From the NCBI GenBank assembly GCA_023259035.1, contig JAHFRA010000001.1, positions 62,001-126,000 of the forward strand: a stretch of 64,000 bases of DNA, in the 5' to 3' direction. Of this stretch, positions 1-64,000 are shown piece by piece. The position numbers and the translations under genes are program-made. The DNA is from Gallionella sp. (lineage in GTDB: Bacteria; Pseudomonadota; Gammaproteobacteria; Burkholderiales; Gallionellaceae). Within the stretch, counting starts at the first letter, position 1; every line of letters begins with the position of its first letter. A model generated the notes under the pieces. It had not been told where the DNA came from. It saw nothing but the letters and a program-made list of their open reading frames with translations, and ran no database searches.

Positions 1-1710
1 CGAGCGCTTGTTGGTGATGATGCCCGCGGCGGCTGTCAAATCCTGCACGCTCGATATTTCCTGATAGATTGCCATTTTGACCGAACCGCCTTCGGAAATT
101 TGTGGTCGCACACGCAGTGACAGCCCGATATCCTTGCGCTCAATCGTCTGGAACGGATTCACGCCTGCCGCCCCACCCGATGCCGTCGTCGTGTATTGGC
201 CGGTGAGAAATGGCACATTCTGGCCGACGATGATTTTCGCTTCTTCATTGTCGAGCGTAACCATGTTGGGCATCGACAGAATGTTGGCATTGCCATCCGA
301 CTCAAGCATCTGAGCTAAAGCGCCCAGACCGATCTTGCCGGCGGCCTGCCTGAAAATGCCGATATTCAATCCGTTGCTTGGCGGCAAAAATTTTCCCGTG
401 GCTGTCTTTGCGACCACCTGTCCGACCAGATTATCGCCTCCCGTACCAAATCCGGTCATTACTCCGGCTCGATAGTTGCTGTCTGGCCCTCCAGACAGTG
501 TGGCCCATTGAACGCCGAATGCAGCCGCTTGCGTGGCGGTTACTTCGACAATCAGCGTTTCGATATAAACCTGGGCGCGGCGCGCATCGAGCTGGTCGAT
601 GATCGCGCGCAAATTGCGGTAGACCGCCTCGCTGGCAGTGATGATGAGGGTGTTGGTCGATGGATCGGCCTGAATGAATCCGGCGTGACCAGCGCCCGGC
701 TGCGATGCCAGTGCAGTTGACGACGATGGTGTGGCGTTCGATGAAAGCAATGCCGAGGCTGGAGCGGAAGTATCCGCCGACACGACGGCGCGCAAAGTTT
801 GCGCGAGCTTGGCCGCTTCCGCATTTTTCAAATACACGACATGCACATTGCCCGGTTGTGCGGTCGGCTGATCGAGCTTTGCGATCAGCGATTTCGCCAG
901 ATTGGCGCGTGCTTCAGACGGTGCGCGCACAATGACCATATTGGTTCGCGAATCCGCCAGCAAACTGATGCGTCCGGCATCACTTCCAGGCACAGCACCT
1001 CCCGCCTCCAGCAGCCGACTGGCCATCGCCGCAATATCGCTGGCAATCGCGTAACGGATAGGCACGACGTCCAGCTCGCTGCTCGCCGGGCCATCCAGTG
1101 CAGTAATTATTTTGCCCAACCGCAGCAGGTTATCGGCGTAATCGGTGATAACCAGCGTGTTGTTGCCCGGGCTGGCGTTGATGGTGTTGTTGGGCGAAAT
1201 CAGAGGACGCAATACCGTCACCAGATTGGCCGCAGATTCGTAATTCAATCGAAAAACCTGTGTCGCGATCTGGTCGCCGCGCACTGCGCCAGCCTGGATC
1301 GGGCCAGCCTGCAATTTGGCATCCGCTTCCGGTAGCACTTTGGTATAGCCATTGCTGATCACCACCGTGTAACCATGCAAGCGCAATACCGAAGTCAAAA
1401 GCTGGAATGCCTGAGCCTTGGTGAGCGGTTTTTCCGACACCAGGTTGACCTTGCCTTTGACGCGCGGATCGATGATGAATGTCGTATTGGTGTAATCGCC
1501 GATTGCCGCGATCACCGCTTCGATATCGGCATCGGCGAAATTGAGCGTGCCCTTGGTGGGGCCCGCGGATTCATTCGTGGCTTGGTTTGCGCCAGGGTTC
1601 GCATTTGCGTTCGGATCCTGCGCCCGTGCTGGTTGTACGCCCACCATCGCGCACAGCAATATGAACGCAGCACTCCAGCATCGCCATTCCGCCAATCTGT
1701 TTCTAGTCAT
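1..1710 (-). CDS. gspD: Type II secretion outer-membrane secretin GspD (partial, 3' end outside window)
   Basis: The reverse strand is open from an ATG at 1710 to the window edge (570 codons). The N-terminus has a signal peptide ending near QPARAQ, followed by the N0 domain typical of secretins (LNFADADIEAVIAAIGDYT, then FIIDPRVKGKVNL). Near the left edge the sequence AIYQEISSVQ and AGIITNKRS is typical of the conserved secretin core. The protein would form the outer-membrane channel of the type II secretion system. Its start overlaps the gspN stop by 4 bases (ATGA), so the two are translationally coupled, and gspD closes the visible operon. The last part of the secretin domain and the S-domain lie beyond position 1. 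Identification is firm; only the length is unknown. Confidence 0.95.
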   Translation of the reverse strand, partial: MTRNRLAEWRCWSAAFILLCAMVGVQPARAQDPNANANPGANQATNESAGPTKGTLNFADADIEAVIAAIGDYTNTTFIIDPRVKGKVNLVSEKPLTKAQAFQLLTSVLRLHGYTVVISNGYTKVLPEADAKLQAGPIQAGAVRGDQIATQVFRLNYESAANLVTVLRPLISPNNTINASPGNNTLVITDYADNLLRLGKIITALDGPASSELDVVPIRYAIASDIAAMASRLLEAGGAVPGSDAGRISLLADSRTNMVIVRAPSEARANLAKSLIAKLDQPTAQPGNVHVVYLKNAEAAKLAQTLRAVVSADTSAPASALLSSNATPSSSTALASQPGAGHAGFIQADPSTNTLIITASEAVYRNLRAIIDQLDARRAQVYIETLIVEVTATQAAAFGVQWATLSGGPDSNYRAGVMTGFGTGGDNLVGQVVAKTATGKFLPPSNGLNIGIFRQAAGKIGLGALAQMLESDGNANILSMPNMVTLDNEEAKIIVGQNVPFLTGQYTTTASGGAAGVNPFQTIERKDIGLSLRVRPQISEGGSVKMAIYQEISSVQDLTAAAGIITNKRS

Positions 1711-2483
1711 TTGAACTCTAGCGCAATAATGTCTTTGTCGCCTTCTCTGCGACGTTGTCCCAGCAAACTCAGTAAATTCGCCAGCCTCTCTTCTTGCCCT
1801 GCTTCGATTTCCGCCTTGCCGGAAAATTGCAAATGTCCGCCGGCAAACGTCCCGGAACCACTTAACAACATTGGCCCTTTGACCGTCTTAAGCGTCGCAG
1901 ATGCTTGTTGTCCCCGCCAATCGAGTGCCAGATTATATGCCCCCAACGGCATGATCGGCGACAGCCGCGACGCAAAGTCATTTATCTCCAGATTCATTGA
2001 GCCGACCATCTCGATTTTTCCGCCCTGCCGCACCAACTGTAGCGGCCCCCATGATAACCGCATCTGCCCGGACGGCTGTACTGTATTAAACGGTGCTCCC
2101 AGAGCTGCCAGTCGTTCTGCAGACAACAAAATTGCCGCCGGACTTATTTGCCATTGATGCCAACTGCCCGCCACACTGACTGGTTGCGACAATGCCGCAG
2201 TATTTTCCAGTTCGGCATCGACCTGCCCCAGCAACAGCATCGGGGACAGCCGCCAGGAAAACCGTCCGGGCAACAACGGCGTTACCGGATCGCTGCCGCC
2301 CGGTGCGCCGCCGATAAAGGCCGAGCCACGCCACAAAGTGCCTTGCGCATCGCCCAGCGTCAAACGGCCTGCGGTCTGCATCTCCACTATCGGCGCCATC
2401 CAGGTCGCCGGGAAAAACGCCAGCGCGGTGAGCGCGGCACTGGCAAACCCCGCCAGCAACCACATCACGGCGCGCCACATCAT
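1707..2483 (-). CDS. gspN: Type II secretion protein GspN
   Basis: A 258-residue protein with one N-terminal membrane segment (MWLLAGFASAALTALAFF) and a periplasmic body rich in beta-like stretches (TLGDAQGTLWRGSA, MRLSWGPLQLV). This matches the length and character of GspN, an accessory inner-membrane component of some type II systems. It sits between gspM and gspD and overlaps both by four bases, as expected for this operon order. The first codon, at 2483, overlaps the gspM stop. The exact role of GspN in secretion is poorly known, and some functional systems lack it. The call rests on position plus overall sequence character. Confidence 0.88.
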   Translation of the reverse strand: MMWRAVMWLLAGFASAALTALAFFPATWMAPIVEMQTAGRLTLGDAQGTLWRGSAFIGGAPGGSDPVTPLLPGRFSWRLSPMLLLGQVDAELENTAALSQPVSVAGSWHQWQISPAAILLSAERLAALGAPFNTVQPSGQMRLSWGPLQLVRQGGKIEMVGSMNLEINDFASRLSPIMPLGAYNLALDWRGQQASATLKTVKGPMLLSGSGTFAGGHLQFSGKAEIEAGQEERLANLLSLLGQRRREGDKDIIALEFK

Positions 2484-2992
2484 TCATTCCTTTGTTGCCG
2501 CAACGTTAATGTGACATTAACCATATCGGGTTGAGCCAGCGCTACAATTTTGGCATCGACGACCGAAAGCCCCGCGGTTTTCTGCATATCATCCAGCCAC
2601 TCCAGTGTGTCGGCAAAAGAAACAACAGCGAGCTGCACCTTCGCAAGGTCGCCGGACAGCACCACACTTTGCGGCTTCAAGCCTTTGCGCGCAAGCGTGG
2701 ATTTGATACTTTCCTCGGCTATTGCTGCCACCGGTGGTGCGTCTTTTCCAGAAAACGCCGCAGCTTCTTCAGATAATACTTGTAACTGTGCGACTTGCCG
2801 ACGCAGCTCCGGCAGATATTTATGCAACTGGTCGCGACCGGTCAAGGCAGGATCGATCAGCAATGCGTAGAATATGCCGAGAGCCGCCACTGCAACGGCA
2901 ATAGCGAGCATCGCGCGCTCACGGGCATCGCGAACCAGCCAGAACCCGGATAGCGATTGCCTGAATTGATTCAACAGACTGGTCAGATTCAT
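2480..2992 (-). CDS. gspM: Type II secretion inner-membrane protein GspM
   Basis: About 170 residues: a short cytoplasmic N-terminus (MNLTSLLNQFRQSLSGFW), one membrane segment (AMLAIAVAVAALGIFYALLI), then a periplasmic coiled-coil/ferredoxin-like part (QLHKYLPELRRQVAQLQVLS). GspM partners GspL in the inner-membrane platform that links the ATPase to the pseudopilus. I chose the ATG at 2992 because it overlaps the gspL stop as ATGA and has GGAG a few bases upstream; an ATG at 3013 would add seven residues. The downstream end overlaps gspN by four bases. Confidence 0.9.
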   Translation of the reverse strand: MNLTSLLNQFRQSLSGFWLVRDARERAMLAIAVAVAALGIFYALLIDPALTGRDQLHKYLPELRRQVAQLQVLSEEAAAFSGKDAPPVAAIAEESIKSTLARKGLKPQSVVLSGDLAKVQLAVVSFADTLEWLDDMQKTAGLSVVDAKIVALAQPDMVNVTLTLRQQRNE

Positions 2993-4341
2993 TTCATGCT
3001 CCGGATTTTCCATACCGTCGCCGACTGTGCAGGCACTATGTCGAGCAATAAATTTCGTTCAGCCAGCGCGGCTTTCATCTGTTGTGCCGACGCTTCGCCA
3101 CCTGGCCCTTCGACCCGGCTCAGGACAGGTTTGAACTGCACGAACAAGCTGCGCTCACGATACTCGAATGCGGCAATAGCAGGCATCGTTCTACCCGGTT
3201 TGACGCTGGCCCAGGCCTCGCCAAAAGCCGCCAAGATCGCCGTAAAATCGTCCGCTGCCGGTTGCCCGAGAGAGCGTTTGGCGATAGCGATTTTTTGCCG
3301 CATTTGCGCGACAGGATCAAGAATTACCGTCTCCGTCGGATAAGCGGACTTGTATATCTGAACCATGGCCGCGCGCAGGGACTTGGCTTCACCTTTCATG
3401 CGCCACCAGTCAATATTCAAGGCAAGAGCATTGATTGCCAAAACGGTGACCGCCAGTGCCAGCGGCCAGCGCCACGCACTCCAATCCTGACCGGGACTAC
3501 CCCCCGCACCCAATCCCGTCATCAAATCAAGCTCCGCGTCGCGGGCACCGGCAATCCAGCGCGGCCAGCTGTCGGCAAACACGCTGATGCTTTTATTCGG
3601 CACGACAGAACGGCTGATAGCTTCCTGATAAGTGCGCACCGCAGATTGCGGCACATACAGCGTGATTGGCGCTTCCGGCACCACTGCACACAATGACTGG
3701 ATCACCATGTGCGCCGATGCTTCATGCTGTTCGCGCCCTTCATCCCCTTCGACTACACTCGGGACAGGCTTCGATGTCTCAGGATGACTCAGGGCAGGCG
3801 CGATCACCAAACCAATGCCGTCCTGCTCCGATAGACGCAGCGTCACGTCAATGTCGGCGCCCTGCTCGTTAATGGCAGCAGTTACGCTGCCCGGCAGATA
3901 GGGCAAACACAATTGTGCCGGCAGTGCCTCAATCCGGCGGGCACCGAACGCGATCAATGTCTTGGCAATGCGGTCAAGCCACTCGCGCTGCATCACTGCG
4001 ACAGTGCGCAGCCCGTCGGATAAGCCTCCCGCCACCACCACACAACCGGACGGATCGGCAATCAACTGGTCTTCAACCAAATTGGGCAGTGCGGCTCTCT
4101 GCCTGGCAGCCGATAACGGCGGTATCGGCACGCGCAACAGAGTTACATCGCTGGCGGCCAGCAGCAACACCACGCGCTGTCCCTTTGCTACCGTGCCGGA
4201 CAAACTCGACAATGGCGCTGCACCTTCGCGCTCAATTGAACCGCCATGCGACACCAGGGCGAACGGGCAAACCAGTTCAAGCCAGTGCGTTGCGCTGTCG
4301 GCGGCGGATTTGGAAGGCAGGCGGATATAGAGTGTGCTCAA
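2989..4341 (-). CDS. gspL: Type II secretion inner-membrane protein GspL, carrying two in-frame dispersed repeats
   Basis: A 450-residue protein with the GspL layout: an actin-like cytoplasmic domain from the N-terminus (MSTLYIRLPSK), a single membrane segment near residue 290 (PLALAVTVLAINALALNI) and a periplasmic ferredoxin-like domain that contacts GspM. GspL recruits the GspE ATPase to the membrane. Two stretches look foreign: SKPVPSVVEGDEG near residue 190 and FKPVLSRVEGPGG near residue 405. Both are translations of a short dispersed repeat seen elsewhere in the window (3744-3770 and 3107-3130), read in frame so that the protein stays open. The gene overlaps gspM by four bases. Confidence 0.92.
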   Translation of the reverse strand: MSTLYIRLPSKSAADSATHWLELVCPFALVSHGGSIEREGAAPLSSLSGTVAKGQRVVLLLAASDVTLLRVPIPPLSAARQRAALPNLVEDQLIADPSGCVVVAGGLSDGLRTVAVMQREWLDRIAKTLIAFGARRIEALPAQLCLPYLPGSVTAAINEQGADIDVTLRLSEQDGIGLVIAPALSHPETSKPVPSVVEGDEGREQHEASAHMVIQSLCAVVPEAPITLYVPQSAVRTYQEAISRSVVPNKSISVFADSWPRWIAGARDAELDLMTGLGAGGSPGQDWSAWRWPLALAVTVLAINALALNIDWWRMKGEAKSLRAAMVQIYKSAYPTETVILDPVAQMRQKIAIAKRSLGQPAADDFTAILAAFGEAWASVKPGRTMPAIAAFEYRERSLFVQFKPVLSRVEGPGGEASAQQMKAALAERNLLLDIVPAQSATVWKIRSMK

Positions 4342-4356
4342 AGCGTCTCGTTCTTT

Positions 4357-5310
4357 TTAGTATTCTCGAATCCAGATAATTTTGGTACTGACACCATTGC
4401 GTTCGATCAACGCCTGCATATCCAACCCGGCCCGGCTCATGCGCACTTTACCATTGACCAGAAAGTAATGGGTTGCGACCGATGCATCGCTGTCCGATAC
4501 AGTAAATGGCTTACCATGAAATCGTTGCATAAAATCGACAAGATCGCGAAAGCTGGCGGTATTGCGGTTTGCCACCAGCGAAGTTGCGTCGGAAATGGTA
4601 AGTGTACCAATTCTGGCTGCCAGCACCTCAACTGATGCGGTATTCACATTGACCGGCGTGGCGCGAGGCAGAAAGATCACGAAATTTTTCAGCTTGCCGA
4701 ACATCTCCGGGGAAAAACCCGGTACTGCGAGCAAATCATCAATTTGTGTAAAATTCATCGGCTGCGAAACGGGTTGGCTACCGCTGTTTGCAGCATTGGC
4801 CGCCGGAAGTTTTTGTGCTGCCGCCATCATATCGGCCGTTGCCTGCGCCAGCGCCGGATTCAGTTTTGCATTATCGAGCAGCCGCCCGAAAGCGGCAACC
4901 TCGGCGGGATTGACGGTTCCATTGACGCACAGATTGGTCAGGTTGTAACGCGCTTGCGCATCGCTGATGCTGCCCGATAATGTCACATCGGCGATATTGT
5001 CATCGGCTCGGCCATTTTCAACATATTGATCGAGCCGTGTTTCCGCGAGCGGCACCGCCCACGGTTCATCCAGATCATCGATGCTCGAATGCTTTGCATC
5101 CTCGCGCAGAATCAAGCTGGCCCAATCGAGCGCGCCGCGCAAAATCCATTGCTTTTGCAATTGCAGCCGCTGGTTTTCGATCGAGCGCACCTGCACCTGC
5201 TGCTGCCAGAAAAGGCTGGATACGATCGTGATCGCCAGCGTCGTCAGCAACAGCGCTGTGATCACCGCGATGCCGCGTTGCCGATGTTGCGGGGCATGGC
5301 GCACGCTCAC
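4357..5310 (-). CDS. gspK: Type II secretion minor pseudopilin GspK
   Basis: A 317-residue protein with a prepilin-like N-terminus (QRGIAVITALLLTTLAITIV). The residue five after the cleavage-site glycine is not glutamate, as is usual for GspK, the pseudopilin that caps the tip. The large C-terminal domain includes the helix-hairpin-helix-like region common to the family (FTQIDDLLAVPGFSPEMF; NVNTASVEVLAARIG). It overlaps gspJ by four bases and lies 15 bases ahead of gspL. GspK forms the tip complex with GspI and GspJ, both encoded directly upstream. Length and motifs fit an intact gene. Confidence 0.94.
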   Translation of the reverse strand: MSVRHAPQHRQRGIAVITALLLTTLAITIVSSLFWQQQVQVRSIENQRLQLQKQWILRGALDWASLILREDAKHSSIDDLDEPWAVPLAETRLDQYVENGRADDNIADVTLSGSISDAQARYNLTNLCVNGTVNPAEVAAFGRLLDNAKLNPALAQATADMMAAAQKLPAANAANSGSQPVSQPMNFTQIDDLLAVPGFSPEMFGKLKNFVIFLPRATPVNVNTASVEVLAARIGTLTISDATSLVANRNTASFRDLVDFMQRFHGKPFTVSDSDASVATHYFLVNGKVRMSRAGLDMQALIERNGVSTKIIWIREY

Positions 5311-5975
5311 ACCGCCCCGAACAGGAATATTTTAAGCAGGCTGCTCTCGCTTCCCTGCAATTGCAAAGCGACTTCCAATCCGGTCGGCACAAGAAGGCTC
5401 GCATTCATACCGGCTGGCGCAACCGGTGGCGGCGTATCGACACCCGCATGCCAGCCGCCGTTGGCCCATAGCCGCATCGTCAAAGCGGCAACACCCGATT
5501 GCAACACCACGGCCTGATTCGTCTCGGTGTCATTCGCCGCAGCCAACAATAGAGCATCCAGCTCTGTCAAATCGCGTGTCGCGACCGACTCACGTCGCGT
5601 CAACAAGCCGTCCTTGACCCGATAAGTGATGACCTGCAGCCGTGACGGCTGGTTGTCGGCAAACACCGTGCGCACCAGTGTGAGCCGCCCTTGGCCGACG
5701 GCGAGCGGCATCCGGTCCGGCAGGACGGCGGTGCTGGCCAGATGCGCACAATCGCTTTGCAACTGGGCAAAGGCCAGCTGCATCCCGCGCGTCTGCTCAA
5801 GATCAGCGGTGAGCGCAATGCGCGCGCGCGCGATGCTATCGAGTCCGCGCCAGCCGAGAACCGCGATGAATGCGAGCACACTGATGGCGACCAGCAACTC
5901 AATCAGGGTCAAGCCCTTGTGCCTGGCTGGCGGCGAAACGGGGCACATAACGCCTTGGGTTGGCCTATTGCGCAT
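5307..5975 (-). CDS. gspJ: Type II secretion minor pseudopilin GspJ
   Basis: About 222 residues with a canonical class III signal sequence: a basic leader ending in HKG, then LTLIELLVAISVLAFIAVLG, with the Glu at +5. The following sequence is the beta-rich globular domain of GspJ. I chose the ATG at 5975, which has AGGTGG about eight bases upstream and overlaps the 3' end of gspI by 11 bases; an ATG at 5948 would give a shorter leader. GspJ joins GspI and GspK in the pseudopilus tip. It is followed by gspK with a four-base overlap. Confidence 0.93.
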   Translation of the reverse strand: MRNRPTQGVMCPVSPPARHKGLTLIELLVAISVLAFIAVLGWRGLDSIARARIALTADLEQTRGMQLAFAQLQSDCAHLASTAVLPDRMPLAVGQGRLTLVRTVFADNQPSRLQVITYRVKDGLLTRRESVATRDLTELDALLLAAANDTETNQAVVLQSGVAALTMRLWANGGWHAGVDTPPPVAPAGMNASLLVPTGLEVALQLQGSESSLLKIFLFGAV

Positions 5976-6384
5976 TAGGCACCACCTGAGCCAGCTTGAT
6001 GATGCGACGCCCGGTATTCTGCATGTCCCGTGTATTTGGCAAGTCAAAGACGCTCACTTCGACACGGCGAAAAAAAGGGTTCGGTGTGGCCAGCACATTT
6101 TCCTCGCATACCAGTTGCAGCTCACCCTGCGCACAATTGAATCTGCGTTGCCCGAGCGCCGGCCATTCGCGCGCCAGACGAATTTGCGCCAGCCGATTTT
6201 CGGCTGACCAGGTCGCCATCATTGAAGCGCGCAAATCACTACTGTTTTGCGTCAGGCTGCCGATTGCGCGCAGACTGGCACCCAATGCGGTACCGACAAT
6301 GACCAACGCCACCAGCACCTCGAGCAAAGTAAACCCTTTACACGCGGCGTTTATAGAAACCTTGTAATGTATGGGTTGACGCAT
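5965..6384 (-). CDS. gspI: Type II secretion minor pseudopilin GspI
   Basis: A 139-residue pseudopilin with the prepilin motif KGFTLLEVLVALVIVGTALG and a short globular domain. GspI nucleates the minor pseudopilin tip with GspJ and GspK, which follow. The ATG at 6384 is preferred to an upstream TTG at 6402. It should directly follow gspH, but gspH lies about 4 kb away beyond unrelated cargo. Expression of gspI-J-K-L-M-N-D must therefore read through the cargo or start from a local promoter; a short inverted-repeat element sits just upstream at 6416-6543. Confidence 0.93.
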   Translation of the reverse strand: MRQPIHYKVSINAACKGFTLLEVLVALVIVGTALGASLRAIGSLTQNSSDLRASMMATWSAENRLAQIRLAREWPALGQRRFNCAQGELQLVCEENVLATPNPFFRRVEVSVFDLPNTRDMQNTGRRIIKLAQVVPNAQ

Positions 6385-6415
6385 GGGAATATCTAAAATC
6401 AAAGTACGTCATTTT

Positions 6416-6543
6416 ATCGTTCCCACGCTCCGCGTGGGAACGGGATTTTGACGCTCTGCGTCGAAAGCGTTGGCACACAGCATTACCCATGTAAACACCG
6501 CAGAGCGGTAGAGATACGTTCACACGCGGAGCGTGGGAACGAT
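6416..6543. repeat. 128 bp element with perfect 21 bp terminal inverted repeats (MITE-like)
   Basis: Positions 6416-6436 and 6523-6543 are perfect reverse complements over 21 bases. The left arm also contains an internal palindrome (CCCACGCTCCGCGTGGG). A second small palindrome, GACGCTCTGCGTC, lies inside. There is no coding capacity. The structure matches a non-autonomous miniature element or a REP-like palindromic unit. It lies between the cargo gene ending at 6560 and the gspI start at 6384. Confidence 0.8.
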
Positions 6544-6559
6544 GGCAAATCCGCCTACA

Positions 6560-7519
6560 CTACTTTCCTTGATCGTGCGGCACGGTCACGATGGCACTGG
6601 CGGTGGCTTTGTTGCCCGATGCATCGGTGGCGGAATAGGTGACGGTGTAAATGCGTCCGGCCATATTGTTTCCTGAGCGTTTGGCGGCCAGGTAAAAATC
6701 TCGGTCATCGGTGCCGATCTGGGCATTCTGAATGTCGTCTGCTGCCAGCGGCTCATTTGCGGTGATGGATTCGAGCTTGATTTCGGGTTCGGGGTCGTAG
6801 TCGTCCTTTACCGTGATGGTGGCGGTGACGGATGCCAGCTTGTCGTTCGGCGGCCAGAGGGTGGCGGGACTGAGGGTCACTGAAATCGAAGTCGGCGTCT
6901 GGTCCATAAGCTGCATCGGATATGAAACCACGCGGGATTTTCCGGTGGCATCATCTTCACGATAGCTGTAGTGTCCGGTTAAATAGCCGCGTCTGTTTTT
7001 TTCATAAAAATAAGCCGTGCCTTTTGGATGTTCAGTATAGAGAATAAAACTAGGGTCACCTTTTGTCGGTGTGATGATGCTGAAAGTCTCGGTGTAGCCG
7101 GGCAGTAGCGAAATACCGGAACCCCATGTGGTATTAAAATCAAAACTGATGTAGGAAATGTCTTCGTAATGAGCCACCAAACCATACCAGCCTGTAGGCG
7201 CAGAATAACTGCCAGCTGAAGTACCCCCATATTCTTTCTCGAAATCGTAATCTACCGGATAGATGACGAGTTGCGGCTCGTCGTTTAGTACTTGCGGGTC
7301 ATCCGAATTGTGGCAAAAGCAACCGATCTGGAATGAGAACAGCCGGTTCGGCCCGTGATTGGTAACCCGATAGGTGTAAACGGTATTGCTGCCTACGTGC
7401 TTGGCGTAAGACTGAACTGTCACCGAGGGTTGTGACCCAGCCTGCGCTGGGTTTAAGAGCACACAGCAGATCAGTGCAAAGAATAATGAGTATGCTGATT
7501 TTGTTTGACTGGTTTTCAT
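6560..7519 (-). CDS. Secreted protein with C-terminal HYR/Ig-like beta domain, function unknown
   Basis: A 319-residue protein starting at ATG 7519 (AAAGG upstream), with a clear signal peptide (SAYSLFFALICCVLLNPAQA). The middle (residues about 30-190) is rich in aromatic and polar residues and contains a Cys pair (IGCFCHN); I do not recognise it. The C-terminal 110 residues contain LSPATLWPPNDKLASVTATI and YTVTYSATDASGNKATASA, the signature of HYR/Ig-like repeats found in exported bacterial proteins. It is the third cargo gene inside the gsp operon, 18 bases after the M15-type ORF. It could be a substrate of the type II system, but nothing in the sequence proves this. Confidence 0.7.
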   Translation of the reverse strand: MKTSQTKSAYSLFFALICCVLLNPAQAGSQPSVTVQSYAKHVGSNTVYTYRVTNHGPNRLFSFQIGCFCHNSDDPQVLNDEPQLVIYPVDYDFEKEYGGTSAGSYSAPTGWYGLVAHYEDISYISFDFNTTWGSGISLLPGYTETFSIITPTKGDPSFILYTEHPKGTAYFYEKNRRGYLTGHYSYREDDATGKSRVVSYPMQLMDQTPTSISVTLSPATLWPPNDKLASVTATITVKDDYDPEPEIKLESITANEPLAADDIQNAQIGTDDRDFYLAAKRSGNNMAGRIYTVTYSATDASGNKATASAIVTVPHDQGK

Positions 7520-7537
7520 GAATTCGCCTTTCATCAT

Positions 7538-8137
7538 TTATTGCAACAGGAAATGTATCCGGTCAGGAGAACTGAATGTCCCTCCCCAAGTGAGGCCGCA
7601 GGTATTCGCTTCCTGTGACACTGTTTGGGGTGGCGCTTGCAGGTTTAGCCGAGCTTTGAATTTAAAGACTGTGGGCAGCGGAATATCAAACGCGATGTTT
7701 TGGGTGTGTTTGGGGTCAGCCTCGGCAGGCCCATAGCGGATGCAATGTCTCCGACCAGATGTGGTGCATGCATCGTTTGCCGGATCCTGAGTTAGACTAA
7801 AACCTATTTCACCTTCCACTTTTGAGATCAAGGTTTGGCAACGCTGCTGTATAGTCGGGTCGCTTGCGACTTTCCCTTTCAATTCCCAAAACTTGTCCCA
7901 CACGTCTTTCAAATGTTTCTGGTATGCGGGGGTGCGGATCGTCGAGGTTACTTGATAGCCAGATGTCGACGGCGGGCCGACCACCGTGTTAATTCTGCCC
8001 GCAAGGCATTGCTCAGCCGCTTTAGTGGCTGTAGAGAGTAAGCTGTAGCCATCCATGCCGTTTTCAAGTTGCTGGGTCAGCAGGGTCTGTTCCGGCGTTT
8101 CCCCGGCAAGCGCAGAAAGATCAGCTATCGGGGTCAA
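7538..8137 (-). CDS. M15-like metallopeptidase domain, probable C-terminal half of a frameshifted gene
   Basis: 199 residues from a TTG start. The C-terminus carries the zinc-ligand pattern of M15 (VanY/endolysin-type) peptidases: H and D in DPKHTQNIAFDIP, then CGLTWGGTFSSPDRIHFLL with the final His. The region before it (RTPAYQKHLKDVWDKFWEL) matches the helical part of such folds. These enzymes cut peptidoglycan stem peptides. The N-terminus lacks a signal peptide and overlaps the upstream ORF (8121-9038) in another frame. Removing one T near 8127 would join them smoothly (VSDL then TPIADLSALAG), so this is probably the second half of one exported protein. Either the gene is broken or there is a sequencing error. 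Confidence 0.65.
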   Translation of the reverse strand: MTPIADLSALAGETPEQTLLTQQLENGMDGYSLLSTATKAAEQCLAGRINTVVGPPSTSGYQVTSTIRTPAYQKHLKDVWDKFWELKGKVASDPTIQQRCQTLISKVEGEIGFSLTQDPANDACTTSGRRHCIRYGPAEADPKHTQNIAFDIPLPTVFKFKARLNLQAPPQTVSQEANTCGLTWGGTFSSPDRIHFLLQ

Positions 8138-9038
8138 GGTCGCTCACCGTACACCCCGGCACCGTGATCGTCCCCGGCACCGTGATCGTCCCCGTCGCCG
8201 TATTGCTGCAATTGTTGCAAGTGGCGGTAACGGTGTGGAGACCGCCCGCCACGGGCGCTCTGAACTCGAAAGATAACCTGCCATCCGCCCCGGTTGTCCC
8301 GCCGGGCACCGACAAACTCCCTACATGCGGCGCGGTATGCTGGCCGACAGCATGGTTGTAACCGTCATCCTCCGGTGCAACCGTGAGTTCCAGCGTAACC
8401 TGTGCGCCGCTCTTGGGCGAGCCAGCGCTCGTTTTTACCTCCGCATAGGCTGCCCGCGTTTTGGCGGGCATCACGTCGCCGCCCAAGCCAGACAACGAAA
8501 TGGTGTATGGCTCCAGAATACAGCTCGTTCCGGCGGCATCGAATTTATAGCCATCATCGCAAACACAAGGTACGCCGTGGGCGTGGTCAGGGCAACCCCT
8601 GGTGCAATTCGAACCCGAAAGCGCCCACGTGGCATCCGGGCAGCCGTACCAGGAGCCGCCCGCCCCCGCAAAACGACCGGTAGAGGTAAGTATGGCGCAG
8701 CCTGCAATACCGGTAAACGGGCTGTAATATTGTTGCCCTCTGTTAGGGTGGCACGCTTCCGCGATAGGAGCGCACCCGAATTCGTTTGCGGCCTCGAATG
8801 AATAGTTCTGCCCGCATAACCCCCATGGCGCGCCCCACCCTTTCATCCAACCCCAATGGGTAGTCGCGGGTATCGTCTCGGCATGAAGGGCGCTTTGATT
8901 TGCCAGCAATACAATGCATGTCATGCCAAGAGCGATGGCAAAACGAGAAATGCAATCTAATTTATTGCGCGCGGGTAAACGGGGGGGTCTGAAATGCCCG
9001 ACTTCGGGATTCGCGTCGCGGCGCTGTAGTTTATGCAA
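8121..9038 (-). CDS. Exported Cys-rich protein with Ig-like (Big-1-type) domain, probable N-terminal half of a frameshifted gene
   Basis: 305 residues. A signal-like segment (FAIALGMTCIVLLANQSALHA) is followed by a Cys-rich region (residues about 60-170, including GCPDHAHGVPCVCDDGYKF) and a Big-1-like domain (AYAEVKTSAGSPKSGAQVTL; GADGRLSFEFRAPVAGGLHT). It ends abruptly after a tandem TITVPG. The proposed start is TTG at 9038; the leader before the hydrophobic stretch is long, so the true 5' end is uncertain. The stop lies in the overlap with the M15-like ORF, and a one-base change would fuse the two into an approximately 500-residue exported hydrolase. Function beyond that is unknown. Confidence 0.6.
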   Translation of the reverse strand: MHKLQRRDANPEVGHFRPPRLPARNKLDCISRFAIALGMTCIVLLANQSALHAETIPATTHWGWMKGWGAPWGLCGQNYSFEAANEFGCAPIAEACHPNRGQQYYSPFTGIAGCAILTSTGRFAGAGGSWYGCPDATWALSGSNCTRGCPDHAHGVPCVCDDGYKFDAAGTSCILEPYTISLSGLGGDVMPAKTRAAYAEVKTSAGSPKSGAQVTLELTVAPEDDGYNHAVGQHTAPHVGSLSVPGGTTGADGRLSFEFRAPVAGGLHTVTATCNNCSNTATGTITVPGTITVPGCTVSDLDPDS

Positions 9039-9479
9039 GCGCCAAGCTGGAAAAGGGCCGGTAGCCTATCCTGCGCAATTGCTCTTAAGGCGGTGAGAAA
9101 ATCTTTTCTGGTATCAATCGCTGGCACTTTCATTATTTCCCCCGACCATTCAAAACATTGATATATACCTCAAAATATTCGTTTCCAATCCGGCTTCATT
9201 TGCATCATATTTTGAAGCAGGAATAACATTTTCAGTAACTCTCCCCCGCAATTATGTAGGCTGTCAACAACTATAATAACCAGATGCAATCGACGAGCCA
9301 AAAGCACCGGGGTCGATTTTCTTCTTTGCCCACCGCAACCCTTCCTCTACAAACTCAAGCACATTTGCCCCGATAACACGGCGTTTACAACAATCGAGGG
9401 CCACTGTTTCTTCTTCACGCGACTCCAATCATCTCAATCCTCTTTCACACCCTGAATCACGTCGCACACAGCACGCGAG
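9039..9479. other. Gene-free stretch with a decayed copy of a repeat
   Basis: No convincing coding sequence on either strand. Positions 9298-9372 are a diverged copy of 10198-10273 (see the repeat entries). The rest is fairly AT-rich (for example 9140-9290) and may hold the promoter of the preceding cargo genes, but I see no clear -35/-10 pair. Confidence 0.6.
9298..9372. repeat. Diverged direct repeat, copy A
   Basis: About 75 bases roughly 85 % identical by eye to 10198-10273, in the same orientation and exactly 900 bases away. The pair brackets the PemIK/MazEF-type module. Copy B lies inside a 79-codon ORF; copy A has lost coding capacity. Confidence 0.7.
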
Positions 9480-9821
9480 CTAATCCAGCAACGTGGCAAA
9501 CCTCTGCATTACCTCTTCGATGATCGCATCCGGCACCGTCTCGACATAACGAGGCTTGCGCTCTATCCAGTCCAGAGTGCGGCTTTGGTGTGTCAGCACC
9601 ACGCCTTGTGTTTCCGTTCCCGATCCCTGCAATGGCACGACAAAACCCGCGTCACGCGCATAGTTTACGCCTTGCGTTATCGGGCATATCAGCACCAACC
9701 CCCTGCGGTTGAAAGCTTCGCGTGTCAGCACCAACACGGGGCGTACTCCCCTTTGCTCACCGCCGCGCACGGGTTCCAAATCGCAATGCCACACCTCACC
9801 GCGTTTCGGCGACCGCTTCAT
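9480..9821 (-). CDS. PemK/MazF-family endoribonuclease toxin
   Basis: 113 residues starting at ATG 9821. It has the PemK/MazF signature: KRGEVWHCDLEPVRGGEQRG, then RPVLVLTREAFNRRGLVLIC and the conserved PITQG. Members cut mRNA at short motifs and form a compact beta-barrel dimer. The start overlaps the antitoxin stop as ATGA, the standard arrangement. The length is typical and nothing is missing. The closest named relatives are probably ChpB or PemK. The pair is embedded in cargo within the gsp operon. Confidence 0.9.
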   Translation of the reverse strand: MKRSPKRGEVWHCDLEPVRGGEQRGVRPVLVLTREAFNRRGLVLICPITQGVNYARDAGFVVPLQGSGTETQGVVLTHQSRTLDWIERKPRYVETVPDAIIEEVMQRFATLLD

Positions 9822-10066
9822 ATTACTTCGCGGCCTACGGGGGGCATACTTTCCCATTCGGCATCAATGGTGAACGCCTTGCCTTCGCATTGGCTCAGCA
9901 ATTCTTCAAGGGTGTATTTTTTTCGGGCGGGGCTGATAACCAGGCACTTGCCATCCGTCTCGATAGAAACTTGCGCGCCGCTCTTCAGACCGATTGAGCT
10001 AAGCAACGGGCGCGGAATGGTCAGGGCAACCGAGCCGCCCTGGGTATAGAGTTTTGCTGTGTGCAT
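9818..10066 (-). CDS. MazE/PemI-type (AbrB-fold) antitoxin
   Basis: 82 residues. The N-terminus is a swapped-hairpin AbrB DNA-binding domain (TQGGSVALTIPRPLLSSIGL, then GAQVSIETDGKCLVI). The C-terminal tail is acidic and flexible (EELLSQCEGK, DAEWESMPPVGREVI) and would wrap and neutralise the toxin. The gene precedes the PemK-like toxin with a four-base overlap and would autoregulate the pair by binding its own promoter around 10070-10110, as is known for the family. The antitoxin assignment is firm; subfamily naming (ChpS versus PemI) is not. Confidence 0.9.
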   Translation of the reverse strand: MHTAKLYTQGGSVALTIPRPLLSSIGLKSGAQVSIETDGKCLVISPARKKYTLEELLSQCEGKAFTIDAEWESMPPVGREVI

Positions 10067-10071
10067 GATGA

Positions 10072-10311
10072 TTATCCTTTCCGATTTTGGACACCGGCGG
10101 GCAGTATAGCGCGTATTGGATAAAAATATAACCAGCTCCTATCCTCGCTTAAAACCTCATTATCAAATTCACGCTCACAAAACCCCTCAACATCGAACCA
10201 AAAGCGCCGGAGTCGATTTCTTTTCTTTACCCATCGCAATCCTTCCTCTGCAAATTCAAGCCCATTTGCCCCGGCGCCACAATGTTTGAGGTTCGACCTC
10301 ACGTCTGCCAC
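10072..10311 (-). CDS. Small hypothetical ORF, possibly a gene remnant
   Basis: 79 codons from a GTG, with core sequence GLEFAEEGLRWVKKRNR followed by FWFDVEGF. I recognise no family. A decayed copy of its middle lies at 9298-9372 (ANVLEFVEEGLRWAKKK when read in the same sense), so the sequence was once duplicated and the second copy has lost its frame. That suggests a mobile or remnant origin rather than a conserved gene. It lies just upstream of the antitoxin and might overlap its promoter. Confidence 0.3.
   Translation of the reverse strand: MADVRSNLKHCGAGANGLEFAEEGLRWVKKRNRLRRFWFDVEGFCEREFDNEVLSEDRSWLYFYPIRAILPAGVQNRKG
10198..10273. repeat. Diverged direct repeat, copy B
   Basis: Partner of 9298-9372 in the same orientation, with shared blocks such as TCCTCTGCAAATTCAAG versus TCCTCTACAAACTCAAG and CATTTGCCCCG. 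Together the copies flank the toxin-antitoxin genes. Confidence 0.7.
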
Positions 10312-10387
10312 GCGGGCCTAATCACACCGGCAAACGCGTATGGAATTGACACCGCTGAAATAGCGGGTGTTTAGAAGTTCCTGCATG

Positions 10388-10912
10388 TTACTCGGCCACG
10401 AAATGCCCGATCCCGTCAGCGCGGATAGTGGCATGCGCATCGCCTGTTGTAAGCGTCAAAACAAAGGGCTTGTCGACCGGTTCGCGGCCGAAGATGATGC
10501 GCAATGGAACTGCTTGCTCCGGCGATGGCGGGCTGATAGAGAATGTGACGGGAAACTGTTTAAATTCGCGTTCACGCAACAAGTCATCTTGCGTGAGCGC
10601 CTGCCAAACATTTCCCTCACGAAGCAAAAAACGGTACCGCGCTGCCTCGGCCTCGAATGCAATCGGTCGGTTGCGCACAATCGCTTCATCGCGCGCCAGT
10701 TGCAGCAACAGCGCAATCCTTTGCGCGTCGTTTTGCAATACTTGCTGCACATTCGGCACCGCATTAAACGACACCATGCCGAGCGTGATACCGACAATCA
10801 CTATTACCACCAGCAACTCGAGCAGCGTGAATCCACGCGCAAAATTCCGACATGTTACCTGTCCGCGCAACCCGCCCGGCACATCAGAATCTCGCCCGAT
10901 TACAACTCCCAC
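10388..10912 (-). CDS. gspH: Type II secretion minor pseudopilin GspH
   Basis: About 174 residues with a class III leader and RGFTLLELLVVIVIVGITLG, with Glu at +5, followed by the helix NAVPNVQQVLQNDAQRIALL and the beta-rich GspH/FimT domain. GspH connects the tip complex to the major pseudopilin shaft. The annotated GTG at 10912 overlaps the gspG stop by 13 bases; an in-frame GTG at 10882 is an alternative start. It is the last gsp gene before the 4 kb cargo interrupts the operon. Confidence 0.9.
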   Translation of the reverse strand: MGVVIGRDSDVPGGLRGQVTCRNFARGFTLLELLVVIVIVGITLGMVSFNAVPNVQQVLQNDAQRIALLLQLARDEAIVRNRPIAFEAEAARYRFLLREGNVWQALTQDDLLREREFKQFPVTFSISPPSPEQAVPLRIIFGREPVDKPFVLTLTTGDAHATIRADGIGHFVAE

Positions 10913-11391
10913 GACCCGATATCGGCGTCATTGCCGACACCGCCCACCTGACCGTCAGCTCCAAGCGAGAGCACATCAATTTCACCTTTAATGCCAGGCG
11001 ACAGGTACTGATAATAATTTCCCCACGGATCTCTGGGCAGTTTGTCGAGGTAACCGCCGGTTTTCCAGCCATTGGCATCCGGCCCGCTAACCGGCTTGGT
11101 GACCAGTGCCTGCAACCCCTGCTCTGTAGTTGGGTAGCGTTGATTGTCGAGCTTGTACAATTTAAGCCCCTGCATGATGGTGGCAATGTCCTGCTTGGCG
11201 GCAATAATGCGCGCATCGTCGGTGCGCCCCATCAATTTTGGCACAATCAGCCCGGCCAATATACCCATGATTACGACGACCACCATGATTTCAATCAGGG
11301 TAAATCCGCGCTGCGCCAAGAGCGTGGCCGGGCGCCTGCCCGGAGAGAGAATCTCATTAATCATAAGCATTGGTCTTTGCATGCCGCGCAT
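10900..11391 (-). CDS. gspG: Type II secretion major pseudopilin GspG
   Basis: A 163-residue major pseudopilin with QRGFTLIEIMVVVVIMGILA after the leader, then the C-terminal GspG core (LYKLDNQRYPTTEQGLQAL; GGYLDKLPRDPWGNYYQYL; EIDVLSLGADG) with the calcium-site aspartates. It forms the shaft of the periplasmic pseudopilus. Several starts are possible (ATG at 11391, 11382 or 11370); the leader is long with the first. It is the first gene of the visible gsp operon. Neither gspE nor gspF follows here, so they must lie elsewhere. Confidence 0.95.
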   Translation of the reverse strand: MRGMQRPMLMINEILSPGRRPATLLAQRGFTLIEIMVVVVIMGILAGLIVPKLMGRTDDARIIAAKQDIATIMQGLKLYKLDNQRYPTTEQGLQALVTKPVSGPDANGWKTGGYLDKLPRDPWGNYYQYLSPGIKGEIDVLSLGADGQVGGVGNDADIGSWEL

Positions 11392-11470
11392 TGTAAACGA
11401 TAAAAATAGAAGTATCGCGATTCAGCCGGCAAGCCATGTGATGAGTGGAATGCACTGCGCCTGGACTACC

Positions 11471-12925
11471 TTATTCGGCGCAACAGCTTATTGATATAGC
11501 CGCCTCATCGGCACTTGATTGATACCTGGCCGCAATTGCCACACCGACCACGCACGCCAACTCATCGCCGCAATACAGCAGAGGCAGGCGATCACGCTGC
11601 CAAGGGGGAACATGGTGTTCCTGCAACAAATTCCTCAGAGAGCGCGTCGCTACATTCGGGTGCGGACGCAGGGTTTCGCCTCCGTGCCTCAAGCGTAACG
11701 TCACGGGTGCGCTCTGTAATTTCGCCAAGCTGATGCATATTCCCGGCGTTTGCTTAAAAATCAGCTGCTCGTTCAGCGCAGGCCAATCCAGCCTGGCTTC
11801 GCCTTGCCACGGCAACACAAAATTCCTGTCAAACTCGCCCTGCGCACGCAGCATATATACCCTGCCCTGATAGCGGCGCACCTGCCAGCCCCCATATTCG
11901 ATACACACCGCAGCGTCCTGCCGGGCACCGCACAATTGGCGCAGCATGCCATCAAGTTGGACCGTTTGCGGCATCGGCGCGCCGATGCTGTGCAGAAAAT
12001 AGCGCAGCAGGTTTTTGGCGCGGGGCCGGGTTAACATCTGCAAGACAGCAACGGCAAGCGTGTCGCCATGCATCGCTTGCGCCGCGTCCAGTCGCGCCAA
12101 ATCATCGAGCAGTTCGCTCGCCTCGGCGAAATGCTGCGCGCTACGCGCCAGAGTATCGCGATAAGCGGGGAATTTTCCCTCCAGCAACGGCAGCAGGCGA
12201 TGGCGCAAAAAGTTGCGCGGGTAGCTGTCGTCGGCATTGCTTTCGTCCTCAATCCAGCGCAGACCATGTGCGGCGGCATAACCGAGAATTTCCTGGCGCG
12301 AACAGTGCAGCAATGGACGCACGATTGACCCTGCACAAACATTTTCGGGAAGGCCATGAATAAATCCAGCGTCGTCGCTCCCGCGTGGGCGGGAGTCCAG
12401 TTTAAATAATTCACTGGATTCCCGCCTGCGCGGGAATGACCTATTTGCAAGCGGCGGCCGCTTCGACCGGCTCAGGACAGGCATGGCGCTCGCGCCGCGT
12501 ACCCCCGCACCTCGCAGCAGTTGCAACAGCAGCGTTTCCGCCTGATCATCGGCGTGGTGCGCAAGCGCGACAAAGTCGCATACCTGCCTGGCAAACGCCT
12601 CATGGCGCAGCTTGCGCGCCGCAGCTTCAATACCGTATTTACGCAGCGGGGCGATGTCCACCCGTTCGACATGCAGCGGAATGGCGTGCTGCACGCATAG
12701 CCCGGCGCAGAAATCCGCCCACGCATCAGCGTTGGGGCTGATGCCGTGATGGATGTGCAATGCGGAGAGTCGCCAGGAGAAATGCCCGGCGAGTTGATTC
12801 AGCAAATGGAGCAACACAACGGAATCGATCCCGCCGCTCAGGCCGATCAGAATGGAACTGTGCGCGGGAAGCAACGGCGCAAGACGCGCCGACAAGCGTT
12901 CAGTGAGTTCGTTTCGGCAAGACAC
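11471..12925 (-). CDS. tilS: tRNA(Ile)-lysidine synthase TilS with a repeat-derived insertion
   Basis: A 484-residue enzyme that converts C34 of the CAU tRNA-Ile to lysidine, letting it read AUA. The PP-loop ATP site is LIGLSGGIDSVVLLHLL near residue 27; HHGISPNADAW and LAHHADDQAETLLLQLLRG are further N-terminal signatures, and a TilS C-terminal domain follows. It is about 50 residues longer than usual. The excess is residues about 148-195 (SKRPPLANRSFPRRRESS and onward), encoded by two dispersed repeats at 12370-12483 inserted in frame between GASAMP and IVRPLLH. The gene is essential in most bacteria, so the insert is presumably tolerated. The start is GTG at 12925. Confidence 0.93.
   Translation of the reverse strand: MSCRNELTERLSARLAPLLPAHSSILIGLSGGIDSVVLLHLLNQLAGHFSWRLSALHIHHGISPNADAWADFCAGLCVQHAIPLHVERVDIAPLRKYGIEAAARKLRHEAFARQVCDFVALAHHADDQAETLLLQLLRGAGVRGASAMPVLSRSKRPPLANRSFPRRRESSELFKLDSRPRGSDDAGFIHGLPENVCAGSIVRPLLHCSRQEILGYAAAHGLRWIEDESNADDSYPRNFLRHRLLPLLEGKFPAYRDTLARSAQHFAEASELLDDLARLDAAQAMHGDTLAVAVLQMLTRPRAKNLLRYFLHSIGAPMPQTVQLDGMLRQLCGARQDAAVCIEYGGWQVRRYQGRVYMLRAQGEFDRNFVLPWQGEARLDWPALNEQLIFKQTPGICISLAKLQSAPVTLRLRHGGETLRPHPNVATRSLRNLLQEHHVPPWQRDRLPLLYCGDELACVVGVAIAARYQSSADEAAISISCCAE
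12370..12483. repeat. Composite dispersed repeat inside tilS
   Basis: 12371-12400 and 12414-12440 form a near inverted repeat (CTCCCGCGTGGGCGGGAG and ATTCCCGCCTGCGCGGGAAT). The latter fits the ATTCCC-N8-GGGAAT pattern of the Neisseria dRS3 repeat. Positions 12461-12483 are a copy of the other family (TTCGACCGGCTCAGGACAGG). All of it is translated in frame. Confidence 0.8.
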
Positions 12926-13022
12926 CGTGCGCCCGGAAAAATGTCATTACGTCCCCGACCATGAATCCAGTTTTTGAACATCTGAATTCCGATCCGTGCC
13001 GGAATGACGGGTGAATAAAAGG

Positions 13023-13991
13023 TTATTGAAGTGTAACTTCCTTGAACTTGCCATAACTCATCAGACGGCTGAAGCGGTCTTGCAGTAAATTGGCGACCGG
13101 TTTGTTTTGCGCCGTTTTCAACGCTTCCTGTAATGCCTTTTTCACGTTTTGCATGGTCGCCGCGTAATCACGATGAGCTCCGCCCAGCGGTTCATTGATA
13201 ATTTTGTCTATCAAGCCCAGTGTCTTCAACCGCGTCGCGGTGATACCCAGGGTTTCCGCGGCATCCGCTGCTTTATCCGCGCTCTTCCACAGAATCGAAG
13301 CGCAACCCTCCGGCGAGATCACCGAGTAAGTGCTGTATTGCAGCATCAGCAACACGTCGCCCACCGCAATCGCCAGCGCGCCGCCGGAGCCACCTTCGCC
13401 GATCACGGTGCAGATGATCGGCACGCGCAATTCGGTCATTTCATACAAGTTGCGGCCAATGGCTTCGGACTGGCCGCGCTCTTCCGCGCCTACGCCGGGA
13501 TAGGCTCCGGGCGTGTCGATGAAGGTCATGATGGGGATGCCGAATTTCTCTGCCAGGCGCATCAAGCGCATCGCCTTGCGGTAGCCTTCGGGGCGAGGCA
13601 TACCGAAATTACGCACGATCTTTTCCTTGGTGTCGCGACCTTTTTGATGGCCGATCACCATCACGCTTTGCCCGTTGAAGCGCGCCAGTCCGCCTACGAT
13701 GGCTTTATCGTCAGCAAATACACGGTCGCCGTGCAATTCTTCAAAGTCGGTGAACAGGTGCTCGACGTAATCCAGCGTATATGGGCGTTGCGGATGACGC
13801 GAGACCTGCGAGATTTGCCAGGGCGAAAGCTTGGCATATATATCCTTGGTCAAGGCCGAGCTTTTTTTGGACAAATGCGAAATTTCGTCCGCGATGTCGA
13901 GCGCAGAATCGTCCTGCACGTAGCGCAGTTGCTCGATCTTGTCTTCCATTTCGGCGATAGGGCTTTCAAAATCCAGAAATGATATTTTCAT
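13023..13991 (-). CDS. accA: Acetyl-CoA carboxylase carboxyltransferase subunit alpha
   Basis: 322 residues from ATG 13991 ([20 protein letters not shown]), the usual length. AccA with AccD transfers the carboxyl group from carboxybiotin to acetyl-CoA, giving malonyl-CoA for fatty acid synthesis in the cytoplasm. Conserved stretches include [49 protein letters not shown] and the oxyanion-forming [11 protein letters not shown]. It lies 97 bases upstream of tilS; accA-tilS adjacency is common in betaproteobacteria. An in-frame ATG at 14027 would add 12 unlikely residues. Confidence 0.97.
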
Positions 13992-14106
13992 GTTTAGTCC
14001 CTGCTGTAGCCGGTGGCGGCAGCACACCTTGCAGGTGTCGGCTACCAGCTACCGGCCACAAATATTATAAATAAATTCATCCGGCACCGATTGCAGCGCG
14101 ATGATA

Positions 14107-15639
14107 CTACAAACCAAAAAATCGTTTAACAGTTGCCAGCAGCTCATTATGCTGGTGACGTATTTCTTGATGCTTGGATTCCTCGTCCAGATTTTGCAGC
14201 GCACTGTCCAGTTGTATGCGGCGCGCCACCAGCACCTGCGACACCTCCTCGGCTATGCCGGGGCGCGCCAACAGGATTTCTTCAAAAGCCTCCTTGTCGA
14301 GGCGGTAGCATTCCACATCGGTCTTGGCGATAACCGAAGCCACGCGCGGCGATCCTGTCATCAGACTCATCTCGCCGAAGAAAGCGCCATTGGAGAGCAC
14401 GCTCAAAATACGCCTCTCTCCATTCGCCGCGTCCAGATAAACTTCTGCCTCGCCGCTGATGATAACAAACAGCCAATGCTGCGAGGGCGTGCCCTGCCTG
14501 GCGATGATATCGCCCTTGGCAAACGGCGCATACCTGAGACGTTCGGCCAGCTTGCGCAACTCGTCATCCGTCATTTGCGCAAACAGTTCGACGCGTTTGA
14601 GAAACTTGAGGCGGCGCATCAATTCGCGATGCTGCACCGCTTCTTCATATTTTTCGTTCTCTTTAATGAAGTGGACATTGTGTTCTTCCACGGTGAGCCT
14701 GATATCGGCACGCTCCAGTGCCGTATAGATATGCCAGCGCACCACCGCATCGGTGGGATCATCCATTGCCAGATCGGTCAACCAGTAACGCAGCGCATAG
14801 CGTGCGCAACCTTTGTCCATCTCCATCAACACACAATTCGGCGCGGGTGATTTGGCGACATTGCTGATTTCGGCTTGCAGAATGGCATCCTCGATGGCGC
14901 TGACAACCTTGGTGGGCGTGGTGTTCAGGCCGACGTTGAACCACACCCAGCGCCGCCATTGCACCGGTTGGTCGGCGCGCCGCCCCAGCACCAGAAATTT
15001 GTTCTTCATCAACTGGCTGTTGGGGAACACCACAGTTTCCCAGTTGCGCGTTTCCACCAGCGTGGAGCGCCAGCGGATATCCACTACGCGACCGGAGATA
15101 TCGTCCACCTTGATCCAGTCGCCGATTTCGATGGAGTTATCCAGCTGCAGAGCCAGGCCGCCCAGAATGTTGCCCAGCGTATCCTGCATGGCGAACGCCA
15201 CCACGGCGGTAATCATTGCCGATGTCGCGACGATACTGCCCAAATCAAGGCCGGCGTAGCGCAACCGCACCAACCCCCAGGCGATATAGCCGATGATGAC
15301 AAAAATATCTTCGGCAATGCGCGGTGGCGTGATGCGCATCTGCGGCAAGATGATGCGGAACACCAGCAACCCCCACAAGCGAATTACCGCAATGCCGGTT
15401 CCGATCAACCCGGCTTCGTGGAACACTGCGGCAGCGGAGACAAATTGCAGCGCATGAATCAAGCTGCTGGCAAATTGCAGCGCCAGGCAGACAAAGAAGA
15501 AAGTCAGCGTATTCAGGACGCTTTTGCGCTCATCCCTGAGAAAATTCAACAACAGGAACACCAGACACAGCGTCATCACCAGCACCGGCAACGACTCTTC
15601 GCGCCAGAAAAACTGCATTGCGGTATTCCAGAAAGACAT
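14107..15639 (-). CDS. MscS-type mechanosensitive channel fused to a cyclic nucleotide-binding domain
   Basis: 510 residues. The N-terminal third has several membrane segments (LPVLVMTLCLVFLLLNFL; VLNTLTFFFVCLALQFA). It is followed by the MscS core: pore helix SIVATSAMITAVVAFAMQDT with NILGG, then the beta domain LDNSIEIGDWIKVDDISGRV. Residues about 350-470 form a cNMP-binding domain (FAKGDIIARQGTPSQHWLFV; NGAFFGEMSLMTGSPR). This matches the bCNG class, in which channel opening is coupled to cyclic nucleotide rather than to tension. The phosphate-binding cassette reads FFGEMSLMTGSPRVA, which is intact enough to bind a ligand. It stands alone, 115 bases upstream of accA. Confidence 0.9.
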   Translation of the reverse strand: MSFWNTAMQFFWREESLPVLVMTLCLVFLLLNFLRDERKSVLNTLTFFFVCLALQFASSLIHALQFVSAAAVFHEAGLIGTGIAVIRLWGLLVFRIILPQMRITPPRIAEDIFVIIGYIAWGLVRLRYAGLDLGSIVATSAMITAVVAFAMQDTLGNILGGLALQLDNSIEIGDWIKVDDISGRVVDIRWRSTLVETRNWETVVFPNSQLMKNKFLVLGRRADQPVQWRRWVWFNVGLNTTPTKVVSAIEDAILQAEISNVAKSPAPNCVLMEMDKGCARYALRYWLTDLAMDDPTDAVVRWHIYTALERADIRLTVEEHNVHFIKENEKYEEAVQHRELMRRLKFLKRVELFAQMTDDELRKLAERLRYAPFAKGDIIARQGTPSQHWLFVIISGEAEVYLDAANGERRILSVLSNGAFFGEMSLMTGSPRVASVIAKTDVECYRLDKEAFEEILLARPGIAEEVSQVLVARRIQLDSALQNLDEESKHQEIRHQHNELLATVKRFFGL

Positions 15640-15669
15640 GCTTATTCCTTACGCTCGAACGGCGGCATT

Positions 15670-16731
15670 CTACACCATCGAATATTGGGCAAGCGGCTTG
15701 GCGCACCGCCAGAATGCCCATGCATCGGCACGGTTCAACTGCAAGCGCCGGATGTGATCCCCGCCCAAAATATCCACCTGTAATTGTGAGATTTTTCCGG
15801 CGCGCAACGCCTGCCATAACGGCTGCGCATAACCTTTTTCAAACTCCTGCAAAGCGGCGCGCCAGGCATCCAGATCGCCGTGCTGCAAAGCTGAACGCAA
15901 ACCTGTCCAGACCAGCAATTGCCTGCAATCACTTTCTTCATCGCGCCATTGCCCCGGCCAACCTGAAAACGGAATCCCCGCAGTTGCAGCAAGCATCTCC
16001 ACCAATAACTCACCCGAACTGACCCGGTCGTAAGTTTTTTGCGGCAATATACCCACCCCGCAGCCGCCCCCCCACAACCACAAACTATTGACCGGCAATT
16101 CGCCACGCGCTTCGCGGGCTTCATTCACCGGGTGGGCAAACAGCAGCATCTGGATTTCGTTGAACACCTGATGCCAGCGCGCCGCCTCTTTACCCTTGGG
16201 CAACAAACCACGCACGTTGCGTCCGATAGCCTGCGACAGCGGCACTGTTTCAATATCCGGCAACTTGTCGAGCCGCATATACCAGCGTTGCGGATGGGGC
16301 GCAAAAAATTCCATGCATTGCCCGGCAAAGTATTCGTTCAGTACTGTACATAGTTGCCCGGCCTCGTTTGCGCTGACTTTCACCTCCGGCAACAACACCA
16401 GCTGCTCGCGCTGCAACCGCAAATGCACCGGATCGGCACGCAGCCAGCAACCCTCGCTCAACCCGTCAAACGCGGCAGAAACAGGCGCAATCGGCGTATC
16501 CGGCTGGCATGGCACACCGAATAATTCGCACAGATAATTTTCCAGCGCCCCCCCTGAAACATCCGTTCGTGCTGAGCCTGTCGAAGCACCCTCCCCCGTT
16601 CGTGCTGAACCCGTCGAAGCGCCCCGCGCCAACATTTTTTCCAATGCAGGCAAATGCAAACCCACGCAAACCTCGGCAGCAAAATCATTGGGGAGAAATA
16701 AATCAGTGATGGCCAGATGGATGCTTTTCAT
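15670..16731 (-). CDS. RpfE-like / cofactor-independent phosphoglycerate mutase-like protein
   Basis: 353 residues from ATG 16731 (MKSIHLAITDLFLP). The sequence resembles the family annotated as RpfE-type regulatory protein or phosphoglycerate mutase-like (COG4255), including VNSLWLWGGGCG and HPVNEAREARGELPVNS. No enzymatic activity is established for this family as far as I know. Residues about 37-56 (GASTGSARTGEGASTGSART) are two tandem copies of a dispersed repeat (16564-16588, 16598-16623) in a loop between LEKMLAR and the next conserved segment. An upstream ATG at 16773 is possible. It is 30 bases upstream of the channel gene. Confidence 0.75.
   Translation of the reverse strand: MKSIHLAITDLFLPNDFAAEVCVGLHLPALEKMLARGASTGSARTGEGASTGSARTDVSGGALENYLCELFGVPCQPDTPIAPVSAAFDGLSEGCWLRADPVHLRLQREQLVLLPEVKVSANEAGQLCTVLNEYFAGQCMEFFAPHPQRWYMRLDKLPDIETVPLSQAIGRNVRGLLPKGKEAARWHQVFNEIQMLLFAHPVNEAREARGELPVNSLWLWGGGCGVGILPQKTYDRVSSGELLVEMLAATAGIPFSGWPGQWRDEESDCRQLLVWTGLRSALQHGDLDAWRAALQEFEKGYAQPLWQALRAGKISQLQVDILGGDHIRRLQLNRADAWAFWRCAKPLAQYSMV
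16564..16623. repeat. Two tandem copies of a dispersed repeat inside the RpfE-like gene
   Basis: GTTCGTGCTGAGCCTGTCGA at 16564 and GTTCGTGCTGAACCCGTCGA at 16598 are the reverse orientation of the repeat family in gspL (3107-3130, 3744-3770) and tilS (12461-12483). A partial copy (GAGCCTGTCGAAGG) lies at 20002-20015. Confidence 0.8.
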
Positions 16732-16811
16732 GGCGGCGAGTTTAGCATTTACGGAAACAGCTGAATCGCCCAAATTGGCACATTGTTAACCCAAAGTCGC
16801 CCCGGATTACA

Positions 16812-16838
16812 TTGCATTTCATCCGGGCTTGCTATAAT
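16812..16838 (+). promoter_or_regulatory. Probable sigma-70 promoter of the toxin-antitoxin pair
   Basis: TTGCAT at 16812-16817 and an extended -10 (TGCTATAAT) ending at 16838, with a 15-base spacer, lie about 40 bases ahead of the antitoxin start. The spacer is short, but the TG extension compensates. The antitoxin-toxin complex would be expected to bind here. Confidence 0.5.
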
Positions 16839-16879
16839 CGCACTGGCTGAGTTAGTGAGTTGTCCATAGGAAAGGAAAT

Positions 16880-17104
16880 ATGATGAGCAGATTCGAGTTT
16901 CCCATTACACAGCTTTCATTCACCCAAAAATTGGATTTGATGGAGACGCTTTGGGCGGACATGATCGGCAACGAAAAAAAGTTGGAATCCCCAGTCTGGC
17001 ATGAAGCCGTTCTCAATGATCGCGAGGCTGCACTGGAGGCAGGCAAAATAACTGTATCAAACTGGGAAGAAGCCAAGGAAAGAATAAAGAAAAACGTCTC
17101 ATGA
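16880..17104 (+). CDS. Addiction-module antitoxin (RelB/CHP02574 family)
   Basis: 74 residues (MMSRFEFPITQLSFTQKLDLMETLWADM) ending in a charged helix (EAGKITVSNWEEAKERIKK). The LxxxEKLxLxExLW-like start and the W-E-E-A-K tail are typical of the small antitoxins that partner ParE-type toxins. A GGAAAGGAAAT run precedes the ATG. It overlaps the toxin gene as ATGA. The fold, inferred from the family, is a helical dimerisation part plus a toxin-binding tail. Confidence 0.88.
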   Translation: MMSRFEFPITQLSFTQKLDLMETLWADMIGNEKKLESPVWHEAVLNDREAALEAGKITVSNWEEAKERIKKNVS

Positions 17105-17394
17105 GGGTAAAAATCCTCAGCATTGCAGAGAACGACCTCGAAGAAGGTTACCGGTTCTATGAGTCACAGGCTGACGGTCTAGGCACATATTTTCTTGATA
17201 CGCTTTACTCTGACATTGACTCGCTGGCCTATTTTGCTGGGATGCACCGCATAGTGCTGGGCCACCATCGGCTGCTCTCCAAACGATTCCCATTTGCTGT
17301 CTATTACCGTGTCGTTGACGATGTGGTCTTGGTATTCGCCGTTCTTGATTGCCGCCAAAATCCAAGCTGGATAAGGGCAAAGCTATCCAAGTGA
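17101..17394 (+). CDS. ParE/RelE-superfamily toxin
   Basis: 97 residues with the RelE/ParE fold signature: an N-terminal strand (MRVKILSIAENDLEEGYRFY), helices, and a C-terminal YYRVVDDVVLVFAVLDCRQNPSW. Members either inhibit gyrase or cut ribosome-bound mRNA; the sequence alone does not decide. Its start overlaps the antitoxin stop by four bases. The length is normal and no disruption is visible. Confidence 0.88.
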   Translation: MRVKILSIAENDLEEGYRFYESQADGLGTYFLDTLYSDIDSLAYFAGMHRIVLGHHRLLSKRFPFAVYYRVVDDVVLVFAVLDCRQNPSWIRAKLSK

Positions 17395-17482
17395 TGAGCC
17401 ATGCGACGCTGGCTGCCAAGCGCAATTTTTAACCGACCGCCCCCTTTCATTCTTTCATTTGGGTTGTAAAAACTGCCAAGCC

Positions 17483-18457
17483 ATGGACCGCTTACAACGC
17501 ATCTATAAACTGCATCAAGCAGTTTCCTCACGCCGCCATCCCATATCCTGTCAAACATTACAAGATGAACTCGAATGTTCGCGCGCCACGGTCAAGCGCA
17601 TCATTCAGGAGATGCGCCTGTATTTCAACGCACCGATTGAATATGACCGCCAGCGCAACGGTTACCACTATGCGTTGAGCGATGGGAAAACCTTCGAGCT
17701 TCCCGGTCTCTGGTTCAGCGAAACCGAACTCTATGCGCTGCTGGCCACCCAACAACTGCTCGCACACGTTCAACCCGGCCTGCTCGATACACAACTCAAG
17801 CCCGTCAAAGAACGCATCGAACAAATCCTCGCGACCAGACACTTGGGCAGCGAGGAAATCTCCAAACGAGTACACATCCTGCGCATGACCGGACGCAATG
17901 TCGCGCTGGAGTGTTTCCAAACCGTAGCGGACGCACTGCTGCAAAGAAACAGCCTGAACATCAGCTACCACGGGCGCGGCAACGACGAAACCAGCCAGCG
18001 CGAAATCTCCCCGCAGCGGCTCATCCACTACCGCGACAACTGGTATCTGGACGCTTACTGCCATACCCGCAACGCCCTGCGCAGCTTCGCCGTCGAACGC
18101 ATCACCGCTGCCAAGGCATTGCCACAGCGTTGCCGCGACGTGCCGGAAAAACAACTCGATGCACATTACGCCAGCTCCTACGGCATCTTCGCGGGCAAAC
18201 CCAAACATACTGCCGTGCTGCACTTCACTCCCAAACGGGCGCGCTGGGTGGCGGATGAACACTGGCATCCGCAGCAACAAAGCCTCATGCTTGCGGATGG
18301 CAGCTATGAGTTGCGTATTCCCTATTCCGATTCACGCGAACTGGTCATGGATATTCTCAAGCATGGCGCAGATGTGGAAGTTATCGCGCCGGAAAGATTG
18401 CGTCACGAGGTGTTGGAACACTTACGCCAAGCCGCAGAAAAATACAACGATACGTAG
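17483..18457 (+). CDS. WYL-domain transcriptional regulator
   Basis: 324 residues from ATG 17483. An N-terminal winged helix-turn-helix (MDRLQRIYKLHQAVSSRRHP; LQDELECSRATVKRIIQEMR) is followed by a WYL domain (ISPQRLIHYRDNWYLDAYCH, RSFAVERI) and a WCX-like C-terminal region. WYL proteins sense nucleic acid or nucleotide ligands, and many sit next to phage-defence loci. This one is on the same strand as the cas operon, about 2 kb upstream, with a broken gene and other small genes between. Control of the CRISPR locus is a reasonable guess but unproven. A perfect inverted repeat follows immediately. Confidence 0.9.
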   Translation: MDRLQRIYKLHQAVSSRRHPISCQTLQDELECSRATVKRIIQEMRLYFNAPIEYDRQRNGYHYALSDGKTFELPGLWFSETELYALLATQQLLAHVQPGLLDTQLKPVKERIEQILATRHLGSEEISKRVHILRMTGRNVALECFQTVADALLQRNSLNISYHGRGNDETSQREISPQRLIHYRDNWYLDAYCHTRNALRSFAVERITAAKALPQRCRDVPEKQLDAHYASSYGIFAGKPKHTAVLHFTPKRARWVADEHWHPQQQSLMLADGSYELRIPYSDSRELVMDILKHGADVEVIAPERLRHEVLEHLRQAAEKYNDT

Positions 18458-18528
18458 GTTGGGTTAGCGCAGCGTAACCCAACGGTTATTTTAATGATGT
18501 TGGGTTACGCTGCGCTAACCCAACCTAC
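18454..18528. repeat. Perfect 30 bp inverted repeat (possible terminator or palindromic repeat)
   Basis: 18454-18483 and 18499-18528 are perfect reverse complements with a 15-base loop. The arm begins GTAGGTTGGGTTAGCGCAGC. Transcribed, it would form a very stable hairpin right after the WYL gene. There is no T tract, so it is more like a dispersed palindromic unit than a classic terminator. Confidence 0.8.
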
Positions 18529-18559
18529 ATGACTCACAACACCGTAAACAGGAAACGAT

Positions 18560-19534
18560 ATGAACGACCCGATAGAATTGCCCACCTATCCAGACAAAGT
18601 CCTCGCCGAACTCAGCCCGTCCAAACTCACCGACATCCTCATCGAAGACCAGGATCGCGTCCCGCGCAACGTCATCGACGCATGCGCCTGCAGCGGCGAC
18701 GAAATGACAGCGTATTTGCGCCAACTGCACGAGGACGATTTTCTTTGGCAAGACAATGAAGATGATCCTGAAGAAATCGCCGATGGAAAATGGTGGTTGT
18801 GCCTCCATGCGGCAATGATTCTCGGTTTGATCCCGAGCGAACAGGCAGGCCTGTTGCTGGTGGAACTCATGCGCCGCATGTCGCTGGAAGATGACGACGA
18901 CCTGCAAGACTGGTTATCAGGCTACTGGCCTGCATTATTCTTGAACAAACCGGACAGCGTACTGCCCAGCCTGCGCGCCCTCTGCGAAGACAAGGGCGTG
19001 GACTGGTATATACGCGCCAACGCCATTGAGGCGGTAATCAAAATCGCCGCCAAGCAAGGAACAGAAACGCTAGAGCAAGCGCTGGCGTGGCTGGTTGGCA
19101 TCGTGACCGACGAAAGCGATAACTGGGACTTGCGGCTTTTGGCGGGCAACACCCTGCTGGACTATCCGCGCAACGAATATCGCGCCTTGCTGGAGAGCTT
19201 GGCGGACAGGCAAAGTGGCTGGGGCAAACATTTCGGCAGAGACGACATACAGCAAGCCTATTCGGGTACGTCAAAAACCCCAGAGCGCTTCACGAACCCG
19301 TGGAAATTTTACGAACCGGAAGCCATCATGCAACGCCAAATACGCTGGCGGGAAGAGGACGAAAATGAGAAACAGCGCATCCTGAACGGAGATGCGGCTT
19401 ATCCAAACGCACCCTACGACCCGTACTATGCCCATGAACCCTACGTCCGCCCCGAACCCAAAATCGGTCGCAACGATCCCTGCCCGTGCGGCAGCGGCAA
19501 GAAGTACAAGAAGTGTTGCCTGGCGAATGAGTGA
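18560..19534 (+). CDS. DUF1186 protein with C-terminal SEC-C zinc motif
   Basis: 324 residues. The N-terminal two thirds is helical, with HEAT-like character ([38 protein letters not shown]), and matches the DUF1186 type. It ends in a textbook SEC-C motif ([19 protein letters not shown]) that binds zinc. In SecA this motif contacts SecB and ribosomes; in stand-alone proteins its role is unknown. It is preceded by AGGAAACGAT at the ATG. No neighbour suggests a pathway. Confidence 0.85.
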
Positions 19535-19602
19535 ATGACAGGCTCAGGTTTTGAGCCTGTGGGGGTGGATAATGGCAATCGTCTGAAACCAAAGAGGGCA
19601 TC

Positions 19603-20234
19603 ATGTCACGGCGCGCATTCCTGAAATCACTCACAGCACTCGTTCCTGTCCTCACTTCGCCTGCCACCGCCCATGCCAGTATCCGTGGCGGAACATGGAA
19701 AGCCTTGCAGGCCTCCCCGCTCGCCAGGTTCCAATTCCACAACGGCGAAACCCTGTGGCCGCACTTTACCGTTCGCCCTGAGCCAAGTAAGCCCCGCATA
19801 CGCGAGGCAAGGCGTGAGCAGGAAACAGAACCCAGAACCCAAAACCCCCTCCAGCTCCCCCTTGTCAGGGGGAGGGCCAGTGCAGCTCCTCCCCTGACAA
19901 GGGGAGGCCGGGAGGGGTTTGAGCCTGATGGCGTCTGTTCGGCTATTTTCTGTACTTTGTAACTCATTGATGCGTATGGCTATAAAAAGCTGTTTCTTGA
20001 GAGCCTGTCGAAGGGCCACCGCATCTGGCACGCGAGGCCAACAACCAATTTGACGACCACGCCGTGCGCGTGGATTGGCAAAACCACAAGCTGGGCTACA
20101 TCCCCCGGTTGGATAATGCCGCCGTTTCGCCATTGCTGGATCGCGGGGAAACGCTGGAGGCGACGATAGTCGGGTTGGAGAGCAGCAGCAACACGTGGGA
20201 CAGGGTTAAGGTAGAAGTGAAATGGAAGGTATGA
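19603..20234 (+). pseudogene. HIRAN-domain protein gene broken by repeat insertion
   Basis: The 5' part (from ATG 19603) encodes a Tat-like leader (MSRRAFLKSLTALVPVL) and FQFHNGETLWPHFTV. The 3' part, in another frame (about 20022 to the TGA at 20232), encodes LAREANNQFDDHAVRVDWQN, KLGYIPRLDNAAVSPLLDRG and a normal end. Together they make one exported HIRAN protein with the usual motif order. About 248 bases of non-coding repeat DNA (19774-20021) separate the halves, with stop codons in every relevant frame. HIRAN domains recognise DNA ends in helicases, but small exported versions have no known role. The gene looks inactivated. Confidence 0.8.
19841..19920. repeat. Palindromic repeat inserted in the HIRAN gene
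   Basis: The arms start with AAAACCCCCTCCAGCTCCCC and end with the near complement GGGAGGGGTTT. Internal segments CTTGTCAGGGGGAG and CTCCCCTGACAAGG are also complementary. A fragment of the GAGCCTGTCGAAGG family lies at 20002-20015, so the insert is composite. Confidence 0.75.
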
Positions 20235-20491
20235 ACATAAACAATCGCTGGGCAACACAAATCGCCACAAACCCGGAAATCTTGACGGGGAAACCCATCA
20301 TCGCGTGCACCCGCATTTCTGTCGAGTTGATGCTGGATTGCATGGCCTCCGGCTGGAGCGCTGATAAAGTCGTTGAAGCATACCCCCACATTACGCCAGA
20401 AGATGTATTGGCGGCTTTGGCTTTTGCTGCCGATGTACTGAGAAAGAAACCGTTTGTTACTGTTGCGAAGGTTGAGTCAGTTGGTGTGTAG
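20222..20491 (+). CDS. DUF433-family antitoxin-like protein without a visible toxin
   Basis: 89 residues with the DUF433 signature: NPEILTGKPIIACTRISVEL, GWSADKVVEAYPHITPEDV, AALAFAADVLR. The fold is a winged helix and the family usually pairs with a DUF5615 PIN-like toxin directly downstream. Here the next gene is cas5, 32 bases on, so the toxin is missing. An alternative ATG at 20231 overlaps the HIRAN stop. It might be a solitary regulator or the survivor of a decayed pair. Confidence 0.8.
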   Translation: MEGMNINNRWATQIATNPEILTGKPIIACTRISVELMLDCMASGWSADKVVEAYPHITPEDVLAALAFAADVLRKKPFVTVAKVESVGV

Positions 20492-20523
20492 AATGTACAG
20501 GGCATATACAAGAGGGGCTTGAG

Positions 20524-21189
20524 ATGGGTAAAAAATATTCTGTGGCGTTAGAAATTTCAGGGCCAACTGCCATGTGGACTAGACCCGATACCGGGGACTC
20601 TCCAGTTAGCTACCCTGCGCCGACGTATTCCGCTGCAAAAGGAATCTTCGAGTCCATTTTGTGGATACAGGCTGTCGAGATTATTCCGACCCAAATCGAG
20701 ATATGTGCTCCCATCGTATATCACAACTACAACACGAATTATGGTGGCCCCTTGCGCAAGGGCGGAGTCATCAAATCTGGCGGCAGCTTCCAGCTTTTGG
20801 CATCGGCACTGATTAACCCTTGTTATCGCTTGTACGCAGAAATCCGGCGCAACCCAAGAACAAACGGGGTAATGAGCGAACGTACCCGGACTTGGCAAAA
20901 TAAAACCACATCGCCTGAACATGCCTATCAGGAAATGTTCAACCGCAGACTGAAGCGCGGCCAGTGCTTTTCTATACCTTTTTTGGGCTGGAAGGAGTTT
21001 GCTCCCGACTATGTAGGTACCTTTCGGCAAACGACTCAAGTGATGCGTGACATCAATCTACGGATACCCAGCATGTTGCGGCAAGTTTTTCCAAATGGCC
21101 TTCATAGTGAGCTTCAATATGTGTACGACAATGATGTGGACATAACGGAAGGTGTGCTCACCTTCAAGGACGTGACCAATGTTGAATGA
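20524..21189 (+). CDS. cas5: CRISPR Cascade subunit Cas5 (type I-C-like)
   Basis: 221 residues. It opens with a Cas5 strand (YSVALEISGPTAMWTRPDTG and SYPAPTYSAAKGIFESIL). The C-terminal half has the Cas5c signature FNRRLKRGQCFSIPFLGWKEF. In type I-C this subunit both caps the crRNA 5' handle and cuts the pre-crRNA, since no cas6 exists; none is seen here. The lysine-histidine pair used by some Cas5c nucleases is not obvious (EHAYQEMF occupies the spot), so the catalytic residues may differ. The gene heads the cas operon and overlaps cas8c by 11 bases. Confidence 0.88.
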   Translation: MGKKYSVALEISGPTAMWTRPDTGDSPVSYPAPTYSAAKGIFESILWIQAVEIIPTQIEICAPIVYHNYNTNYGGPLRKGGVIKSGGSFQLLASALINPCYRLYAEIRRNPRTNGVMSERTRTWQNKTTSPEHAYQEMFNRRLKRGQCFSIPFLGWKEFAPDYVGTFRQTTQVMRDINLRIPSMLRQVFPNGLHSELQYVYDNDVDITEGVLTFKDVTNVE

Positions 21190-23275
21190 ACTTTATGAGT
21201 TGTCATTGAGTTTGGAAAAGGCTGGGATTATGCCTGCTGAATGGCATCCCGACTTAAAAGAACTACCACAGGTATCGAAGGCCAAGCCTTGTTTTAAAGT
21301 TTGCTTGGCGCAAGACGGTGCAATTACTGAGATTGAACTAATCGAAGACAGTGCACGAATCGTGAACCTCAGGAAGTGGCAAAGTGGCAGCCTTGGTTAC
21401 ACGTTCCCATGTTTCAATGTGCGCCCTTTGTTTAAAGCCTATGCGGGGAGCAGTGCCGTAGCGCCTGAGAAGAAAAAATTTGATGACTGGCTGAAAGATG
21501 TAAAAAAGGCGCAGGTGTTGAGCGATGCTGCTGCTTCGGCACTGGAACGCTATACGAATAATGGCAATACGTTGTGGGGTGATAGGGATAAGGAACGTGT
21601 TGCAACATGTCTGGATAGCATTCCATCGAAACTAAACGAAATACTTGGCGAACCACCAGATGAGTATCGTGCAATGGCCGTGCTGATCGAGCGCTGTCGC
21701 AAGACAACGGCAGACAAATTTTTCCAACAACTTGTTGTGTTACTGGAAGATCGAATTCGTAAAAACCCAAGCGCTTGCGACAAGTACGTTGGCTTTCTGC
21801 TGCATTGCGGTACAAACCCACCTAACAACGACATTCAACTCATTTTGGAATTGGCGGATGGGCTTTCTGCATTTCCATTGCCTGCGGCAAATTCAAAGAT
21901 ACACCTTTGGCTTAATCAGCAACTATTGAGTAATAAAAGTGACGAGTTATCAGATGGTGCTGCATCAAGTAAACACGCGGATGCTTTTGGTTTTACAAGC
22001 GAGGATTGGAAGAGCAAGTTCGCGGAAGTCAACGTGCCCGTTCTCGGTGGCGTCAAGCTACGAGCCATGAACCCAGAATCACCATGTCAAACGCGTTATC
22101 GCCGGATCGATTCAACATCGTTTGTAGTGGGAAGGGAAGTTCGAAAGCGAGCTAAGGGTGCTTTGGAATGGCTGACTGATGACGAACGAAAGGACAAGAC
22201 ATGGGGGAATGTGTCATTCGCCCGTGACGATAAAGAGATACTGCTTGTTTACCCTTCTGAATTGCCAAAGGCACCCATCGCTGCCGTTGCAATGTTTGGA
22301 GGCGCAGCCACAAACGCAGCAACACAATCTGCACGATTCGTGGATTACGCGGAAGACGTGATCAAAGCGTTGCATACAATTTCGCGGCCTCTTAAAGAAG
22401 TGGAAATGCGCGTCTTTGCCTTGCGCAAAATTGACAAGGCAAGAACACAGATTTCATGTAACCGGCAGTATTCGGCTGAGCGATTGATAGCCGCCGCTAC
22501 AGAATGGCAAACGAACTGTGGCAACGTACCCCTGATTGAAATAAGACAATGGGGCAAAGAGAAAGGAGCCAAGCCGGTATGGCACCCCTTGGAAGTTCCG
22601 TTTCCACTGGAAGTGATCTGGTGTCTTAACACGCCTTGGCCAAAGGCTGCTGATGATGCGAAGAAAAGAGTCCGGGAATTTTCCAGTTCGGATGGTATCG
22701 GTTTGTTGCTTGATGAGGGGGTGCGGCTCAAGCCGCTACTGGAAAGAGCTTTGCATGCGGCTATACGCAATAGCGGAAATTTGATGATAGCGATGGCACA
22801 TTCCCAGCATCAAGGCGGCATACACAAAGTCAATGGAAAGTACGACAAACAGAAGCTGCTGCTACCTGCAATATTGGGATTACTTTTGGCAAAACTTGAA
22901 TGGAAGAAAGGGGACTACATGAAAACTGCTCCATATCTAATTGGCAGAATGCTGAGCTTGGCCGATCAGATTCATTATCACTATTGCCAGCATGTTAGAA
23001 AAGGGAGTACCCCGTCGCAGTTGATGGGCAATGCACTGATGACAACAGCACTGGAAGAGCCGGAGAAAGCCTTATCTCTTTATGCACAGCGTATCTTGCC
23101 CTATCAGGCATGGGCAAGAACGGCAAAGGGTGATGAAGGCAAGCTTGCGGGATGGTTTCTCTCAGAACTTGGCAAGGTTTGTTCGGATGTCGCGCTTGCC
23201 CATATTCCAGACCGATGTGCCGATGCTGATAAAGCGCAATTGATGCTTGGTTACCTTGCCAAAAACGAAAGTTAA
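21179..23275 (+). CDS. cas8c: CRISPR Cascade large subunit Cas8c/Csd1-like
   Basis: 698 residues, longer than typical Csd1 proteins (about 570-620). The family pattern is visible in TRYRRIDSTSFVVGREVRKR, ILLVYPSELP and the C-terminal helical part ending in DKAQLMLGYLAK. Cas8 recognises the PAM and recruits Cas3. The position between cas5 and cas7 is that of type I-C. An internal ATG at 22919 with AAAGGGG just upstream would give a separate 118-residue C-terminal product equivalent to Cas11. The sequence is divergent enough that I call it Cas8c-like rather than a confident orthologue. Confidence 0.8.
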   Translation: MLNELYELSLSLEKAGIMPAEWHPDLKELPQVSKAKPCFKVCLAQDGAITEIELIEDSARIVNLRKWQSGSLGYTFPCFNVRPLFKAYAGSSAVAPEKKKFDDWLKDVKKAQVLSDAAASALERYTNNGNTLWGDRDKERVATCLDSIPSKLNEILGEPPDEYRAMAVLIERCRKTTADKFFQQLVVLLEDRIRKNPSACDKYVGFLLHCGTNPPNNDIQLILELADGLSAFPLPAANSKIHLWLNQQLLSNKSDELSDGAASSKHADAFGFTSEDWKSKFAEVNVPVLGGVKLRAMNPESPCQTRYRRIDSTSFVVGREVRKRAKGALEWLTDDERKDKTWGNVSFARDDKEILLVYPSELPKAPIAAVAMFGGAATNAATQSARFVDYAEDVIKALHTISRPLKEVEMRVFALRKIDKARTQISCNRQYSAERLIAAATEWQTNCGNVPLIEIRQWGKEKGAKPVWHPLEVPFPLEVIWCLNTPWPKAADDAKKRVREFSSSDGIGLLLDEGVRLKPLLERALHAAIRNSGNLMIAMAHSQHQGGIHKVNGKYDKQKLLLPAILGLLLAKLEWKKGDYMKTAPYLIGRMLSLADQIHYHYCQHVRKGSTPSQLMGNALMTTALEEPEKALSLYAQRILPYQAWARTAKGDEGKLAGWFLSELGKVCSDVALAHIPDRCADADKAQLMLGYLAKNES
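22919..23275 (+). CDS. cas11: Candidate Cas11 small subunit made by internal initiation within cas8c
   Basis: An in-frame ATG (codon 581 of cas8c) begins MKTAPYLIGRMLSLADQIHY and runs 118 residues to the shared stop. AAAGGGGACTAC directly precedes it, a strong ribosome-binding sequence at proper spacing inside a coding region. Type I-C systems are known to make Cas11 from an internal start in cas8c, with a product of about this size and all-helical character. An earlier ATG at 22784 has a weaker signal. The call is inferred from those facts, not from homology to a measured Cas11. Confidence 0.6.
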   Translation: MKTAPYLIGRMLSLADQIHYHYCQHVRKGSTPSQLMGNALMTTALEEPEKALSLYAQRILPYQAWARTAKGDEGKLAGWFLSELGKVCSDVALAHIPDRCADADKAQLMLGYLAKNES

Positions 23276-23316
23276 AATTTCAACTGTATTACTTAATAAC
23301 GACTCAGGAGAAAATT

Positions 23317-24174
23317 ATGAGCAACACAGAAAACAAAATTAAGCGCGCAACTGGTTTGCTAATCATTGAAGTCATCAATTCCAATCCTAACGGTGATCCA
23401 GACCGGGAAAGCGATCCGCGCCAGAGACCGGATGGCAAAGGCGAGATTTCACCTGTGTCGTACAAACGCAAATTGCGTGACCTCGTCGAGGATAAGCAGG
23501 CTGATGTTTGGCAGGTTCTCAATGAGCAGATGAAGTTAAATCCTGAGGAGTTCACCATACTTGAATCGCGCGGGCGTAACAGAGCAACAATCAACGACGA
23601 ACTTAAAAACGGCCAATTTCAGAAGAAGTATTGGGATGGCCGCGTATTCGGCAATACGTTTCTCGAAGATGCAATGGACAAGGGTACTATCAAGACGGGT
23701 GTCGTACAGATTGGCCTCGGCGTATCCATTGCCCCAATTGATATTGAGCGTCATACCAACACCAACAAGGCCGGGGTTGAAGAAGGCAAAACTGCTGGCA
23801 TGGCACCAATGGCCTACCGTTTTGTTCAACACGGCGTGTATTGCATGCCATTTTTCGTGAACCCTACCATGGCGCATAAGTCTGGCTGCACGGTGCAAGA
23901 CATCGAGTTACTCAAAAAACTGATCCAACACGCATATGCGCACACGCGCTCACACGCGCGTCCGTTTGTCGAAATCCGCCATGCCTGGTATTGCGAACAT
24001 AACAACCCGCTGGGTTCATGCTCCGACTTCGCCTTGATCGACGCATTGAAGCCGAAGAAGAAAATTGATGCCAATAAGCCATCCACCAGTTGGGACGACT
24101 ACGACGTGCCAAAAAGCTTGCCTGATGATTTGAAAAACAAAGTCGAGTGCGTTGATCTTGTAAACTTTGCATGA
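23317..24174 (+). CDS. cas7: CRISPR Cascade backbone Cas7 (Csd2/Csh2 family)
   Basis: 285 residues. It starts with the RAMP-like strand and glycine-containing loop (GLLIIEVINSNPNGDPDRES) typical of Cas7 in types I-C and I-B, with DLVEDK, GQFQKKYWDGRVFGNTFLED and HARPFVEIRHAWYCEH. Multiple copies form the crRNA-binding backbone. AGGAGA precedes the ATG at 23317. The 3' end overlaps cas3 as ATGA. Confidence 0.9.
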   Translation: MSNTENKIKRATGLLIIEVINSNPNGDPDRESDPRQRPDGKGEISPVSYKRKLRDLVEDKQADVWQVLNEQMKLNPEEFTILESRGRNRATINDELKNGQFQKKYWDGRVFGNTFLEDAMDKGTIKTGVVQIGLGVSIAPIDIERHTNTNKAGVEEGKTAGMAPMAYRFVQHGVYCMPFFVNPTMAHKSGCTVQDIELLKKLIQHAYAHTRSHARPFVEIRHAWYCEHNNPLGSCSDFALIDALKPKKKIDANKPSTSWDDYDVPKSLPDDLKNKVECVDLVNFA

Positions 24175-26378
24175 GTTATCTCGCGCACAGTGCCCGGTCG
24201 GATCGTGGCATTCCTGTTCAGGAATACCACGAGCACGTCATCGAGACGCGGCATCATGCGCAAGAAAACGCCGCAAAGGCAGGGCACTATGCAACAAGGT
24301 ATGGCCGCTTACTGGAAGCTGTGGCAGCGCTCGCTGGCGAATTTCATGACATGGGTAAACTCGATGATGATAATCAGGCGGTGCTCAATGGCAGTGTTTC
24401 CGCCAAGAAACTACCGGTGCAGCATGTTGATGCTGGGGTTGCTCATCTTTTGAGTTTGGGAGAGCAATGGCATCAGCTCGCGGCATTTATTTCCTACGCT
24501 CATCACATCGGGCTGCAATCGTTCTCAGCAGAAGTGAACAAAGGCGACCAATTTCTTCGCGATGAAAAAACAGTTGCTCTGACCAAAGAGCGACTGCATC
24601 AATACCTTGACCGGCACTACCAAGGCATCGGCGAGTTGGATGTCATAGCTCCAAACAACATCGAATTGCCTCAGCCGCAGATACTTCTACGCATGGCACT
24701 ATCATGTTTGGTCGATGCAGATCATGGCGATACAGCACGTCACTACGGTGACGCGGCGCAATGCGAACCTTTCCAGCTTCGTCCGCTGGAACGGGCAAAG
24801 GCACTTGATCGGTATGTAAGCTCGTTGAGTAAAGATGCCGATGATCGCACTAAGGCACGGCAAGCAGTATATGAAACGTGTCGTAGCGCAGACACCAAGC
24901 CCGCTTTATACGCTTGCGACAGCCCGGTAGGCACAGGCAAAACAACCGCCGTGATGGCGCACTTGCTCAAGGCAGCACATGACAAAGGATTGCGGCGCGT
25001 GTTTGTCGTGTTGCCCTATACCAACATCATTAGCCAGTCGGTTGATGTGTACCGCAAGGCATTGGTACTTGATGGCGAAAACACTGAAGAGGTTGTAGTT
25101 GCGCATCACCATCGTGCCGAATTCTCAAGCCCGGATGCTCGACAATTCACGGCACTTTGGCAGGCTCCGATTGTTGTTACTACGGCTGTGCAATTTTTTG
25201 AAACCTTGGCGAGCAACCAACCAGCCGCGTTGCGCAAACTACACAACCTGGCGGGTTCAGCCGTGTTCATTGACGAAGCTCATGCCGCTTTGCCTGCGCA
25301 TTTGTGGCCACAGACATGGCGATGGTTACAGGAGCTTGCTCAAGATTGGGGTTGTCATTTTGTGTTCGGCTCCGGTTCGCTGACACGGTTCTGGGAGTTG
25401 CCGGATTTCGTTGATCCACCAGCGAAACTTCCAGAGCTTGTAACCGGAAAAATGCGGAGCAGTCTTGTAGAAAACGAAGTTCAGCGAGTGATGTATAAGC
25501 ATAAACCGGATGCAATCAACGTGAGCGATTTACTTGCATGGCTGCGAGTATTGCCTGGTCCAAGACTTTTAATCGTCAACACTGTTCAATCTGCGGCGGT
25601 TATCGCCAAATCAATTCAGGCTGTAGATGGTAAAGGTAAAGTTGAGCATCTTTCTACCGCACTTATGCCGCTTGATCGCGAAAAAACATTGGCGCGCATT
25701 AAAGCGAGATTGCGACAACATCAAGATAGGCCGGATGAGGTGAAATTTGCAGATTGGACATTGGTGGCAACATCATGCGTGGAGGCCGGTGTGGATTTGT
25801 CTTTCCGAACAGGTCTGAGAGAAAGCGCAAGTTTGGTGAGCTTGATTCAGGTGGGTGGGCGCGTAAATCGTCATCAGGAATTTGGACAATCGGAAGTTTG
25901 GACATTTGCGTTGCAGGAAACCGACATGCTTCGACTTCATCCTGGCTTCAAAGCCTCATCAAAGGTTCTCGAAACGATGTTCGCAGAAGATCGAGTTACG
26001 CCGGATGATTGTAAAGAAGCCTTGCGACGAGAAATTTGTTTAAGCGGTTTGAAAGACAAAATCCGCAATTTTGAGGATGCCAAAGATTTTCCAGAAGTTC
26101 ATTCGTTATTCCGCGTCATTGATGCGAACACCTATACGGTTGTGGTGGACGACATCGTTAAGCAACGGTTGAAAAATTGGGACCATGTTTCATGGCAGGA
26201 GATTCAAAATTGCAGTATACAAATATGGGGAACTCGGATTGAGTCATTGTGTGTTCCGCAGTTTGATCGGTATCCGAATCTTTATGAATGGAATCTCGCC
26301 TATGATAATTTTCTCGGTTACATGGCAGGTGTGCTACAGGTTGAGGAGTTTGGTGCAAAAGGTGGGGCTGTGCTTTGA
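24171..26378 (+). CDS. cas3: CRISPR helicase-nuclease Cas3 (HD + SF2)
   Basis: 735 residues with an N-terminal HD nuclease (H20/H28 region EYHEHVIETRHH, then GEFHDMGKLDDDNQAVL at about 57-73). An SF2 helicase follows: Walker A DSPVGTGKTTAVMAHLLK near residue 250, DEAH box in VFIDEAHAALP near 368, and motif VI QVGGRVNRHQEFG near 570. It is recruited by Cascade to nick and shred target DNA. All catalytic motifs look intact. It lies last in the effector block, after cas7, instead of first as in canonical type I-C. The C-terminal domain is shorter than in many Cas3 proteins. Confidence 0.93.
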   Translation: MSYLAHSARSDRGIPVQEYHEHVIETRHHAQENAAKAGHYATRYGRLLEAVAALAGEFHDMGKLDDDNQAVLNGSVSAKKLPVQHVDAGVAHLLSLGEQWHQLAAFISYAHHIGLQSFSAEVNKGDQFLRDEKTVALTKERLHQYLDRHYQGIGELDVIAPNNIELPQPQILLRMALSCLVDADHGDTARHYGDAAQCEPFQLRPLERAKALDRYVSSLSKDADDRTKARQAVYETCRSADTKPALYACDSPVGTGKTTAVMAHLLKAAHDKGLRRVFVVLPYTNIISQSVDVYRKALVLDGENTEEVVVAHHHRAEFSSPDARQFTALWQAPIVVTTAVQFFETLASNQPAALRKLHNLAGSAVFIDEAHAALPAHLWPQTWRWLQELAQDWGCHFVFGSGSLTRFWELPDFVDPPAKLPELVTGKMRSSLVENEVQRVMYKHKPDAINVSDLLAWLRVLPGPRLLIVNTVQSAAVIAKSIQAVDGKGKVEHLSTALMPLDREKTLARIKARLRQHQDRPDEVKFADWTLVATSCVEAGVDLSFRTGLRESASLVSLIQVGGRVNRHQEFGQSEVWTFALQETDMLRLHPGFKASSKVLETMFAEDRVTPDDCKEALRREICLSGLKDKIRNFEDAKDFPEVHSLFRVIDANTYTVVVDDIVKQRLKNWDHVSWQEIQNCSIQIWGTRIESLCVPQFDRYPNLYEWNLAYDNFLGYMAGVLQVEEFGAKGGAVL

Positions 26379-26499
26379 TATACATGGATCATCAATGCCC
26401 TGCCCTCAATCTAGCACATAGGTGTTGCAAACCGACAGAAGCCACCTGCCAAAAAGTATGCGTTTGTATAAAAGGCATGAGTGAGGTGAGAAAACGACT

Positions 26500-26706
26500 G
26501 TGACCGAAATTTTATTTCTCGCGGAGCAGTCTGCCGAAGGCGGTTACACCGCACGGGCATTAGGTGGCTCCATCTTTACCGAGGCGGACACGTTGCCGGA
26601 ATTGCGCCTGATGGTGCGGGACGCAGTAGGTTGCCATTTCGGCGAAAGCGATATACCCAAGATTATCCGTTTGCATATCGTGCGTGAAGAGATACTGGCA
26701 GTATGA
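26500..26706 (+). CDS. HicB-like small antitoxin
   Basis: 68 residues from GTG 26500 with GAGGTGAG upstream. The sequence (FLAEQSAEGGYTARALGGSI; ELRLMVRDAVGCHF; IIRLHIVREEILAV) belongs to a HicB-type family often misannotated as a 2-oxoisovalerate dehydrogenase subunit. Such proteins precede a HicA mRNA interferase. Here the downstream HicA frame ends after 11 codons, so the toxin is gone. The gene lies between cas3 and the cas4-cas1-cas2 block. Confidence 0.8.
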   Translation: MTEILFLAEQSAEGGYTARALGGSIFTEADTLPELRLMVRDAVGCHFGESDIPKIIRLHIVREEILAV

Positions 26707-26738
26707 ATTTGCCGAATGAGCTTGATCGGAATTATTGA
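26703..26738 (+). pseudogene. Vestigial HicA toxin start
   Basis: An ATG overlapping the HicB-like stop (ATGA) encodes MNLPNEL, close to the usual HicA N-terminus (MNLPRDL-like), then DRNY and a TGA. Nothing HicA-like follows; the opposite-strand ParE gene ends at 26743. I read this as a deletion scar. Confidence 0.5.
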
Positions 26739-26742
26739 AATT

Positions 26743-27051
26743 TCAACGTCGCTCAACCCAATACCCGGGTCGGCGGCTGTGATGGGCGACGGCAATGACG
26801 CGGATCGTATTGTTTTGCTGCCGGTAAATCAGGGAATAAGGAAAACTATGGAAAGGCAGGGTTCGTGTGTTGTATGCGCCGGGTTCGCCCAGCTTGGTGA
26901 ACTGGCTCAGGAGACTCAGAGCTTGTTCAAGTTCATCGGCAAAATCGTCTGCTGCGATGAACGCGCCCTCGCCGATGTACCAATCTGCAGCTGCATCTGC
27001 GTCGGCTTGCGCCTCGCTGCTAAGACTGACTTGCACCGGCTTTGGCGGCAT
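26743..27051 (-). CDS. ParE/RelE-superfamily toxin within the cas locus
   Basis: 102 residues with ParE-like pattern: SSEAQADADAAADWYIGEG, FADELEQALSLLSQ, GAYNTRTLPFHSFPYSLIYR and IRVIAVAHHSRRPGYW. The conserved Arg and the His/Trp-containing C-terminus fit the family. It is on the minus strand, opposite to all cas genes. It overlaps its antitoxin by 32 bases in another frame; an internal later start is possible but would cut the first strand. Target (gyrase or mRNA) is not decidable. Confidence 0.88.
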   Translation of the reverse strand: MPPKPVQVSLSSEAQADADAAADWYIGEGAFIAADDFADELEQALSLLSQFTKLGEPGAYNTRTLPFHSFPYSLIYRQQNNTIRVIAVAHHSRRPGYWVERR

Positions 27052-27286
27052 GGATTTTTGCGCGGAGCCGTGTCATCACTTCGTCGGCTGGAATCCATTT
27101 TGTGCGTCCGGCTTCCATGTCCGCCACGCGCCGGGCAATTTCTTCGTCCCAGGCTTTGGCAATGACTTCCGGCGACTCTTCAGGTTCGCCTTCGAGGCTG
27201 ACGATCAAGCGATGGATCAATTTGCCGCGTTCCGGCGGCGATAGTTGCAAAGCCTGTTTTTCGAGTTCTTCCAGAATGACTGTCAT
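27020..27286 (-). CDS. Addiction-module antitoxin partner of the ParE-like toxin
   Basis: 88 residues from ATG 27286, with GGAGGT upstream; the longer reading frame upstream overlaps cas4 and is not real. The core LEKQALQLSPPERGKLIHRL and IAKAWDEEIARRVADMEAGR, then WIPADEVMTRLRAKIH, is a classic RelB-type addiction antitoxin. It transcribes away from cas4, whose start lies 51 bases off on the other strand, so the two genes share a divergent promoter region. Confidence 0.88.
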   Translation of the reverse strand: MTVILEELEKQALQLSPPERGKLIHRLIVSLEGEPEESPEVIAKAWDEEIARRVADMEAGRTKWIPADEVMTRLRAKIHAAKAGASQS

Positions 27287-27337
27287 GATGACCTCCGTAG
27301 ATACAATTATTTCAAGCAGCATGATAGCACCACTGCC

Positions 27338-27967
27338 ATGAACGAAGTAGCCGACCCCATCAACGTTTCCGCCCTCAACCAGTACACCTATTGCCCGCGC
27401 CGCTGTGGTTTGATTTATCTGGAAAACGAATTTTCCGACAATATTCACACATCACGCGGCAACGCCGAGCATGAGCGAGTGGATCAGTCAGGGTATGTGA
27501 CAACGCGTGAAGGCGCGCGCGCTGAATATGCCTTGCCAGTGTGGTCTGAACGGATTGGGCTAATCGGCAAATGCGATGTGGTGGAATTCTGGCCGGATGG
27601 AAATATCTATCCGGTGGAATACAAGCATGGGGAACGCAAGAAGCGTCTTAACGATGACCTGCAACTGGCCGCGCAAGCTTTGTGTTTGGAAGAAATGACC
27701 GGTAAACCAATTTTGTATGGCGCGATTTATCACCATACATCGCGCCACCGCCGCGAGGTCGCCATCACACCTGAGCTGAGGCGGCAGGTAGAAGACACTG
27801 TTGCAGCCATCCGCGCCATGATGGATTCCGGCAAGCTGCCGCCCCCTGCCAATGACGCGCGCTGCAAGGAGTGTTCGCTGAAGGAAATTTGCCAGCCGCA
27901 GGTTGTCGCCGGGCGTGCAACGCAGCATAGTTTGCTGGAAACATTGTTCGAACCGGAGGCTACGTAA
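27338..27967 (+). CDS. cas4: CRISPR adaptation nuclease Cas4
   Basis: 209 residues from ATG 27338 (MNEVADPINVSALNQYTYCP). Iron-sulfur Cys are seen at the N-terminal YCPRRC and in the C-terminal CKECSLKEIC. The RecB-type nuclease motifs are GKCDVVEF and PVEYKHGERKK, with the Asp, Glu and Lys in place. Cas4 trims prespacers and sets PAM and orientation during spacer integration. It heads the adaptation block, followed by cas1 two bases later. Confidence 0.92.
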   Translation: MNEVADPINVSALNQYTYCPRRCGLIYLENEFSDNIHTSRGNAEHERVDQSGYVTTREGARAEYALPVWSERIGLIGKCDVVEFWPDGNIYPVEYKHGERKKRLNDDLQLAAQALCLEEMTGKPILYGAIYHHTSRHRREVAITPELRRQVEDTVAAIRAMMDSGKLPPPANDARCKECSLKEICQPQVVAGRATQHSLLETLFEPEAT

Positions 27968-27969
27968 AA

Positions 27970-29007
27970 ATGGCGCGCCAGATTCTCAACACCCTTTATG
28001 TCATGACGCCGAACTCCTACCTCCATCTGGAGAACGACACGTTGCGGGTGGACGTGGAGCGCGAGAAAAAATTGCAGGTGCCGCTGCATCACTTGGGCAG
28101 TGTGGTGTGCCTGGGCAATATCATGCTTTCACCCGCGCTGATGCACCGCTGTGCGGATGACGGCATCAGCCTGGTGTTGTTGAGTAATAACGGGCGATTC
28201 AAGGCGCGCCTCGAAGGCGCGGTCTCCGGCAACATCCTGCTACGGCAGGCGCAGCATCGCCTGGCGCTGGATGAAAAATTTGCGCTGGGCATTGCTCATA
28301 GCGCGATTGCCGGGAAGTTGCGTAATTCGCGCCAAGTGCTGTTGCGCGGTGCGCGTGAAGCAGTGGATGGGAAAGACAGCAGCGCACTCGCGGCGGCATC
28401 CGAGACCCTTTCCAACTCGTTGCGCAATCTGCCGCACGCCCCCGATTTGGATGTAGTGCGCGGCATCGAAGGCGATGCAGCAAAAAATTATTTCGCCGCG
28501 TTGCCGTTGTTGGTCAAGCGTGAGGCACGTGATAAATTCGCGATGGATGGCCGCACTCGGCGACCGCCACGCGACCGTTTCAATGCGCTGCTGTCATTTC
28601 TTTATTCCATGCTGATGAACGACTGCCGTTCCGCTCTGGAGGCGGTTGGTCTTGATCCGCAACTCGGTTTTCTGCATGCCGTGCGCCCCGGTCGCGCCGC
28701 GCTCGCGCTGGATTTGATGGAAGAGTTTCGCGCCATTTTCGCTGACCGCTTGGCGCTCACCCTGATTAACCGTGGGCAGATCGGCTCCAACGATTTTGCC
28801 GAACGTGAAGACGGAGCAGTGCTGCTCGAAGGTGATGCGCGCCGCACCGTGGTAGTTGCCTATCAGGAACGCAAACAGGAAGAAGTGATGCACCCGTTGC
28901 TGGAAACCAAAGTGCCGATAGGCCTGCTGCCGTTATTACAAGCGCGCTTCATGGCGCGTACCCTGCGCGGTGAGATGGAAGGATATCTCCCGTTTATTTA
29001 CCGTTAA
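27970..29007 (+). CDS. cas1: CRISPR integrase Cas1
   Basis: 345 residues, the usual size for type I-C. Metal-binding residues appear in [18 protein letters not shown] (Glu), [17 protein letters not shown] (His) and [16 protein letters not shown] (Glu/Asp). The N-terminal beta-rich domain begins [20 protein letters not shown]. With Cas2 it inserts new spacers at the leader end of the array starting at 29481. It is intact. Confidence 0.96.
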
Positions 29008-29011
29008 CATT

Positions 29012-29302
29012 ATGCTGATCATTATCACTTACGACGTATCCACCGTAACCGCAGCCGGACGCAAGCGGCTGCGCCGCGTCGCGAAAGTATGCGAGAGCAC
29101 CGGGCAGCGTGTGCAAAATTCGGTCTTTGAATGCAAGGTAGATCAGATGCAACTTGAAGAATTAGAGCGGCGATTGCTTGATGAGATAGACGAAAAAGAA
29201 GACTGCTTGCGCCTCTATCGTTTGACTGAACCAGTGGAACTGCACATCAAGGAGTATGGTAAATTCCATGCTGTGGATTTTGAAGGAGCACTGGTAATAT
29301 GA
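29012..29302 (+). CDS. cas2: CRISPR adaptation subunit Cas2
   Basis: 96 residues from ATG 29012 ([20 protein letters not shown]), with the Asp of the first strand (YDV) and [12 protein letters not shown] characteristic of Cas2. It dimerises between two Cas1 dimers to measure prespacer length. The start was set at this ATG because the upstream in-frame sequence overlaps the end of cas1. The array leader follows directly. Confidence 0.95.
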
Positions 29303-29480
29303 CGCGCGAACCAGTAGCAACGACACAAACGCGGCAGGTTCGCGTTGCGGCTAACATATTGACGAAGGATGATTTTTCGCCTTCGTTGTTTGGTTGTGTG
29401 TACTCTTGGAGGAAAAAAAACCGAGGGTTCGCGCAAAGTGCGCTTTTCAACGTTGATAGTCATGGCGTTGTAAGCGGGCT
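29303..29480 (+). promoter_or_regulatory. CRISPR leader
   Basis: 178 bases between the cas2 stop and the first repeat. It is less GC-rich than the array and has a run of As at 29413-29420. It lies on the side from which the repeats read toward their ATTGAAAC end, so it should hold the array promoter and the Cas1-Cas2 integration signals. No clear -10 was found. Confidence 0.7.
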
Positions 29481-30526
29481 GTAGCGCCCGCGCCTCGGCG
29501 CGGGCGAGGATTGAAACAACCTATACCGAGTTGTCAAATGCCACCTTGAGGAGTAGCGCCCGCGCCTCGGCGCGGGCGAGGATTGAAACCGATGCGGCAG
29601 CGGTGGCCGATGCCGACCTGCTCGGTAGCGCCCGCGCCTCGGCGCGGGCGAGGATTGAAACTGATGCAGACAAGGCGCGGCTTGCTGCGCTCGAAACGTA
29701 GCGCCCGCGCCTCGGCGCGGGCGAGGATTGAAACGAGGTCGATTACGCCAAGGCGACCAGCGGCAAATGCGTAGCGCCCGCGCCTCGGCGCGGGCGAGGA
29801 TTGAAACGATAAAACCACTGCATCGATTACCGAAAAGGCCAAGGGTAGCGCCCGCGCCTCGGCGCGGGCGAGGATTGAAACCCCGGTGAGGCTCTGTTTG
29901 GTGCGAGTCGCGTAAGTAGCGCCCGCGCCTCGGCGCGGGCGAGGATTGAAACAGCCGCCATGAGCGCGAGCAGGTCTTGCGTTGCAGTAGCGCCCGCGCC
30001 TCGGCGCGGGCGAGGATTGAAACATTCCAATAATCGCCAAAGCAACCGATGAAATCGCGTAGCGCCCGCGCCTCGGCGCGGGCGAGGATTGAAACATCCA
30101 CTGTTCGGATTCTCCGAACGGTCGCACGCTGGTAGCGCCCGCGCCTCGGCGCGGGCGAGGATTGAAACAATCTGCCGTGCCCTGGTTCCAGTCATGGTTC
30201 TGGTAGCGCCCGCGCCTCGGCGCGGGCGAGGATTGAAACAAACGCTGCTTGAGTTTGATCTGCGCTGTTCCCGGGTAGCGCCCGCGCCTCGGCGCGGGCG
30301 AGGATTGAAACAACCGCATCCTGTCTCTGCTGCTTGGTGTAGCCTGGTAGCGCCCGCGCCTCGGCGCGGGCGAGGATTGAAACAGACTCGCCGCAACAGT
30401 CAGGACAGACTGACCGAAATAGCGCCCGCGCCTCGGCGCGGGCGAGGATTGAAACCTTCTCGTCCTCACCGGGCAGCAGGAAGGTGTGAGTAGCGCCCGC
30501 GCCTCGGCGCGGGCGAGGATTGAAAC
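29481..30526 (+). CRISPR. Type I-C-like CRISPR array: 15 repeats of 37 bp, 14 spacers of 34-37 bp
   Basis: Repeats start at 29481, 29553, 29625, 29698, 29771, 29845, 29916, 29987, 30059, 30132, 30203, 30275, 30347, 30419 and 30490. Each begins GTAGCGCCCGCGCCTCGGCG and ends GAGGATTGAAAC. A 9 bp stem (CGCCCGCGC/GCGCGGGCG) with a CTCG loop is present. All are identical as far as I read, except that the 14th has A in place of the first G. Near-perfect repeats and the neighbouring intact adaptation genes suggest an active system. Orientation is plus, as the 3' ATTGAAAC forms the crRNA 5' handle. No spacer obviously matches this window. Confidence 0.98.
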
Positions 30527-30560
30527 AGCGGGTTAATTGAAAAAGATCCAAGCAAACTAT

Positions 30561-30569
30561 ATAGCGCCC
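30561..30569 (+). repeat. Truncated terminal CRISPR repeat
   Basis: ATAGCGCCC stands exactly 34 bases after the last full repeat, where a 16th repeat should start, and matches repeat positions 1-9 apart from the G-to-A change also seen in repeat 14. The rest of the repeat is absent. The 34 bases between (30527-30560) may be the oldest spacer. Confidence 0.5.
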
Positions 30570-30683
30570 ACCTGCATCCTGCGTTCTCGCTTCGCGAGGA
30601 CTAGTAAAAGATTTAGCAAAAGAATGCCTCGACTGCCGCCTTGTGGCACACTTACGCCCGTTCCAAACATCGGCAACCCAATT

Positions 30684-31928
30684 TTGCAACCATACGAACT
30701 ATTTATCGGCCTGCGCTACACCCGTGCCAAGCGGCGCAACCATTTCATTTCCTTCATCTCGCTGATTTCCATGCTGGGTATGGGGTTGGGCGTAATGGCG
30801 CTAATTGTGGTGCTGTCGGTGATGAACGGCTTCCAGAAGGAAATCCGCGCGCGCATGCTGGGCGCTTCGCCGCATCTGGAAGTGGTTGCGGACGGCGGGC
30901 GGTTGCATGACTGGCGAGCCGTTCTGAACAAGGTTGCGCAGCACCCGCAAGTGTCCGCCGCCGCGTCGTATATCGCCGGACAAGGCATGTTGTCATTCGG
31001 CCAAAGCGTGCAAGGCGTGATGGTGCGTGGTATCGACCCGCTACAGGAAACCGCTATTACCGGACTCTCCGACAAGATGAAAGCGGGGGCGCTGAACGAC
31101 TTGCGCAGTGGTGAATTCGCCATCGTGCTCGGTTCCGATCTGGCGCGAACACTCGGTGTGCGGCTCGACGACAAAGTCATGCTGATCACCCCGCAAGGCC
31201 AGATTACGCCTGCCGGGATGATGCCGCGCCTCAAGCAGTTCCGCGTGGCGGGCATTTTCGAAATCGGCATGGCTCCCTATGACAACAGTCTTGCGCTGAT
31301 CCATCTCAACGATGCGCAGAAACTGTTTCAACTCGGTGAGGCGGTAACTGGCATCAGCGCCAAGTTGCGCAATATCGATCTCGCCCCGCTTGTGGCGGGC
31401 GAACTGCAAAGCCAGTTGCCGCCCGGTCTTTATGCCAACGACTGGACGCACCAGAACAGCAACTACTTCCGCGCGGTGCAGATGGAAAAGAAGATGATGT
31501 TTATCATCCTGTCGCTGATCGTCGCGGTGGCCGCGTTCAACATCGTCTCCACGCTGGTGATGGCGGTCACCGACAAGCAGGCCGACATCGCCATCCTGCG
31601 CACTCTCGGTGCGTCGCCGCGCAGTATCATGAAAATCTTTATCGTGCAGGGCGTAGTGATCGGCCTGGTCGGCACGCTGCTCGGCAGCATCGGCGGCATC
31701 GTGCTGGCGCTCAACCTGAATGTGGTCGTGCCGTTCATCGAACACCTGATCGGCGTGCAGTTTCTCGCCAAGGATGTTTATTACATCAGCGAGCTACCGT
31801 CCGATTTGCGTTATCACGAAGTCGCGCTGGTCACTTCCATGTCATTCCTGATCAGTCTGCTGGCCACGCTGTATCCGAGCTACCGCGCCGCGCAAACCCA
31901 GCCTGCGGAGGCGCTACGTTATGAGTGA
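30684..31928 (+). CDS. lolC: Lipoprotein-releasing ABC transporter permease LolC
   Basis: About 414 residues with four membrane segments: one near the N-terminus ([20 protein letters not shown]), a large periplasmic domain, and three near the C-terminus ([40 protein letters not shown]; and the last before [16 protein letters not shown]). LolC/E with LolD pulls mature lipoproteins from the inner membrane and hands them to LolA. I start it at TTG 30684 ([18 protein letters not shown]), which fits family N-termini; an ATG at 30624 adds 20 residues. It overlaps lolD by 8 bases. No separate lolE is in view, so one permease gene may serve as both, as in some bacteria. Confidence 0.92.
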
Positions 31929-32613
31929 TCAGAGGACAGATGCGGTTATTTCCTGCCGCGACTTGTGCAAAACCTTCACTATCGGCAAACTGGATGTGCC
32001 GGTTCTCAAGTGCATCAACCTCGACGTACCACGCGGCGAGCGCCTCGCCATCGTCGGCGCATCCGGTTCGGGCAAGAGCACCCTGTTGCACCTGCTCGGG
32101 GGACTGGACAACATCAGTGCCGGCAGCGTGCGGATACTCGGGCAGGAAGTGCAACAGATGAATGAGACGCAGCGCGGCAAATTGCGCAATCGCGCACTCG
32201 GCTTCGTCTATCAGTTTCATCATTTATTACCGGAATTCACCGCGCTGGAAAACGTCGCAATGCCGCTGTTGATCCGCGGCTTGGGACGCGCAGAAGCCGA
32301 ACTTCCCGCCGTCGCAATGCTGGAGCAGGTCGGGCTGGCGCACCGCATCCGCCATCACCCCTCGGAACTGTCCGGCGGCGAACGCCAGCGCGTCGCAGTA
32401 GCTCGTGCGTTGGTCACCGAACCGGCCTGCGTGCTGGCCGACGAACCTACCGGCAACCTCGACCGCAACAGCGCGCATGCCCTGTTCGAACTGATACAAG
32501 AACTCAATGCGAAACTTAACACCAGTTTCATCGTTGTCACCCACGATCTCGAACTGGCGGGACGGATGCAACGTCGTTTACGGCTGGTGGATGGGGTGCT
32601 GCTGGAAGAGTAG
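31921..32613 (+). CDS. lolD: Lipoprotein-releasing ABC transporter ATPase LolD
   Basis: 230 residues. Walker [19 protein letters not shown], signature [14 protein letters not shown] and Walker [14 protein letters not shown] are complete, followed by the H-loop ([10 protein letters not shown]). The LolD subfamily fits from [24 protein letters not shown] text near residue 85 and the lolC neighbour. It energises lipoprotein release at the inner membrane. Confidence 0.96.
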
Positions 32614-32669
32614 GCAAAAACCGGACGCATTGGAATCAGACGAAAAAAGCGAACTTCATCGGTGTGTAA

Positions 32670-32689
32670 TATTGCATTAGAATGCAATA
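32670..32689. terminator. Short palindrome between lolD and the GGDEF/EAL gene
   Basis: TATTGCAT and ATGCAATA are exact complements around a four-base loop. No T tract follows. It could be a weak terminator or an operator for the downstream gene, whose ATG is 24 bases away. Confidence 0.35.
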
Positions 32690-32712
32690 GGCAAGCGTAT
32701 CAATAACTTACC

Positions 32713-35700
32713 ATGTACCTTATGAAAGCCGACCCACCCAACAGGTTTTCCAGAACACTTCAGCGCAAATACATTTTCGCGCTGCTAGCTTGGAGTCTGC
32801 TGTTAGCCGTGTCGCTGGCGTGGAATGCTTATCAGGAGAAGCAAGCAACCCTGAACACGGCCATCGCTACAGCCCGCGCCAACATTAACAAGGATATCGG
32901 CTTTCGCAAATGGGTGGCCTCTCACGGGGGCGTCTACGTAACCCCATCAGAGAGCACCCCGCCTAACCCCTACCTCAAGGTACCCAACCGCGATGTGGTC
33001 ACCACCACCGGCGAGGCGCTTACCCTGATGAACCCGGCCTACGCTTTGCGCGAGATGCAGAACAACTTTGGTAATGAATATGGTAACCGAAGCCACATCA
33101 CCAGCCTGAAACCGCTCAACCCCAGCAATGCCGGTGATGCGTGGGAAACAGGTGCAATGAAGCGTTTCGAGCAAGGCGGCAAAGAGGTTGTGGAATTGCA
33201 GCAGATAGACGGACAGCCCTATGTGAGAATGATGCGGCCTTTCGTTGTAGAACCCGATTGCCTGAAGTGCCATGCGCAACAGGGCTATAAAGTGGGTGAC
33301 ATCCGCGGTGGCATCAGCACATCCGTGTCCTTGACGGCTTATCTGGCCGAGGAGCGGAAACGCAACACCGCACTGACGCTATCGCACGGCCTGATCTGGC
33401 TGATTGGCCTACTTGGGGGAATGGTTTCCTACCGTCACGAACGCTCTTTTGACGAGGAGCGCAATCAGATCGAGGCAACGTTGCTGAAAAGCGAGGCGCG
33501 CTTCCGCAATATGTTCGAGAACAACGCTTCTGTCATGTTGCTGATCGAACCGGAGTCCGGTGCCATTGTGGGCGCCAATGCCGCCGCCGCCCGATTCTAT
33601 GGCTACCCCATTGAACGTCTGCAAACAATGGCCATAGACCAGATCAATACCCTTTCGCCGGCAGAAGTCGCTGCCGAGCGGGATCGCGCCGTTCGCGCGG
33701 AACGCAATTTCTTCATCTTCTCCCACCGCCTTGCCAGCGGCGAAACCCGGTCGGTGGAAGTGCGTTCCACACCCATTAACATGGGCGAAAGTGTCCTGCT
33801 TTTTTCGATCATCAATGATATATCCGAGCGCAAGCAGGCAGAATTACAATTGTTGGAACGCGAACTGCAATACCGTACTTTGGCTGACTCCGGCCAAGCC
33901 TTGATCTGGACATCCGGCACTGACAAGCTGTGCGATTATTTTAACAAGGTCTGGCTGGAATTCACCGGGCGCAGCATGGAGCAGGAGATGGGCAACGGCT
34001 GGGCTGAAGGTGTCCACCCTGACGATTTTCAGCATTGCCTGGATGTGTATGTGTCGGCTTTTGACCGGCGCGAAAAATTCAGCATGGACTACCGGTTGCG
34101 CCACCGCGACGGGAAATACCGCTGGATACAGGACGATGGTTGCCCGCGCTATGACAGAAATGGTGAGTTCATCGGCTATATCGGTTACTGCCTTGACATC
34201 ACTGAGCGCAAGCAAGCCGAGCTAAAGGCAGCCGCCTTGATACATCGCTATCAAGTGTTGATGCAGAGCACGTCTGAGGGTATTCATATACTGGACGATC
34301 AAGGCAATATCATTGAAGTCAACGATGCGTTCTGCCGCCATTTGGGTTATACGGAGGCGGAAGCATTGCAGCTCAGTGTGTTTGACTTTGATGCCAAATT
34401 GACCGCCGATGAGTTGCGCGCAACCATCGAGAAAATGCTGACCGATCAAGCCGTATTTGAAACCGTGCACCGGCGTAAAGACGGCACATTAGTGGATGTC
34501 GAAATAACTGTATCCGGCGTTGAATTGGATGGGCAGAAATGCCTCTTTGCTTTAGGTCGCGACATCACCCAGAAGAAAGAGACCGCGCAAATAATCTGGA
34601 AACAGGCCAACTTCGACACGCTGACCGGCCTGCCCAACCGTCACATGTTCCATGACCGCCTGGAGCAGGAACTCAAGAAGAACCAGCGCACCAAACTCCC
34701 GCTCGCCCTGATGCTGATTGACCTCGACCACTTCAAGGAAGTCAACGATACGCTCGGGCACGACATGGGCGACGTCCTGCTGGTGGAGGCAGCTCGGCGC
34801 ATCAACGAATGCGTGCGCAATACTGATACTGTGGCGCGACTGGGCGGAGACGAGTTCGTCGTCATCCTGCCAGAGCTGGACGACGTCAGCAGTGCCGAGC
34901 GAATTGCCCAAGGCATCGTCCAGAAAATTTCTGCGCCTTACCAGTTGAAGAAAGAATCGGGCTACGTATCGGCCAGCATCGGCATCACTTTGTGCCCAAA
35001 CGATGCCGACACCATAGATGAACTGCTCAAGAACGCCGACCAGGCGATGTATGCCGCCAAAAATCGGGGGCGCAACTGCCACAATTTCTTTACCTCCGCC
35101 ATGCAGGAAAACGTCCAAACCCGGCAGCGATTGGTCAACGACTTGCGCGGTGCGTTGGCTGCCAACCAATTCATGGTCTATTTCCAGCCTATCGTGGAGT
35201 TGGAGACGGGCAACATCAACAAGGTGGAAGCGCTGATCCGCTGGAAACACCCCGAACGGGGCTTGGTCAGCCCGGCCGAATTCATCCCGCTGGCCGAGGA
35301 AACCGGGCTTATCTTCGAAATCGGTGACTGGGTATTCCATGAATCCATGCACTGGGTCAAGCGCTGGAGGGCGATGTACAACCCATTGCTCCAGATCAGC
35401 GTGAACAAGTCACCCTTGCAGTTCTACAAGGATGGTGACGAACATTCCGAATGGCTGGCTCACTTGCATAAACTTGACCTGCCCGGGCAATGTATCGCCA
35501 TCGAGATTACCGAGGGGTTGTTGCTGGATTTAAACACACCCATTGCCGAAGCACTACTCACACTCCGTAATTCTGACATTCAGGTCTCCATTGATGATTT
35601 CGGCACCGGCTATTCGTCGCTGTCCTATCTCAAGAAGTTCCATATTGATTACCTGAAAATCGACCAGTCATTCGTGCGTGATATGGCAACTGATCCAAGC

Positions 35701-35889
35701 GACCTGGCCTTATCCGAAGCGATCATTGTGATGGCGCACAAACTCGGTATAAAGGTGATCGCAGAGGGCGTGGAAACAGCGGAGCAGCGCGATCTGCTGG
35801 CGGCTGCCGGGTGCGATTATGCGCAAGGGTATCTGTATTCCAGACCGATACCGGCCGAGGAGTTCGAGGCGTTGCTGAAACAATGGTAA
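32713..35889 (+). CDS. Membrane DUF3365-PAS3-GGDEF-EAL cyclic-di-GMP protein with a CxxCH heme motif
   Basis: 1058 residues. A membrane segment at about 21-38 is followed by a periplasmic DUF3365/Tll0287-like sensor (residues about 45-215) with a heme-type CLKCH at about 184-188, then a second membrane segment near 222-240. Three PAS domains follow. A GGDEF domain with an intact RLGGDEFVVIL (about 711) and an EAL domain with KVEALIRW (about 836) and DDFGTGYSSLSYL complete it. Both catalytic signatures look usable, so it may make, break or switch c-di-GMP levels. The CxxCH implies covalent heme, fitting with the ccm operon 3 kb away. It is a single-gene unit, with no coupled regulator seen. 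Confidence 0.92.
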   Translation: MYLMKADPPNRFSRTLQRKYIFALLAWSLLLAVSLAWNAYQEKQATLNTAIATARANINKDIGFRKWVASHGGVYVTPSESTPPNPYLKVPNRDVVTTTGEALTLMNPAYALREMQNNFGNEYGNRSHITSLKPLNPSNAGDAWETGAMKRFEQGGKEVVELQQIDGQPYVRMMRPFVVEPDCLKCHAQQGYKVGDIRGGISTSVSLTAYLAEERKRNTALTLSHGLIWLIGLLGGMVSYRHERSFDEERNQIEATLLKSEARFRNMFENNASVMLLIEPESGAIVGANAAAARFYGYPIERLQTMAIDQINTLSPAEVAAERDRAVRAERNFFIFSHRLASGETRSVEVRSTPINMGESVLLFSIINDISERKQAELQLLERELQYRTLADSGQALIWTSGTDKLCDYFNKVWLEFTGRSMEQEMGNGWAEGVHPDDFQHCLDVYVSAFDRREKFSMDYRLRHRDGKYRWIQDDGCPRYDRNGEFIGYIGYCLDITERKQAELKAAALIHRYQVLMQSTSEGIHILDDQGNIIEVNDAFCRHLGYTEAEALQLSVFDFDAKLTADELRATIEKMLTDQAVFETVHRRKDGTLVDVEITVSGVELDGQKCLFALGRDITQKKETAQIIWKQANFDTLTGLPNRHMFHDRLEQELKKNQRTKLPLALMLIDLDHFKEVNDTLGHDMGDVLLVEAARRINECVRNTDTVARLGGDEFVVILPELDDVSSAERIAQGIVQKISAPYQLKKESGYVSASIGITLCPNDADTIDELLKNADQAMYAAKNRGRNCHNFFTSAMQENVQTRQRLVNDLRGALAANQFMVYFQPIVELETGNINKVEALIRWKHPERGLVSPAEFIPLAEETGLIFEIGDWVFHESMHWVKRWRAMYNPLLQISVNKSPLQFYKDGDEHSEWLAHLHKLDLPGQCIAIEITEGLLLDLNTPIAEALLTLRNSDIQVSIDDFGTGYSSLSYLKKFHIDYLKIDQSFVRDMATDPSDLALSEAIIVMAHKLGIKVIAEGVETAEQRDLLAAAGCDYAQGYLYSRPIPAEEFEALLKQW

Positions 35890-36013
35890 TCTGCGGATAC
35901 CCCAAGTTCGGCTTCAAGGGACCGCCCTCCGCGAGCGACTATAATCAGGCAGGCGGTCAGACGGCATGAAGGGCCGCTGTGCCAATGCCGCCATTCGAAA
36001 TCAGAGCCGGTTG

Positions 36014-36029
36014 TGTGACTTTTATCACA
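36014..36029 (+). promoter_or_regulatory. Perfect CRP/Vfr-type binding palindrome
   Basis: TGTGACTTTTATCACA matches the consensus TGTGA-N6-TCACA with no mismatch, 131 bases upstream of the lipoprotein start at 36160. The AT-rich stretch that follows (36042-36070) could hold the promoter. Regulation by a cAMP receptor protein, or an FNR-family relative, is inferred. Confidence 0.6.
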
Positions 36030-36159
36030 GACGGCAGGGTGAATTATTTTTACATTGTCATGCCATGTAATCGGAACGAGAAACCCGATGCATGAGAGAA
36101 GCTTGATTGCTGTTTCAGCATGATTCCATTAATAGCTGCCAATTTACAGGGGTGCTGCA

Positions 36160-36627
36160 ATGCGTAAAATTATTTTGATGCTGCTGCTAGCGGCAATCGC
36201 CGGTTGCGGTGAAAGGACATCTGGCAGCAAAACAGAAAGTGATGCCCACCCCGCACAGAATACCAGTTTGAACAGCCAGTTCGGTTCGGGGCCGCAAACC
36301 CCGGAAGAAAAGTTTGCCGAGGTGAAGCGAAAAGCAGAGTCTGGTAATGAAAAAGATCAATTGGGTCTCGCCCGAATGTATTACAACGGAGACGGCGTAA
36401 CCAAAGATGACGCAAAGGCGGCGGAGTGGTATCAAAAAGCCGCCGAGAAGGGAAATGCTTTTGCACAATACAACCTCGGCATGATGTATGACAAAGGTGA
36501 AGGCGTGCCCAAGGACGCAGCCAAGGCAGTGGAGTGGTGGCAGAAAGCCGCTACGCAGGGTAATGATGCCGCGCAAGAATCACTTAAGAACCTTCCCACA
36601 AATGGAAATCAAGGGAAAATCAAATGA
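36160..36627 (+). CDS. Sel1-repeat lipoprotein
   Basis: 155 residues with a lipobox signal (MRKIILMLLLAAIAGCGERT). Two clear Sel1-like repeats follow (GLARMYYNGDGVTKDDAKAA and YNLGMMYDKGEGVPKDAAKA with EWYQKAAEKG / EWWQKAATQG). Sel1 repeats mediate protein contacts, and small envelope versions have no fixed function. It overlaps the next lipoprotein by four bases and lies behind the CRP-type palindrome. The export system is encoded by lolCD nearby. Confidence 0.88.
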   Translation: MRKIILMLLLAAIAGCGERTSGSKTESDAHPAQNTSLNSQFGSGPQTPEEKFAEVKRKAESGNEKDQLGLARMYYNGDGVTKDDAKAAEWYQKAAEKGNAFAQYNLGMMYDKGEGVPKDAAKAVEWWQKAATQGNDAAQESLKNLPTNGNQGKIK

Positions 36628-36860
36628 AACTCAGTTCAAGATCGGTTGCGCTGGTGTTGATTTGTCTGTCATTGGCAGCTTGCAATAAACCTGTCGAAGA
36701 AAAGGCATTGGGCAATGAAGGCAACGGTAACGATGCGGAAAAGACCAATGAAACGCGTCGGAAATTGCCGGAGTGCGCGCAGCGCAACAAGGATGGTACA
36801 TACAAGTACGGACACGCTTGCTCAGCAGAGCAGTGGATCGAGTGGCAAAAAACTCAATGA
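36624..36860 (+). CDS. Small lipoprotein of unknown function
   Basis: 78 residues with the lipobox LICLSLAAC followed by a charged linker and a short Cys-containing C-terminus (LPECAQRNKDGTYKYGHACS). The two Cys could form a disulfide in the periplasm. It starts in an ATGA overlap with the Sel1 lipoprotein, so both are co-translated, and a terminator follows at 36953. I know no family for it. Confidence 0.75.
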   Translation: MKLSSRSVALVLICLSLAACNKPVEEKALGNEGNGNDAEKTNETRRKLPECAQRNKDGTYKYGHACSAEQWIEWQKTQ

Positions 36861-36952
36861 TTACCAAATATTCAGAGGACATCCTGAATTTTGTGTAAAC
36901 GGAATTTCTCTACTGCGGTGAAACGTGCCAAATCAACAAAAAGTAAAACAAC

Positions 36953-36983
36953 CGGGGGCAAATGCCCCCGTTGAATTTTTCTT
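36953..36983. terminator. Bidirectional rho-independent terminator
   Basis: CGGGGGCA (36953-36960) pairs with TGCCCCCG (36963-36970), followed by TTGAATTTTTCTT on the plus strand. On the minus strand an A/T-rich run also follows (TGTTTTACTTTTT). It would end the lipoprotein operon and the ccm-trpB2 operon, which converge here. Confidence 0.8.
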
Positions 36984-38334
36984 AACCAACCTTGGGAAGT
37001 CGGTCTAGCGCGGCTCTGATGGCCTCTTCCGGGTGGGCGAAATCTTCCAGCTTGCCGCTAAGGTAGCTGTCGTAAGCGCCCATATCGAAGTGTCCGTGGC
37101 CGGAGAGGTTGAAGAACAGCGTTTTCTTTTCGCCGCTTTCCTTGCAGCGCAACGCCTCGTCGATACAGGCGGCGATGGCGTGGTTGGATTCCGGCGCCGG
37201 GATGATGCCTTCGGCGCGGGCAAAGGTTACGCCGGCCTTGAAGGTGGCGAGCTGCGGCACCGCCACCGCCTCGATCAGTTTCTCGTGGTAGAGCTGCGAC
37301 ACCAGCGCCGAATCACCGTGATAGCGCAAACCGCCGGCATGAATGCCGGGCGGCATGAAATCATGGCCGAGGGTGTACATCAGCATCATCGGAGTGAGCT
37401 TGGCGGTATCGCCGAAATCATAGGCGTAGTGGCCGCGCGTCAAGGTCGGGCAGGAAGTCGGCTCAACCGCCACCATCCGCACGTTCTTGCCCGCCGCCTT
37501 GTCGGCAAAAAACGGAAAAGCCGCACCGCCAAAATTGGAACCTCCGCCGCAGGGCGCGAAGATCATGTCCGGATAATCGCCGACTTTCTCGAACTGTTTC
37601 TTGGCCTCAAGCCCGATTACGGTCTGGTGCAGCAGCACATGGTTCAGCACCGAGCCCAGTGCATAATTGGTGTCGGCACGCGTGGCGGCATCTTCTACCG
37701 CCTCGGAAATCGCCAGCCCGAGCGATCCCTGATTGTCCGGATCTTCTGCCAGCGCGGCGCGCCCTGAATTGGTTTCCATGCTCGGGCTGGCGAACACTTC
37801 CGCACCCCAGGTTTGCATCATCGAGCGGCGATAGGGTTTCTGGTTGTAGCTCACCTTCACCATGTATACCCGCACCTCCAACCCGAACATCTGCCCCGCC
37901 AGCGCCATCGAGCAGCCCCATTGTCCCGCGCCGGTCTCGGTGGCGATGCGTTTGATGCCTGCTTCCTTGTTGTAATAAGCTTGGGCGATGGCGGTGTTGG
38001 GCTTGTGCGAACCCGCCGGTGAAACGCCCTCATATTTGTAGTAAATTTTCGCCGGCGTGCCGAGCGCCGCTTCCAGCCGATGGGCGCGGTACATCGGCGA
38101 GGGTCGCCACAATTGGTAAATTTCGCGCACCTTCTCGGGAATTTCAATCCAGCGCTGGGCGGACATTTCCTGCTCGATCAGGCTCATCGGAAAAATGGCG
38201 GTGAGCGCATCCGGCCCGATTGGCTTGCCGTCCGGCCCCAACGGCGGTGCGGGCGGGTTGGGCATGTCGGCAACAACGTTGTACCAGTGCGTGGGGATAT
38301 CTGATTCGTCCAGTAGAATTTTAGTTTGGGTCAT
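36982..38334 (-). CDS. trpB: Tryptophan synthase beta chain-like protein (TrpB2 type)
   Basis: 450 residues, PLP-dependent. The PLP lysine is in [19 protein letters not shown] and the phosphate loop is [18 protein letters not shown]. The extended N-terminus with [20 protein letters not shown] and the length exceed classic TrpB (about 400 residues) and mark the TrpB2 group, which often works without TrpA and can form Trp from indole and serine. There is no trpA beside it; it follows ccmI by 36 bases and may be co-transcribed with the ccm genes. Confidence 0.93.
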
Positions 38335-38370
38335 GGAATTCTCACGAGGTTAAGGTTTATCGGAGTTTAA

Positions 38371-39630
38371 TTATTGCACGACAGAATCGATCAGGATACT
38401 CAAGCCGTTGGTGCCGGGTTTGACAGCATCCGACGATCCTTGCAGGTCGCCAGGTTGCGCCACCGCATCGCCGGATTTTGACACGCGCGCAGTTACTACA
38501 ACCCTGTCAAAGCCGGACAGCTTCATTTGGGGCTGCAACGCCATGCTGTCATCAAGCGAAAATTGCAGCGGCAAATCTTTTACCTGCTTGCGCAACACTG
38601 CAATCGGCATCTTCTGGCCTTGTGCGGGCCGTGCGAAAATGAACAGGGTATCGGTCGGCGTGGCTTTGCCAGCCAATGCGGAACTTATTGAAACCTTGCC
38701 GGCAATCGCTGAAGCAGGGCCAATTGCCGGTTTTTTGGGCTCTTTATCGAGTGATAGTTGTGCCAGTTTCTCCTTGCCGCCCTTTTGTTTCGCGAGAAAC
38801 TCACGAGCTTGCTGAATACCTTGGCTGATATCTTGCGACATGGGATTGCCAGGCGGCAATAAATTGACCAGCTTTGTCCAGTGCGCGATCGCTGGAGCAT
38901 AATCGCCGCGCTCCATTGCGGCAGAGCCAGACAATGCCAGCGCAAGGGTGTTGTTGCCATCAAGTTCCAGCGCTTTATCGAGAAACTTGGCCGGCTCGCC
39001 CAGCAGCGATCGATTGTTGGTCATCGCATATGCATCGGCATAACTTGCCCATAGTTGCGCTTCGTTAGGCACCAGTTTGACCAGTTGCTGGAAAGCTCGC
39101 ACCGCATCGGGAAAACGCTGCATTTCATTGTATGACCGTGCCAACAACCACCAGCCATCCGGATTTTCCGGCTGTTGTTCCAGCTTCTTTTCCAGTTCTT
39201 GCAGCGCGGCTTCGGAACGTAATACGCCAAACCCATCTGCAGCCGCATTGCGTTCCTGCGGTTGCAACGCTTTGACGTTGCCAATCTTGGCATATAACAA
39301 CACGCTGGCAACCGGCAACAGCACCGCCAACAGCAGGGCCAAAATCTTGGCGGGATTGCGCGGAGCGCTGACAGGTGCTTCAGTCGTTTTGACTTCATCC
39401 AGCAGGCGCGCTTGCAACTCGCGTTTGCCTTGTTCGTAGGCATCCTGGGTCAACAGGCCGTTGCGCAGGTCGGCTTCGAGTTCGGTCGACTGGTCGCGCA
39501 GAATTTCCAGATTGGCGGCATCGCGCAACACGTCGTTATGATTGCCGGTATTGCGCCACAGGGGCAACACCACGAACGGCAGCGCTACCAGCAACAACGC
39601 CGCGCAAATTATCAGAAACAATAAATTCAT
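38371..39630 (-). CDS. ccmI: Cytochrome c biogenesis protein CcmI (CycH)
   Basis: 419 residues: two N-terminal membrane segments (LLFLIICAALLLVALPFVVL; ILALLLAVLLPVASVLLYA) with a cytoplasmic loop (LEILRDQSTELEADLRNGLL), then TPR repeats (WWLLARSYNEMQRFPDAVRA) and a C-terminal beta-like domain. CcmI binds the apocytochrome c C-terminus and delivers it to CcmFH. It overlaps ccmH by four bases and is the last ccm gene. Confidence 0.93.
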   Translation of the reverse strand: MNLLFLIICAALLLVALPFVVLPLWRNTGNHNDVLRDAANLEILRDQSTELEADLRNGLLTQDAYEQGKRELQARLLDEVKTTEAPVSAPRNPAKILALLLAVLLPVASVLLYAKIGNVKALQPQERNAAADGFGVLRSEAALQELEKKLEQQPENPDGWWLLARSYNEMQRFPDAVRAFQQLVKLVPNEAQLWASYADAYAMTNNRSLLGEPAKFLDKALELDGNNTLALALSGSAAMERGDYAPAIAHWTKLVNLLPPGNPMSQDISQGIQQAREFLAKQKGGKEKLAQLSLDKEPKKPAIGPASAIAGKVSISSALAGKATPTDTLFIFARPAQGQKMPIAVLRKQVKDLPLQFSLDDSMALQPQMKLSGFDRVVVTARVSKSGDAVAQPGDLQGSSDAVKPGTNGLSILIDSVVQ

Positions 39631-40115
39631 GCTTGGGGGGCTTTCGGTTTATTTTGCAATTCCGGAGATTCGTTCAACAAGGCTTCGGCGCGCTGTGCGT
39701 CTGCATCCGACAGTTTGGTTTCCACAATCTGGCTCTTGCGTTTGCGCAACTGGTAAATCAACACGCCGCCGCCCAGCAGCAGCAGCACGAACGGGCCAAA
39801 CCAGAGAACCAGCGTGTATCTTTTTACCGGCGGGTCATACAGCACGAAATCGCCGTAACGTGAAACCAGATAATCGATTATTTCCTGATCGTTCATGCCT
39901 TTTTTCATCTGCTCGCGCACTTCGCGGCGCAGGTCTTCGGCGAGGTCGGCATGCGAACTGGCCAGCGATTCATTCTGGCAAACCAGACAGCGCAGATTTT
40001 CCGCCAAACCGATCATGCGCTTTTCCAGCACCGGGTCGGCGGCCATATCTGTTGCTTGTCCGGCGTACGAAAGAGTCGGCAACAAACACACCAGCAATAG
40101 CAACAGGTATTTCAT
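39627..40115 (-). CDS. ccmH: Cytochrome c maturation protein CcmH
   Basis: 162 residues with a signal (MKYLLLLLVCLLPTLSYA), the redox motif LRCLVCQNESLASSHADLA, and a C-terminal membrane segment (TLVLWFGPFVLLLLGGGVLI). CcmH reduces apocytochrome c thiols before heme ligation by CcmF. It is of the short form, with CcmI as a separate gene. Overlaps of four bases join it to ccmG and ccmI. Confidence 0.95.
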   Translation of the reverse strand: MKYLLLLLVCLLPTLSYAGQATDMAADPVLEKRMIGLAENLRCLVCQNESLASSHADLAEDLRREVREQMKKGMNDQEIIDYLVSRYGDFVLYDPPVKRYTLVLWFGPFVLLLLGGGVLIYQLRKRKSQIVETKLSDADAQRAEALLNESPELQNKPKAPQA

Positions 40116-40639
40116 TTGGCTTGTAACTCCTTAACCAGCGGGAGGATTTTCTCGCTCAAGTTTTTCGGCGTCACCGGGCCAATCTGTTTGTACTGAATGA
40201 CGCCCTGTTTATCGATCACATAAGTTTCCGGCACGCCGTACACGCCGTAATCGATGCCCACGCGGCCCTCGGTGTCGGATACCACCAACGTATAAGGGTT
40301 GCCGCTCTCGCGCAACACCGCTTCTCCATCTTCCCGTTTGTCTTTGTAATCCATCCCATAAATAGGCACAATATTCTGGCGCGACAATCCCATCAACACC
40401 GGATGCTCGTCCTTGCAGGCCGTGCACCACGATGCCCACACGTTGAATAGCCACACTTTACCCTTCATGTCCTGCGTCGAAAACTGTTTGGCCGGCTCAT
40501 GCAACTGCGGCAACGTGAAAGCGGGAGCCGCTTTGCCGACCAGCGGCGACGGTACTTCGCGAGGATCCAATCCCAGCCCGACATACATGAAAGCCGCCAT
40601 GATCATGAAAACCACAAACGGAAGTATGAAACGCATCAT
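40112..40639 (-). CDS. ccmG: Thiol:disulfide interchange protein CcmG (DsbE)
   Basis: 175 residues: a membrane anchor (FILPFVVFMIMAAFMYVGLG) and a thioredoxin fold with WLFNVWASWCTACKDEHPVL. The active site is CTAC rather than the CPxC common in this family. It includes the conserved PLVGKAAPAFTLP and a cis-proline VYGVPETYVID. It supplies reductant to CcmH. Four-base overlaps with ccmF and ccmH. Confidence 0.94.
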   Translation of the reverse strand: MMRFILPFVVFMIMAAFMYVGLGLDPREVPSPLVGKAAPAFTLPQLHEPAKQFSTQDMKGKVWLFNVWASWCTACKDEHPVLMGLSRQNIVPIYGMDYKDKREDGEAVLRESGNPYTLVVSDTEGRVGIDYGVYGVPETYVIDKQGVIQYKQIGPVTPKNLSEKILPLVKELQAK

Positions 40640-42639
40640 GACGCTTTGCCCTCCAGTGTCATTGCATTGGTCGCGCCAATCTTATCGCTAACGTGTTTGG
40701 TGTTTTTTCTATGGATGCGATAACGCCGGTCGCTGATCGCCAGCACACCACCCAGCATCATCAACAGGCATCCTGCCCATATCCAGTCGACAAACGGTTT
40801 GATATAGACGCGCACCGCCCATGCCCCGTTGCCGTCCGGTATCGGTTCTCCCAGCGACACGTACAAATCGCCCAGCCATCCGGGGCTGATCGCCGCTTCG
40901 GTCATTGGCATGCCGGAGGAGTTGTATTGGCGTTTTTCCGGGAACAACTCGGTAACCAGTTTGCCATTCTTGCTGGCTGAAACGCGCCCTTGCCCGGCTA
41001 CATAATTGGGTCCTTGTGTATCCGTAACGCCGTTAAAGCGAAATTCATAACTACCTGCCTGCACCGTGTCGCCAACATTCATGCGCACATCGCGCTCGGT
41101 TTCGTAACCTTTTACCAGCGTCACACCGATGATGAATACCGCCACACCGAGATGCGCAAACTGCATTCCGTAATAGCTCAATGATTGGCCGCGTGCCCGT
41201 TTCATAAAATTGCCATGTCCGGCAAGCCGCTCGCGCAGGCTTAAGAGTACCGAGGCAACAATCCAGAACGCCAGCAACAAACCCAGCGCAATCATGGCTG
41301 TCCATTTGCCCATCGCCAGCGGCAACAGCAGCGCGAGCAGCGCCGCGCCGGCAAAAGCCCAGCTCACACGCCTGAACAGTTCCGGCGCGGAAAAGTTTTT
41401 CCAGCGCGCCAGCGGCCCCAACCCCATCAGCAACACCATCGGCGCCATTAACGGCACGAATACCGCATGAAAATACGGCGGGCCGACCGACAGCTTGCCT
41501 AAACCGAGCGCGTCCATGAACAACGGATAGAGGGTACCAATAAATACCGAGGCTGTTGCAACCGACAACAGCACGTTGTTCAACAGCAACAATGATTCAC
41601 GCGACAGCAGGTCGAATTTGCCGCCCAGGCCGATTTTCGGGGCGCGCCACGCAAACAGCAGCAGCGACGCGCCAATCACGATCACCAGAAAGGACAGGAT
41701 AAAAATGCCGCGTTTGGGGTCGGTGGCAAACGCATGCACCGAAGTCAGCACGCCGGAACGCACCAGAAACGTGCCCATCAGACTCAACGAAAATGCCGCG
41801 ATGGCCAACAGCACCGTCCAGCTTTTGAATGCGCCGCGCTTTTCGGTGACCGCCAGCGAATGGATCAGCGCGGTGCCGAGCAGCCACGGCATGAATGAGG
41901 CGTTCTCCACCGGATCCCAGAACCACCAGCCGCCCCAGCCCAATTCGTAATAGGCCCACCAGCTGCCCAGCGCGATACCGCCGGTCATGAATACCCACGC
42001 CACGGTCGTCCACGGGCGCGACCAGCGCGCCCAGGTGGCATCCATTCTTCCGCCCAGCAGCGCGGCGATGGCGAAGGCGAACGCCACCGAAAATCCCACA
42101 TAGCCCATATACAGCATCGGTGGATGGATCACCAATCCCGGGTCTTGCAGCAACGGATTCAGATCGGCCCCATCTGCAGCAGCGGGCAACAGGCGGTCGA
42201 ACGGATTCGAGGTGAACAGCATGAACAACAGAAACCCCACCGCAACCAACCCCATTACGCCCAGCACGCGCGCCACCATTTCTTCCGGCAGATGTTTGCT
42301 GAATACTGCGACGGCCAATGCCCACCCGCCCAGAAGGAACGCCCACAGCAACAGCGAGCCTTCGTGCCCGCCCCACACGGCGGCCACGCGATAGGCAACG
42401 GGGAGCTGTGAATTGGAGTGCTGCGCGACATACAGCACGGAAAAATCGTTGGCGACAAATGCGTAAGTCAGGCAGCCAAATGCGATGGCAAGAAACACGA
42501 ACTGTCCATGCACTAACGGGCGTGCGGTACCCATCAATATCGGATTATTCCGTGCCGCACCGATAATCGGCAAAATGCCCAGGCAAAATGCCAGAAACAA
42601 CGCAACGATCAAAGCGAAATGTCCAATCTCTGGAATCAT
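40636..42639 (-). CDS. ccmF: Heme lyase subunit CcmF
   Basis: About 667 residues from ATG 42639 (MIPEIGHFALIVALFLAFCL), with some 15 membrane segments and the tryptophan-rich WWD motif (GWGGWWFWDPVENASFMPWL). Conserved heme-handling stretches such as VAAVWGGHEGSLLLWAFLLG are present. It forms the System I heme ligase with CcmH and CcmI in the inner membrane. It lies 19 bases after ccmE. A longer start at 42705 is unlikely. Confidence 0.96.
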   Translation of the reverse strand: MIPEIGHFALIVALFLAFCLGILPIIGAARNNPILMGTARPLVHGQFVFLAIAFGCLTYAFVANDFSVLYVAQHSNSQLPVAYRVAAVWGGHEGSLLLWAFLLGGWALAVAVFSKHLPEEMVARVLGVMGLVAVGFLLFMLFTSNPFDRLLPAAADGADLNPLLQDPGLVIHPPMLYMGYVGFSVAFAFAIAALLGGRMDATWARWSRPWTTVAWVFMTGGIALGSWWAYYELGWGGWWFWDPVENASFMPWLLGTALIHSLAVTEKRGAFKSWTVLLAIAAFSLSLMGTFLVRSGVLTSVHAFATDPKRGIFILSFLVIVIGASLLLFAWRAPKIGLGGKFDLLSRESLLLLNNVLLSVATASVFIGTLYPLFMDALGLGKLSVGPPYFHAVFVPLMAPMVLLMGLGPLARWKNFSAPELFRRVSWAFAGAALLALLLPLAMGKWTAMIALGLLLAFWIVASVLLSLRERLAGHGNFMKRARGQSLSYYGMQFAHLGVAVFIIGVTLVKGYETERDVRMNVGDTVQAGSYEFRFNGVTDTQGPNYVAGQGRVSASKNGKLVTELFPEKRQYNSSGMPMTEAAISPGWLGDLYVSLGEPIPDGNGAWAVRVYIKPFVDWIWAGCLLMMLGGVLAISDRRYRIHRKNTKHVSDKIGATNAMTLEGKAS

Positions 42640-42658
42640 ACCAATACCTTCAAAAAAA

Positions 42659-43144
42659 TTATTTAGCAGCAGATGCTGCGGGTGCGCTTGCCGAAGTTGC
42701 CGCAACGGCGGAAGCGTTTGCGGTCTCGCCTTTCTTCAGTGCATCGGCAGCTTCGGGCGGCATATAGTTCTCGTCGTGCTTGGCCAATACCTCTTCGGCG
42801 TGCATCACACCATCGGCCTCGATTTTTCCCTGCGCGACCACACCTTTGCCTTCCTTGAACAAGTCCGGCAGGATGCCTTTGTAAATGGCCGGTATGCTTT
42901 TATGCTTGTCGGTAATCACAAAATTCACCGTCAAACCGTCCTTCTCGCGCTTCACACTACCTTCCTCGACCAAACCGCCGATGCGGAAGCTGCGCCCCTG
43001 CGGGGCTTCATTGTTAAACACCTGGGTCGGGGTGAAATACAGGCTGACATTTTTATTCAATGCGTTTAACACCAGGCCGACGACCAAAGCCAATGCAACG
43101 ACGGCAACCACGATAAACACAAATCTTTTCTGGCGCGGTTTCAT
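42659..43144 (-). CDS. ccmE: Periplasmic heme chaperone CcmE
   Basis: 161 residues from ATG 43144 (MKPRQKRFVFIVVAVVALAL), an N-terminal anchor and an OB-fold domain (YFTPTQVFNNEAPQGRSFRI; VNFVITDKHKSIPAIYKGIL). The heme-binding histidine is in LAKHDENY. CcmE takes heme from CcmABCD and gives it to CcmF. The tail is Ala/Ser-rich. Alternative ATGs lie at 43156 and 43168. Confidence 0.94.
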   Translation of the reverse strand: MKPRQKRFVFIVVAVVALALVVGLVLNALNKNVSLYFTPTQVFNNEAPQGRSFRIGGLVEEGSVKREKDGLTVNFVITDKHKSIPAIYKGILPDLFKEGKGVVAQGKIEADGVMHAEEVLAKHDENYMPPEAADALKKGETANASAVAATSASAPAASAAK

Positions 43145-43145
43145 G

Positions 43146-43328
43146 TTATCTCTCATCTCCGGCTTCATCTTCCGCCTCGCGCATCAGGCGCACCTGCTGC
43201 AAGGTAATTTTTCTTTTGTGTATCACCATCGCGATCTCGATCACAAAAATAAGCAACGCAACGGCGTACGAACCCAGCCAGATATAGGCAAGCGAATTCT
43301 CTCTCATCCAGATATCCAGACCGATCAT
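43146..43328 (-). CDS. ccmD: Heme exporter small subunit CcmD
   Basis: 60 residues: one membrane helix (YIWLGSYAVALLIFVIEIAM) and a basic tail (HKRKITLQQVRL), the standard CcmD form. It stabilises the CcmC-CcmE heme complex. Its start codon is preceded by a duplicated copy of the end of ccmC, because a 269 bp insertion separates the two genes (see repeat entry). Function should be unaffected if translation restarts. Confidence 0.9.
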   Translation of the reverse strand: MIGLDIWMRENSLAYIWLGSYAVALLIFVIEIAMVIHKRKITLQQVRLMREAEDEAGDER

Positions 43329-43610
43329 GAGCGCACCTCCGACACGTTACTGATGGAACAACTAGCCATTCGACTAGGCACGCAAACAGCTTTGCATAGC
43401 CATTCGGCTAAGTCACCAAAATACGGTGACATAAGCCGCTGGTTAACGCGCACCAAGTCGCTGGTTATGGTGAAGCCAGCCGATTGCGGGATAACCAGCC
43501 ACTTGCCAGCTTGCTGGCTTAGTGGAATGGCTAGTAGTTCCATCAGGAGGTGCGATGCGGTCATTCCCGCACCAGACGCATTCGCGCACCGTGTCATGAC
43601 CGCACCTCCG
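43325..43610. mobile_element. 269 bp MITE-like insertion between ccmD and ccmC with target duplication
   Basis: A 17-base sequence, one mismatch apart, occurs at 43325-43341 and 43594-43610; it covers the end of ccmC (VRS-stop) and the ATGA shared with ccmD. Inside, 43352-43371 and 43525-43544 are 20-base inverted repeats with one mismatch (GATGGAACAACTAGCCATTC). Further small inverted pairs lie within. No coding sequence is present. The arrangement indicates insertion of a non-autonomous element into a formerly overlapping ccmC-ccmD junction. Confidence 0.75.
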
Positions 43611-44331
43611 GCAATTCGGAAACCCAGGTGGTATTCCGTTCACGCTCCAGAATGATGCTGCGCACACGCGCCAGCACAATCGCAATCGCATACAGCCAGC
43701 AGGCCGCCAGCATGGTAAACATGGCCTGCTGCATCGCAACATGCATTGATGTGCCGGTGAATTTGATGGTCGAACCCTGGTGCAGGGTGTTCCACCATTT
43801 CACCGAAAAATAAATGATCGGCACATTTACCGAGCCCACGATCGCCAGCAACGCGCTGGCACGGTCGGCGCGGCGCGCGTCGTCGATCGAGGCGTGCAGC
43901 GCGATGAAACCCAGATACAGGAACAGCAGGATAAGCTCTGAGGTAAGGCGCGCATCCCACACCCACCAAGCGCCCCACATCGGTTTGCCCCACAACGCGC
44001 CGGTCCACAATGAAATAAAGGCAAACAGCGCGCCGGTGGGCGCGATGGCAGTGGCCATCATCGCCGACAGGCGGGTGTTGAAAATCAGGCCCAGCGCCGC
44101 GTAACCGGCCATGATCATGTAAAGAAACATCGACAGAATGGAAGACGGCACATGAATGAAAATGATGCGGTAAAACTCACCCTGCTGTGCATCCACCGGT
44201 GCGACCACGAAGCCGATATATAACCCGATGGCAAAAAGAAGCGCGGCGGAAAGCGCGAACCACGGAATCAGTTTTCCAGCCAAACCATAAAAGGTCGTCG
44301 GTGCAGAATATTTAAACCAGTTTATTGCCAA
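43594..44331 (-). CDS. ccmC: Heme exporter protein CcmC
   Basis: 245 residues with six membrane segments (WFALSAALLFAIGLYIGFVV, LSMFLYMIMAGYAALGLIFN and others) and the WWD motif GKPMWGAWWVWDARLTSELI. Periplasmic histidines (FIHVPSS, and NTLHQGS) flank the heme site. CcmC loads heme onto CcmE. Its 3' end was once overlapped with ccmD but is now separated by the inserted element; the coding sequence itself remains complete. Confidence 0.96.
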   Translation of the reverse strand: MAINWFKYSAPTTFYGLAGKLIPWFALSAALLFAIGLYIGFVVAPVDAQQGEFYRIIFIHVPSSILSMFLYMIMAGYAALGLIFNTRLSAMMATAIAPTGALFAFISLWTGALWGKPMWGAWWVWDARLTSELILLFLYLGFIALHASIDDARRADRASALLAIVGSVNVPIIYFSVKWWNTLHQGSTIKFTGTSMHVAMQQAMFTMLAACWLYAIAIVLARVRSIILERERNTTWVSELPEVRS

Positions 44332-44367
44332 CTTAAAATCCCATTTCTAAATCAAAAATTAAATATC

Positions 44368-44418
44368 GTAGGGTGCATTCCATGCACCAATGGCAATGGT
44401 GCATGGAATGCACCCTAC
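44368..44418. repeat. Perfect 22 bp inverted repeat between ccmB and ccmC
   Basis: 44368-44389 and 44397-44418 are exact reverse complements with a 7-base loop. The arm begins GTAGGGTGCATTCCATGCAC. No T tract follows, so it resembles a dispersed palindromic repeat, though it may slow transcription between ccmB and ccmC. Confidence 0.8.
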
Positions 44419-44460
44419 ATAATCACGCTGCTCTTAAAGATGAAAGATATTCCAATTCCG

Positions 44461-45144
44461 CTACTCCATCGAAATACGTAACGCCTGCGCCGTCACCCAC
44501 GGGGTGAACACCAAAGCCAACACCAGCAACGCGCCCAGCAAGGACAGATGGGACGCCACGCTTAATCCGGTCGATACCGCTTCGACTGCCCCGCTGCCGA
44601 ATATCAGCACCGGAATGCACAGCGGCAGTACCAGCAGCGACAACAGCACACCGCCGCCGCGCAGACCCAGCGTCAGCGCCGCGCCAATCGCACCGACCAT
44701 GCTCAACACTGGCGTTCCCAGCAGCAGGCCGATAATCAATACACCGAGCGCCTGCGCCGACATATCGAACTGCAAACCCAGCACCGGGGCCATCAGCACC
44801 AGCGGCAAACCGGACACCATCCAGTGCGCCGCCATCTTGCCCAGCACCAGCATCGACAGCGACTGCGGCGCCAGCATCATTTGCTCCAGCGTGCCGTCCA
44901 GATAATCGGCCGAGAACAACCTCCCCAGCGACAACATCGAAGACAACAGCGCCGCCACCCACAACACGCCCGGAGCCATCTTGCGCAACATGCTCATCTC
45001 CGGCCCGACACCCAACGGAAACAGGCTGACCACCATCACGAAAAAAATCAGCGTGGTGAGCACATCGGCACGGCGGCGCATCGCCAACACCAGATCGCGC
45101 CGTATCACTAGCACCAGCAAGCCAAACAAGGTGGATTGTTTCAT
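44461..45144 (-). CDS. ccmB: Heme exporter ABC permease CcmB
   Basis: 227 residues with about six membrane segments (LTTLIFFVMVVSLFPLGVG; LGVLIIGLLLGTPVLSMVG; GGVLLSLLVLPLCIPVLIFG) and the CcmB-specific stretch ADYLDGTLEQMMLAPQSL. It forms a transporter with CcmA that releases holo-CcmE from CcmCD. It lies 25 bases downstream of ccmA. Intact. Confidence 0.95.
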   Translation of the reverse strand: MKQSTLFGLLVLVIRRDLVLAMRRRADVLTTLIFFVMVVSLFPLGVGPEMSMLRKMAPGVLWVAALLSSMLSLGRLFSADYLDGTLEQMMLAPQSLSMLVLGKMAAHWMVSGLPLVLMAPVLGLQFDMSAQALGVLIIGLLLGTPVLSMVGAIGAALTLGLRGGGVLLSLLVLPLCIPVLIFGSGAVEAVSTGLSVASHLSLLGALLVLALVFTPWVTAQALRISME

Positions 45145-45169
45145 ACCCGATATGACCGTGTCATGCCTG

Positions 45170-45784
45170 TCATGACAGAGGCAAGCTGCGCATTTCCACC
45201 CCAGCTACTTGCAGCGGTTGATGCGTGGTAAAAATCACCATCCCCTCTCGCGCCAAATGCTCTGCAACCAACTCCTGCATTAGCGCCACAGCTCCGACAT
45301 CCAGCGCGGTCAATGGTTCATCCAGTATCCACAAACTGGCATCGCTGACCAGTAAACGCGCCAGCGCCACGCGCCGCCGCTGTCCTTGCGAGAGCACTTT
45401 GGTCGGCAACCTTTCGCGGCCGCGCAAACCCATGCGGCGCAAAGCGGCCAATGCCTCTTTTTCATCCAGCTCAATTCCCGAAAGCCCAGCCGAAATGCGC
45501 AAGTTTTCCAGCGCGCTCAATTCATCCTTGATCGCATTCAAATGTCCGAGATAGAGCATCTCGGCGTAGTAGTCTTCATCCAGATCACGGATACTCTCAC
45601 CGCGCCAGGCAATCGCCCCTTCATCCGGCATCATGAAGCCGCACAAAGTGCGCAACAGACTGGTTTTGCCGCTGCCGTTCGCGCCTTGCACCTGCATAAT
45701 CTGCCCGGAATGCAGCGCGAAATTTAATCCGGAAAACAAGCGATGATCACCGCGACTGCACGCAAGATTGCTGACTTCCAGCAT
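45170..45784 (-). CDS. ccmA: Heme exporter ABC ATPase CcmA
   Basis: 204 residues. Walker A VQGANGSGKTSLLRTLCG, signature LSQGQRRRVALARLL and Walker B LWILDEPLTALD are complete. It is the first gene of the ccm operon, transcribed away from fabI; the two starts are 111 bases apart, a shared divergent promoter region. It energises CcmE release. Confidence 0.96.
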   Translation of the reverse strand: MLEVSNLACSRGDHRLFSGLNFALHSGQIMQVQGANGSGKTSLLRTLCGFMMPDEGAIAWRGESIRDLDEDYYAEMLYLGHLNAIKDELSALENLRISAGLSGIELDEKEALAALRRMGLRGRERLPTKVLSQGQRRRVALARLLVSDASLWILDEPLTALDVGAVALMQELVAEHLAREGMVIFTTHQPLQVAGVEMRSLPLS

Positions 45785-45895
45785 GTGAATAGAGCCTGAG
45801 ATTTAACAACTTGGAATTATATACGATTGCATCGAGCGAATGCATTTGCAGTTATAATCAGCGCACTTTTGACCAACCATTCATAGAGGAACAGC

Positions 45896-46684
45896 ATGGG
45901 ATTTCTGGCCAACAAACGCATTCTGATTACTGGCATGATCAGCACCCGTTCGATTGCTTACGGGGTCGCTCAAGCCATGCACCGCGAGGGCGCAGAACTG
46001 GCCTTCACCTATCAGGGCGAGCGCGTGCACGATCGCGTTTTGAATCTGGCCAAGAAATTCGGCAGCGAACTGGTCTTTCAATGCGATGTCGGCAGCGATG
46101 ACGACATCAACCGACTATTCGTCGATCTAAACAAGCACTGGGATGGCTTCGATGGCTTTGTGCATGCTATTGCTTTTGCGCCCCGCGAGGCATTGGACGG
46201 AGAGTTTCTGGATGGTTTCAACCGTGAGGCGTTCCGCATTGCGCATGACATTAGCGCGTACAGCTTTCCGGCCATGGCCAAAGCCGCATTGCCGATGATG
46301 GAAGGCCGCAACGCCGCTCTGCTGACCATGAGTTATCTCGGTGCGATTCGCACAATGCCGCACTACAACGTGATGGGCATGGCCAAGGCCAGCCTGGAGG
46401 CCGGCGTGCGTTACCTGGCGATGCAACTGGGCCGCAAGGGGATACGCGTGAATGGCATTTCTGCCGGGCCGATCAAGACACTGGCCGCTGCTGGCATTGC
46501 CGATTTCAGCAAACTGCTCAGCTACAACGAGAAGCACGCACCACTCAAACGCAACGTGACCATCGAGGAAGTCGGCAATGCCGCCGCTTTCCTATGCAGT
46601 GACCTGGCCAGCGGTATTACCGGCGAGATTAGCTATGTAGACGGCGGTTTCAACACCACCGCTTTGGGAACAACCGAGGCATAA
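45896..46684 (+). CDS. fabI: Enoyl-ACP reductase [NADH] FabI
   Basis: 262 residues. The cofactor region is [20 protein letters not shown], and the catalytic Tyr-x6-Lys pattern is in [20 protein letters not shown] followed by MAKASLE. The C-terminus has [14 protein letters not shown] and [12 protein letters not shown]. It reduces enoyl-ACP in the last step of each fatty acid elongation cycle. A plausible -10 (TATAAT, 45853-45858) and GAGGAAC precede the ATG. A strong bidirectional hairpin follows. Confidence 0.96.
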
Positions 46685-46703
46685 CCGGCATTACTCGCAA
46701 ATG

Positions 46704-46729
46704 AAAACGCCGCCACAAGGCGGCGTTTT
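46704..46729. terminator. Bidirectional terminator between fabI and ppiD
   Basis: AAAACGCCGCC pairs with GGCGGCGTTTT around an ACAA loop, giving a T run on both strands. fabI and ppiD converge here. Confidence 0.9.
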
Positions 46730-46749
46730 GTTGTTATACCAAGCATGAA

Positions 46750-48654
46750 TCAGGGCTGCGCTGTCTCATCCTTTGGTGCCGACTCAGGCAGATTTACCTT
46801 GATAGTTGCCTGCTGTCTGATATCCGCCTGGTAAGCTCGGAATATTTCCTCACCTGTCATCTGGCGCAATTGTTTTGCATAACTTGCTCGCTTCGCGTCG
46901 TCAGGTTTTTCGCCTTCCTGGATAGCATCTATACGTACCAGCAGGTAGCCGTCTTGAGAAGTTTCCGTTCCGACATACTGCGGCAACTTGGTTGCATCCG
47001 CCTGGAATATTTTCCGCACCAATTCCTTATCCAACGAGCCATGTTTCGCACGGGTAACGGGCTGGACAGCAACCCAATTCAGCGCGGGTTTGTCGCCACG
47101 CTGTAATTGCTCCAGCAGCGTTTTGCCTTGTTTTGCAGCCAATTCCAATGCCTGTTGACGCAGCAGTTTTTGCCGGATCGCTTCTTGCACTTCATCCAAT
47201 GCACGCACTGCGGCTGGTTTATATTCCAGAACCCGCGCGGCAACCAACGTATTGGCCGCCACCTCAATCGCTGCGGTATTGCGCTTGTTCTTCACAACTT
47301 CATCATTGAATATTGCCTGCAACATCTTTGCCGTCCAAGGTTCGTCCGCAGCCACGCCATTTACCAGCCAACCGCTCTGCTCAACCTTCACACCAGCCAG
47401 ACTGGCTGCCGGCTTCAGGGTATCGCTTTGCTCATAAACAGTATTGCTGAATTTTTCCGCCAGTTCGGCAAACATGTCGATGGCTTTTTGCTGGCGCAAC
47501 TTATTGGCAACTCCCTCACGCGCCTCGTCAAACGACAAAAGTTTGGCAGGCTTAATCTCAAGTAGCTTGATGATGTGATAACCAAAGTCTGACTTTACCA
47601 GCCCGCTGATCTCACCTTGCTTGAGCGCAAATGCAGCCTCATCGAACGGCTTGACCATCATGCCGCGACCAAAAAACCCGAGATCCCCGCCTTTCGTAGC
47701 CGAACCTGTATCTTGCGAATTCAACTTGGCCAATTCGGCGAACCTGGCAGGATTTTCCCTGGACTGTTGCAACAGCTGTTCGGCTTTTGCCTTAGCTGCA
47801 TCACGCTCAGCTTGCGATGCGGCGGGGGCTACCGTGATCAAAATATGCGACGCCTGACGCTCTTCTAAAGTTCCAAAATCTTTCTGGTGCTCGTCGTAAT
47901 ACTTGCGCATCTCTTCCGTAGTCACTTCGGCCTTCCCCAGCAAGTTGCCCACCGAGAGCTTTACATATTCAACCTTGGCCTGCTCAGGGCTCTGAAATTC
48001 CTTCTGATTTTGTTCGTAGTACTTCTTGATGGCGGCATCGTCTACCTTCGCTTGAGCCAGGAAAGGCTGAAGCGACACGCTGGACACATTTATCATCCTC
48101 TGCTGTTCGTTCAAACGTATGATGCTATCTGCCACACCATTTGACGCAAATCCATTTTGTGCATAAGCATCGCGCATCTGCTGGCCAAGCAATTCATCGC
48201 GCAGGCGCGCCTCGAACATCAATGGCGACATATTTTTACTTGCCAGCGCGCTTTCATAACGCTTCTTGTCAAAGCTTCCGTTATCCTGAAATGCGTCGAT
48301 GCCCCGAATAATCTGTGCCATTTGTTCATCGGTGACAACAAAACCGTTAGCCTTGGCACGTATGAGCAACATCCGCTGCGCAATCAGGTTGTCCATCACC
48401 GAGCGCCTCATTTCCGAATTGTTCAACATTGCCGTATCAATGTTGGCCCCCAGCATCTGGCGCAAACGATCCTGCTGCTGGCGTAGTGCATTTTCAAATT
48501 CTTGCTTGGTAATCTTTGTGCCGTTCACCGAAGCCGGAGCTTCCACATTACCCGAGCGGCGATATGAATCCAGCCCCCAGAATGTAAACGGCAAAACGAT
48601 AGCTGCCAAGACAATCTGTACCAGCCGTTTATTTTTATGAACAATATCAAACAT
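46750..48654 (-). CDS. ppiD: Peptidyl-prolyl isomerase / periplasmic chaperone PpiD
   Basis: 634 residues from ATG 48654 ([20 protein letters not shown]), an N-terminal membrane anchor, a SurA-like chaperone region ([20 protein letters not shown]), then a parvulin domain ([20 protein letters not shown] to [20 protein letters not shown], about residues 265-365) and a second helical region. PpiD is anchored at the Sec translocon and helps fold secreted proteins. It follows the Lon/HU/tRNA block on the same strand, as in many proteobacteria. Confidence 0.93.
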
Positions 48655-48681
48655 AGCGATAACACCCAACTGTTAAACGGA

Positions 48682-48709
48682 TAAAAAAAGGCGAACTTGC
48701 GTTCGCCTT
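48682..48709 (-). terminator. Terminator after tRNA-Asp
   Basis: On the minus strand AAGGCGAAC, a GCAA loop and GTTCGCCTT are followed by a run of Ts. It would end the hupB-tRNA transcript ahead of ppiD. Confidence 0.85.
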
Positions 48710-48713
48710 GATT

Positions 48714-48790
48714 TGGCGGAGTGGACGGGACTCGAACCCGCGACCCCCGGCGTGACAGGCCGATATTCTAACCAACTGAACTACCACTCC
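48714..48790 (-). tRNA. tRNA-Asp (GTC)
   Basis: Reads GGAGTGGTAGTTCAGTTGGT at its 5' end, with the anticodon loop CTGTCAC (GTC) and the T-loop GGTTCGAGTCC. The acceptor stem GGAGTGG/CCACTCC pairs fully, and CCA is encoded. 77 bases including CCA. It lies 14 bases after tRNA-Val. Confidence 0.97.
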
Positions 48791-48804
48791 AAAACCATTT
48801 CATC

Positions 48805-48880
48805 TGGTGGGTGCTGACGGGATCGAACCGCCGACATTCGCCTTGTAAGGGCGACGCTCTACCAGCTGAGCTAAGCACCC
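48805..48880 (-). tRNA. tRNA-Val (TAC)
   Basis: Reads GGGTGCTTAGCTCAGCTGGT at its 5' end, with the anticodon loop CTTACAA (TAC) and the T-loop GGTTCGATCCC. The acceptor stem GGGTGCT/AGCACCC pairs. CCA is encoded; 76 bases. It follows hupB by 11 bases and is likely co-transcribed with it. Confidence 0.97.
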
Positions 48881-48891
48881 AACGAAGCCTG

Positions 48892-49164
48892 CTAGTTTAC
48901 AGCGTCTTTCAGTCCTTTACCAGCAGAGAATTTGGGAACCTTGGCTGCCTTGATTTTGATCGTCTCACCAGTGCGTGGATTGCGACCATTGCGCGCAGCG
49001 CGCTTACCAACCTTGAACGTACCGAAACCAACCAAGCTCACTGTGTCGCCTTTCTTCAGAGCCTTCTTGATAGACTCAACAGTCGCATCCAGTGCGCGAC
49101 CAGCAGCTGCCTTAGATAATTCAGCGGATTTTGCAATTGCATCAACCAGATCAGATTTATTCAC
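48892..49164 (-). CDS. hupB: DNA-binding protein HU-beta
   Basis: 90 residues ([20 protein letters not shown]) with the DNA-binding arm [20 protein letters not shown] around the Pro-containing tip. HU bends DNA and organises the nucleoid. It is downstream of lon in the conserved clpX-lon-hupB order, and directly upstream of the two tRNAs. Confidence 0.96.
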
Positions 49165-49302
49165 GTAAGTCCCCTTTACTAGTAGTTAAGAAACAGGAAG
49201 AACCCTGCAGCGGCTTTATATCAAGGCTTCACAGGCTTGGTCAAGCAATTACGATATTTTTTTATCTTGCGTTGCGACAAACTAACTGCTAACGCAATAT
49301 CC

Positions 49303-51729
49303 TTAATGCTTTGTTATTAGCAATACATCCTGAACACCGCCAGTTGCCGACAAACTGGCAGGTGCGGTACCTTCAGTCACTTCCGGCAAAGGCTCCGGTT
49401 TGCGCTCCAAGGCCAACTCCAACACTTGATCTATCCATTTGACCGGATGAATGTCCAGTTTGTTTTTGATGTTGTCGGGAATTTCCGCCAGATCCTTGGT
49501 ATTTTCTTCCGGTATCAAAACCACCTTGATACCCCCGCGTTGAGCCGCCAGCAGCTTTTCCTTCAAGCCGCCGATCGGCAACACTTCCCCGCGCAAGGTG
49601 ATTTCACCGGTCATTGCAACATCCGCACGTACCGGAATACCGGTTAGCGCTGAAACCATCGCCGTGCACATGCCTATCCCGGCACTCGGGCCATCCTTGG
49701 GAATCGCACCTTCCGGCAAGTGGATGTGCAAATCGTTTTTCTGATAAAAATCGCTGTCTATTCCCAAACGCTTGGCGCGGCTACGCACTACGCTCAGCGC
49801 GGCCTGGATGGATTCCTGCATCACTTCGCCTAGCTTGCCGGTCGTGGTCGTTTTGCCTTTGCCGGGCAACACGGCGGTTTCGATCGTCAGCAATTCACCG
49901 CCAACCTCCGTCCACGCCAAACCGGTGACCTGTCCGACCTGGTTATTCTTTTCTGCGATCCCGTACGAATAGTGGCGCACACCGAGGTATTTATCGAGAT
50001 TGCGCGCATTGATTATGATTTTTTTATCGCGCTCTTTTAACGCAACTGCTTTTACCACCTTGCGGCAAATCTTGGAGATTTCCCGCTCCAGGCCGCGCAC
50101 CCCCGCTTCGCGCACGTAGTAACGCACGATGTCGCGCAACGCGCTTTCGGAAATATTGATTTCTTCCGGCTTCAGGCCATTATTTTTGATCGCTTTGGGC
50201 ATCAGATAACGCGTGGCGATGTTGATTTTTTCATCTTCCATGTAGCTGGATACATGGATAACTTCCATGCGATCCAATAGCGCATCCGGAATATTCAACG
50301 TATTAGCCGTCGCCACAAACATCACGTCGGAAAGGTCGTATTCCACTTCGACATAATGGTCGACAAACGTGCTGTTCTGCTCCGGATCGAGCACCTCCAA
50401 CAGCGCGGAAGACGGATCGCCGCGCATATCCATGCCCATTTTGTCCACTTCGTCGAGCAGGAACAGCGGGTTTTTCACCGCGACTTTGCTCATGTTCTGC
50501 AATATCTTGCCCGGCATGGAACCGATATAAGTGCGGCGGTGGCCGCGAATCTCGGACTCGTCGCGCACTCCGCCCAGCGACATGCGCACAAATTTGCGGT
50601 TGGTGGCGCGCGCGATGGATTGCCCCAGCGAAGTTTTACCCACGCCCGGCGGGCCTACCAGGCAAAGGATCGGCCCTTTCAATTTATTTACCCGCTGCTG
50701 CACGGCCAAATATTCGAGGATGCGTTCCTTGACTTTATCCAGGCCGTAATGATCCTCTTCCAGCACGACTTCGGCCTTTTTCAAATCGCCGCTGATCTTG
50801 GTTTTCTTCTTCCACGGCAAGCCGATCAGCACGTCAATGTAGTTGCGCACCACGGTCGCCTCGGCGGACATCGGCGACATCAGGCGCAGCTTCTTGAGTT
50901 CCGCTTCGGCCTTGGTGCGCGCCTCTTTCGGCATATGCGCATCCTTGATTTTCTTTTCCAGCTCATCGAAATCGGTGCCTTCCTCGCCCTCGCCCAGCTC
51001 CTTCTGGATCGCCTTGACTTGCTCGTTCAGATAATACTCGCGCTGGCTTTTTTCCATCTGGCGTTTCACGCGGCCGCGTATGCGTTTCTCGACCTGCAAT
51101 ATATCAATCTCGGCTTCCAGCAAACCGAGCAAATGTTCAAGCCGTTTGCGTACGCCAAACACCTCCAGCACCTCCTGCTTCTGCTCCAGCTTGAGCGGCA
51201 AATGGGCGGCAATGGTGTCTGCCAAACGTCCGGCATCATCAATACCGGCCAGCGAAGTTAGAATTTCAGGTGGTATTTTTTTATTGAGCTTCACATATTG
51301 ATCAAATTGCGCAATTAACGCACGGCGCATTGCCTCGGATTCGCTGTCCGCTCCATCTTCGGCAGGAACAATCTCCACCTCGGCATCAAAATGGCTGCCC
51401 GCGTCAAACACGCGCAGCACATTGACGCGCTCCGTGCCTTCCACCAACACCTTAACAGTACCATCGGGCAATTTGAGCATTTGCAGGATGTTCGCCATGC
51501 TGCCGATGGCATACAAGTCATCGGTACTTGGGTCATCCTTGGCTGCCGACTTTTGCGCCACCAGCACGATACCCTTACCGGCCTCCATCGCCGCCTCAAG
51601 TGCTTTAATGGACTTGGATCGCCCGACAAACAAGGGAATAACCATGTGCGGGAACACCACAACATCGCGCAATGGCAATAGCGGGTGCAAGTTGGCTGTA
51701 GTAGTAATTTGGGTATCTTGATCTAGCAT
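49303..51729 (-). CDS. lon: ATP-dependent protease Lon
   Basis: 808 residues. An N-terminal substrate-binding domain ([20 protein letters not shown]) and a long coiled-coil precede the AAA+ domain, with Walker [21 protein letters not shown] and Walker [12 protein letters not shown]. The protease domain has the Ser in [19 protein letters not shown] and the Lys in [14 protein letters not shown]. It degrades misfolded and regulatory proteins, among them many toxin-antitoxin antitoxins. The usual neighbours clpX and hupB flank it. Confidence 0.98.
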
Positions 51730-51836
51730 GGCAGTAACCTATTTCGTTAGTCTTTAGATTTAGATGGGGATAGCTTAAAAAAATTCAAGCATTTCCATCG
51801 GGACGAGATAAGTAACAGGCGATTAAACCAACTGAA

Positions 51837-53087
51837 TCAAGCCGCTTTCGAAGTGTCCGCGTAAATAATAATGGGCTTGATTTCACCGACCACGCTGGTT
51901 TCATCCAATACCACTTTACTGACATTATCCATTGATGGCAAATCAAACATCACATCCAGCAGCGCTTGTTCCAGTATCGAGCGCAGCCCACGCGCACCGG
52001 TCTTGCGCGCCAGGGCTTTTTTAGCGACAGCCAACAGCACGCCTTCGCGAAATTCCAGTCCGACGCCTTCCATCGCAAATAGCTTCTGGTATTGCTTGGT
52101 AAGCGCGTTTTTCGGCTCGGTCAGGATCTGCACCAATGCGGTCTCGTCCAGCTCCTCAAGCGTTGCAACGACCGGCAAGCGGCCAACAAACTCCGGAATC
52201 AAACCGAACTTGATCAAATCTTCCGGCTCCACTTCGCGTAGCGTCTCGCCAGTCTTTCGTTCATCCTTGCTGCTGATGGTTGCACCGAAACCGATACTGG
52301 CCTTCGAGGAACGGTTGCGGATGACTTTTTCCAATCCGTCAAACGCACCACCACAGATAAACAGGATGTTGGTGGTATCTACCTGCAAGAATTCCGTGTT
52401 CGGATGTTTGCGCCCACCCTGTGGAGGAATCGATGCCTTGGTGCCTTCAATCAGCTTGAGTAACGCCTGCTGCACACCTTCACCGGACACGTCGCGGGTG
52501 ATTGAAGGGTTATCCGATTTACGCGAAATCTTGTCGATTTCATCCACGTAGACAATGCCACGTTGCGCTTTCTCGACGTTATAATCGCAAGCCTGCAACA
52601 GCTTCTGAATAATATTTTCGACATCCTCGCCAACATAACCCGCCTCGGTCAAGGTCGTAGCATCTGCCATCACAAACGGCACATCCAGCAAGCGCGCCAA
52701 CGTCTGCGCCAGCAAGGTCTTACCGGAGCCGGTCGGCCCGATCAGCAGGATATTGCTCTTGGCCAATTCCACGCCATCCTTGTCGTTACTCTTGAGGCGT
52801 TTGTAGTGGTTATATACCGCTACCGACAAGATTCGCTTGGCCTGCTCTTGTCCGATCACATACTCATCCAATGCCGCACAGATTTTCTTTGGTATCGGCA
52901 GGTCCGTCTTGTCAGTCTTTGAATTTTCACTCTGAATTTCCTCACGCATGATGTCGTTGCAGAGCGTGATGCACTCATCGCAGACAAACACCGACGGGCC
53001 CGCAATCAGCTTGCGCACCTCGTGTTGGCTCTTGCCGCAGAATGAACAATAAAGCAATTTATCACCTGGATTCTTATCGTTAGCCAT
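51837..53087 (-). CDS. clpX: ATP-dependent Clp protease ATP-binding subunit ClpX
   Basis: 416 residues from ATG 53087. The N-terminal zinc-binding domain has four Cys ([27 protein letters not shown]). Walker [19 protein letters not shown], Walker [17 protein letters not shown] and the pore loop GYVGEDVEN follow, then the ClpP-contacting IGF-type loop (SIGFGATI). It unfolds tagged proteins for ClpP, encoded 69 bases upstream. The TTG/GTG codons just upstream are not used as starts here. Confidence 0.97.
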
Positions 53088-53156
53088 CACTACCAACCTT
53101 CTATCAAGTTATCGGCAAACCAACTACTTTCTTTAACGGGTGCCAAGAGCAACCTG

Positions 53157-53768
53157 TCAGGCCCGTTTCTCCAGCACCTGGTCAACCAGACCGTATTTCA
53201 CGGCATCCTCTGCACCCAGAAAATTATCGCGATCTGTGTCGCGCTCTATAGTCTCCACCGATTGCCCGGTGTGCTGGGCTAACATCTGATTGAGCCGCTG
53301 CTTCAAATACAAAATCTCCCGCGCATGAATTTCGACATCCGAAGCCTGTCCACGGAAGCCGCCCATTGGCTGGTGAATCATCACCCGCGAATTGGGCAGG
53401 CAGAAACGCTTGCCTTTTTCGCCCGCAGCCAGAAGAAATGATCCCATGCTGGCAGCCTGCCCGACGCACAGCGTGCTGATATTCGGCTTGATAAATTGCA
53501 TAGTGTCATAAATCGCCATACCAGCCGTGACAGAACCACCCGGCGAGTTGATGTAAAAATGAATGTCCTTGTCCGGATTTTCAGATTCCAGAAACAACAT
53601 TTGCGCCACGATCAAGTTGGCGCTGTGGTCATTGACCTCGCCAACCAGAAACACTACCCGCTCCTTGAGAAGACGAGAATAGATGTCATACGCCCGCTCG
53701 CCACGCCCACTGGTCTCCACAACCATGGGAATCAAACCGATATTTTGCGTTTCCTGGTAATGCGCCAT
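53157..53768 (-). CDS. clpP: ATP-dependent Clp protease proteolytic subunit ClpP
   Basis: 203 residues. The catalytic Ser is in [20 protein letters not shown], the His in [14 protein letters not shown], and the Asp in [16 protein letters not shown]. It forms the 14-subunit proteolytic chamber that ClpX and other AAA+ unfoldases feed. It starts one base after the tig stop, so tig and clpP are one operon. Confidence 0.98.
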
Positions 53769-53769
53769 A

Positions 53770-55071
53770 TCAGGTCCCCATCAATTCGTTAAAAGAGGCT
53801 GCCCTGTCTGTCTTTTTGGCTTGCCCCAGCACCCAGCCTACAACATTTTCTTCCAGAACCAGACTTTCTATCTCATTCAAACGAGCAGCATCTGCGTAAT
53901 GCCAACGTACCACCTCCTCGGAATCGTCAAAGCTCTGCGCGTAATCTTCCACCAGTGCGCGAACCTGTTCCGGCTTGGCCTTCAATTCAACCTTCTGCAC
54001 CAGATGGGACAAAATCAATCCCAGTCTGACACGCTTCTCGGCACGCTCCCTGAACAGTTCAGGCTGCAATGCCGGCATGCCCTTCACCTTCATGCCACGT
54101 GCTTCCATATCCCGCACAGTCTGCTGCATCAAGCTTTGCACCTCCCACCCCACCAGTGCCTTAGGCAAATCAAACTTGGTAACTTTCAGCAACAAGTCCA
54201 TCGCCACATCTTTATTGCGCGCTTTTAGGCGACGCGCCACCTCGCGCTGCAAATTGGAACGGATCTCACTTTCCAGCTTGCCGATATCGCCGTCCGCAAC
54301 ACCGACAGATTCAGCAAACCTGGCGTCCACTTCGGGCAGCTTTGGTGCTTCCACCTTATGCAAAGTTATGGTGAAAGTCACTTGCTTTCCCGCCACATCC
54401 TTACCGTGATAATCGGATGGAAAAGTCATATCAAAAGACTTGATATCGCCGACCTTCATGCCGGTAATGGCTGCTTCAAACTCCGGCAACATCCGACCCG
54501 CACCCAACACGAACGGGTAGCCCTTGGCTTCGCCGCCCTGAAAAATCTCACCGTTCAGCCTGCCAACAAAATCGATAAGCACCTGATCGTCAGCTTGTGC
54601 GGCACGATCCACCGGTTCAAACGTGGCGCGTTGTTTGCGCAATGTCGCAATGGTATTGTCCACGTCAGCTTGCGTCAGCTCGTAGACCAGACACTCCACC
54701 GCTTCGCCGGACAAATCACCGACTGCCACTTCCGGATACACCTCGAAAGTTGCGCTGTATTCAATCTGATCGGCATCCAGATCATTAGACTTAATTTCGA
54801 ATTGCGGATAGCCCGCCACCTTCAGATTATTTAGTTGTGCAGCTTCGTCAAACGAGCGTTGCAGTGCATCGCCGAGGATTTCCTGTTTCGCTTGCACACC
54901 ATAGTGTTGCTCGAGAATCTTGGGGGGGATTTTGCCGGGACGAAAACCGGGAATTTTCGCGGTGCGTCCGATTCTTTTCAGACGGGCTGATACCTCGCCG
55001 CGAATGGCCTGCTGGGGAATAGATGCGTTAATACGACGCTCCAACGTGCTCACAGTTTCTACGCTCGACAT
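53770..55071 (-). CDS. tig: Trigger factor
   Basis: 433 residues from ATG 55071 ([20 protein letters not shown]). The ribosome-binding loop is [21 protein letters not shown] PPIase (FKBP-like) domain follows ([20 protein letters not shown]), then the C-terminal helical chaperone arm. It receives nascent chains at the ribosome exit. An upstream codon at 55128 gives an unlikely 19-residue extension. It heads the tig-clpP-clpX-lon-hupB series. Confidence 0.97.
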
Positions 55072-55464
55072 ACTGAATTTCCTTGAGTTGAAATTAAATT
55101 TTTTAGCTGGTGCAAAGGGGAAACCCAAACGACTTCACAATGCACAGATTTCGCATAGGTTATATTGGCAAAAAGGCTTTTTGTTACCCACATTGTTACC
55201 ATACACTTCACTTGCTTGGCCGGATTGTATCAGACTTGCGGCATGATTTCTGCCACCAGTCTTGCCTGAAAACGGGTGGATCGTGCGTTTTCATGAGTCT
55301 GAACTTGCAAAAAAGCGGGCTAGTAATTCACATGGTAATAGCACGTCTAACGATGCTTCCAATTCGTCGTTTATGCGTTTGGCTTGCGCAAAAGCCTCAT
55401 CAGTCAATCCTCAAACGTCGGCGCGCATTCAATCGATATTTATAATGGGGGAAATCCAAAAAAG
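55072..55464. other. Intergenic region between the tig and fumarase genes, with a possible small ORF
   Basis: No recognised gene. A minus-strand frame from TTG 55407 to TGA 55291 encodes TDEAFAQAKRINDELEASLD and ends FASSDS, with protein-like composition. It is 38 codons and has no clear ribosome-binding site. It may be a decayed gene fragment. The tig promoter should lie near 55080-55200 on the minus strand. Confidence 0.4.
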
Positions 55465-56976
55465 TCACCATGACTTCTTGCTGATCTTCACCTGCCATTC
55501 CGCCGGGCCGGTTTCATGCACCGAGGTGCCGTTGCTGTCCACCGCGACGGTGACCGGCATGTCCTGCACGGTGAATTCATAGATGGCTTCCATGCCCAGT
55601 TCGGCGAAGGCCAGCACCCTGGATGCCTTGATCGCCTTGGATACCAGATAGGCCGCTCCGCCTACGGCCATCAGGTAAACCGCCTTGTGCTTTTTGATGC
55701 TCGTGATCGCTTCCGGGCCACGCTCGGATTTTCCTACCATGCCGATCAGGCCGGTCTTTGCCAGCATCATCTCGGTGAACTTGTCCATGCGCGTCGCGGT
55801 GGTGGGGCCGGCGGGGCCGACCACTTCGTCGCGTACCGGATCGACCGGGCCGACGTAGTAAATGAAACGTCCGGTAAAATCTACCGGCAAGGTTTCGCCG
55901 CGCGCCAGCATGTCGGAAATGCGCTTGTGCGCGGCATCGCGCCCGGTGAGCAGCTTGCCATTCAGCAACAAAGTCTCACCCGGCTTCCAGGTTGCAATTT
56001 CTGCGCGCGTGATGGTGTCGAGGTTGACGCGGCGCGATTCGGCGGAAGCTTTCCATTCGATCTTTGGCCAGTCCTCCAGCGACGGCGGGGTCAGCACGGC
56101 GGGGCCGTTGCCGTCGAGCGTGAAGTGGATATGGCGCGTGGCGGCGCAGTTGGGAATCATCGCCACCGGCAAGCTGGCGGCGTGCGTAGGATAGTCCTTG
56201 ATCTTCACGTCCACCACGGTGGTGAGTCCGCCCAGCCCCTGCGCGCCGATGCCCAGCGCGTTGACCTTCTCGTACAGCTCCAGGCGCAGCTCCTCGACGC
56301 GATTCTTCGCACCGCGCGCTTGCAACTCCTGGATGTCCACCGGCTCCATCAGCGCTTCCTTGGCGAGCAGCATGGCCTTCTCCGCCGTGCCGCCGATACC
56401 GATGCCGAGGATGCCCGGCGGACACCAGCCCGCGCCCATCTCGGGAACTGTCTCCAGCACCCAGTCCACGATGCTGTCCGAAGGATTGAGCGCGGCAAAC
56501 TTGGATTTATTCTCCGAACCGCCGCCCTTGGCCGCGAGGATCACTTCAACTTTATCGCCGGGAACGATCTCGTAATGGATCACCGCCGGAGTGTTGTCGC
56601 GCGTATTTTTGCGCGCGCCTGCCGGGTCGCTCAGCACCGAGGCGCGCAGCATGTTGTCCGGGTTCAGATAAGCGCGGCGCACCCCTTCGTTGACCATGTC
56701 GCCGACGCTCATCTTCGCATCACCCCAGCGCACCTCCATGCCGACCTTGACGAAGGCTGTCACGATGCCGGTGTCCTGACAGATCGGCCTGCGCCCCTCT
56801 GCGCTCATGCGCGAGTTGGTAAGTATCTGCGCGATAGCATCACGGGCAGCGGGCGACTGCTCCCGTTCGTAAGCCTTGCCCAACGCCTTGATGTAATCGA
56901 GCGGGTGATAGTAGGAAATATATTGCAGTGCATCGGCAACGCTGGCGATGAGGTCTTCTTGGCGAATAGTTGTCAT
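55465..56976 (-). CDS. Fumarate hydratase, class I (iron-sulfur type)
   Basis: 503 residues. Cys-containing cluster regions include RRPICQDTGIVTAFV, GAGWCPPGILGIGIGG and MIPNCAATRHIHFT. The C-terminal part (FTGRFIYYVGPVDPVRDEVV, GPAGPTTATRMDKFTEMML) completes the single-chain form. It hydrates fumarate to malate in the TCA cycle and uses an oxygen-sensitive [4Fe-4S] cluster. It stands alone between tig and the helicase gene. The symbol is left open because fumA/fumB cannot be told apart here. Confidence 0.95.
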   Translation of the reverse strand: MTTIRQEDLIASVADALQYISYYHPLDYIKALGKAYEREQSPAARDAIAQILTNSRMSAEGRRPICQDTGIVTAFVKVGMEVRWGDAKMSVGDMVNEGVRRAYLNPDNMLRASVLSDPAGARKNTRDNTPAVIHYEIVPGDKVEVILAAKGGGSENKSKFAALNPSDSIVDWVLETVPEMGAGWCPPGILGIGIGGTAEKAMLLAKEALMEPVDIQELQARGAKNRVEELRLELYEKVNALGIGAQGLGGLTTVVDVKIKDYPTHAASLPVAMIPNCAATRHIHFTLDGNGPAVLTPPSLEDWPKIEWKASAESRRVNLDTITRAEIATWKPGETLLLNGKLLTGRDAAHKRISDMLARGETLPVDFTGRFIYYVGPVDPVRDEVVGPAGPTTATRMDKFTEMMLAKTGLIGMVGKSERGPEAITSIKKHKAVYLMAVGGAAYLVSKAIKASRVLAFAELGMEAIYEFTVQDMPVTVAVDSNGTSVHETGPAEWQVKISKKSW

Positions 56977-57140
56977 GGTAATCAGATTTCGGGTTGATAT
57001 TTGGGTGTGCAGGTTTCACAGGGCGATTCTAACGGAATACACAGATTGGTTAAACCCGGATAAGGCATTAACACCGCCACTCCCGCGAAGGCGAAAATCC
57101 GGCAAGACAAACACTCCGCACCGCAAAGCGGACAAAACCA

Positions 57141-59138
57141 TTATTCCGCCACCGGTCTATTCAGCATCGCCTTCAACCTCGCCAGCTTATCCATGCCATC
57201 GTCTTTAGTCACAGTGGGCACGGCTTCTGCGTGGTCTCCCGCATAGACCAATTCATCTTCCGGCATTTCCTCCATAAAGCGGCTCGGCTCGCAGGCCAGC
57301 CAGTCCTTGCCGCGCTTGCGGCGGTTGCAGTAGCTGATTTGCAGGCTGCGCTCGGCGCGCGTGATGCCGACGTACATCAGGCGGCGCTCTTCCTCGATCT
57401 GTTTTTCATCACTGTCACGGAACGGCAGGATGTCTTCCTCCGCACCGATGATGAATACATGCGGAAATTCCAGGCCCTTGGCAGCGTGCAGTGTGGACAA
57501 TGAGACGGCATCCGGCTCTTGGTCTTTGCCTTCCAGCATGTTGATCAGCGCGATGGTCTGCACCATCGCGATCAGTGATTTCTCGTCGGCTTCGGCTTTG
57601 CGCTTGAGCCAGCCGGTGAATTCCTGCACGTTCTCCCATTTGCCTTGCGCCTGATGCGGCTCGTGCGAATCGTATAGCCACGTCTCATAGTTGATCGCGC
57701 GCAGCAATTCGTCGAGCAATTCGCCGCACGGATCTTTGTCGGCACGCTCCTGAAGGCGATTGATGAAGTTGCAGAACAGCATCAGCTCGTCGTATTGGCG
57801 TGCCGGTAGTTGCTGTTCAACCTGCGCTTCAAAGGCTGCCTCGAACAAGCTGACTTTGCGCGATCCGGCATGGCTGCCGAGCTTTTCCAGTGTCGTATTG
57901 CCGATGCCGCGTTTCGGCGTGGTGATGGCGCGGATGAAGGCCGGATCGTCGTCAGGGTTGGCGATCAGCCGCAGGTAGGCGGTGATGTCTTTGATTTCGG
58001 CACGCTCAAAAAACGACGTGCCGCCGCTGACGGTATAAGGCACGCGCTGGGTGCGCAGTTGTTCCTCAAAGGCGCGCGACAAGTGATTGCTGCGATACAG
58101 GATCGCATAATCGGAATATTTGGTGCGATGCTCGAATTTGTGCGCCATCAGCTTCATCACCACGCTCTCGGCCTCGTGCTCGTCATCACGTGCGGCGTAG
58201 ATGCGGATCGGGTCGCCGGTGCCGTGATCGCTCCACAGGCGTTTCTCGAACACCTTGGTGTTGTGGTTAATCAGGTGATTCGCCACCTTCAGGATGCGCT
58301 GCGAGGAACGGTAATTCTGTTCCAGTTTGATGACGCGCAGGTTGGCATGGTCGTTGCGCAGGTTATGCAGGTTTTCGATGCTCGCGCCGCGCCACGCATA
58401 GATCGCCTGATCGTCGTCGCCCACGACGGTGAACGCGGCACGCATGTCCGCCAGCAGTTTGATCAACTGGTACTGGCAATCGTTGGTGTCCTGATATTCG
58501 TCCACCAGCAAATAGCGCAGCCGCTGTTGCCAGCGCAACAGTGCTTCGGGATGCTGTTTGAACAACACCAGCGGCAGGTGGATCAGGTCGTCAAAATCCA
58601 CCGCCTGGTAGGCGCGCAGCGTTTCCTGATAGCGCGAATAAATCCGTGCGTGAACTTTCGCCTCATCGTTCTCGGCGAGCTGCGCAGCCTGCTCGGGCGA
58701 AACAAAGGCGGATTTCCAATTCGAGATTTGCGTCTGGATGTCGCGGATTTCCTGCTTGTCGCCGGAATTAGTCAGCTCGTTGAGCATCTTCCAGCTATCG
58801 CCGCTATCGAAAATCGAGAACTGCGGCTTATAGCCCAACAGCTTCGCTTCGGCGCGCAGAATGTTCATGCCCAGCGAGTGGAAGGTGCTCACCACCAAGC
58901 CTTTGGTATCGATGCCTTTCAATAACGTCCCTACCCGTTCGCGCATCTCGTTAGCGGCCTTGTTGGTGAAAGTGATCGCGGCGATGTTCCTCGGCGCATA
59001 GCCGCACTTTTCAATCAGATGGGCGATTTTGTGGGTGATGACGCGCGTCTTGCCGCTGCCCGCGCCAGCCAAGACCAACAAAGGGCCGTCGAGATAAGTC
59101 ACCGCTTCGCGTTGTGCGGGATTGAGTTTGTTCAGCAT
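57141..59138 (-). CDS. rep: ATP-dependent DNA helicase Rep
   Basis: 665 residues, superfamily 1A. Q motif LNPAQREAV, Walker A VLAGAGSGKTRVITHKIAHL, DExx in LLVDEYQDTNDCQY, then DDDQAIYAWRGA, and motif VI GITRAERSL. The length and the C-terminal text fit Rep rather than UvrD. It moves 3' to 5' on DNA and helps forks pass protein blocks. No linked genes. Confidence 0.92.
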   Translation of the reverse strand: MLNKLNPAQREAVTYLDGPLLVLAGAGSGKTRVITHKIAHLIEKCGYAPRNIAAITFTNKAANEMRERVGTLLKGIDTKGLVVSTFHSLGMNILRAEAKLLGYKPQFSIFDSGDSWKMLNELTNSGDKQEIRDIQTQISNWKSAFVSPEQAAQLAENDEAKVHARIYSRYQETLRAYQAVDFDDLIHLPLVLFKQHPEALLRWQQRLRYLLVDEYQDTNDCQYQLIKLLADMRAAFTVVGDDDQAIYAWRGASIENLHNLRNDHANLRVIKLEQNYRSSQRILKVANHLINHNTKVFEKRLWSDHGTGDPIRIYAARDDEHEAESVVMKLMAHKFEHRTKYSDYAILYRSNHLSRAFEEQLRTQRVPYTVSGGTSFFERAEIKDITAYLRLIANPDDDPAFIRAITTPKRGIGNTTLEKLGSHAGSRKVSLFEAAFEAQVEQQLPARQYDELMLFCNFINRLQERADKDPCGELLDELLRAINYETWLYDSHEPHQAQGKWENVQEFTGWLKRKAEADEKSLIAMVQTIALINMLEGKDQEPDAVSLSTLHAAKGLEFPHVFIIGAEEDILPFRDSDEKQIEEERRLMYVGITRAERSLQISYCNRRKRGKDWLACEPSRFMEEMPEDELVYAGDHAEAVPTVTKDDGMDKLARLKAMLNRPVAE

Positions 59139-59309
59139 TTACTTGGGCTTGAAACTGCCAGATCAGCGAGTATTTTTGGAAGGGGCGCATGATACCAAAG
59201 CATCTCGATCAGAACGATGAAGCTTCCGCTAATTTTTTACCGGCCTCTGCCGATATACGTATCAAGGTCGGCGCATTGTGCGCCAGCCCGCAAAAACAGG
59301 AGGCCGATC

Positions 59310-59519
59310 ATGGGAACATTCAGCATGGATATGAGCAGCTATGAGATTGAGCGTAGCGAAACGGCAGCATCCAATTACAGCGACGAAGTCCTGTGCGCTG
59401 GCTGGATTCCCAGTCTTGCCTGCCACCAACCGCGCACTGAAAAAGCGACGCTGCCTGCGGATCTGGCAAGAACGGATGTGGATACCTTTCTGCGCAAGAT
59501 GTACGCTTGTCAACGCTAA
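59310..59519 (+). CDS. Small protein of unknown function
   Basis: 69 residues from ATG 59310, which has AGGAGG exactly six bases upstream, one of the best ribosome-binding sites in the window. The sequence MGTFSMDMSSYEIERSETAA, then CAGWIPSLACHQP and TDVDTFLRKMYACQR, has three Cys and no signal or membrane segment. I know no family. It is transcribed opposite to its neighbours, which argues for its own promoter. The ribosome-binding site is the main evidence that it is expressed. Confidence 0.6.
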   Translation: MGTFSMDMSSYEIERSETAASNYSDEVLCAGWIPSLACHQPRTEKATLPADLARTDVDTFLRKMYACQR

Positions 59520-59535
59520 CCTACCTCTAGCCTAG

Positions 59536-59674
59536 GGTAAATTTGTTCTCAGAGAATAGTGTAGGGTGGGCAGACAGGTTTCTCGTCTGCCCACGCGGTT
59601 TGGTATCCGCGTGGGCACAAAAGCGTGCCCACCATCCTTGATTTTTATCATAAATTTCAGAGAACAAATTTACC
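59536..59674. repeat. 139 bp element with 15 bp terminal inverted repeats (MITE-like)
   Basis: GGTAAATTTGTTCTC at 59536-59550 is complementary to 59660-59674. The inside holds three hairpins built on GTGGGCAGAC/GTCTGCCCAC, GCGG/CCGC and GTGGGCAC/GTGCCCAC. No coding sequence. It lies between the small ORF and pbpC. Confidence 0.7.
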
Positions 59675-59794
59675 GTGACCGCTAGCCGCTTAATTACGCG
59701 GCCAGAGATTGGCTTGCCACGCTGTTCAGTAAGCTTGCCAAAACCAAATTAGCCATAAGGATTCTGGTGATACGCAAATTCTCTAGGCATTCGA

Positions 59795-62134
59795 CTATTC
59801 GCTCAACTCAAACTGTACTTTCCGTATATCCGACCGGCCTTGTGTGTCCACCACACGCAACAGATAGCTGCCCGCTTGCGGTGGATTCCATGCGATGGCA
59901 TCGCCCGGTTTGCTGCTGCCCACCAGTGTGTCATCGACGAACCAGTGCAAGGTCGTACTGTCCGTGCCGGCTTCGGCGCGCAGATAGACTGGCTCACGTT
60001 TGTTTAATCGCTGGATATGTGTCACGCCGCGCAAAGGCGACACGATGCTGGGCGGCAGTTGCGTCTCGACCACATCGTTGCCGCAATGACTGATCGGTGG
60101 TTGACGCAAACGCATCCCGGCGCGCTGAAAAACTGCCGCCATGTCGGACGGCCAGTATTCGAATGTTTCCAGTTTTGTGTGCGCATTTGCCTGACATGCG
60201 ACCTGCCCGGTGTGCGTGTCAATCAGCACTGTACGGTGCAAGGTACTGGTACGTATGGGTGATTTTCCCGCGATGAACCAGGCTTGCGAGCGTGCCGGAC
60301 ACGCCTCGTTCGGTAAGTCGCCGCTGGCGGTGCATACTTCGACGCGCTGCAAATTTGCTGGCTGGGTGTGAGCCATTTCGCCCAGGTCCAGCCGCTCGGC
60401 GCGCAGGGCATCGACAATGCGGAAGAATAGTGGTGCGGCCGCCTCCACACCGATCAAGGCCGGATTGCCCGAACCGTCAAAATTACCCACCCAAACCACC
60501 AGCACATATCGCCCGAACACGCCAGCTGTCCACGCATCGCGGAAGCCCCACGATGTGCCGGTTTTCCAAGCCACGGCGGGGCGAGCGGGAGCATAGGTAT
60601 CGGGGCGCGGCGTTTGCCTCAGCATGTCCAGAGTGATGTATGAAGCCGCCTCACTCAACAAGAAGAGCGGCTTTTCCTGCGTCGTTTTTTGCGTCTTTAC
60701 ATAGCGCAGCGGTCGCCATTCTCCCCGGTTGGCCAGCATGGCATTCAGTTGCGCCAACTCTTCCATGGTCACCTCGCCGCCGCCCAACGCCAAGGCCAGG
60801 CCATAGTGCGATTCCGGCTCCAGTTTGCGCACACCCGCCAGCTTGAGAAATTCATACAAGCTCGGCCGGCTCAAACGCGAAGCCAGCTCGACAGCGGGAA
60901 CGTTGCGGCTGCGTATGAGCGCATTTTGTGCCGTGATTGGCCCGGCAAAACGGCCATCGAAATTTTCCGGTGCAAACGCGCCATAACTGGTTGGCGCATC
61001 TTTGAGTATGCTGGCCGAATGTATCAAGCCCTGATCCAGTGCCAGGCCATAAATGAATGGCTTCAGCGCCGATCCGGGCGAACGCTTGCCCTGTGTGCCG
61101 TTGACCTGCCCCGCTATGGCCGGATCGTGATAATCAGCCGAGCCTACCAAGGCATGCACCTGCATGGTCGAGGCATCCACCAGCAAGGCCGATGCATTGC
61201 CGATGCCCGCATCGGCACGCGATTTCACATACTCGCCCAGCACCCGCTCCAACACCGCTTGCGTTGCCAGATCGACGGTGGCGGCGATCTCACGATCACG
61301 GCTTTGATGCAACAAATAATCGGCCAGATGCGGGGCATGAAAGGGTAAATTGGCACGCGATGCGAATGATATTTGCAAGGACGATGCCTGCGCGAAACGC
61401 GCTTGTTCGGGGAATTTCCTAGCCCAACTTTTTGCCAGCCGACCGCGCGCTGCCTGCAATTCGCCGGGCTGCACGCCGCTCTCGATGCGCCCTAATCGCT
61501 TGCGCGGATTCTGCGGGATGACAGCCAGGTTCAACGATTCTGGCACGTTCAGCAAGCGCGCGGGTTTATGCAGATAGATCAGACTGGCCGCACCCACGCC
61601 TTCGATGTTACCGCCGAATGGCGCGTAGTTCAGATAAGCCTCCAGTATCTCGCGCTTGCTGTAACGCAGTTCCAGCCATAGTGCGGCAGCGACCTGCCGC
61701 AATTTGCCTGCCGCGCTGCGGCTGTCTATGCCATACATGCGTCGCGCCAACTGCATAGTGAGTGTGGAGCCGCCGATACGGCGCGAACCGGAAGCGGTGG
61801 CGGCGGCGGCGCGCAACAAGGCCCATGGATTTACGCCGGGATGCCAGTAGAACCAGCGATCCTCGTACAAGACCACGGCTTGCTGCATATCTGGCGCGAT
61901 CTCGTTCAAGGGAGTCCACAAGCGATATTGCTCATCGCCAGCCAAGGTCAAACGCAACAACTCGCCACTGGCTGCAACGACACTGCGCGATGAAGGTGCA
62001 ACCTCGGACAGGTCGAGTTTGGGCAACACTCGCAACAAAAAAATCGTGCAGAACAAACCGAGCGCCAACCACCATTTACGACTGCCGCGCACCTTCCTGC
62101 ACGCGGCCAAACATGCGTCCTTCAGCCGATTCAT
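59795..62134 (-). CDS. pbpC: Penicillin-binding protein 1C
   Basis: 779 residues. Membrane anchor KWWLALGLFCTIFLLRVL; transglycosylase motifs VVLYEDRWFYWHPGVNPWAL and RIGGSTLTMQLARRMYG; transpeptidase motifs SALK in RSPGSALKPFIYGLALD, SRN and WKTGTSWGFRDAWTAGVF. A PBP1C-specific C-terminal domain follows (VSPLRGVTHIQRL onward). It polymerises glycan in the periplasm. It overlaps the alpha-2-macroglobulin gene by four bases, the classic pair in which the trap protein shields the envelope. Confidence 0.96.
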   Translation of the reverse strand: MNRLKDACLAACRKVRGSRKWWLALGLFCTIFLLRVLPKLDLSEVAPSSRSVVAASGELLRLTLAGDEQYRLWTPLNEIAPDMQQAVVLYEDRWFYWHPGVNPWALLRAAAATASGSRRIGGSTLTMQLARRMYGIDSRSAAGKLRQVAAALWLELRYSKREILEAYLNYAPFGGNIEGVGAASLIYLHKPARLLNVPESLNLAVIPQNPRKRLGRIESGVQPGELQAARGRLAKSWARKFPEQARFAQASSLQISFASRANLPFHAPHLADYLLHQSRDREIAATVDLATQAVLERVLGEYVKSRADAGIGNASALLVDASTMQVHALVGSADYHDPAIAGQVNGTQGKRSPGSALKPFIYGLALDQGLIHSASILKDAPTSYGAFAPENFDGRFAGPITAQNALIRSRNVPAVELASRLSRPSLYEFLKLAGVRKLEPESHYGLALALGGGEVTMEELAQLNAMLANRGEWRPLRYVKTQKTTQEKPLFLLSEAASYITLDMLRQTPRPDTYAPARPAVAWKTGTSWGFRDAWTAGVFGRYVLVVWVGNFDGSGNPALIGVEAAAPLFFRIVDALRAERLDLGEMAHTQPANLQRVEVCTASGDLPNEACPARSQAWFIAGKSPIRTSTLHRTVLIDTHTGQVACQANAHTKLETFEYWPSDMAAVFQRAGMRLRQPPISHCGNDVVETQLPPSIVSPLRGVTHIQRLNKREPVYLRAEAGTDSTTLHWFVDDTLVGSSKPGDAIAWNPPQAGSYLLRVVDTQGRSDIRKVQFELSE

Positions 62135-64000
62135 TTGTCGGCCGGTTTCACCTTGAACGTCGCACCGGTGGAACGCCCGAAGATGCGGCGTTCATACATC
62201 GCTTCGCCGTAAGCCGCAGGTACGACAAACTCGCCGACATTGGTCGCCCGCGCCTTATACGTGACCTCGGTCATCTGGTTGTTCACCGCCCCATAAAAAA
62301 TCACGCGGTCTTCACGAATATCAGCGTACTCGATATTCCAGGTACTACGCCCGCCCAAACGTCTGCGCCAGATCGGCATGTCGGCGGCATCGCCGTCCGA
62401 TGGCGCAGTCAGCACCGTTTCCATACCGCCCGGCAACACATCCACCAAGGCCACTTGCGACACTTGGGGGCGGTCGGTCGAACGCACGCGCACGCGCACC
62501 GTGAGCTCATCGCCGACTTGCGCTTCGCTGACCACATTGCCTTTTGCATCGAGGAATTCGTGGATGATCTCCATGCCTTTGTTCAACGCTTCCTTGGGCA
62601 CATTCCGCTCATAGCCCGATTCCGCCCAGGCATAGAACAGCGGCAACTCCCCGCCGTTATTGAGCTTAAGCTTGTCCGTGTCGGCTGGCACGGCGAGATT
62701 CGCCAAAGTGAGTTGCGCCGGCAAGGCCAATGCCTTCGCCAAGCCCGCTTTGTCTATGGCGCTCATGGCGACATTGTCCGCCGCCGACAGGCTGGCCGCT
62801 TTCGCATACGCATCCACTGCCAGCAACACTCTTGCCGCCGACAAACTCTGGTAATAGTTGTCGCGTATGGCATTGCCCAGCCGTACCCAGAAATCCATGG
62901 GCAGGCTCTTGATCTGCGCGGGAAAATGCATGGACAACAATTGCATGACGGAGGCATGATGCACCAGAGGGTCGTAATAGTAATTCCAGTACCAACCCTT
63001 CCATGGATCGGTGTTGGTGAGCAGATCCTGCAACGCGGGTTGCAACAATTCCTGCGCGATCTTCTCCTGCTTCAACATCTGGAAACTCGCCGCCAGATGC
63101 ACCGCACCCAGATCACGGCGCAACGAGGCGCGTTCATTGTCGTTGCGCGCATTGGCGGCACGGGTGCGCAGATTCTCATGCAGATTGTTCAACGCAGCCG
63201 AAACCACGATGCCCTGGCGAGTCAGTAAATACGCGGCTTGCGCTTGGACACGCCAGTTGTAATCGGAAGGTGAGGCTTCGGCGATGCGCAACTGCAAATA
63301 AGTGTTGGCGCGTTGCAGCAAGTCATTCGGCACGGCGAGCTTGCGGTCTTTGGCTTCGACCAACAGACTCACCACATAAGTCGTGGCGAACAGATCGGGC
63401 GAATTCCCAGGCCACATGGCGATGCCTCCGTCACTGCCTTGCCGCGCCCGCACTTGCGTGAGGTAACGCTCAAAAGTTTTGCGCGGATCGACCGCTGGCG
63501 TACCGGAAGACTGTTTGATCTTGCCAAGTTTCTCGGCGATGTCAGGCTGGCTCGCCAACACCACGGCGGGGAAAGTCTGGCTGGTGATCTGCTCGGTGCA
63601 ACCGTGCGGATACGCCTCAAGATACTGGATCAAGCCTGCGGTGAATGCCCAGGGCGAGCTGGACAAAGTGGCTTCGCTGCGCTTGAAGTTGGGATACATG
63701 TCCGCTTGCGTGGCGAGTACTGCGTCGCCCCTGAACATACCAGTCTGCACCAGCGTGACGAAGCTGGAAGCGGGACGCACGCTGACATCGGTGGACAGCC
63801 GCACTTGTGTATCCTTGGCCGCGTCCTTGACCTGCGCGTCGAACACCACGCTGGCCGAACCCAGTTGCGCCTGCGCGCCCGCCTTGGCCTTCACGCGGAA
63901 TGTCGTGCTGCCCTCGGAACGCTCGGTGATCTTCAAGGTCTGCGTCGCATCGCCCACCACTTCCAATCCGGGCGAGACTTTGAGCGACAGGGTTATCGGC
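62131..64000 (-). CDS. Bacterial alpha-2-macroglobulin (partial, 5' end outside window)
   Basis: At least 622 residues; the frame is open to the right edge (the first in-frame codons read PITLSLKVSPGLEVVGDA). The thioester motif GCTEQ lies in LEAYPHGCTEQITSQTFPAV, so it can covalently trap proteases. The helical thioester domain and C-terminal receptor-like domain are present (FMKTYVVSLLVEAK-like helices; KVKPADK end). Such proteins are lipoproteins of 1500-1900 residues, so about two thirds is missing. It is upstream of pbpC, as in E. coli yfhM-pbpC. Confidence 0.95.
   Translation of the reverse strand, partial: PITLSLKVSPGLEVVGDATQTLKITERSEGSTTFRVKAKAGAQAQLGSASVVFDAQVKDAAKDTQVRLSTDVSVRPASSFVTLVQTGMFRGDAVLATQADMYPNFKRSEATLSSSPWAFTAGLIQYLEAYPHGCTEQITSQTFPAVVLASQPDIAEKLGKIKQSSGTPAVDPRKTFERYLTQVRARQGSDGGIAMWPGNSPDLFATTYVVSLLVEAKDRKLAVPNDLLQRANTYLQLRIAEASPSDYNWRVQAQAAYLLTRQGIVVSAALNNLHENLRTRAANARNDNERASLRRDLGAVHLAASFQMLKQEKIAQELLQPALQDLLTNTDPWKGWYWNYYYDPLVHHASVMQLLSMHFPAQIKSLPMDFWVRLGNAIRDNYYQSLSAARVLLAVDAYAKAASLSAADNVAMSAIDKAGLAKALALPAQLTLANLAVPADTDKLKLNNGGELPLFYAWAESGYERNVPKEALNKGMEIIHEFLDAKGNVVSEAQVGDELTVRVRVRSTDRPQVSQVALVDVLPGGMETVLTAPSDGDAADMPIWRRRLGGRSTWNIEYADIREDRVIFYGAVNNQMTEVTYKARATNVGEFVVPAAYGEAMYERRIFGRSTGATFKVKPADK

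Follow-up and report, generated by a model that had tools for sequence, protein, structure and literature searches.

A type I-C-related CRISPR locus of Gallionella sp., probably a hybrid of a rare effector cassette and a resident adaptation unit marked by toxin-antitoxin genes

The DNA analysed here is a stretch of 64,000 nucleotides (the window) from Gallionella sp. (assembly GCA_023259035.1, contig JAHFRA010000001.1, positions 62,001 to 126,000), and the features of its CRISPR-Cas locus are collected in Table 1. A sequence-only reading had described the order cas5-cas8-cas7-cas3, toxin-antitoxin (TA) genes, cas4-cas1-cas2 and array, with about 960 bases between the effector block and cas4 that hold a HicB-like gene, a dead HicA start and an opposite-strand ParE/antitoxin pair. 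Our re-analysis bears out this order, locates all of these TA genes in the gap, and measures 959 nt from the cas3 stop to the cas4 start. Relatives of the WYL regulator on the left lie no more than about 2.1 kb from the first cas gene, in canonical as well as variant loci, and both pieces of the interrupted HIRAN-domain gene, the second of which holds the HIRAN domain (PF08797), have 82% DNA identity to a canonical I-C locus (L063).

Table 1. Features of the CRISPR-Cas locus and its left frame, in window coordinates
Feature	Position	Strand	Basis
WYL-domain regulator, left frame	17459..18457	+	Pfam WYL/WCX/HTH_11
HIRAN-domain gene, interrupted, last of left frame	19539..20234	+	Pieces 19539-19763 and 20031-20234
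cas5 of I-C variant	20524..21189	+	PADLOC Cas5c 81 bits; NCBIfam Cas5c 54.8 bits, below cut-off 85
cas8, variant Cas8c, 698 aa	21179..23275	+	PADLOC PDLC01562 488.6 bits, residues 1-695
Likely internal start, small subunit Cas11c (118 aa)	22919..23275	+	Met581 and Shine-Dalgarno-like sequence
cas7	23317..24174	+	Pfam Cas_Cas7 187 bits; NCBIfam I-C Cas7 123.2 bits, below cut-off 182.25
cas3, last in effector cassette	24171..26378	+	PADLOC Cas3c 348 bits
HicB-like antitoxin gene, 68 aa	26500..26706	+	Cluster with ORFs of other loci
Dead hicA start	26703..26738	+	11 codons, then stop
ParE-type toxin	26743..27051	-	Pfam PF05016 51 bits
Antitoxin, Unstab_antitox family	27020..27286	-	Pfam PF09720 42.6 bits (longer frame); start and reading checked
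cas4	27338..27967	+	NCBIfam TIGR00372 135 bits, cut-off 65
cas1, canonical I-C type	27970..29007	+	NCBIfam TIGR03640 Cas1c 507 bits, cut-off 385
cas2	29012..29302	+	NCBIfam TIGR01573, above cut-off
CRISPR array	29481..30526	+	15 repeats of 37 nt, 14 spacers of 34-37 nt
Spacer 3	29662..29697	+	35/36 bases match a viral contig with Mu-like head genes; 5' flank GTC

The large subunit of the effector block is a Cas8c, the large subunit that marks subtype I-C, and its AlphaFold model matches the I-C Cas8c fold. It has no match among the Pfam and NCBIfam models, while 39 of 55 Cas8 homologues match NCBIfam Cas8c at E values up to 0.1, and PDB searches with its sequence or profile gave chance-like matches only. 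Met581, the likely start of an internal Cas11c, is invariant across the 55 aligned homologues, and in the two loci read a Shine-Dalgarno-like sequence precedes this start (AAGG at 7 nt in the window, AAGGAG at 6 nt in the Sulfuricella variant L002). The earlier reading put Cas8c at about 100 residues longer than typical. With ORF lengths taken from the first possible start, it lies 92 residues above the median of 606 aa for 39 canonical ORFs of the window's order, Burkholderiales (559-696 aa; a cut piece of 408 aa was dropped from the 40), so the excess holds against the median, whereas four canonical proteins reach 681-696 aa. The profile searches it proposed give PADLOC matches of I-C type for Cas8, Cas5 and Cas3 and a Pfam match to the Cas7 family for Cas7, yet Cas5 and Cas7 stay below the curated NCBI cut-offs for subtype I-C and Cas8 matches no model there; the cassette is therefore a variant and not a standard I-C member. 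The variant is rare. A protein search turned up 202 relatives, listed without their gene neighbourhoods. Its Cas8 was found in 1 of 158 in the window's family and 1 of 74 in the family of G813, the centre itself both times, and a search for it on plasmids gave no match.

Downstream, Cas1c, Cas4 and Cas2 form an adaptation module of I-C type. The array repeat resembles in kind those of canonical I-C loci in the order, and its hairpin leaves a 3' part of 11 nt. Subtype I-C does without cas6, and its Cas5 cuts the repeat hairpin at the 3' base; accordingly no cas6 was found among the ten locus proteins scanned with NCBIfam and Pfam models. When viral_contigs was scanned with the core patterns of seven spacers (1-4, 6, 7 and 12), one of the seven matched, and the whole array gave only weak matches in a phage collection (best E 0.03); one protospacer does not suffice to derive a PAM from its flank.

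The position of cas3 separates the variant from canonical I-C. It stands last in 4/4 variant loci, the window included, rather than first as subtype I-C has it, and it precedes cas5 in all 63 canonical loci where it was found (38/38 in the order, 25/25 outside) among the 40 and 30 loci surveyed. This constant order, together with the missing Pfam and NCBIfam matches of Cas8 and the low Cas5 and Cas7 scores, might be taken as the mark of a separate type I subtype having its own adaptation genes. We regard this as improbable, because the Cas8 fold and its PADLOC model are those of I-C, and canonical I-C is also what the adaptation genes and the repeats belong to. Of the earlier suggestion of a distinct subtype variant, a divergent I-C branch is thus retained, and machinery of its own is not.

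The two halves of the locus give different trees. The Cas7 proteins of the four variant loci form one clade (support 100, 43 rows) in a tree that joins long branches, as the program warned. One of these loci, L010, is cut after cas3, and in the three that carry both effector and adaptation modules, each Cas1 pairs separately with a canonical I-C Cas1 from its own host family or genus (support 99, 96 and 98). A single clade for variant Cas1 is rejected (p-AU 2.25e-5) in a tree of 38 rows; of the 39 Cas1-bearing loci, only L073, whose longest piece has 293 aa, was omitted. Cas1 and Cas2 of the window are 94% and 93% identical to those of the canonical locus L053, of the same host family, against 79% to the variant L002, and L053 shares DNA with the window only from cas4 on. 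Canonical Cas5, Cas7 and Cas3, among the eight best matches listed for each, reach at most 33%, 29% and 31% identity to the window. Two pairings are less sharp: the window Cas4 is about equally near to L055, L053 and L002 (73, 72 and 71%), and Cas1 of the variant L009 is only 79% identical to that of its partner L059.

The junctions can be read in Sulfuricella, where the variant L002 and the canonical L050 of the same genus have 82% DNA identity on the left flank, no match across the effectors, and 85% DNA identity from inside cas4 onward. Shared flanks around different effector cassettes, together with the discordant Cas7 and Cas1 trees, lead us to conclude that effector cassettes were exchanged in place. 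The exchange is direct for L002 and L050 and inferred for the window, since the latter has no near relative that keeps the old cassette there. It should be mentioned that two further candidates were put aside. A promoter-like site before cas4 is not kept in the canonical locus L055 (read from the alignment), and a cas4 remnant after the window cas3, plausible by eye, was matched by 63 of 100 shuffles that scored as good; in the same test over 24 junctions, such a remnant is supported in L052 (0/100) and weakly in L009 (3/100), the others behaving like shuffles.

Between the two halves lie the TA genes. The 68-aa HicB-like ORF matches no Pfam or NCBIfam model. It owes its name to its cluster of 11 ORFs, each from a different locus and every one at the effector|cas4 junction and on the cas strand; one of them (L050, 68 aa) lies directly 5' of a Pfam-confirmed HicA gene. 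The ParE toxin and its antitoxin match PF05016 and PF09720 above cut-off and overlap in one operon, as a type II TA pair does. Because the antitoxin is its own, none of the present results makes this pair dependent on the Cas proteins. The joint of hicB, dead hicA and ParE aligns base by base between the window and L055, with homology starting at hicB. The TA pair belongs to the adaptation side and is most readily interpreted as an autonomous cassette at a recombination boundary.

Across the order, 23 of 37 canonical loci have TA genes or their remnants, the latter scored as TA, at the effector|cas4 junction, and none of 38 has them at cas3|cas5 (Fisher p 5e-10); loci cut at contig ends give no junction, and both the counts and the trees postdate the first sight of the pattern. 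The TA seeds were drawn from the order's own junctions, so that other TA families would escape, also in the flanks and outside the order, where 18 of 22 junctions carry none. The earlier reading had offered as an alternative that the pair simply inserted, and a recent insertion into an otherwise coherent variant locus would fit L002, in which TA genes are absent and cas3 and cas4 lie 5 bases apart. With the counts above and the truncation joint shared at the same place with L055, the TA genes do not represent an isolated insertion event. Absence from relatives, which that reading would have taken as the sign of a single event, does hold for L002, but it is no proof of a recent one, as likeness to the canonical relative resumes only inside cas4 and the breakpoint itself explains the missing TA. 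We therefore consider recent insertion highly improbable.

A stronger competitor, to which we give somewhat less than an even chance, is that the junction is simply the sole place that tolerates inserts, other cas genes overlapping, and that TA genes are common inserts. Indeed, most borders among cas5, cas8 and cas7 are overlapping or directly adjoining, and the ParE family has eight matches in the window's genome. On the contrary, cas3|cas5 gaps exceed 240 nt in 9 of the 38 loci that lack TA genes of these families there, and the flanks hold five TA gene matches in 320 kb, a count biased by the junction-derived seeds.

The TA genes might also be guards, in that losing or replacing the adaptation side would free a toxin, so that cas4-cas1-cas2 and the array are held while effectors change. 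The earlier reading had raised an addiction role of this kind, in which loss of the locus could be lethal. The strong positional bias, full-length pairs (by a length cut) at 12 of the 23 canonical junctions that carry TA genes, and repeated in-place replacement among TA states (13 coarse changes on the Cas1 tree, with "none" counted as a state) speak for this idea, and a similar one has been proposed for vapBC pairs interspersed in the cas cassettes of Sulfolobales, which were suggested to help maintain them (PMC4390879, as far as its available part goes). Decayed members, namely the dead HicA of the window and L055 and a short ParE in L066, and junctions without TA (14 of 37 in the order, besides those outside) speak against it, and we hold a guard role to be possible and rather doubtful.

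The sequences themselves establish the mosaic, the TA joint in common with L055, the discordant Cas7 and Cas1 trees and the junction as a hot spot of TA genes. These findings make it very probable that the locus is a hybrid, in which a rare I-C-related effector cassette sits in the place of a canonical one, before a resident unit of TA genes, adaptation genes and array. On this hybrid reading, the variant cas5-cas8-cas7-cas3 would have taken the place of cas3-cas5-cas8-cas7, between the left frame of WYL and HIRAN genes and the right unit that runs from HicB, dead HicA and ParE/antitoxin to cas4-cas1-cas2 and the array. The effector would presumably act as an I-C Cascade: Cas5 would process the crRNA to leave an 11-nt 5' handle, Cas8 would read the PAM, Cas11c would arise from the internal start and Cas3 would degrade DNA, using spacers that the Cas4-Cas1-Cas2 of the host lineage itself had acquired.

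Canonical I-C (cas3-cas5-cas8c-cas7-cas4-cas1-cas2) shares with the window its gene set, Cas8c fold and likely internal Cas11c and, within the order, the kind of 37-nt repeat and nearly the same Cas1 and Cas2. It differs in having cas3 first and in its effectors, to which those of the window, scoring below the NCBI cut-offs, are about 25-33% identical among the canonical matches listed. Effector exchange as such is already known: according to the available part of PMC6452270, effector modules are swapped in place around fixed adaptation genes ("attractor" genes), and there, as in the window, the adaptation genes and array stay while the effectors change. The present exchange lies within subtype I-C and the window's order, to which a Sulfuricella MAG also belongs. 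Likeness picks up again inside or beside cas4, TA genes stand at the boundary, and we found no mention of TA genes at the breakpoint in that part of the paper. The Sulfolobales vapBC genes are likewise type II pairs inside cas clusters, as the available text describes them, whereas here several TA families in bacteria occupy one fixed junction, counted against other junctions. CreTA, in the parts of PMC9458426 and PMC12737573 at hand, also lies near cas genes, as RNA toxin-antitoxin guards of CRISPR that Cascade represses via an ectopic repeat; the TA genes of the window are protein pairs, and the whole window outside the array holds no ectopic repeat at up to 3/18 or 1/11 mismatches. In the literature searched we found no published account of the variant or of a counted TA hot spot.

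These observations add to the map of subtype I-C an effector branch in which most Cas8 proteins go by the name "hypothetical protein", and they follow, at the DNA level and within one subtype, how CRISPR effectors were changed while memory was kept. They also connect TA genes, by count, with the place where effectors are exchanged, by which the long-discussed idea that TA pairs hold CRISPR loci becomes testable at one defined junction. We tentatively speculate that the effector|cas4 boundary may be a docking site, where exchangeable effector cassettes plug in before a TA-marked adaptation-and-memory unit and the resident TA genes bias which recombinants survive. If this is true, lineages would hold on to spacers and Cas1-Cas2 as they sample new effectors.

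Re-examination of the window confirmed the locus anatomy described in the sequence-only reading, whose open reading frames, gene families and coordinates were correct. The ParE/antitoxin pair lies on the strand opposite to the cas genes, and the array has 15 repeats. In the genome (68 contigs, 93.65% complete) there is a single Cas1 match and no canonical Cas8c match.

Positions of the locus, its neighbours and remnants at related loci
Locus	Positions	Strand	Feature
Window	16880-17394	+	Second Unstab_antitox/ParE-type pair, lying some 3 kb to the left of the effector cassette
Window	19764-20030		Interruption of about 270 nt in the HIRAN-domain gene; in canonical L063 only some 30 nt separate the matching pieces
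Window	20222-20491		DUF433 gene immediately ahead of cas5
Window	20524-30526		In succession, seven cas genes, HicB-like gene, dead hicA start, ParE/antitoxin pair and array
Window	26788-27064		ParE body, far less similar to canonical L055 than the DNA flanking it on either side
L009 (variant)	5776-5871		Short, weak remnant resembling a cas4 start, between effector end and toxin-antitoxin genes
L010 (variant)	14020-14137		End of antitoxin-like frame near contig end, possibly an insertion-sequence end

All four variant loci (the window, L009, L010, and the Sulfuricella locus L002, which is also L008) have the order cas5-cas8-cas7-cas3, whereas cas3 precedes cas5 in every canonical I-C locus with a cas3 found, that is, 38/38 in the bacterial order of the host (40 examined) and 25/25 outside it (30 examined). 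With the centre genome included in each sample, the variant Cas8c model matched four of 399 genomes of the order, one of 158 of the window's family, one of 74 of the family of another genome, G813, and one of 398 sampled across the phylum. Canonical Cas8c occurs in 40 of the 399 and 29 of the 398 genomes, genome G196 being common to both samples.

The effector and adaptation genes have different relatives. In the Cas7 tree (43 rows), for which the tool warned of long branches, the four variant loci form one clade (support 100). In the Cas1 tree (38 rows), the three variant loci with Cas1 fall into three separate pairs with canonical rows: the window with L053 (99), L002 with L050 (96), and L009 with L059 (98); by group codes, the two hosts of each pair share a family or genus. 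A single Cas1 clade of the variant loci was rejected on the same 38 rows (p-AU 2.25e-5). The window is 94% identical to L053 in Cas1 and 93% in Cas2, and 79% identical to the variant L002 in these proteins; among the best eight rows listed for each effector protein, the canonical ones reach at most 33% (Cas5), 29% (Cas7) and 31% (Cas3). The direct case is provided by L002 and L050, from the same genus, in which the effector cassette has been swapped and both flanking sides kept. On the left, most of a 4-kb stretch is 81-82% identical in DNA, up to the stop codon of a HIRAN-domain gene; blastn gives no match across the effectors (E up to 1e-10); identity then returns, at 85%, inside cas4 and continues through cas2. 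The left frame is found more widely, with HIRAN genes, WYL genes or both close to the first cas gene in 14/40 canonical loci of the order, 5/30 outside it, and 3/4 variant loci, the fourth, L009, ending just past cas5. The window has its HIRAN gene in two pieces, which show 82% identity to canonical L063.

Toxin-antitoxin genes were searched for in the 40 canonical loci of the order and the four variant loci, with seeds drawn from the junctions themselves. Genes or remnants occupy the gap between the last effector gene and cas4 in 23/37 canonical and 2/3 variant loci, compared with 0/38 between cas3 and cas5 (Fisher p = 5e-10) and, for canonical and variant loci pooled, 4/39 between cas4 and cas1 (p = 3e-6, against the canonical 23/37), 0/43 at both cas5/cas8 and cas8/cas7, and 0/38 at cas1/cas2. 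The flanks (320,247 nt) gave five gene matches with these junction-derived seeds: three in the window, one in L070, where the contig ends directly past cas7, and one in L087, where it ends below cas4. By a length cut, a full pair is kept in 12 of the 23 canonical junctions. Pfam searches on representatives confirmed HicA, ParE, Unstab_antitox, PIN, DUF433, DUF5615, nucleotidyltransferase, PemK-like and RHH families. Junction HicBA, PIN and DUF433 genes share the cas strand; ParE/antitoxin genes oppose it in the window and in 9/9 canonical loci of the order that carry either or both.

Several loci have features of their own. L010 has an antitoxin-like start after cas3 (PF09720, 18.0 bits, below the cut-off) that breaks off, and it was left out of the counts. 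Between cas4 and cas1, L060 and L068 carry a PemK/MazF-like toxin gene and an RHH antitoxin gene on the opposite strand, with Pfam matches for the pair of L060; in L081-L083 and L088, a single group, this gap holds large frames of about 200-585 aa that match none of the toxin-antitoxin seeds. The nucleotidyltransferase-domain genes adjoining cas4 in L074 and L075 (Pfam on the L074 gene) are possible MNT members of an MNT-HEPN pair. DUF433 also occurs at the cas7/cas4 junction of L049, L071, L073 and L074, and L052 has a clear, short remnant resembling a cas4 start between its effector end and toxin-antitoxin genes.

Outside the order, only 4/22 effector/cas4 junctions carry such genes (L119, L120, L126 and L146), and the other 18 are at most 82 nt long. 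These four, and L121, which is additional to the 22 and cut after its pair, belong to one family, f39, with ParE on the cas strand; L129 of that family has a junction without them. The hot spot is therefore confined to certain lineages and does not hold for subtype I-C as a whole. A slot that tolerates insertions, a site of frequent recombination or a guard role could each account for it, and position alone does not decide among the three. Interspersed vapBC pairs in Sulfolobales cas cassettes have been reported, and suggested to maintain the cassettes (PMC4390879).

The sequence-only reading allowed that the pair in the window may simply have inserted there, and this is not supported. Homology between the window and canonical L055 begins where hicB starts and extends over the dead hicA, the end of ParE, the antitoxin gene and cas4 as far as the array; it is poor across the ParE body and absent upstream of hicB, and the hicA of L055 is truncated at the same joint. 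The composite therefore predates the present effector or has moved between effectors, and a fresh insertion is very unlikely. The toxin-antitoxin genes go with the right-hand unit, that of the adaptation genes. The weak match over the ParE body suggests replacement of the toxin or its faster evolution.

In the three variant loci that have an array, repeats are 37 nt long and resemble in kind those of the six canonical loci whose repeat was read, which is what an array forming part of the resident unit would show. In the folded repeat, 11 nt remain 3' of the hairpin, a length that would fit I-C crRNA handles. Spacer 3 of the window matches, at 35/36 bases, a viral contig with head genes that look Mu-like in translation, which makes uptake of phage DNA by the array very likely.

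According to a review (PMC6452270), effector modules are exchanged in place beside adaptation "attractor" genes, the adaptation module being mostly fixed. The "type I-C variant" of huge phages is a different one, lacking Cas1-Cas2 and having another helicase (PMC7162821), and "I-C" appears once, for transposons, in the main text of the 2025 classification (PMC12669027). Searches of the open-licence literature listed no report of a cas3-last order, of toxin-antitoxin genes at the cas7/cas4 junction, or of module exchange with such genes, which is a weak negative. On the Cas1 tree, the toxin-antitoxin state, with "none" as a state, changes at least 13 times in coarse and at least 18 times in fine classes, which indicates that families were gained, lost and substituted in place. 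The anatomy stands, and the "odd locus" with toxin-antitoxin genes inserted becomes, by these sequence comparisons, a mosaic most probably made through effector exchange at a boundary where toxin-antitoxin genes gather.
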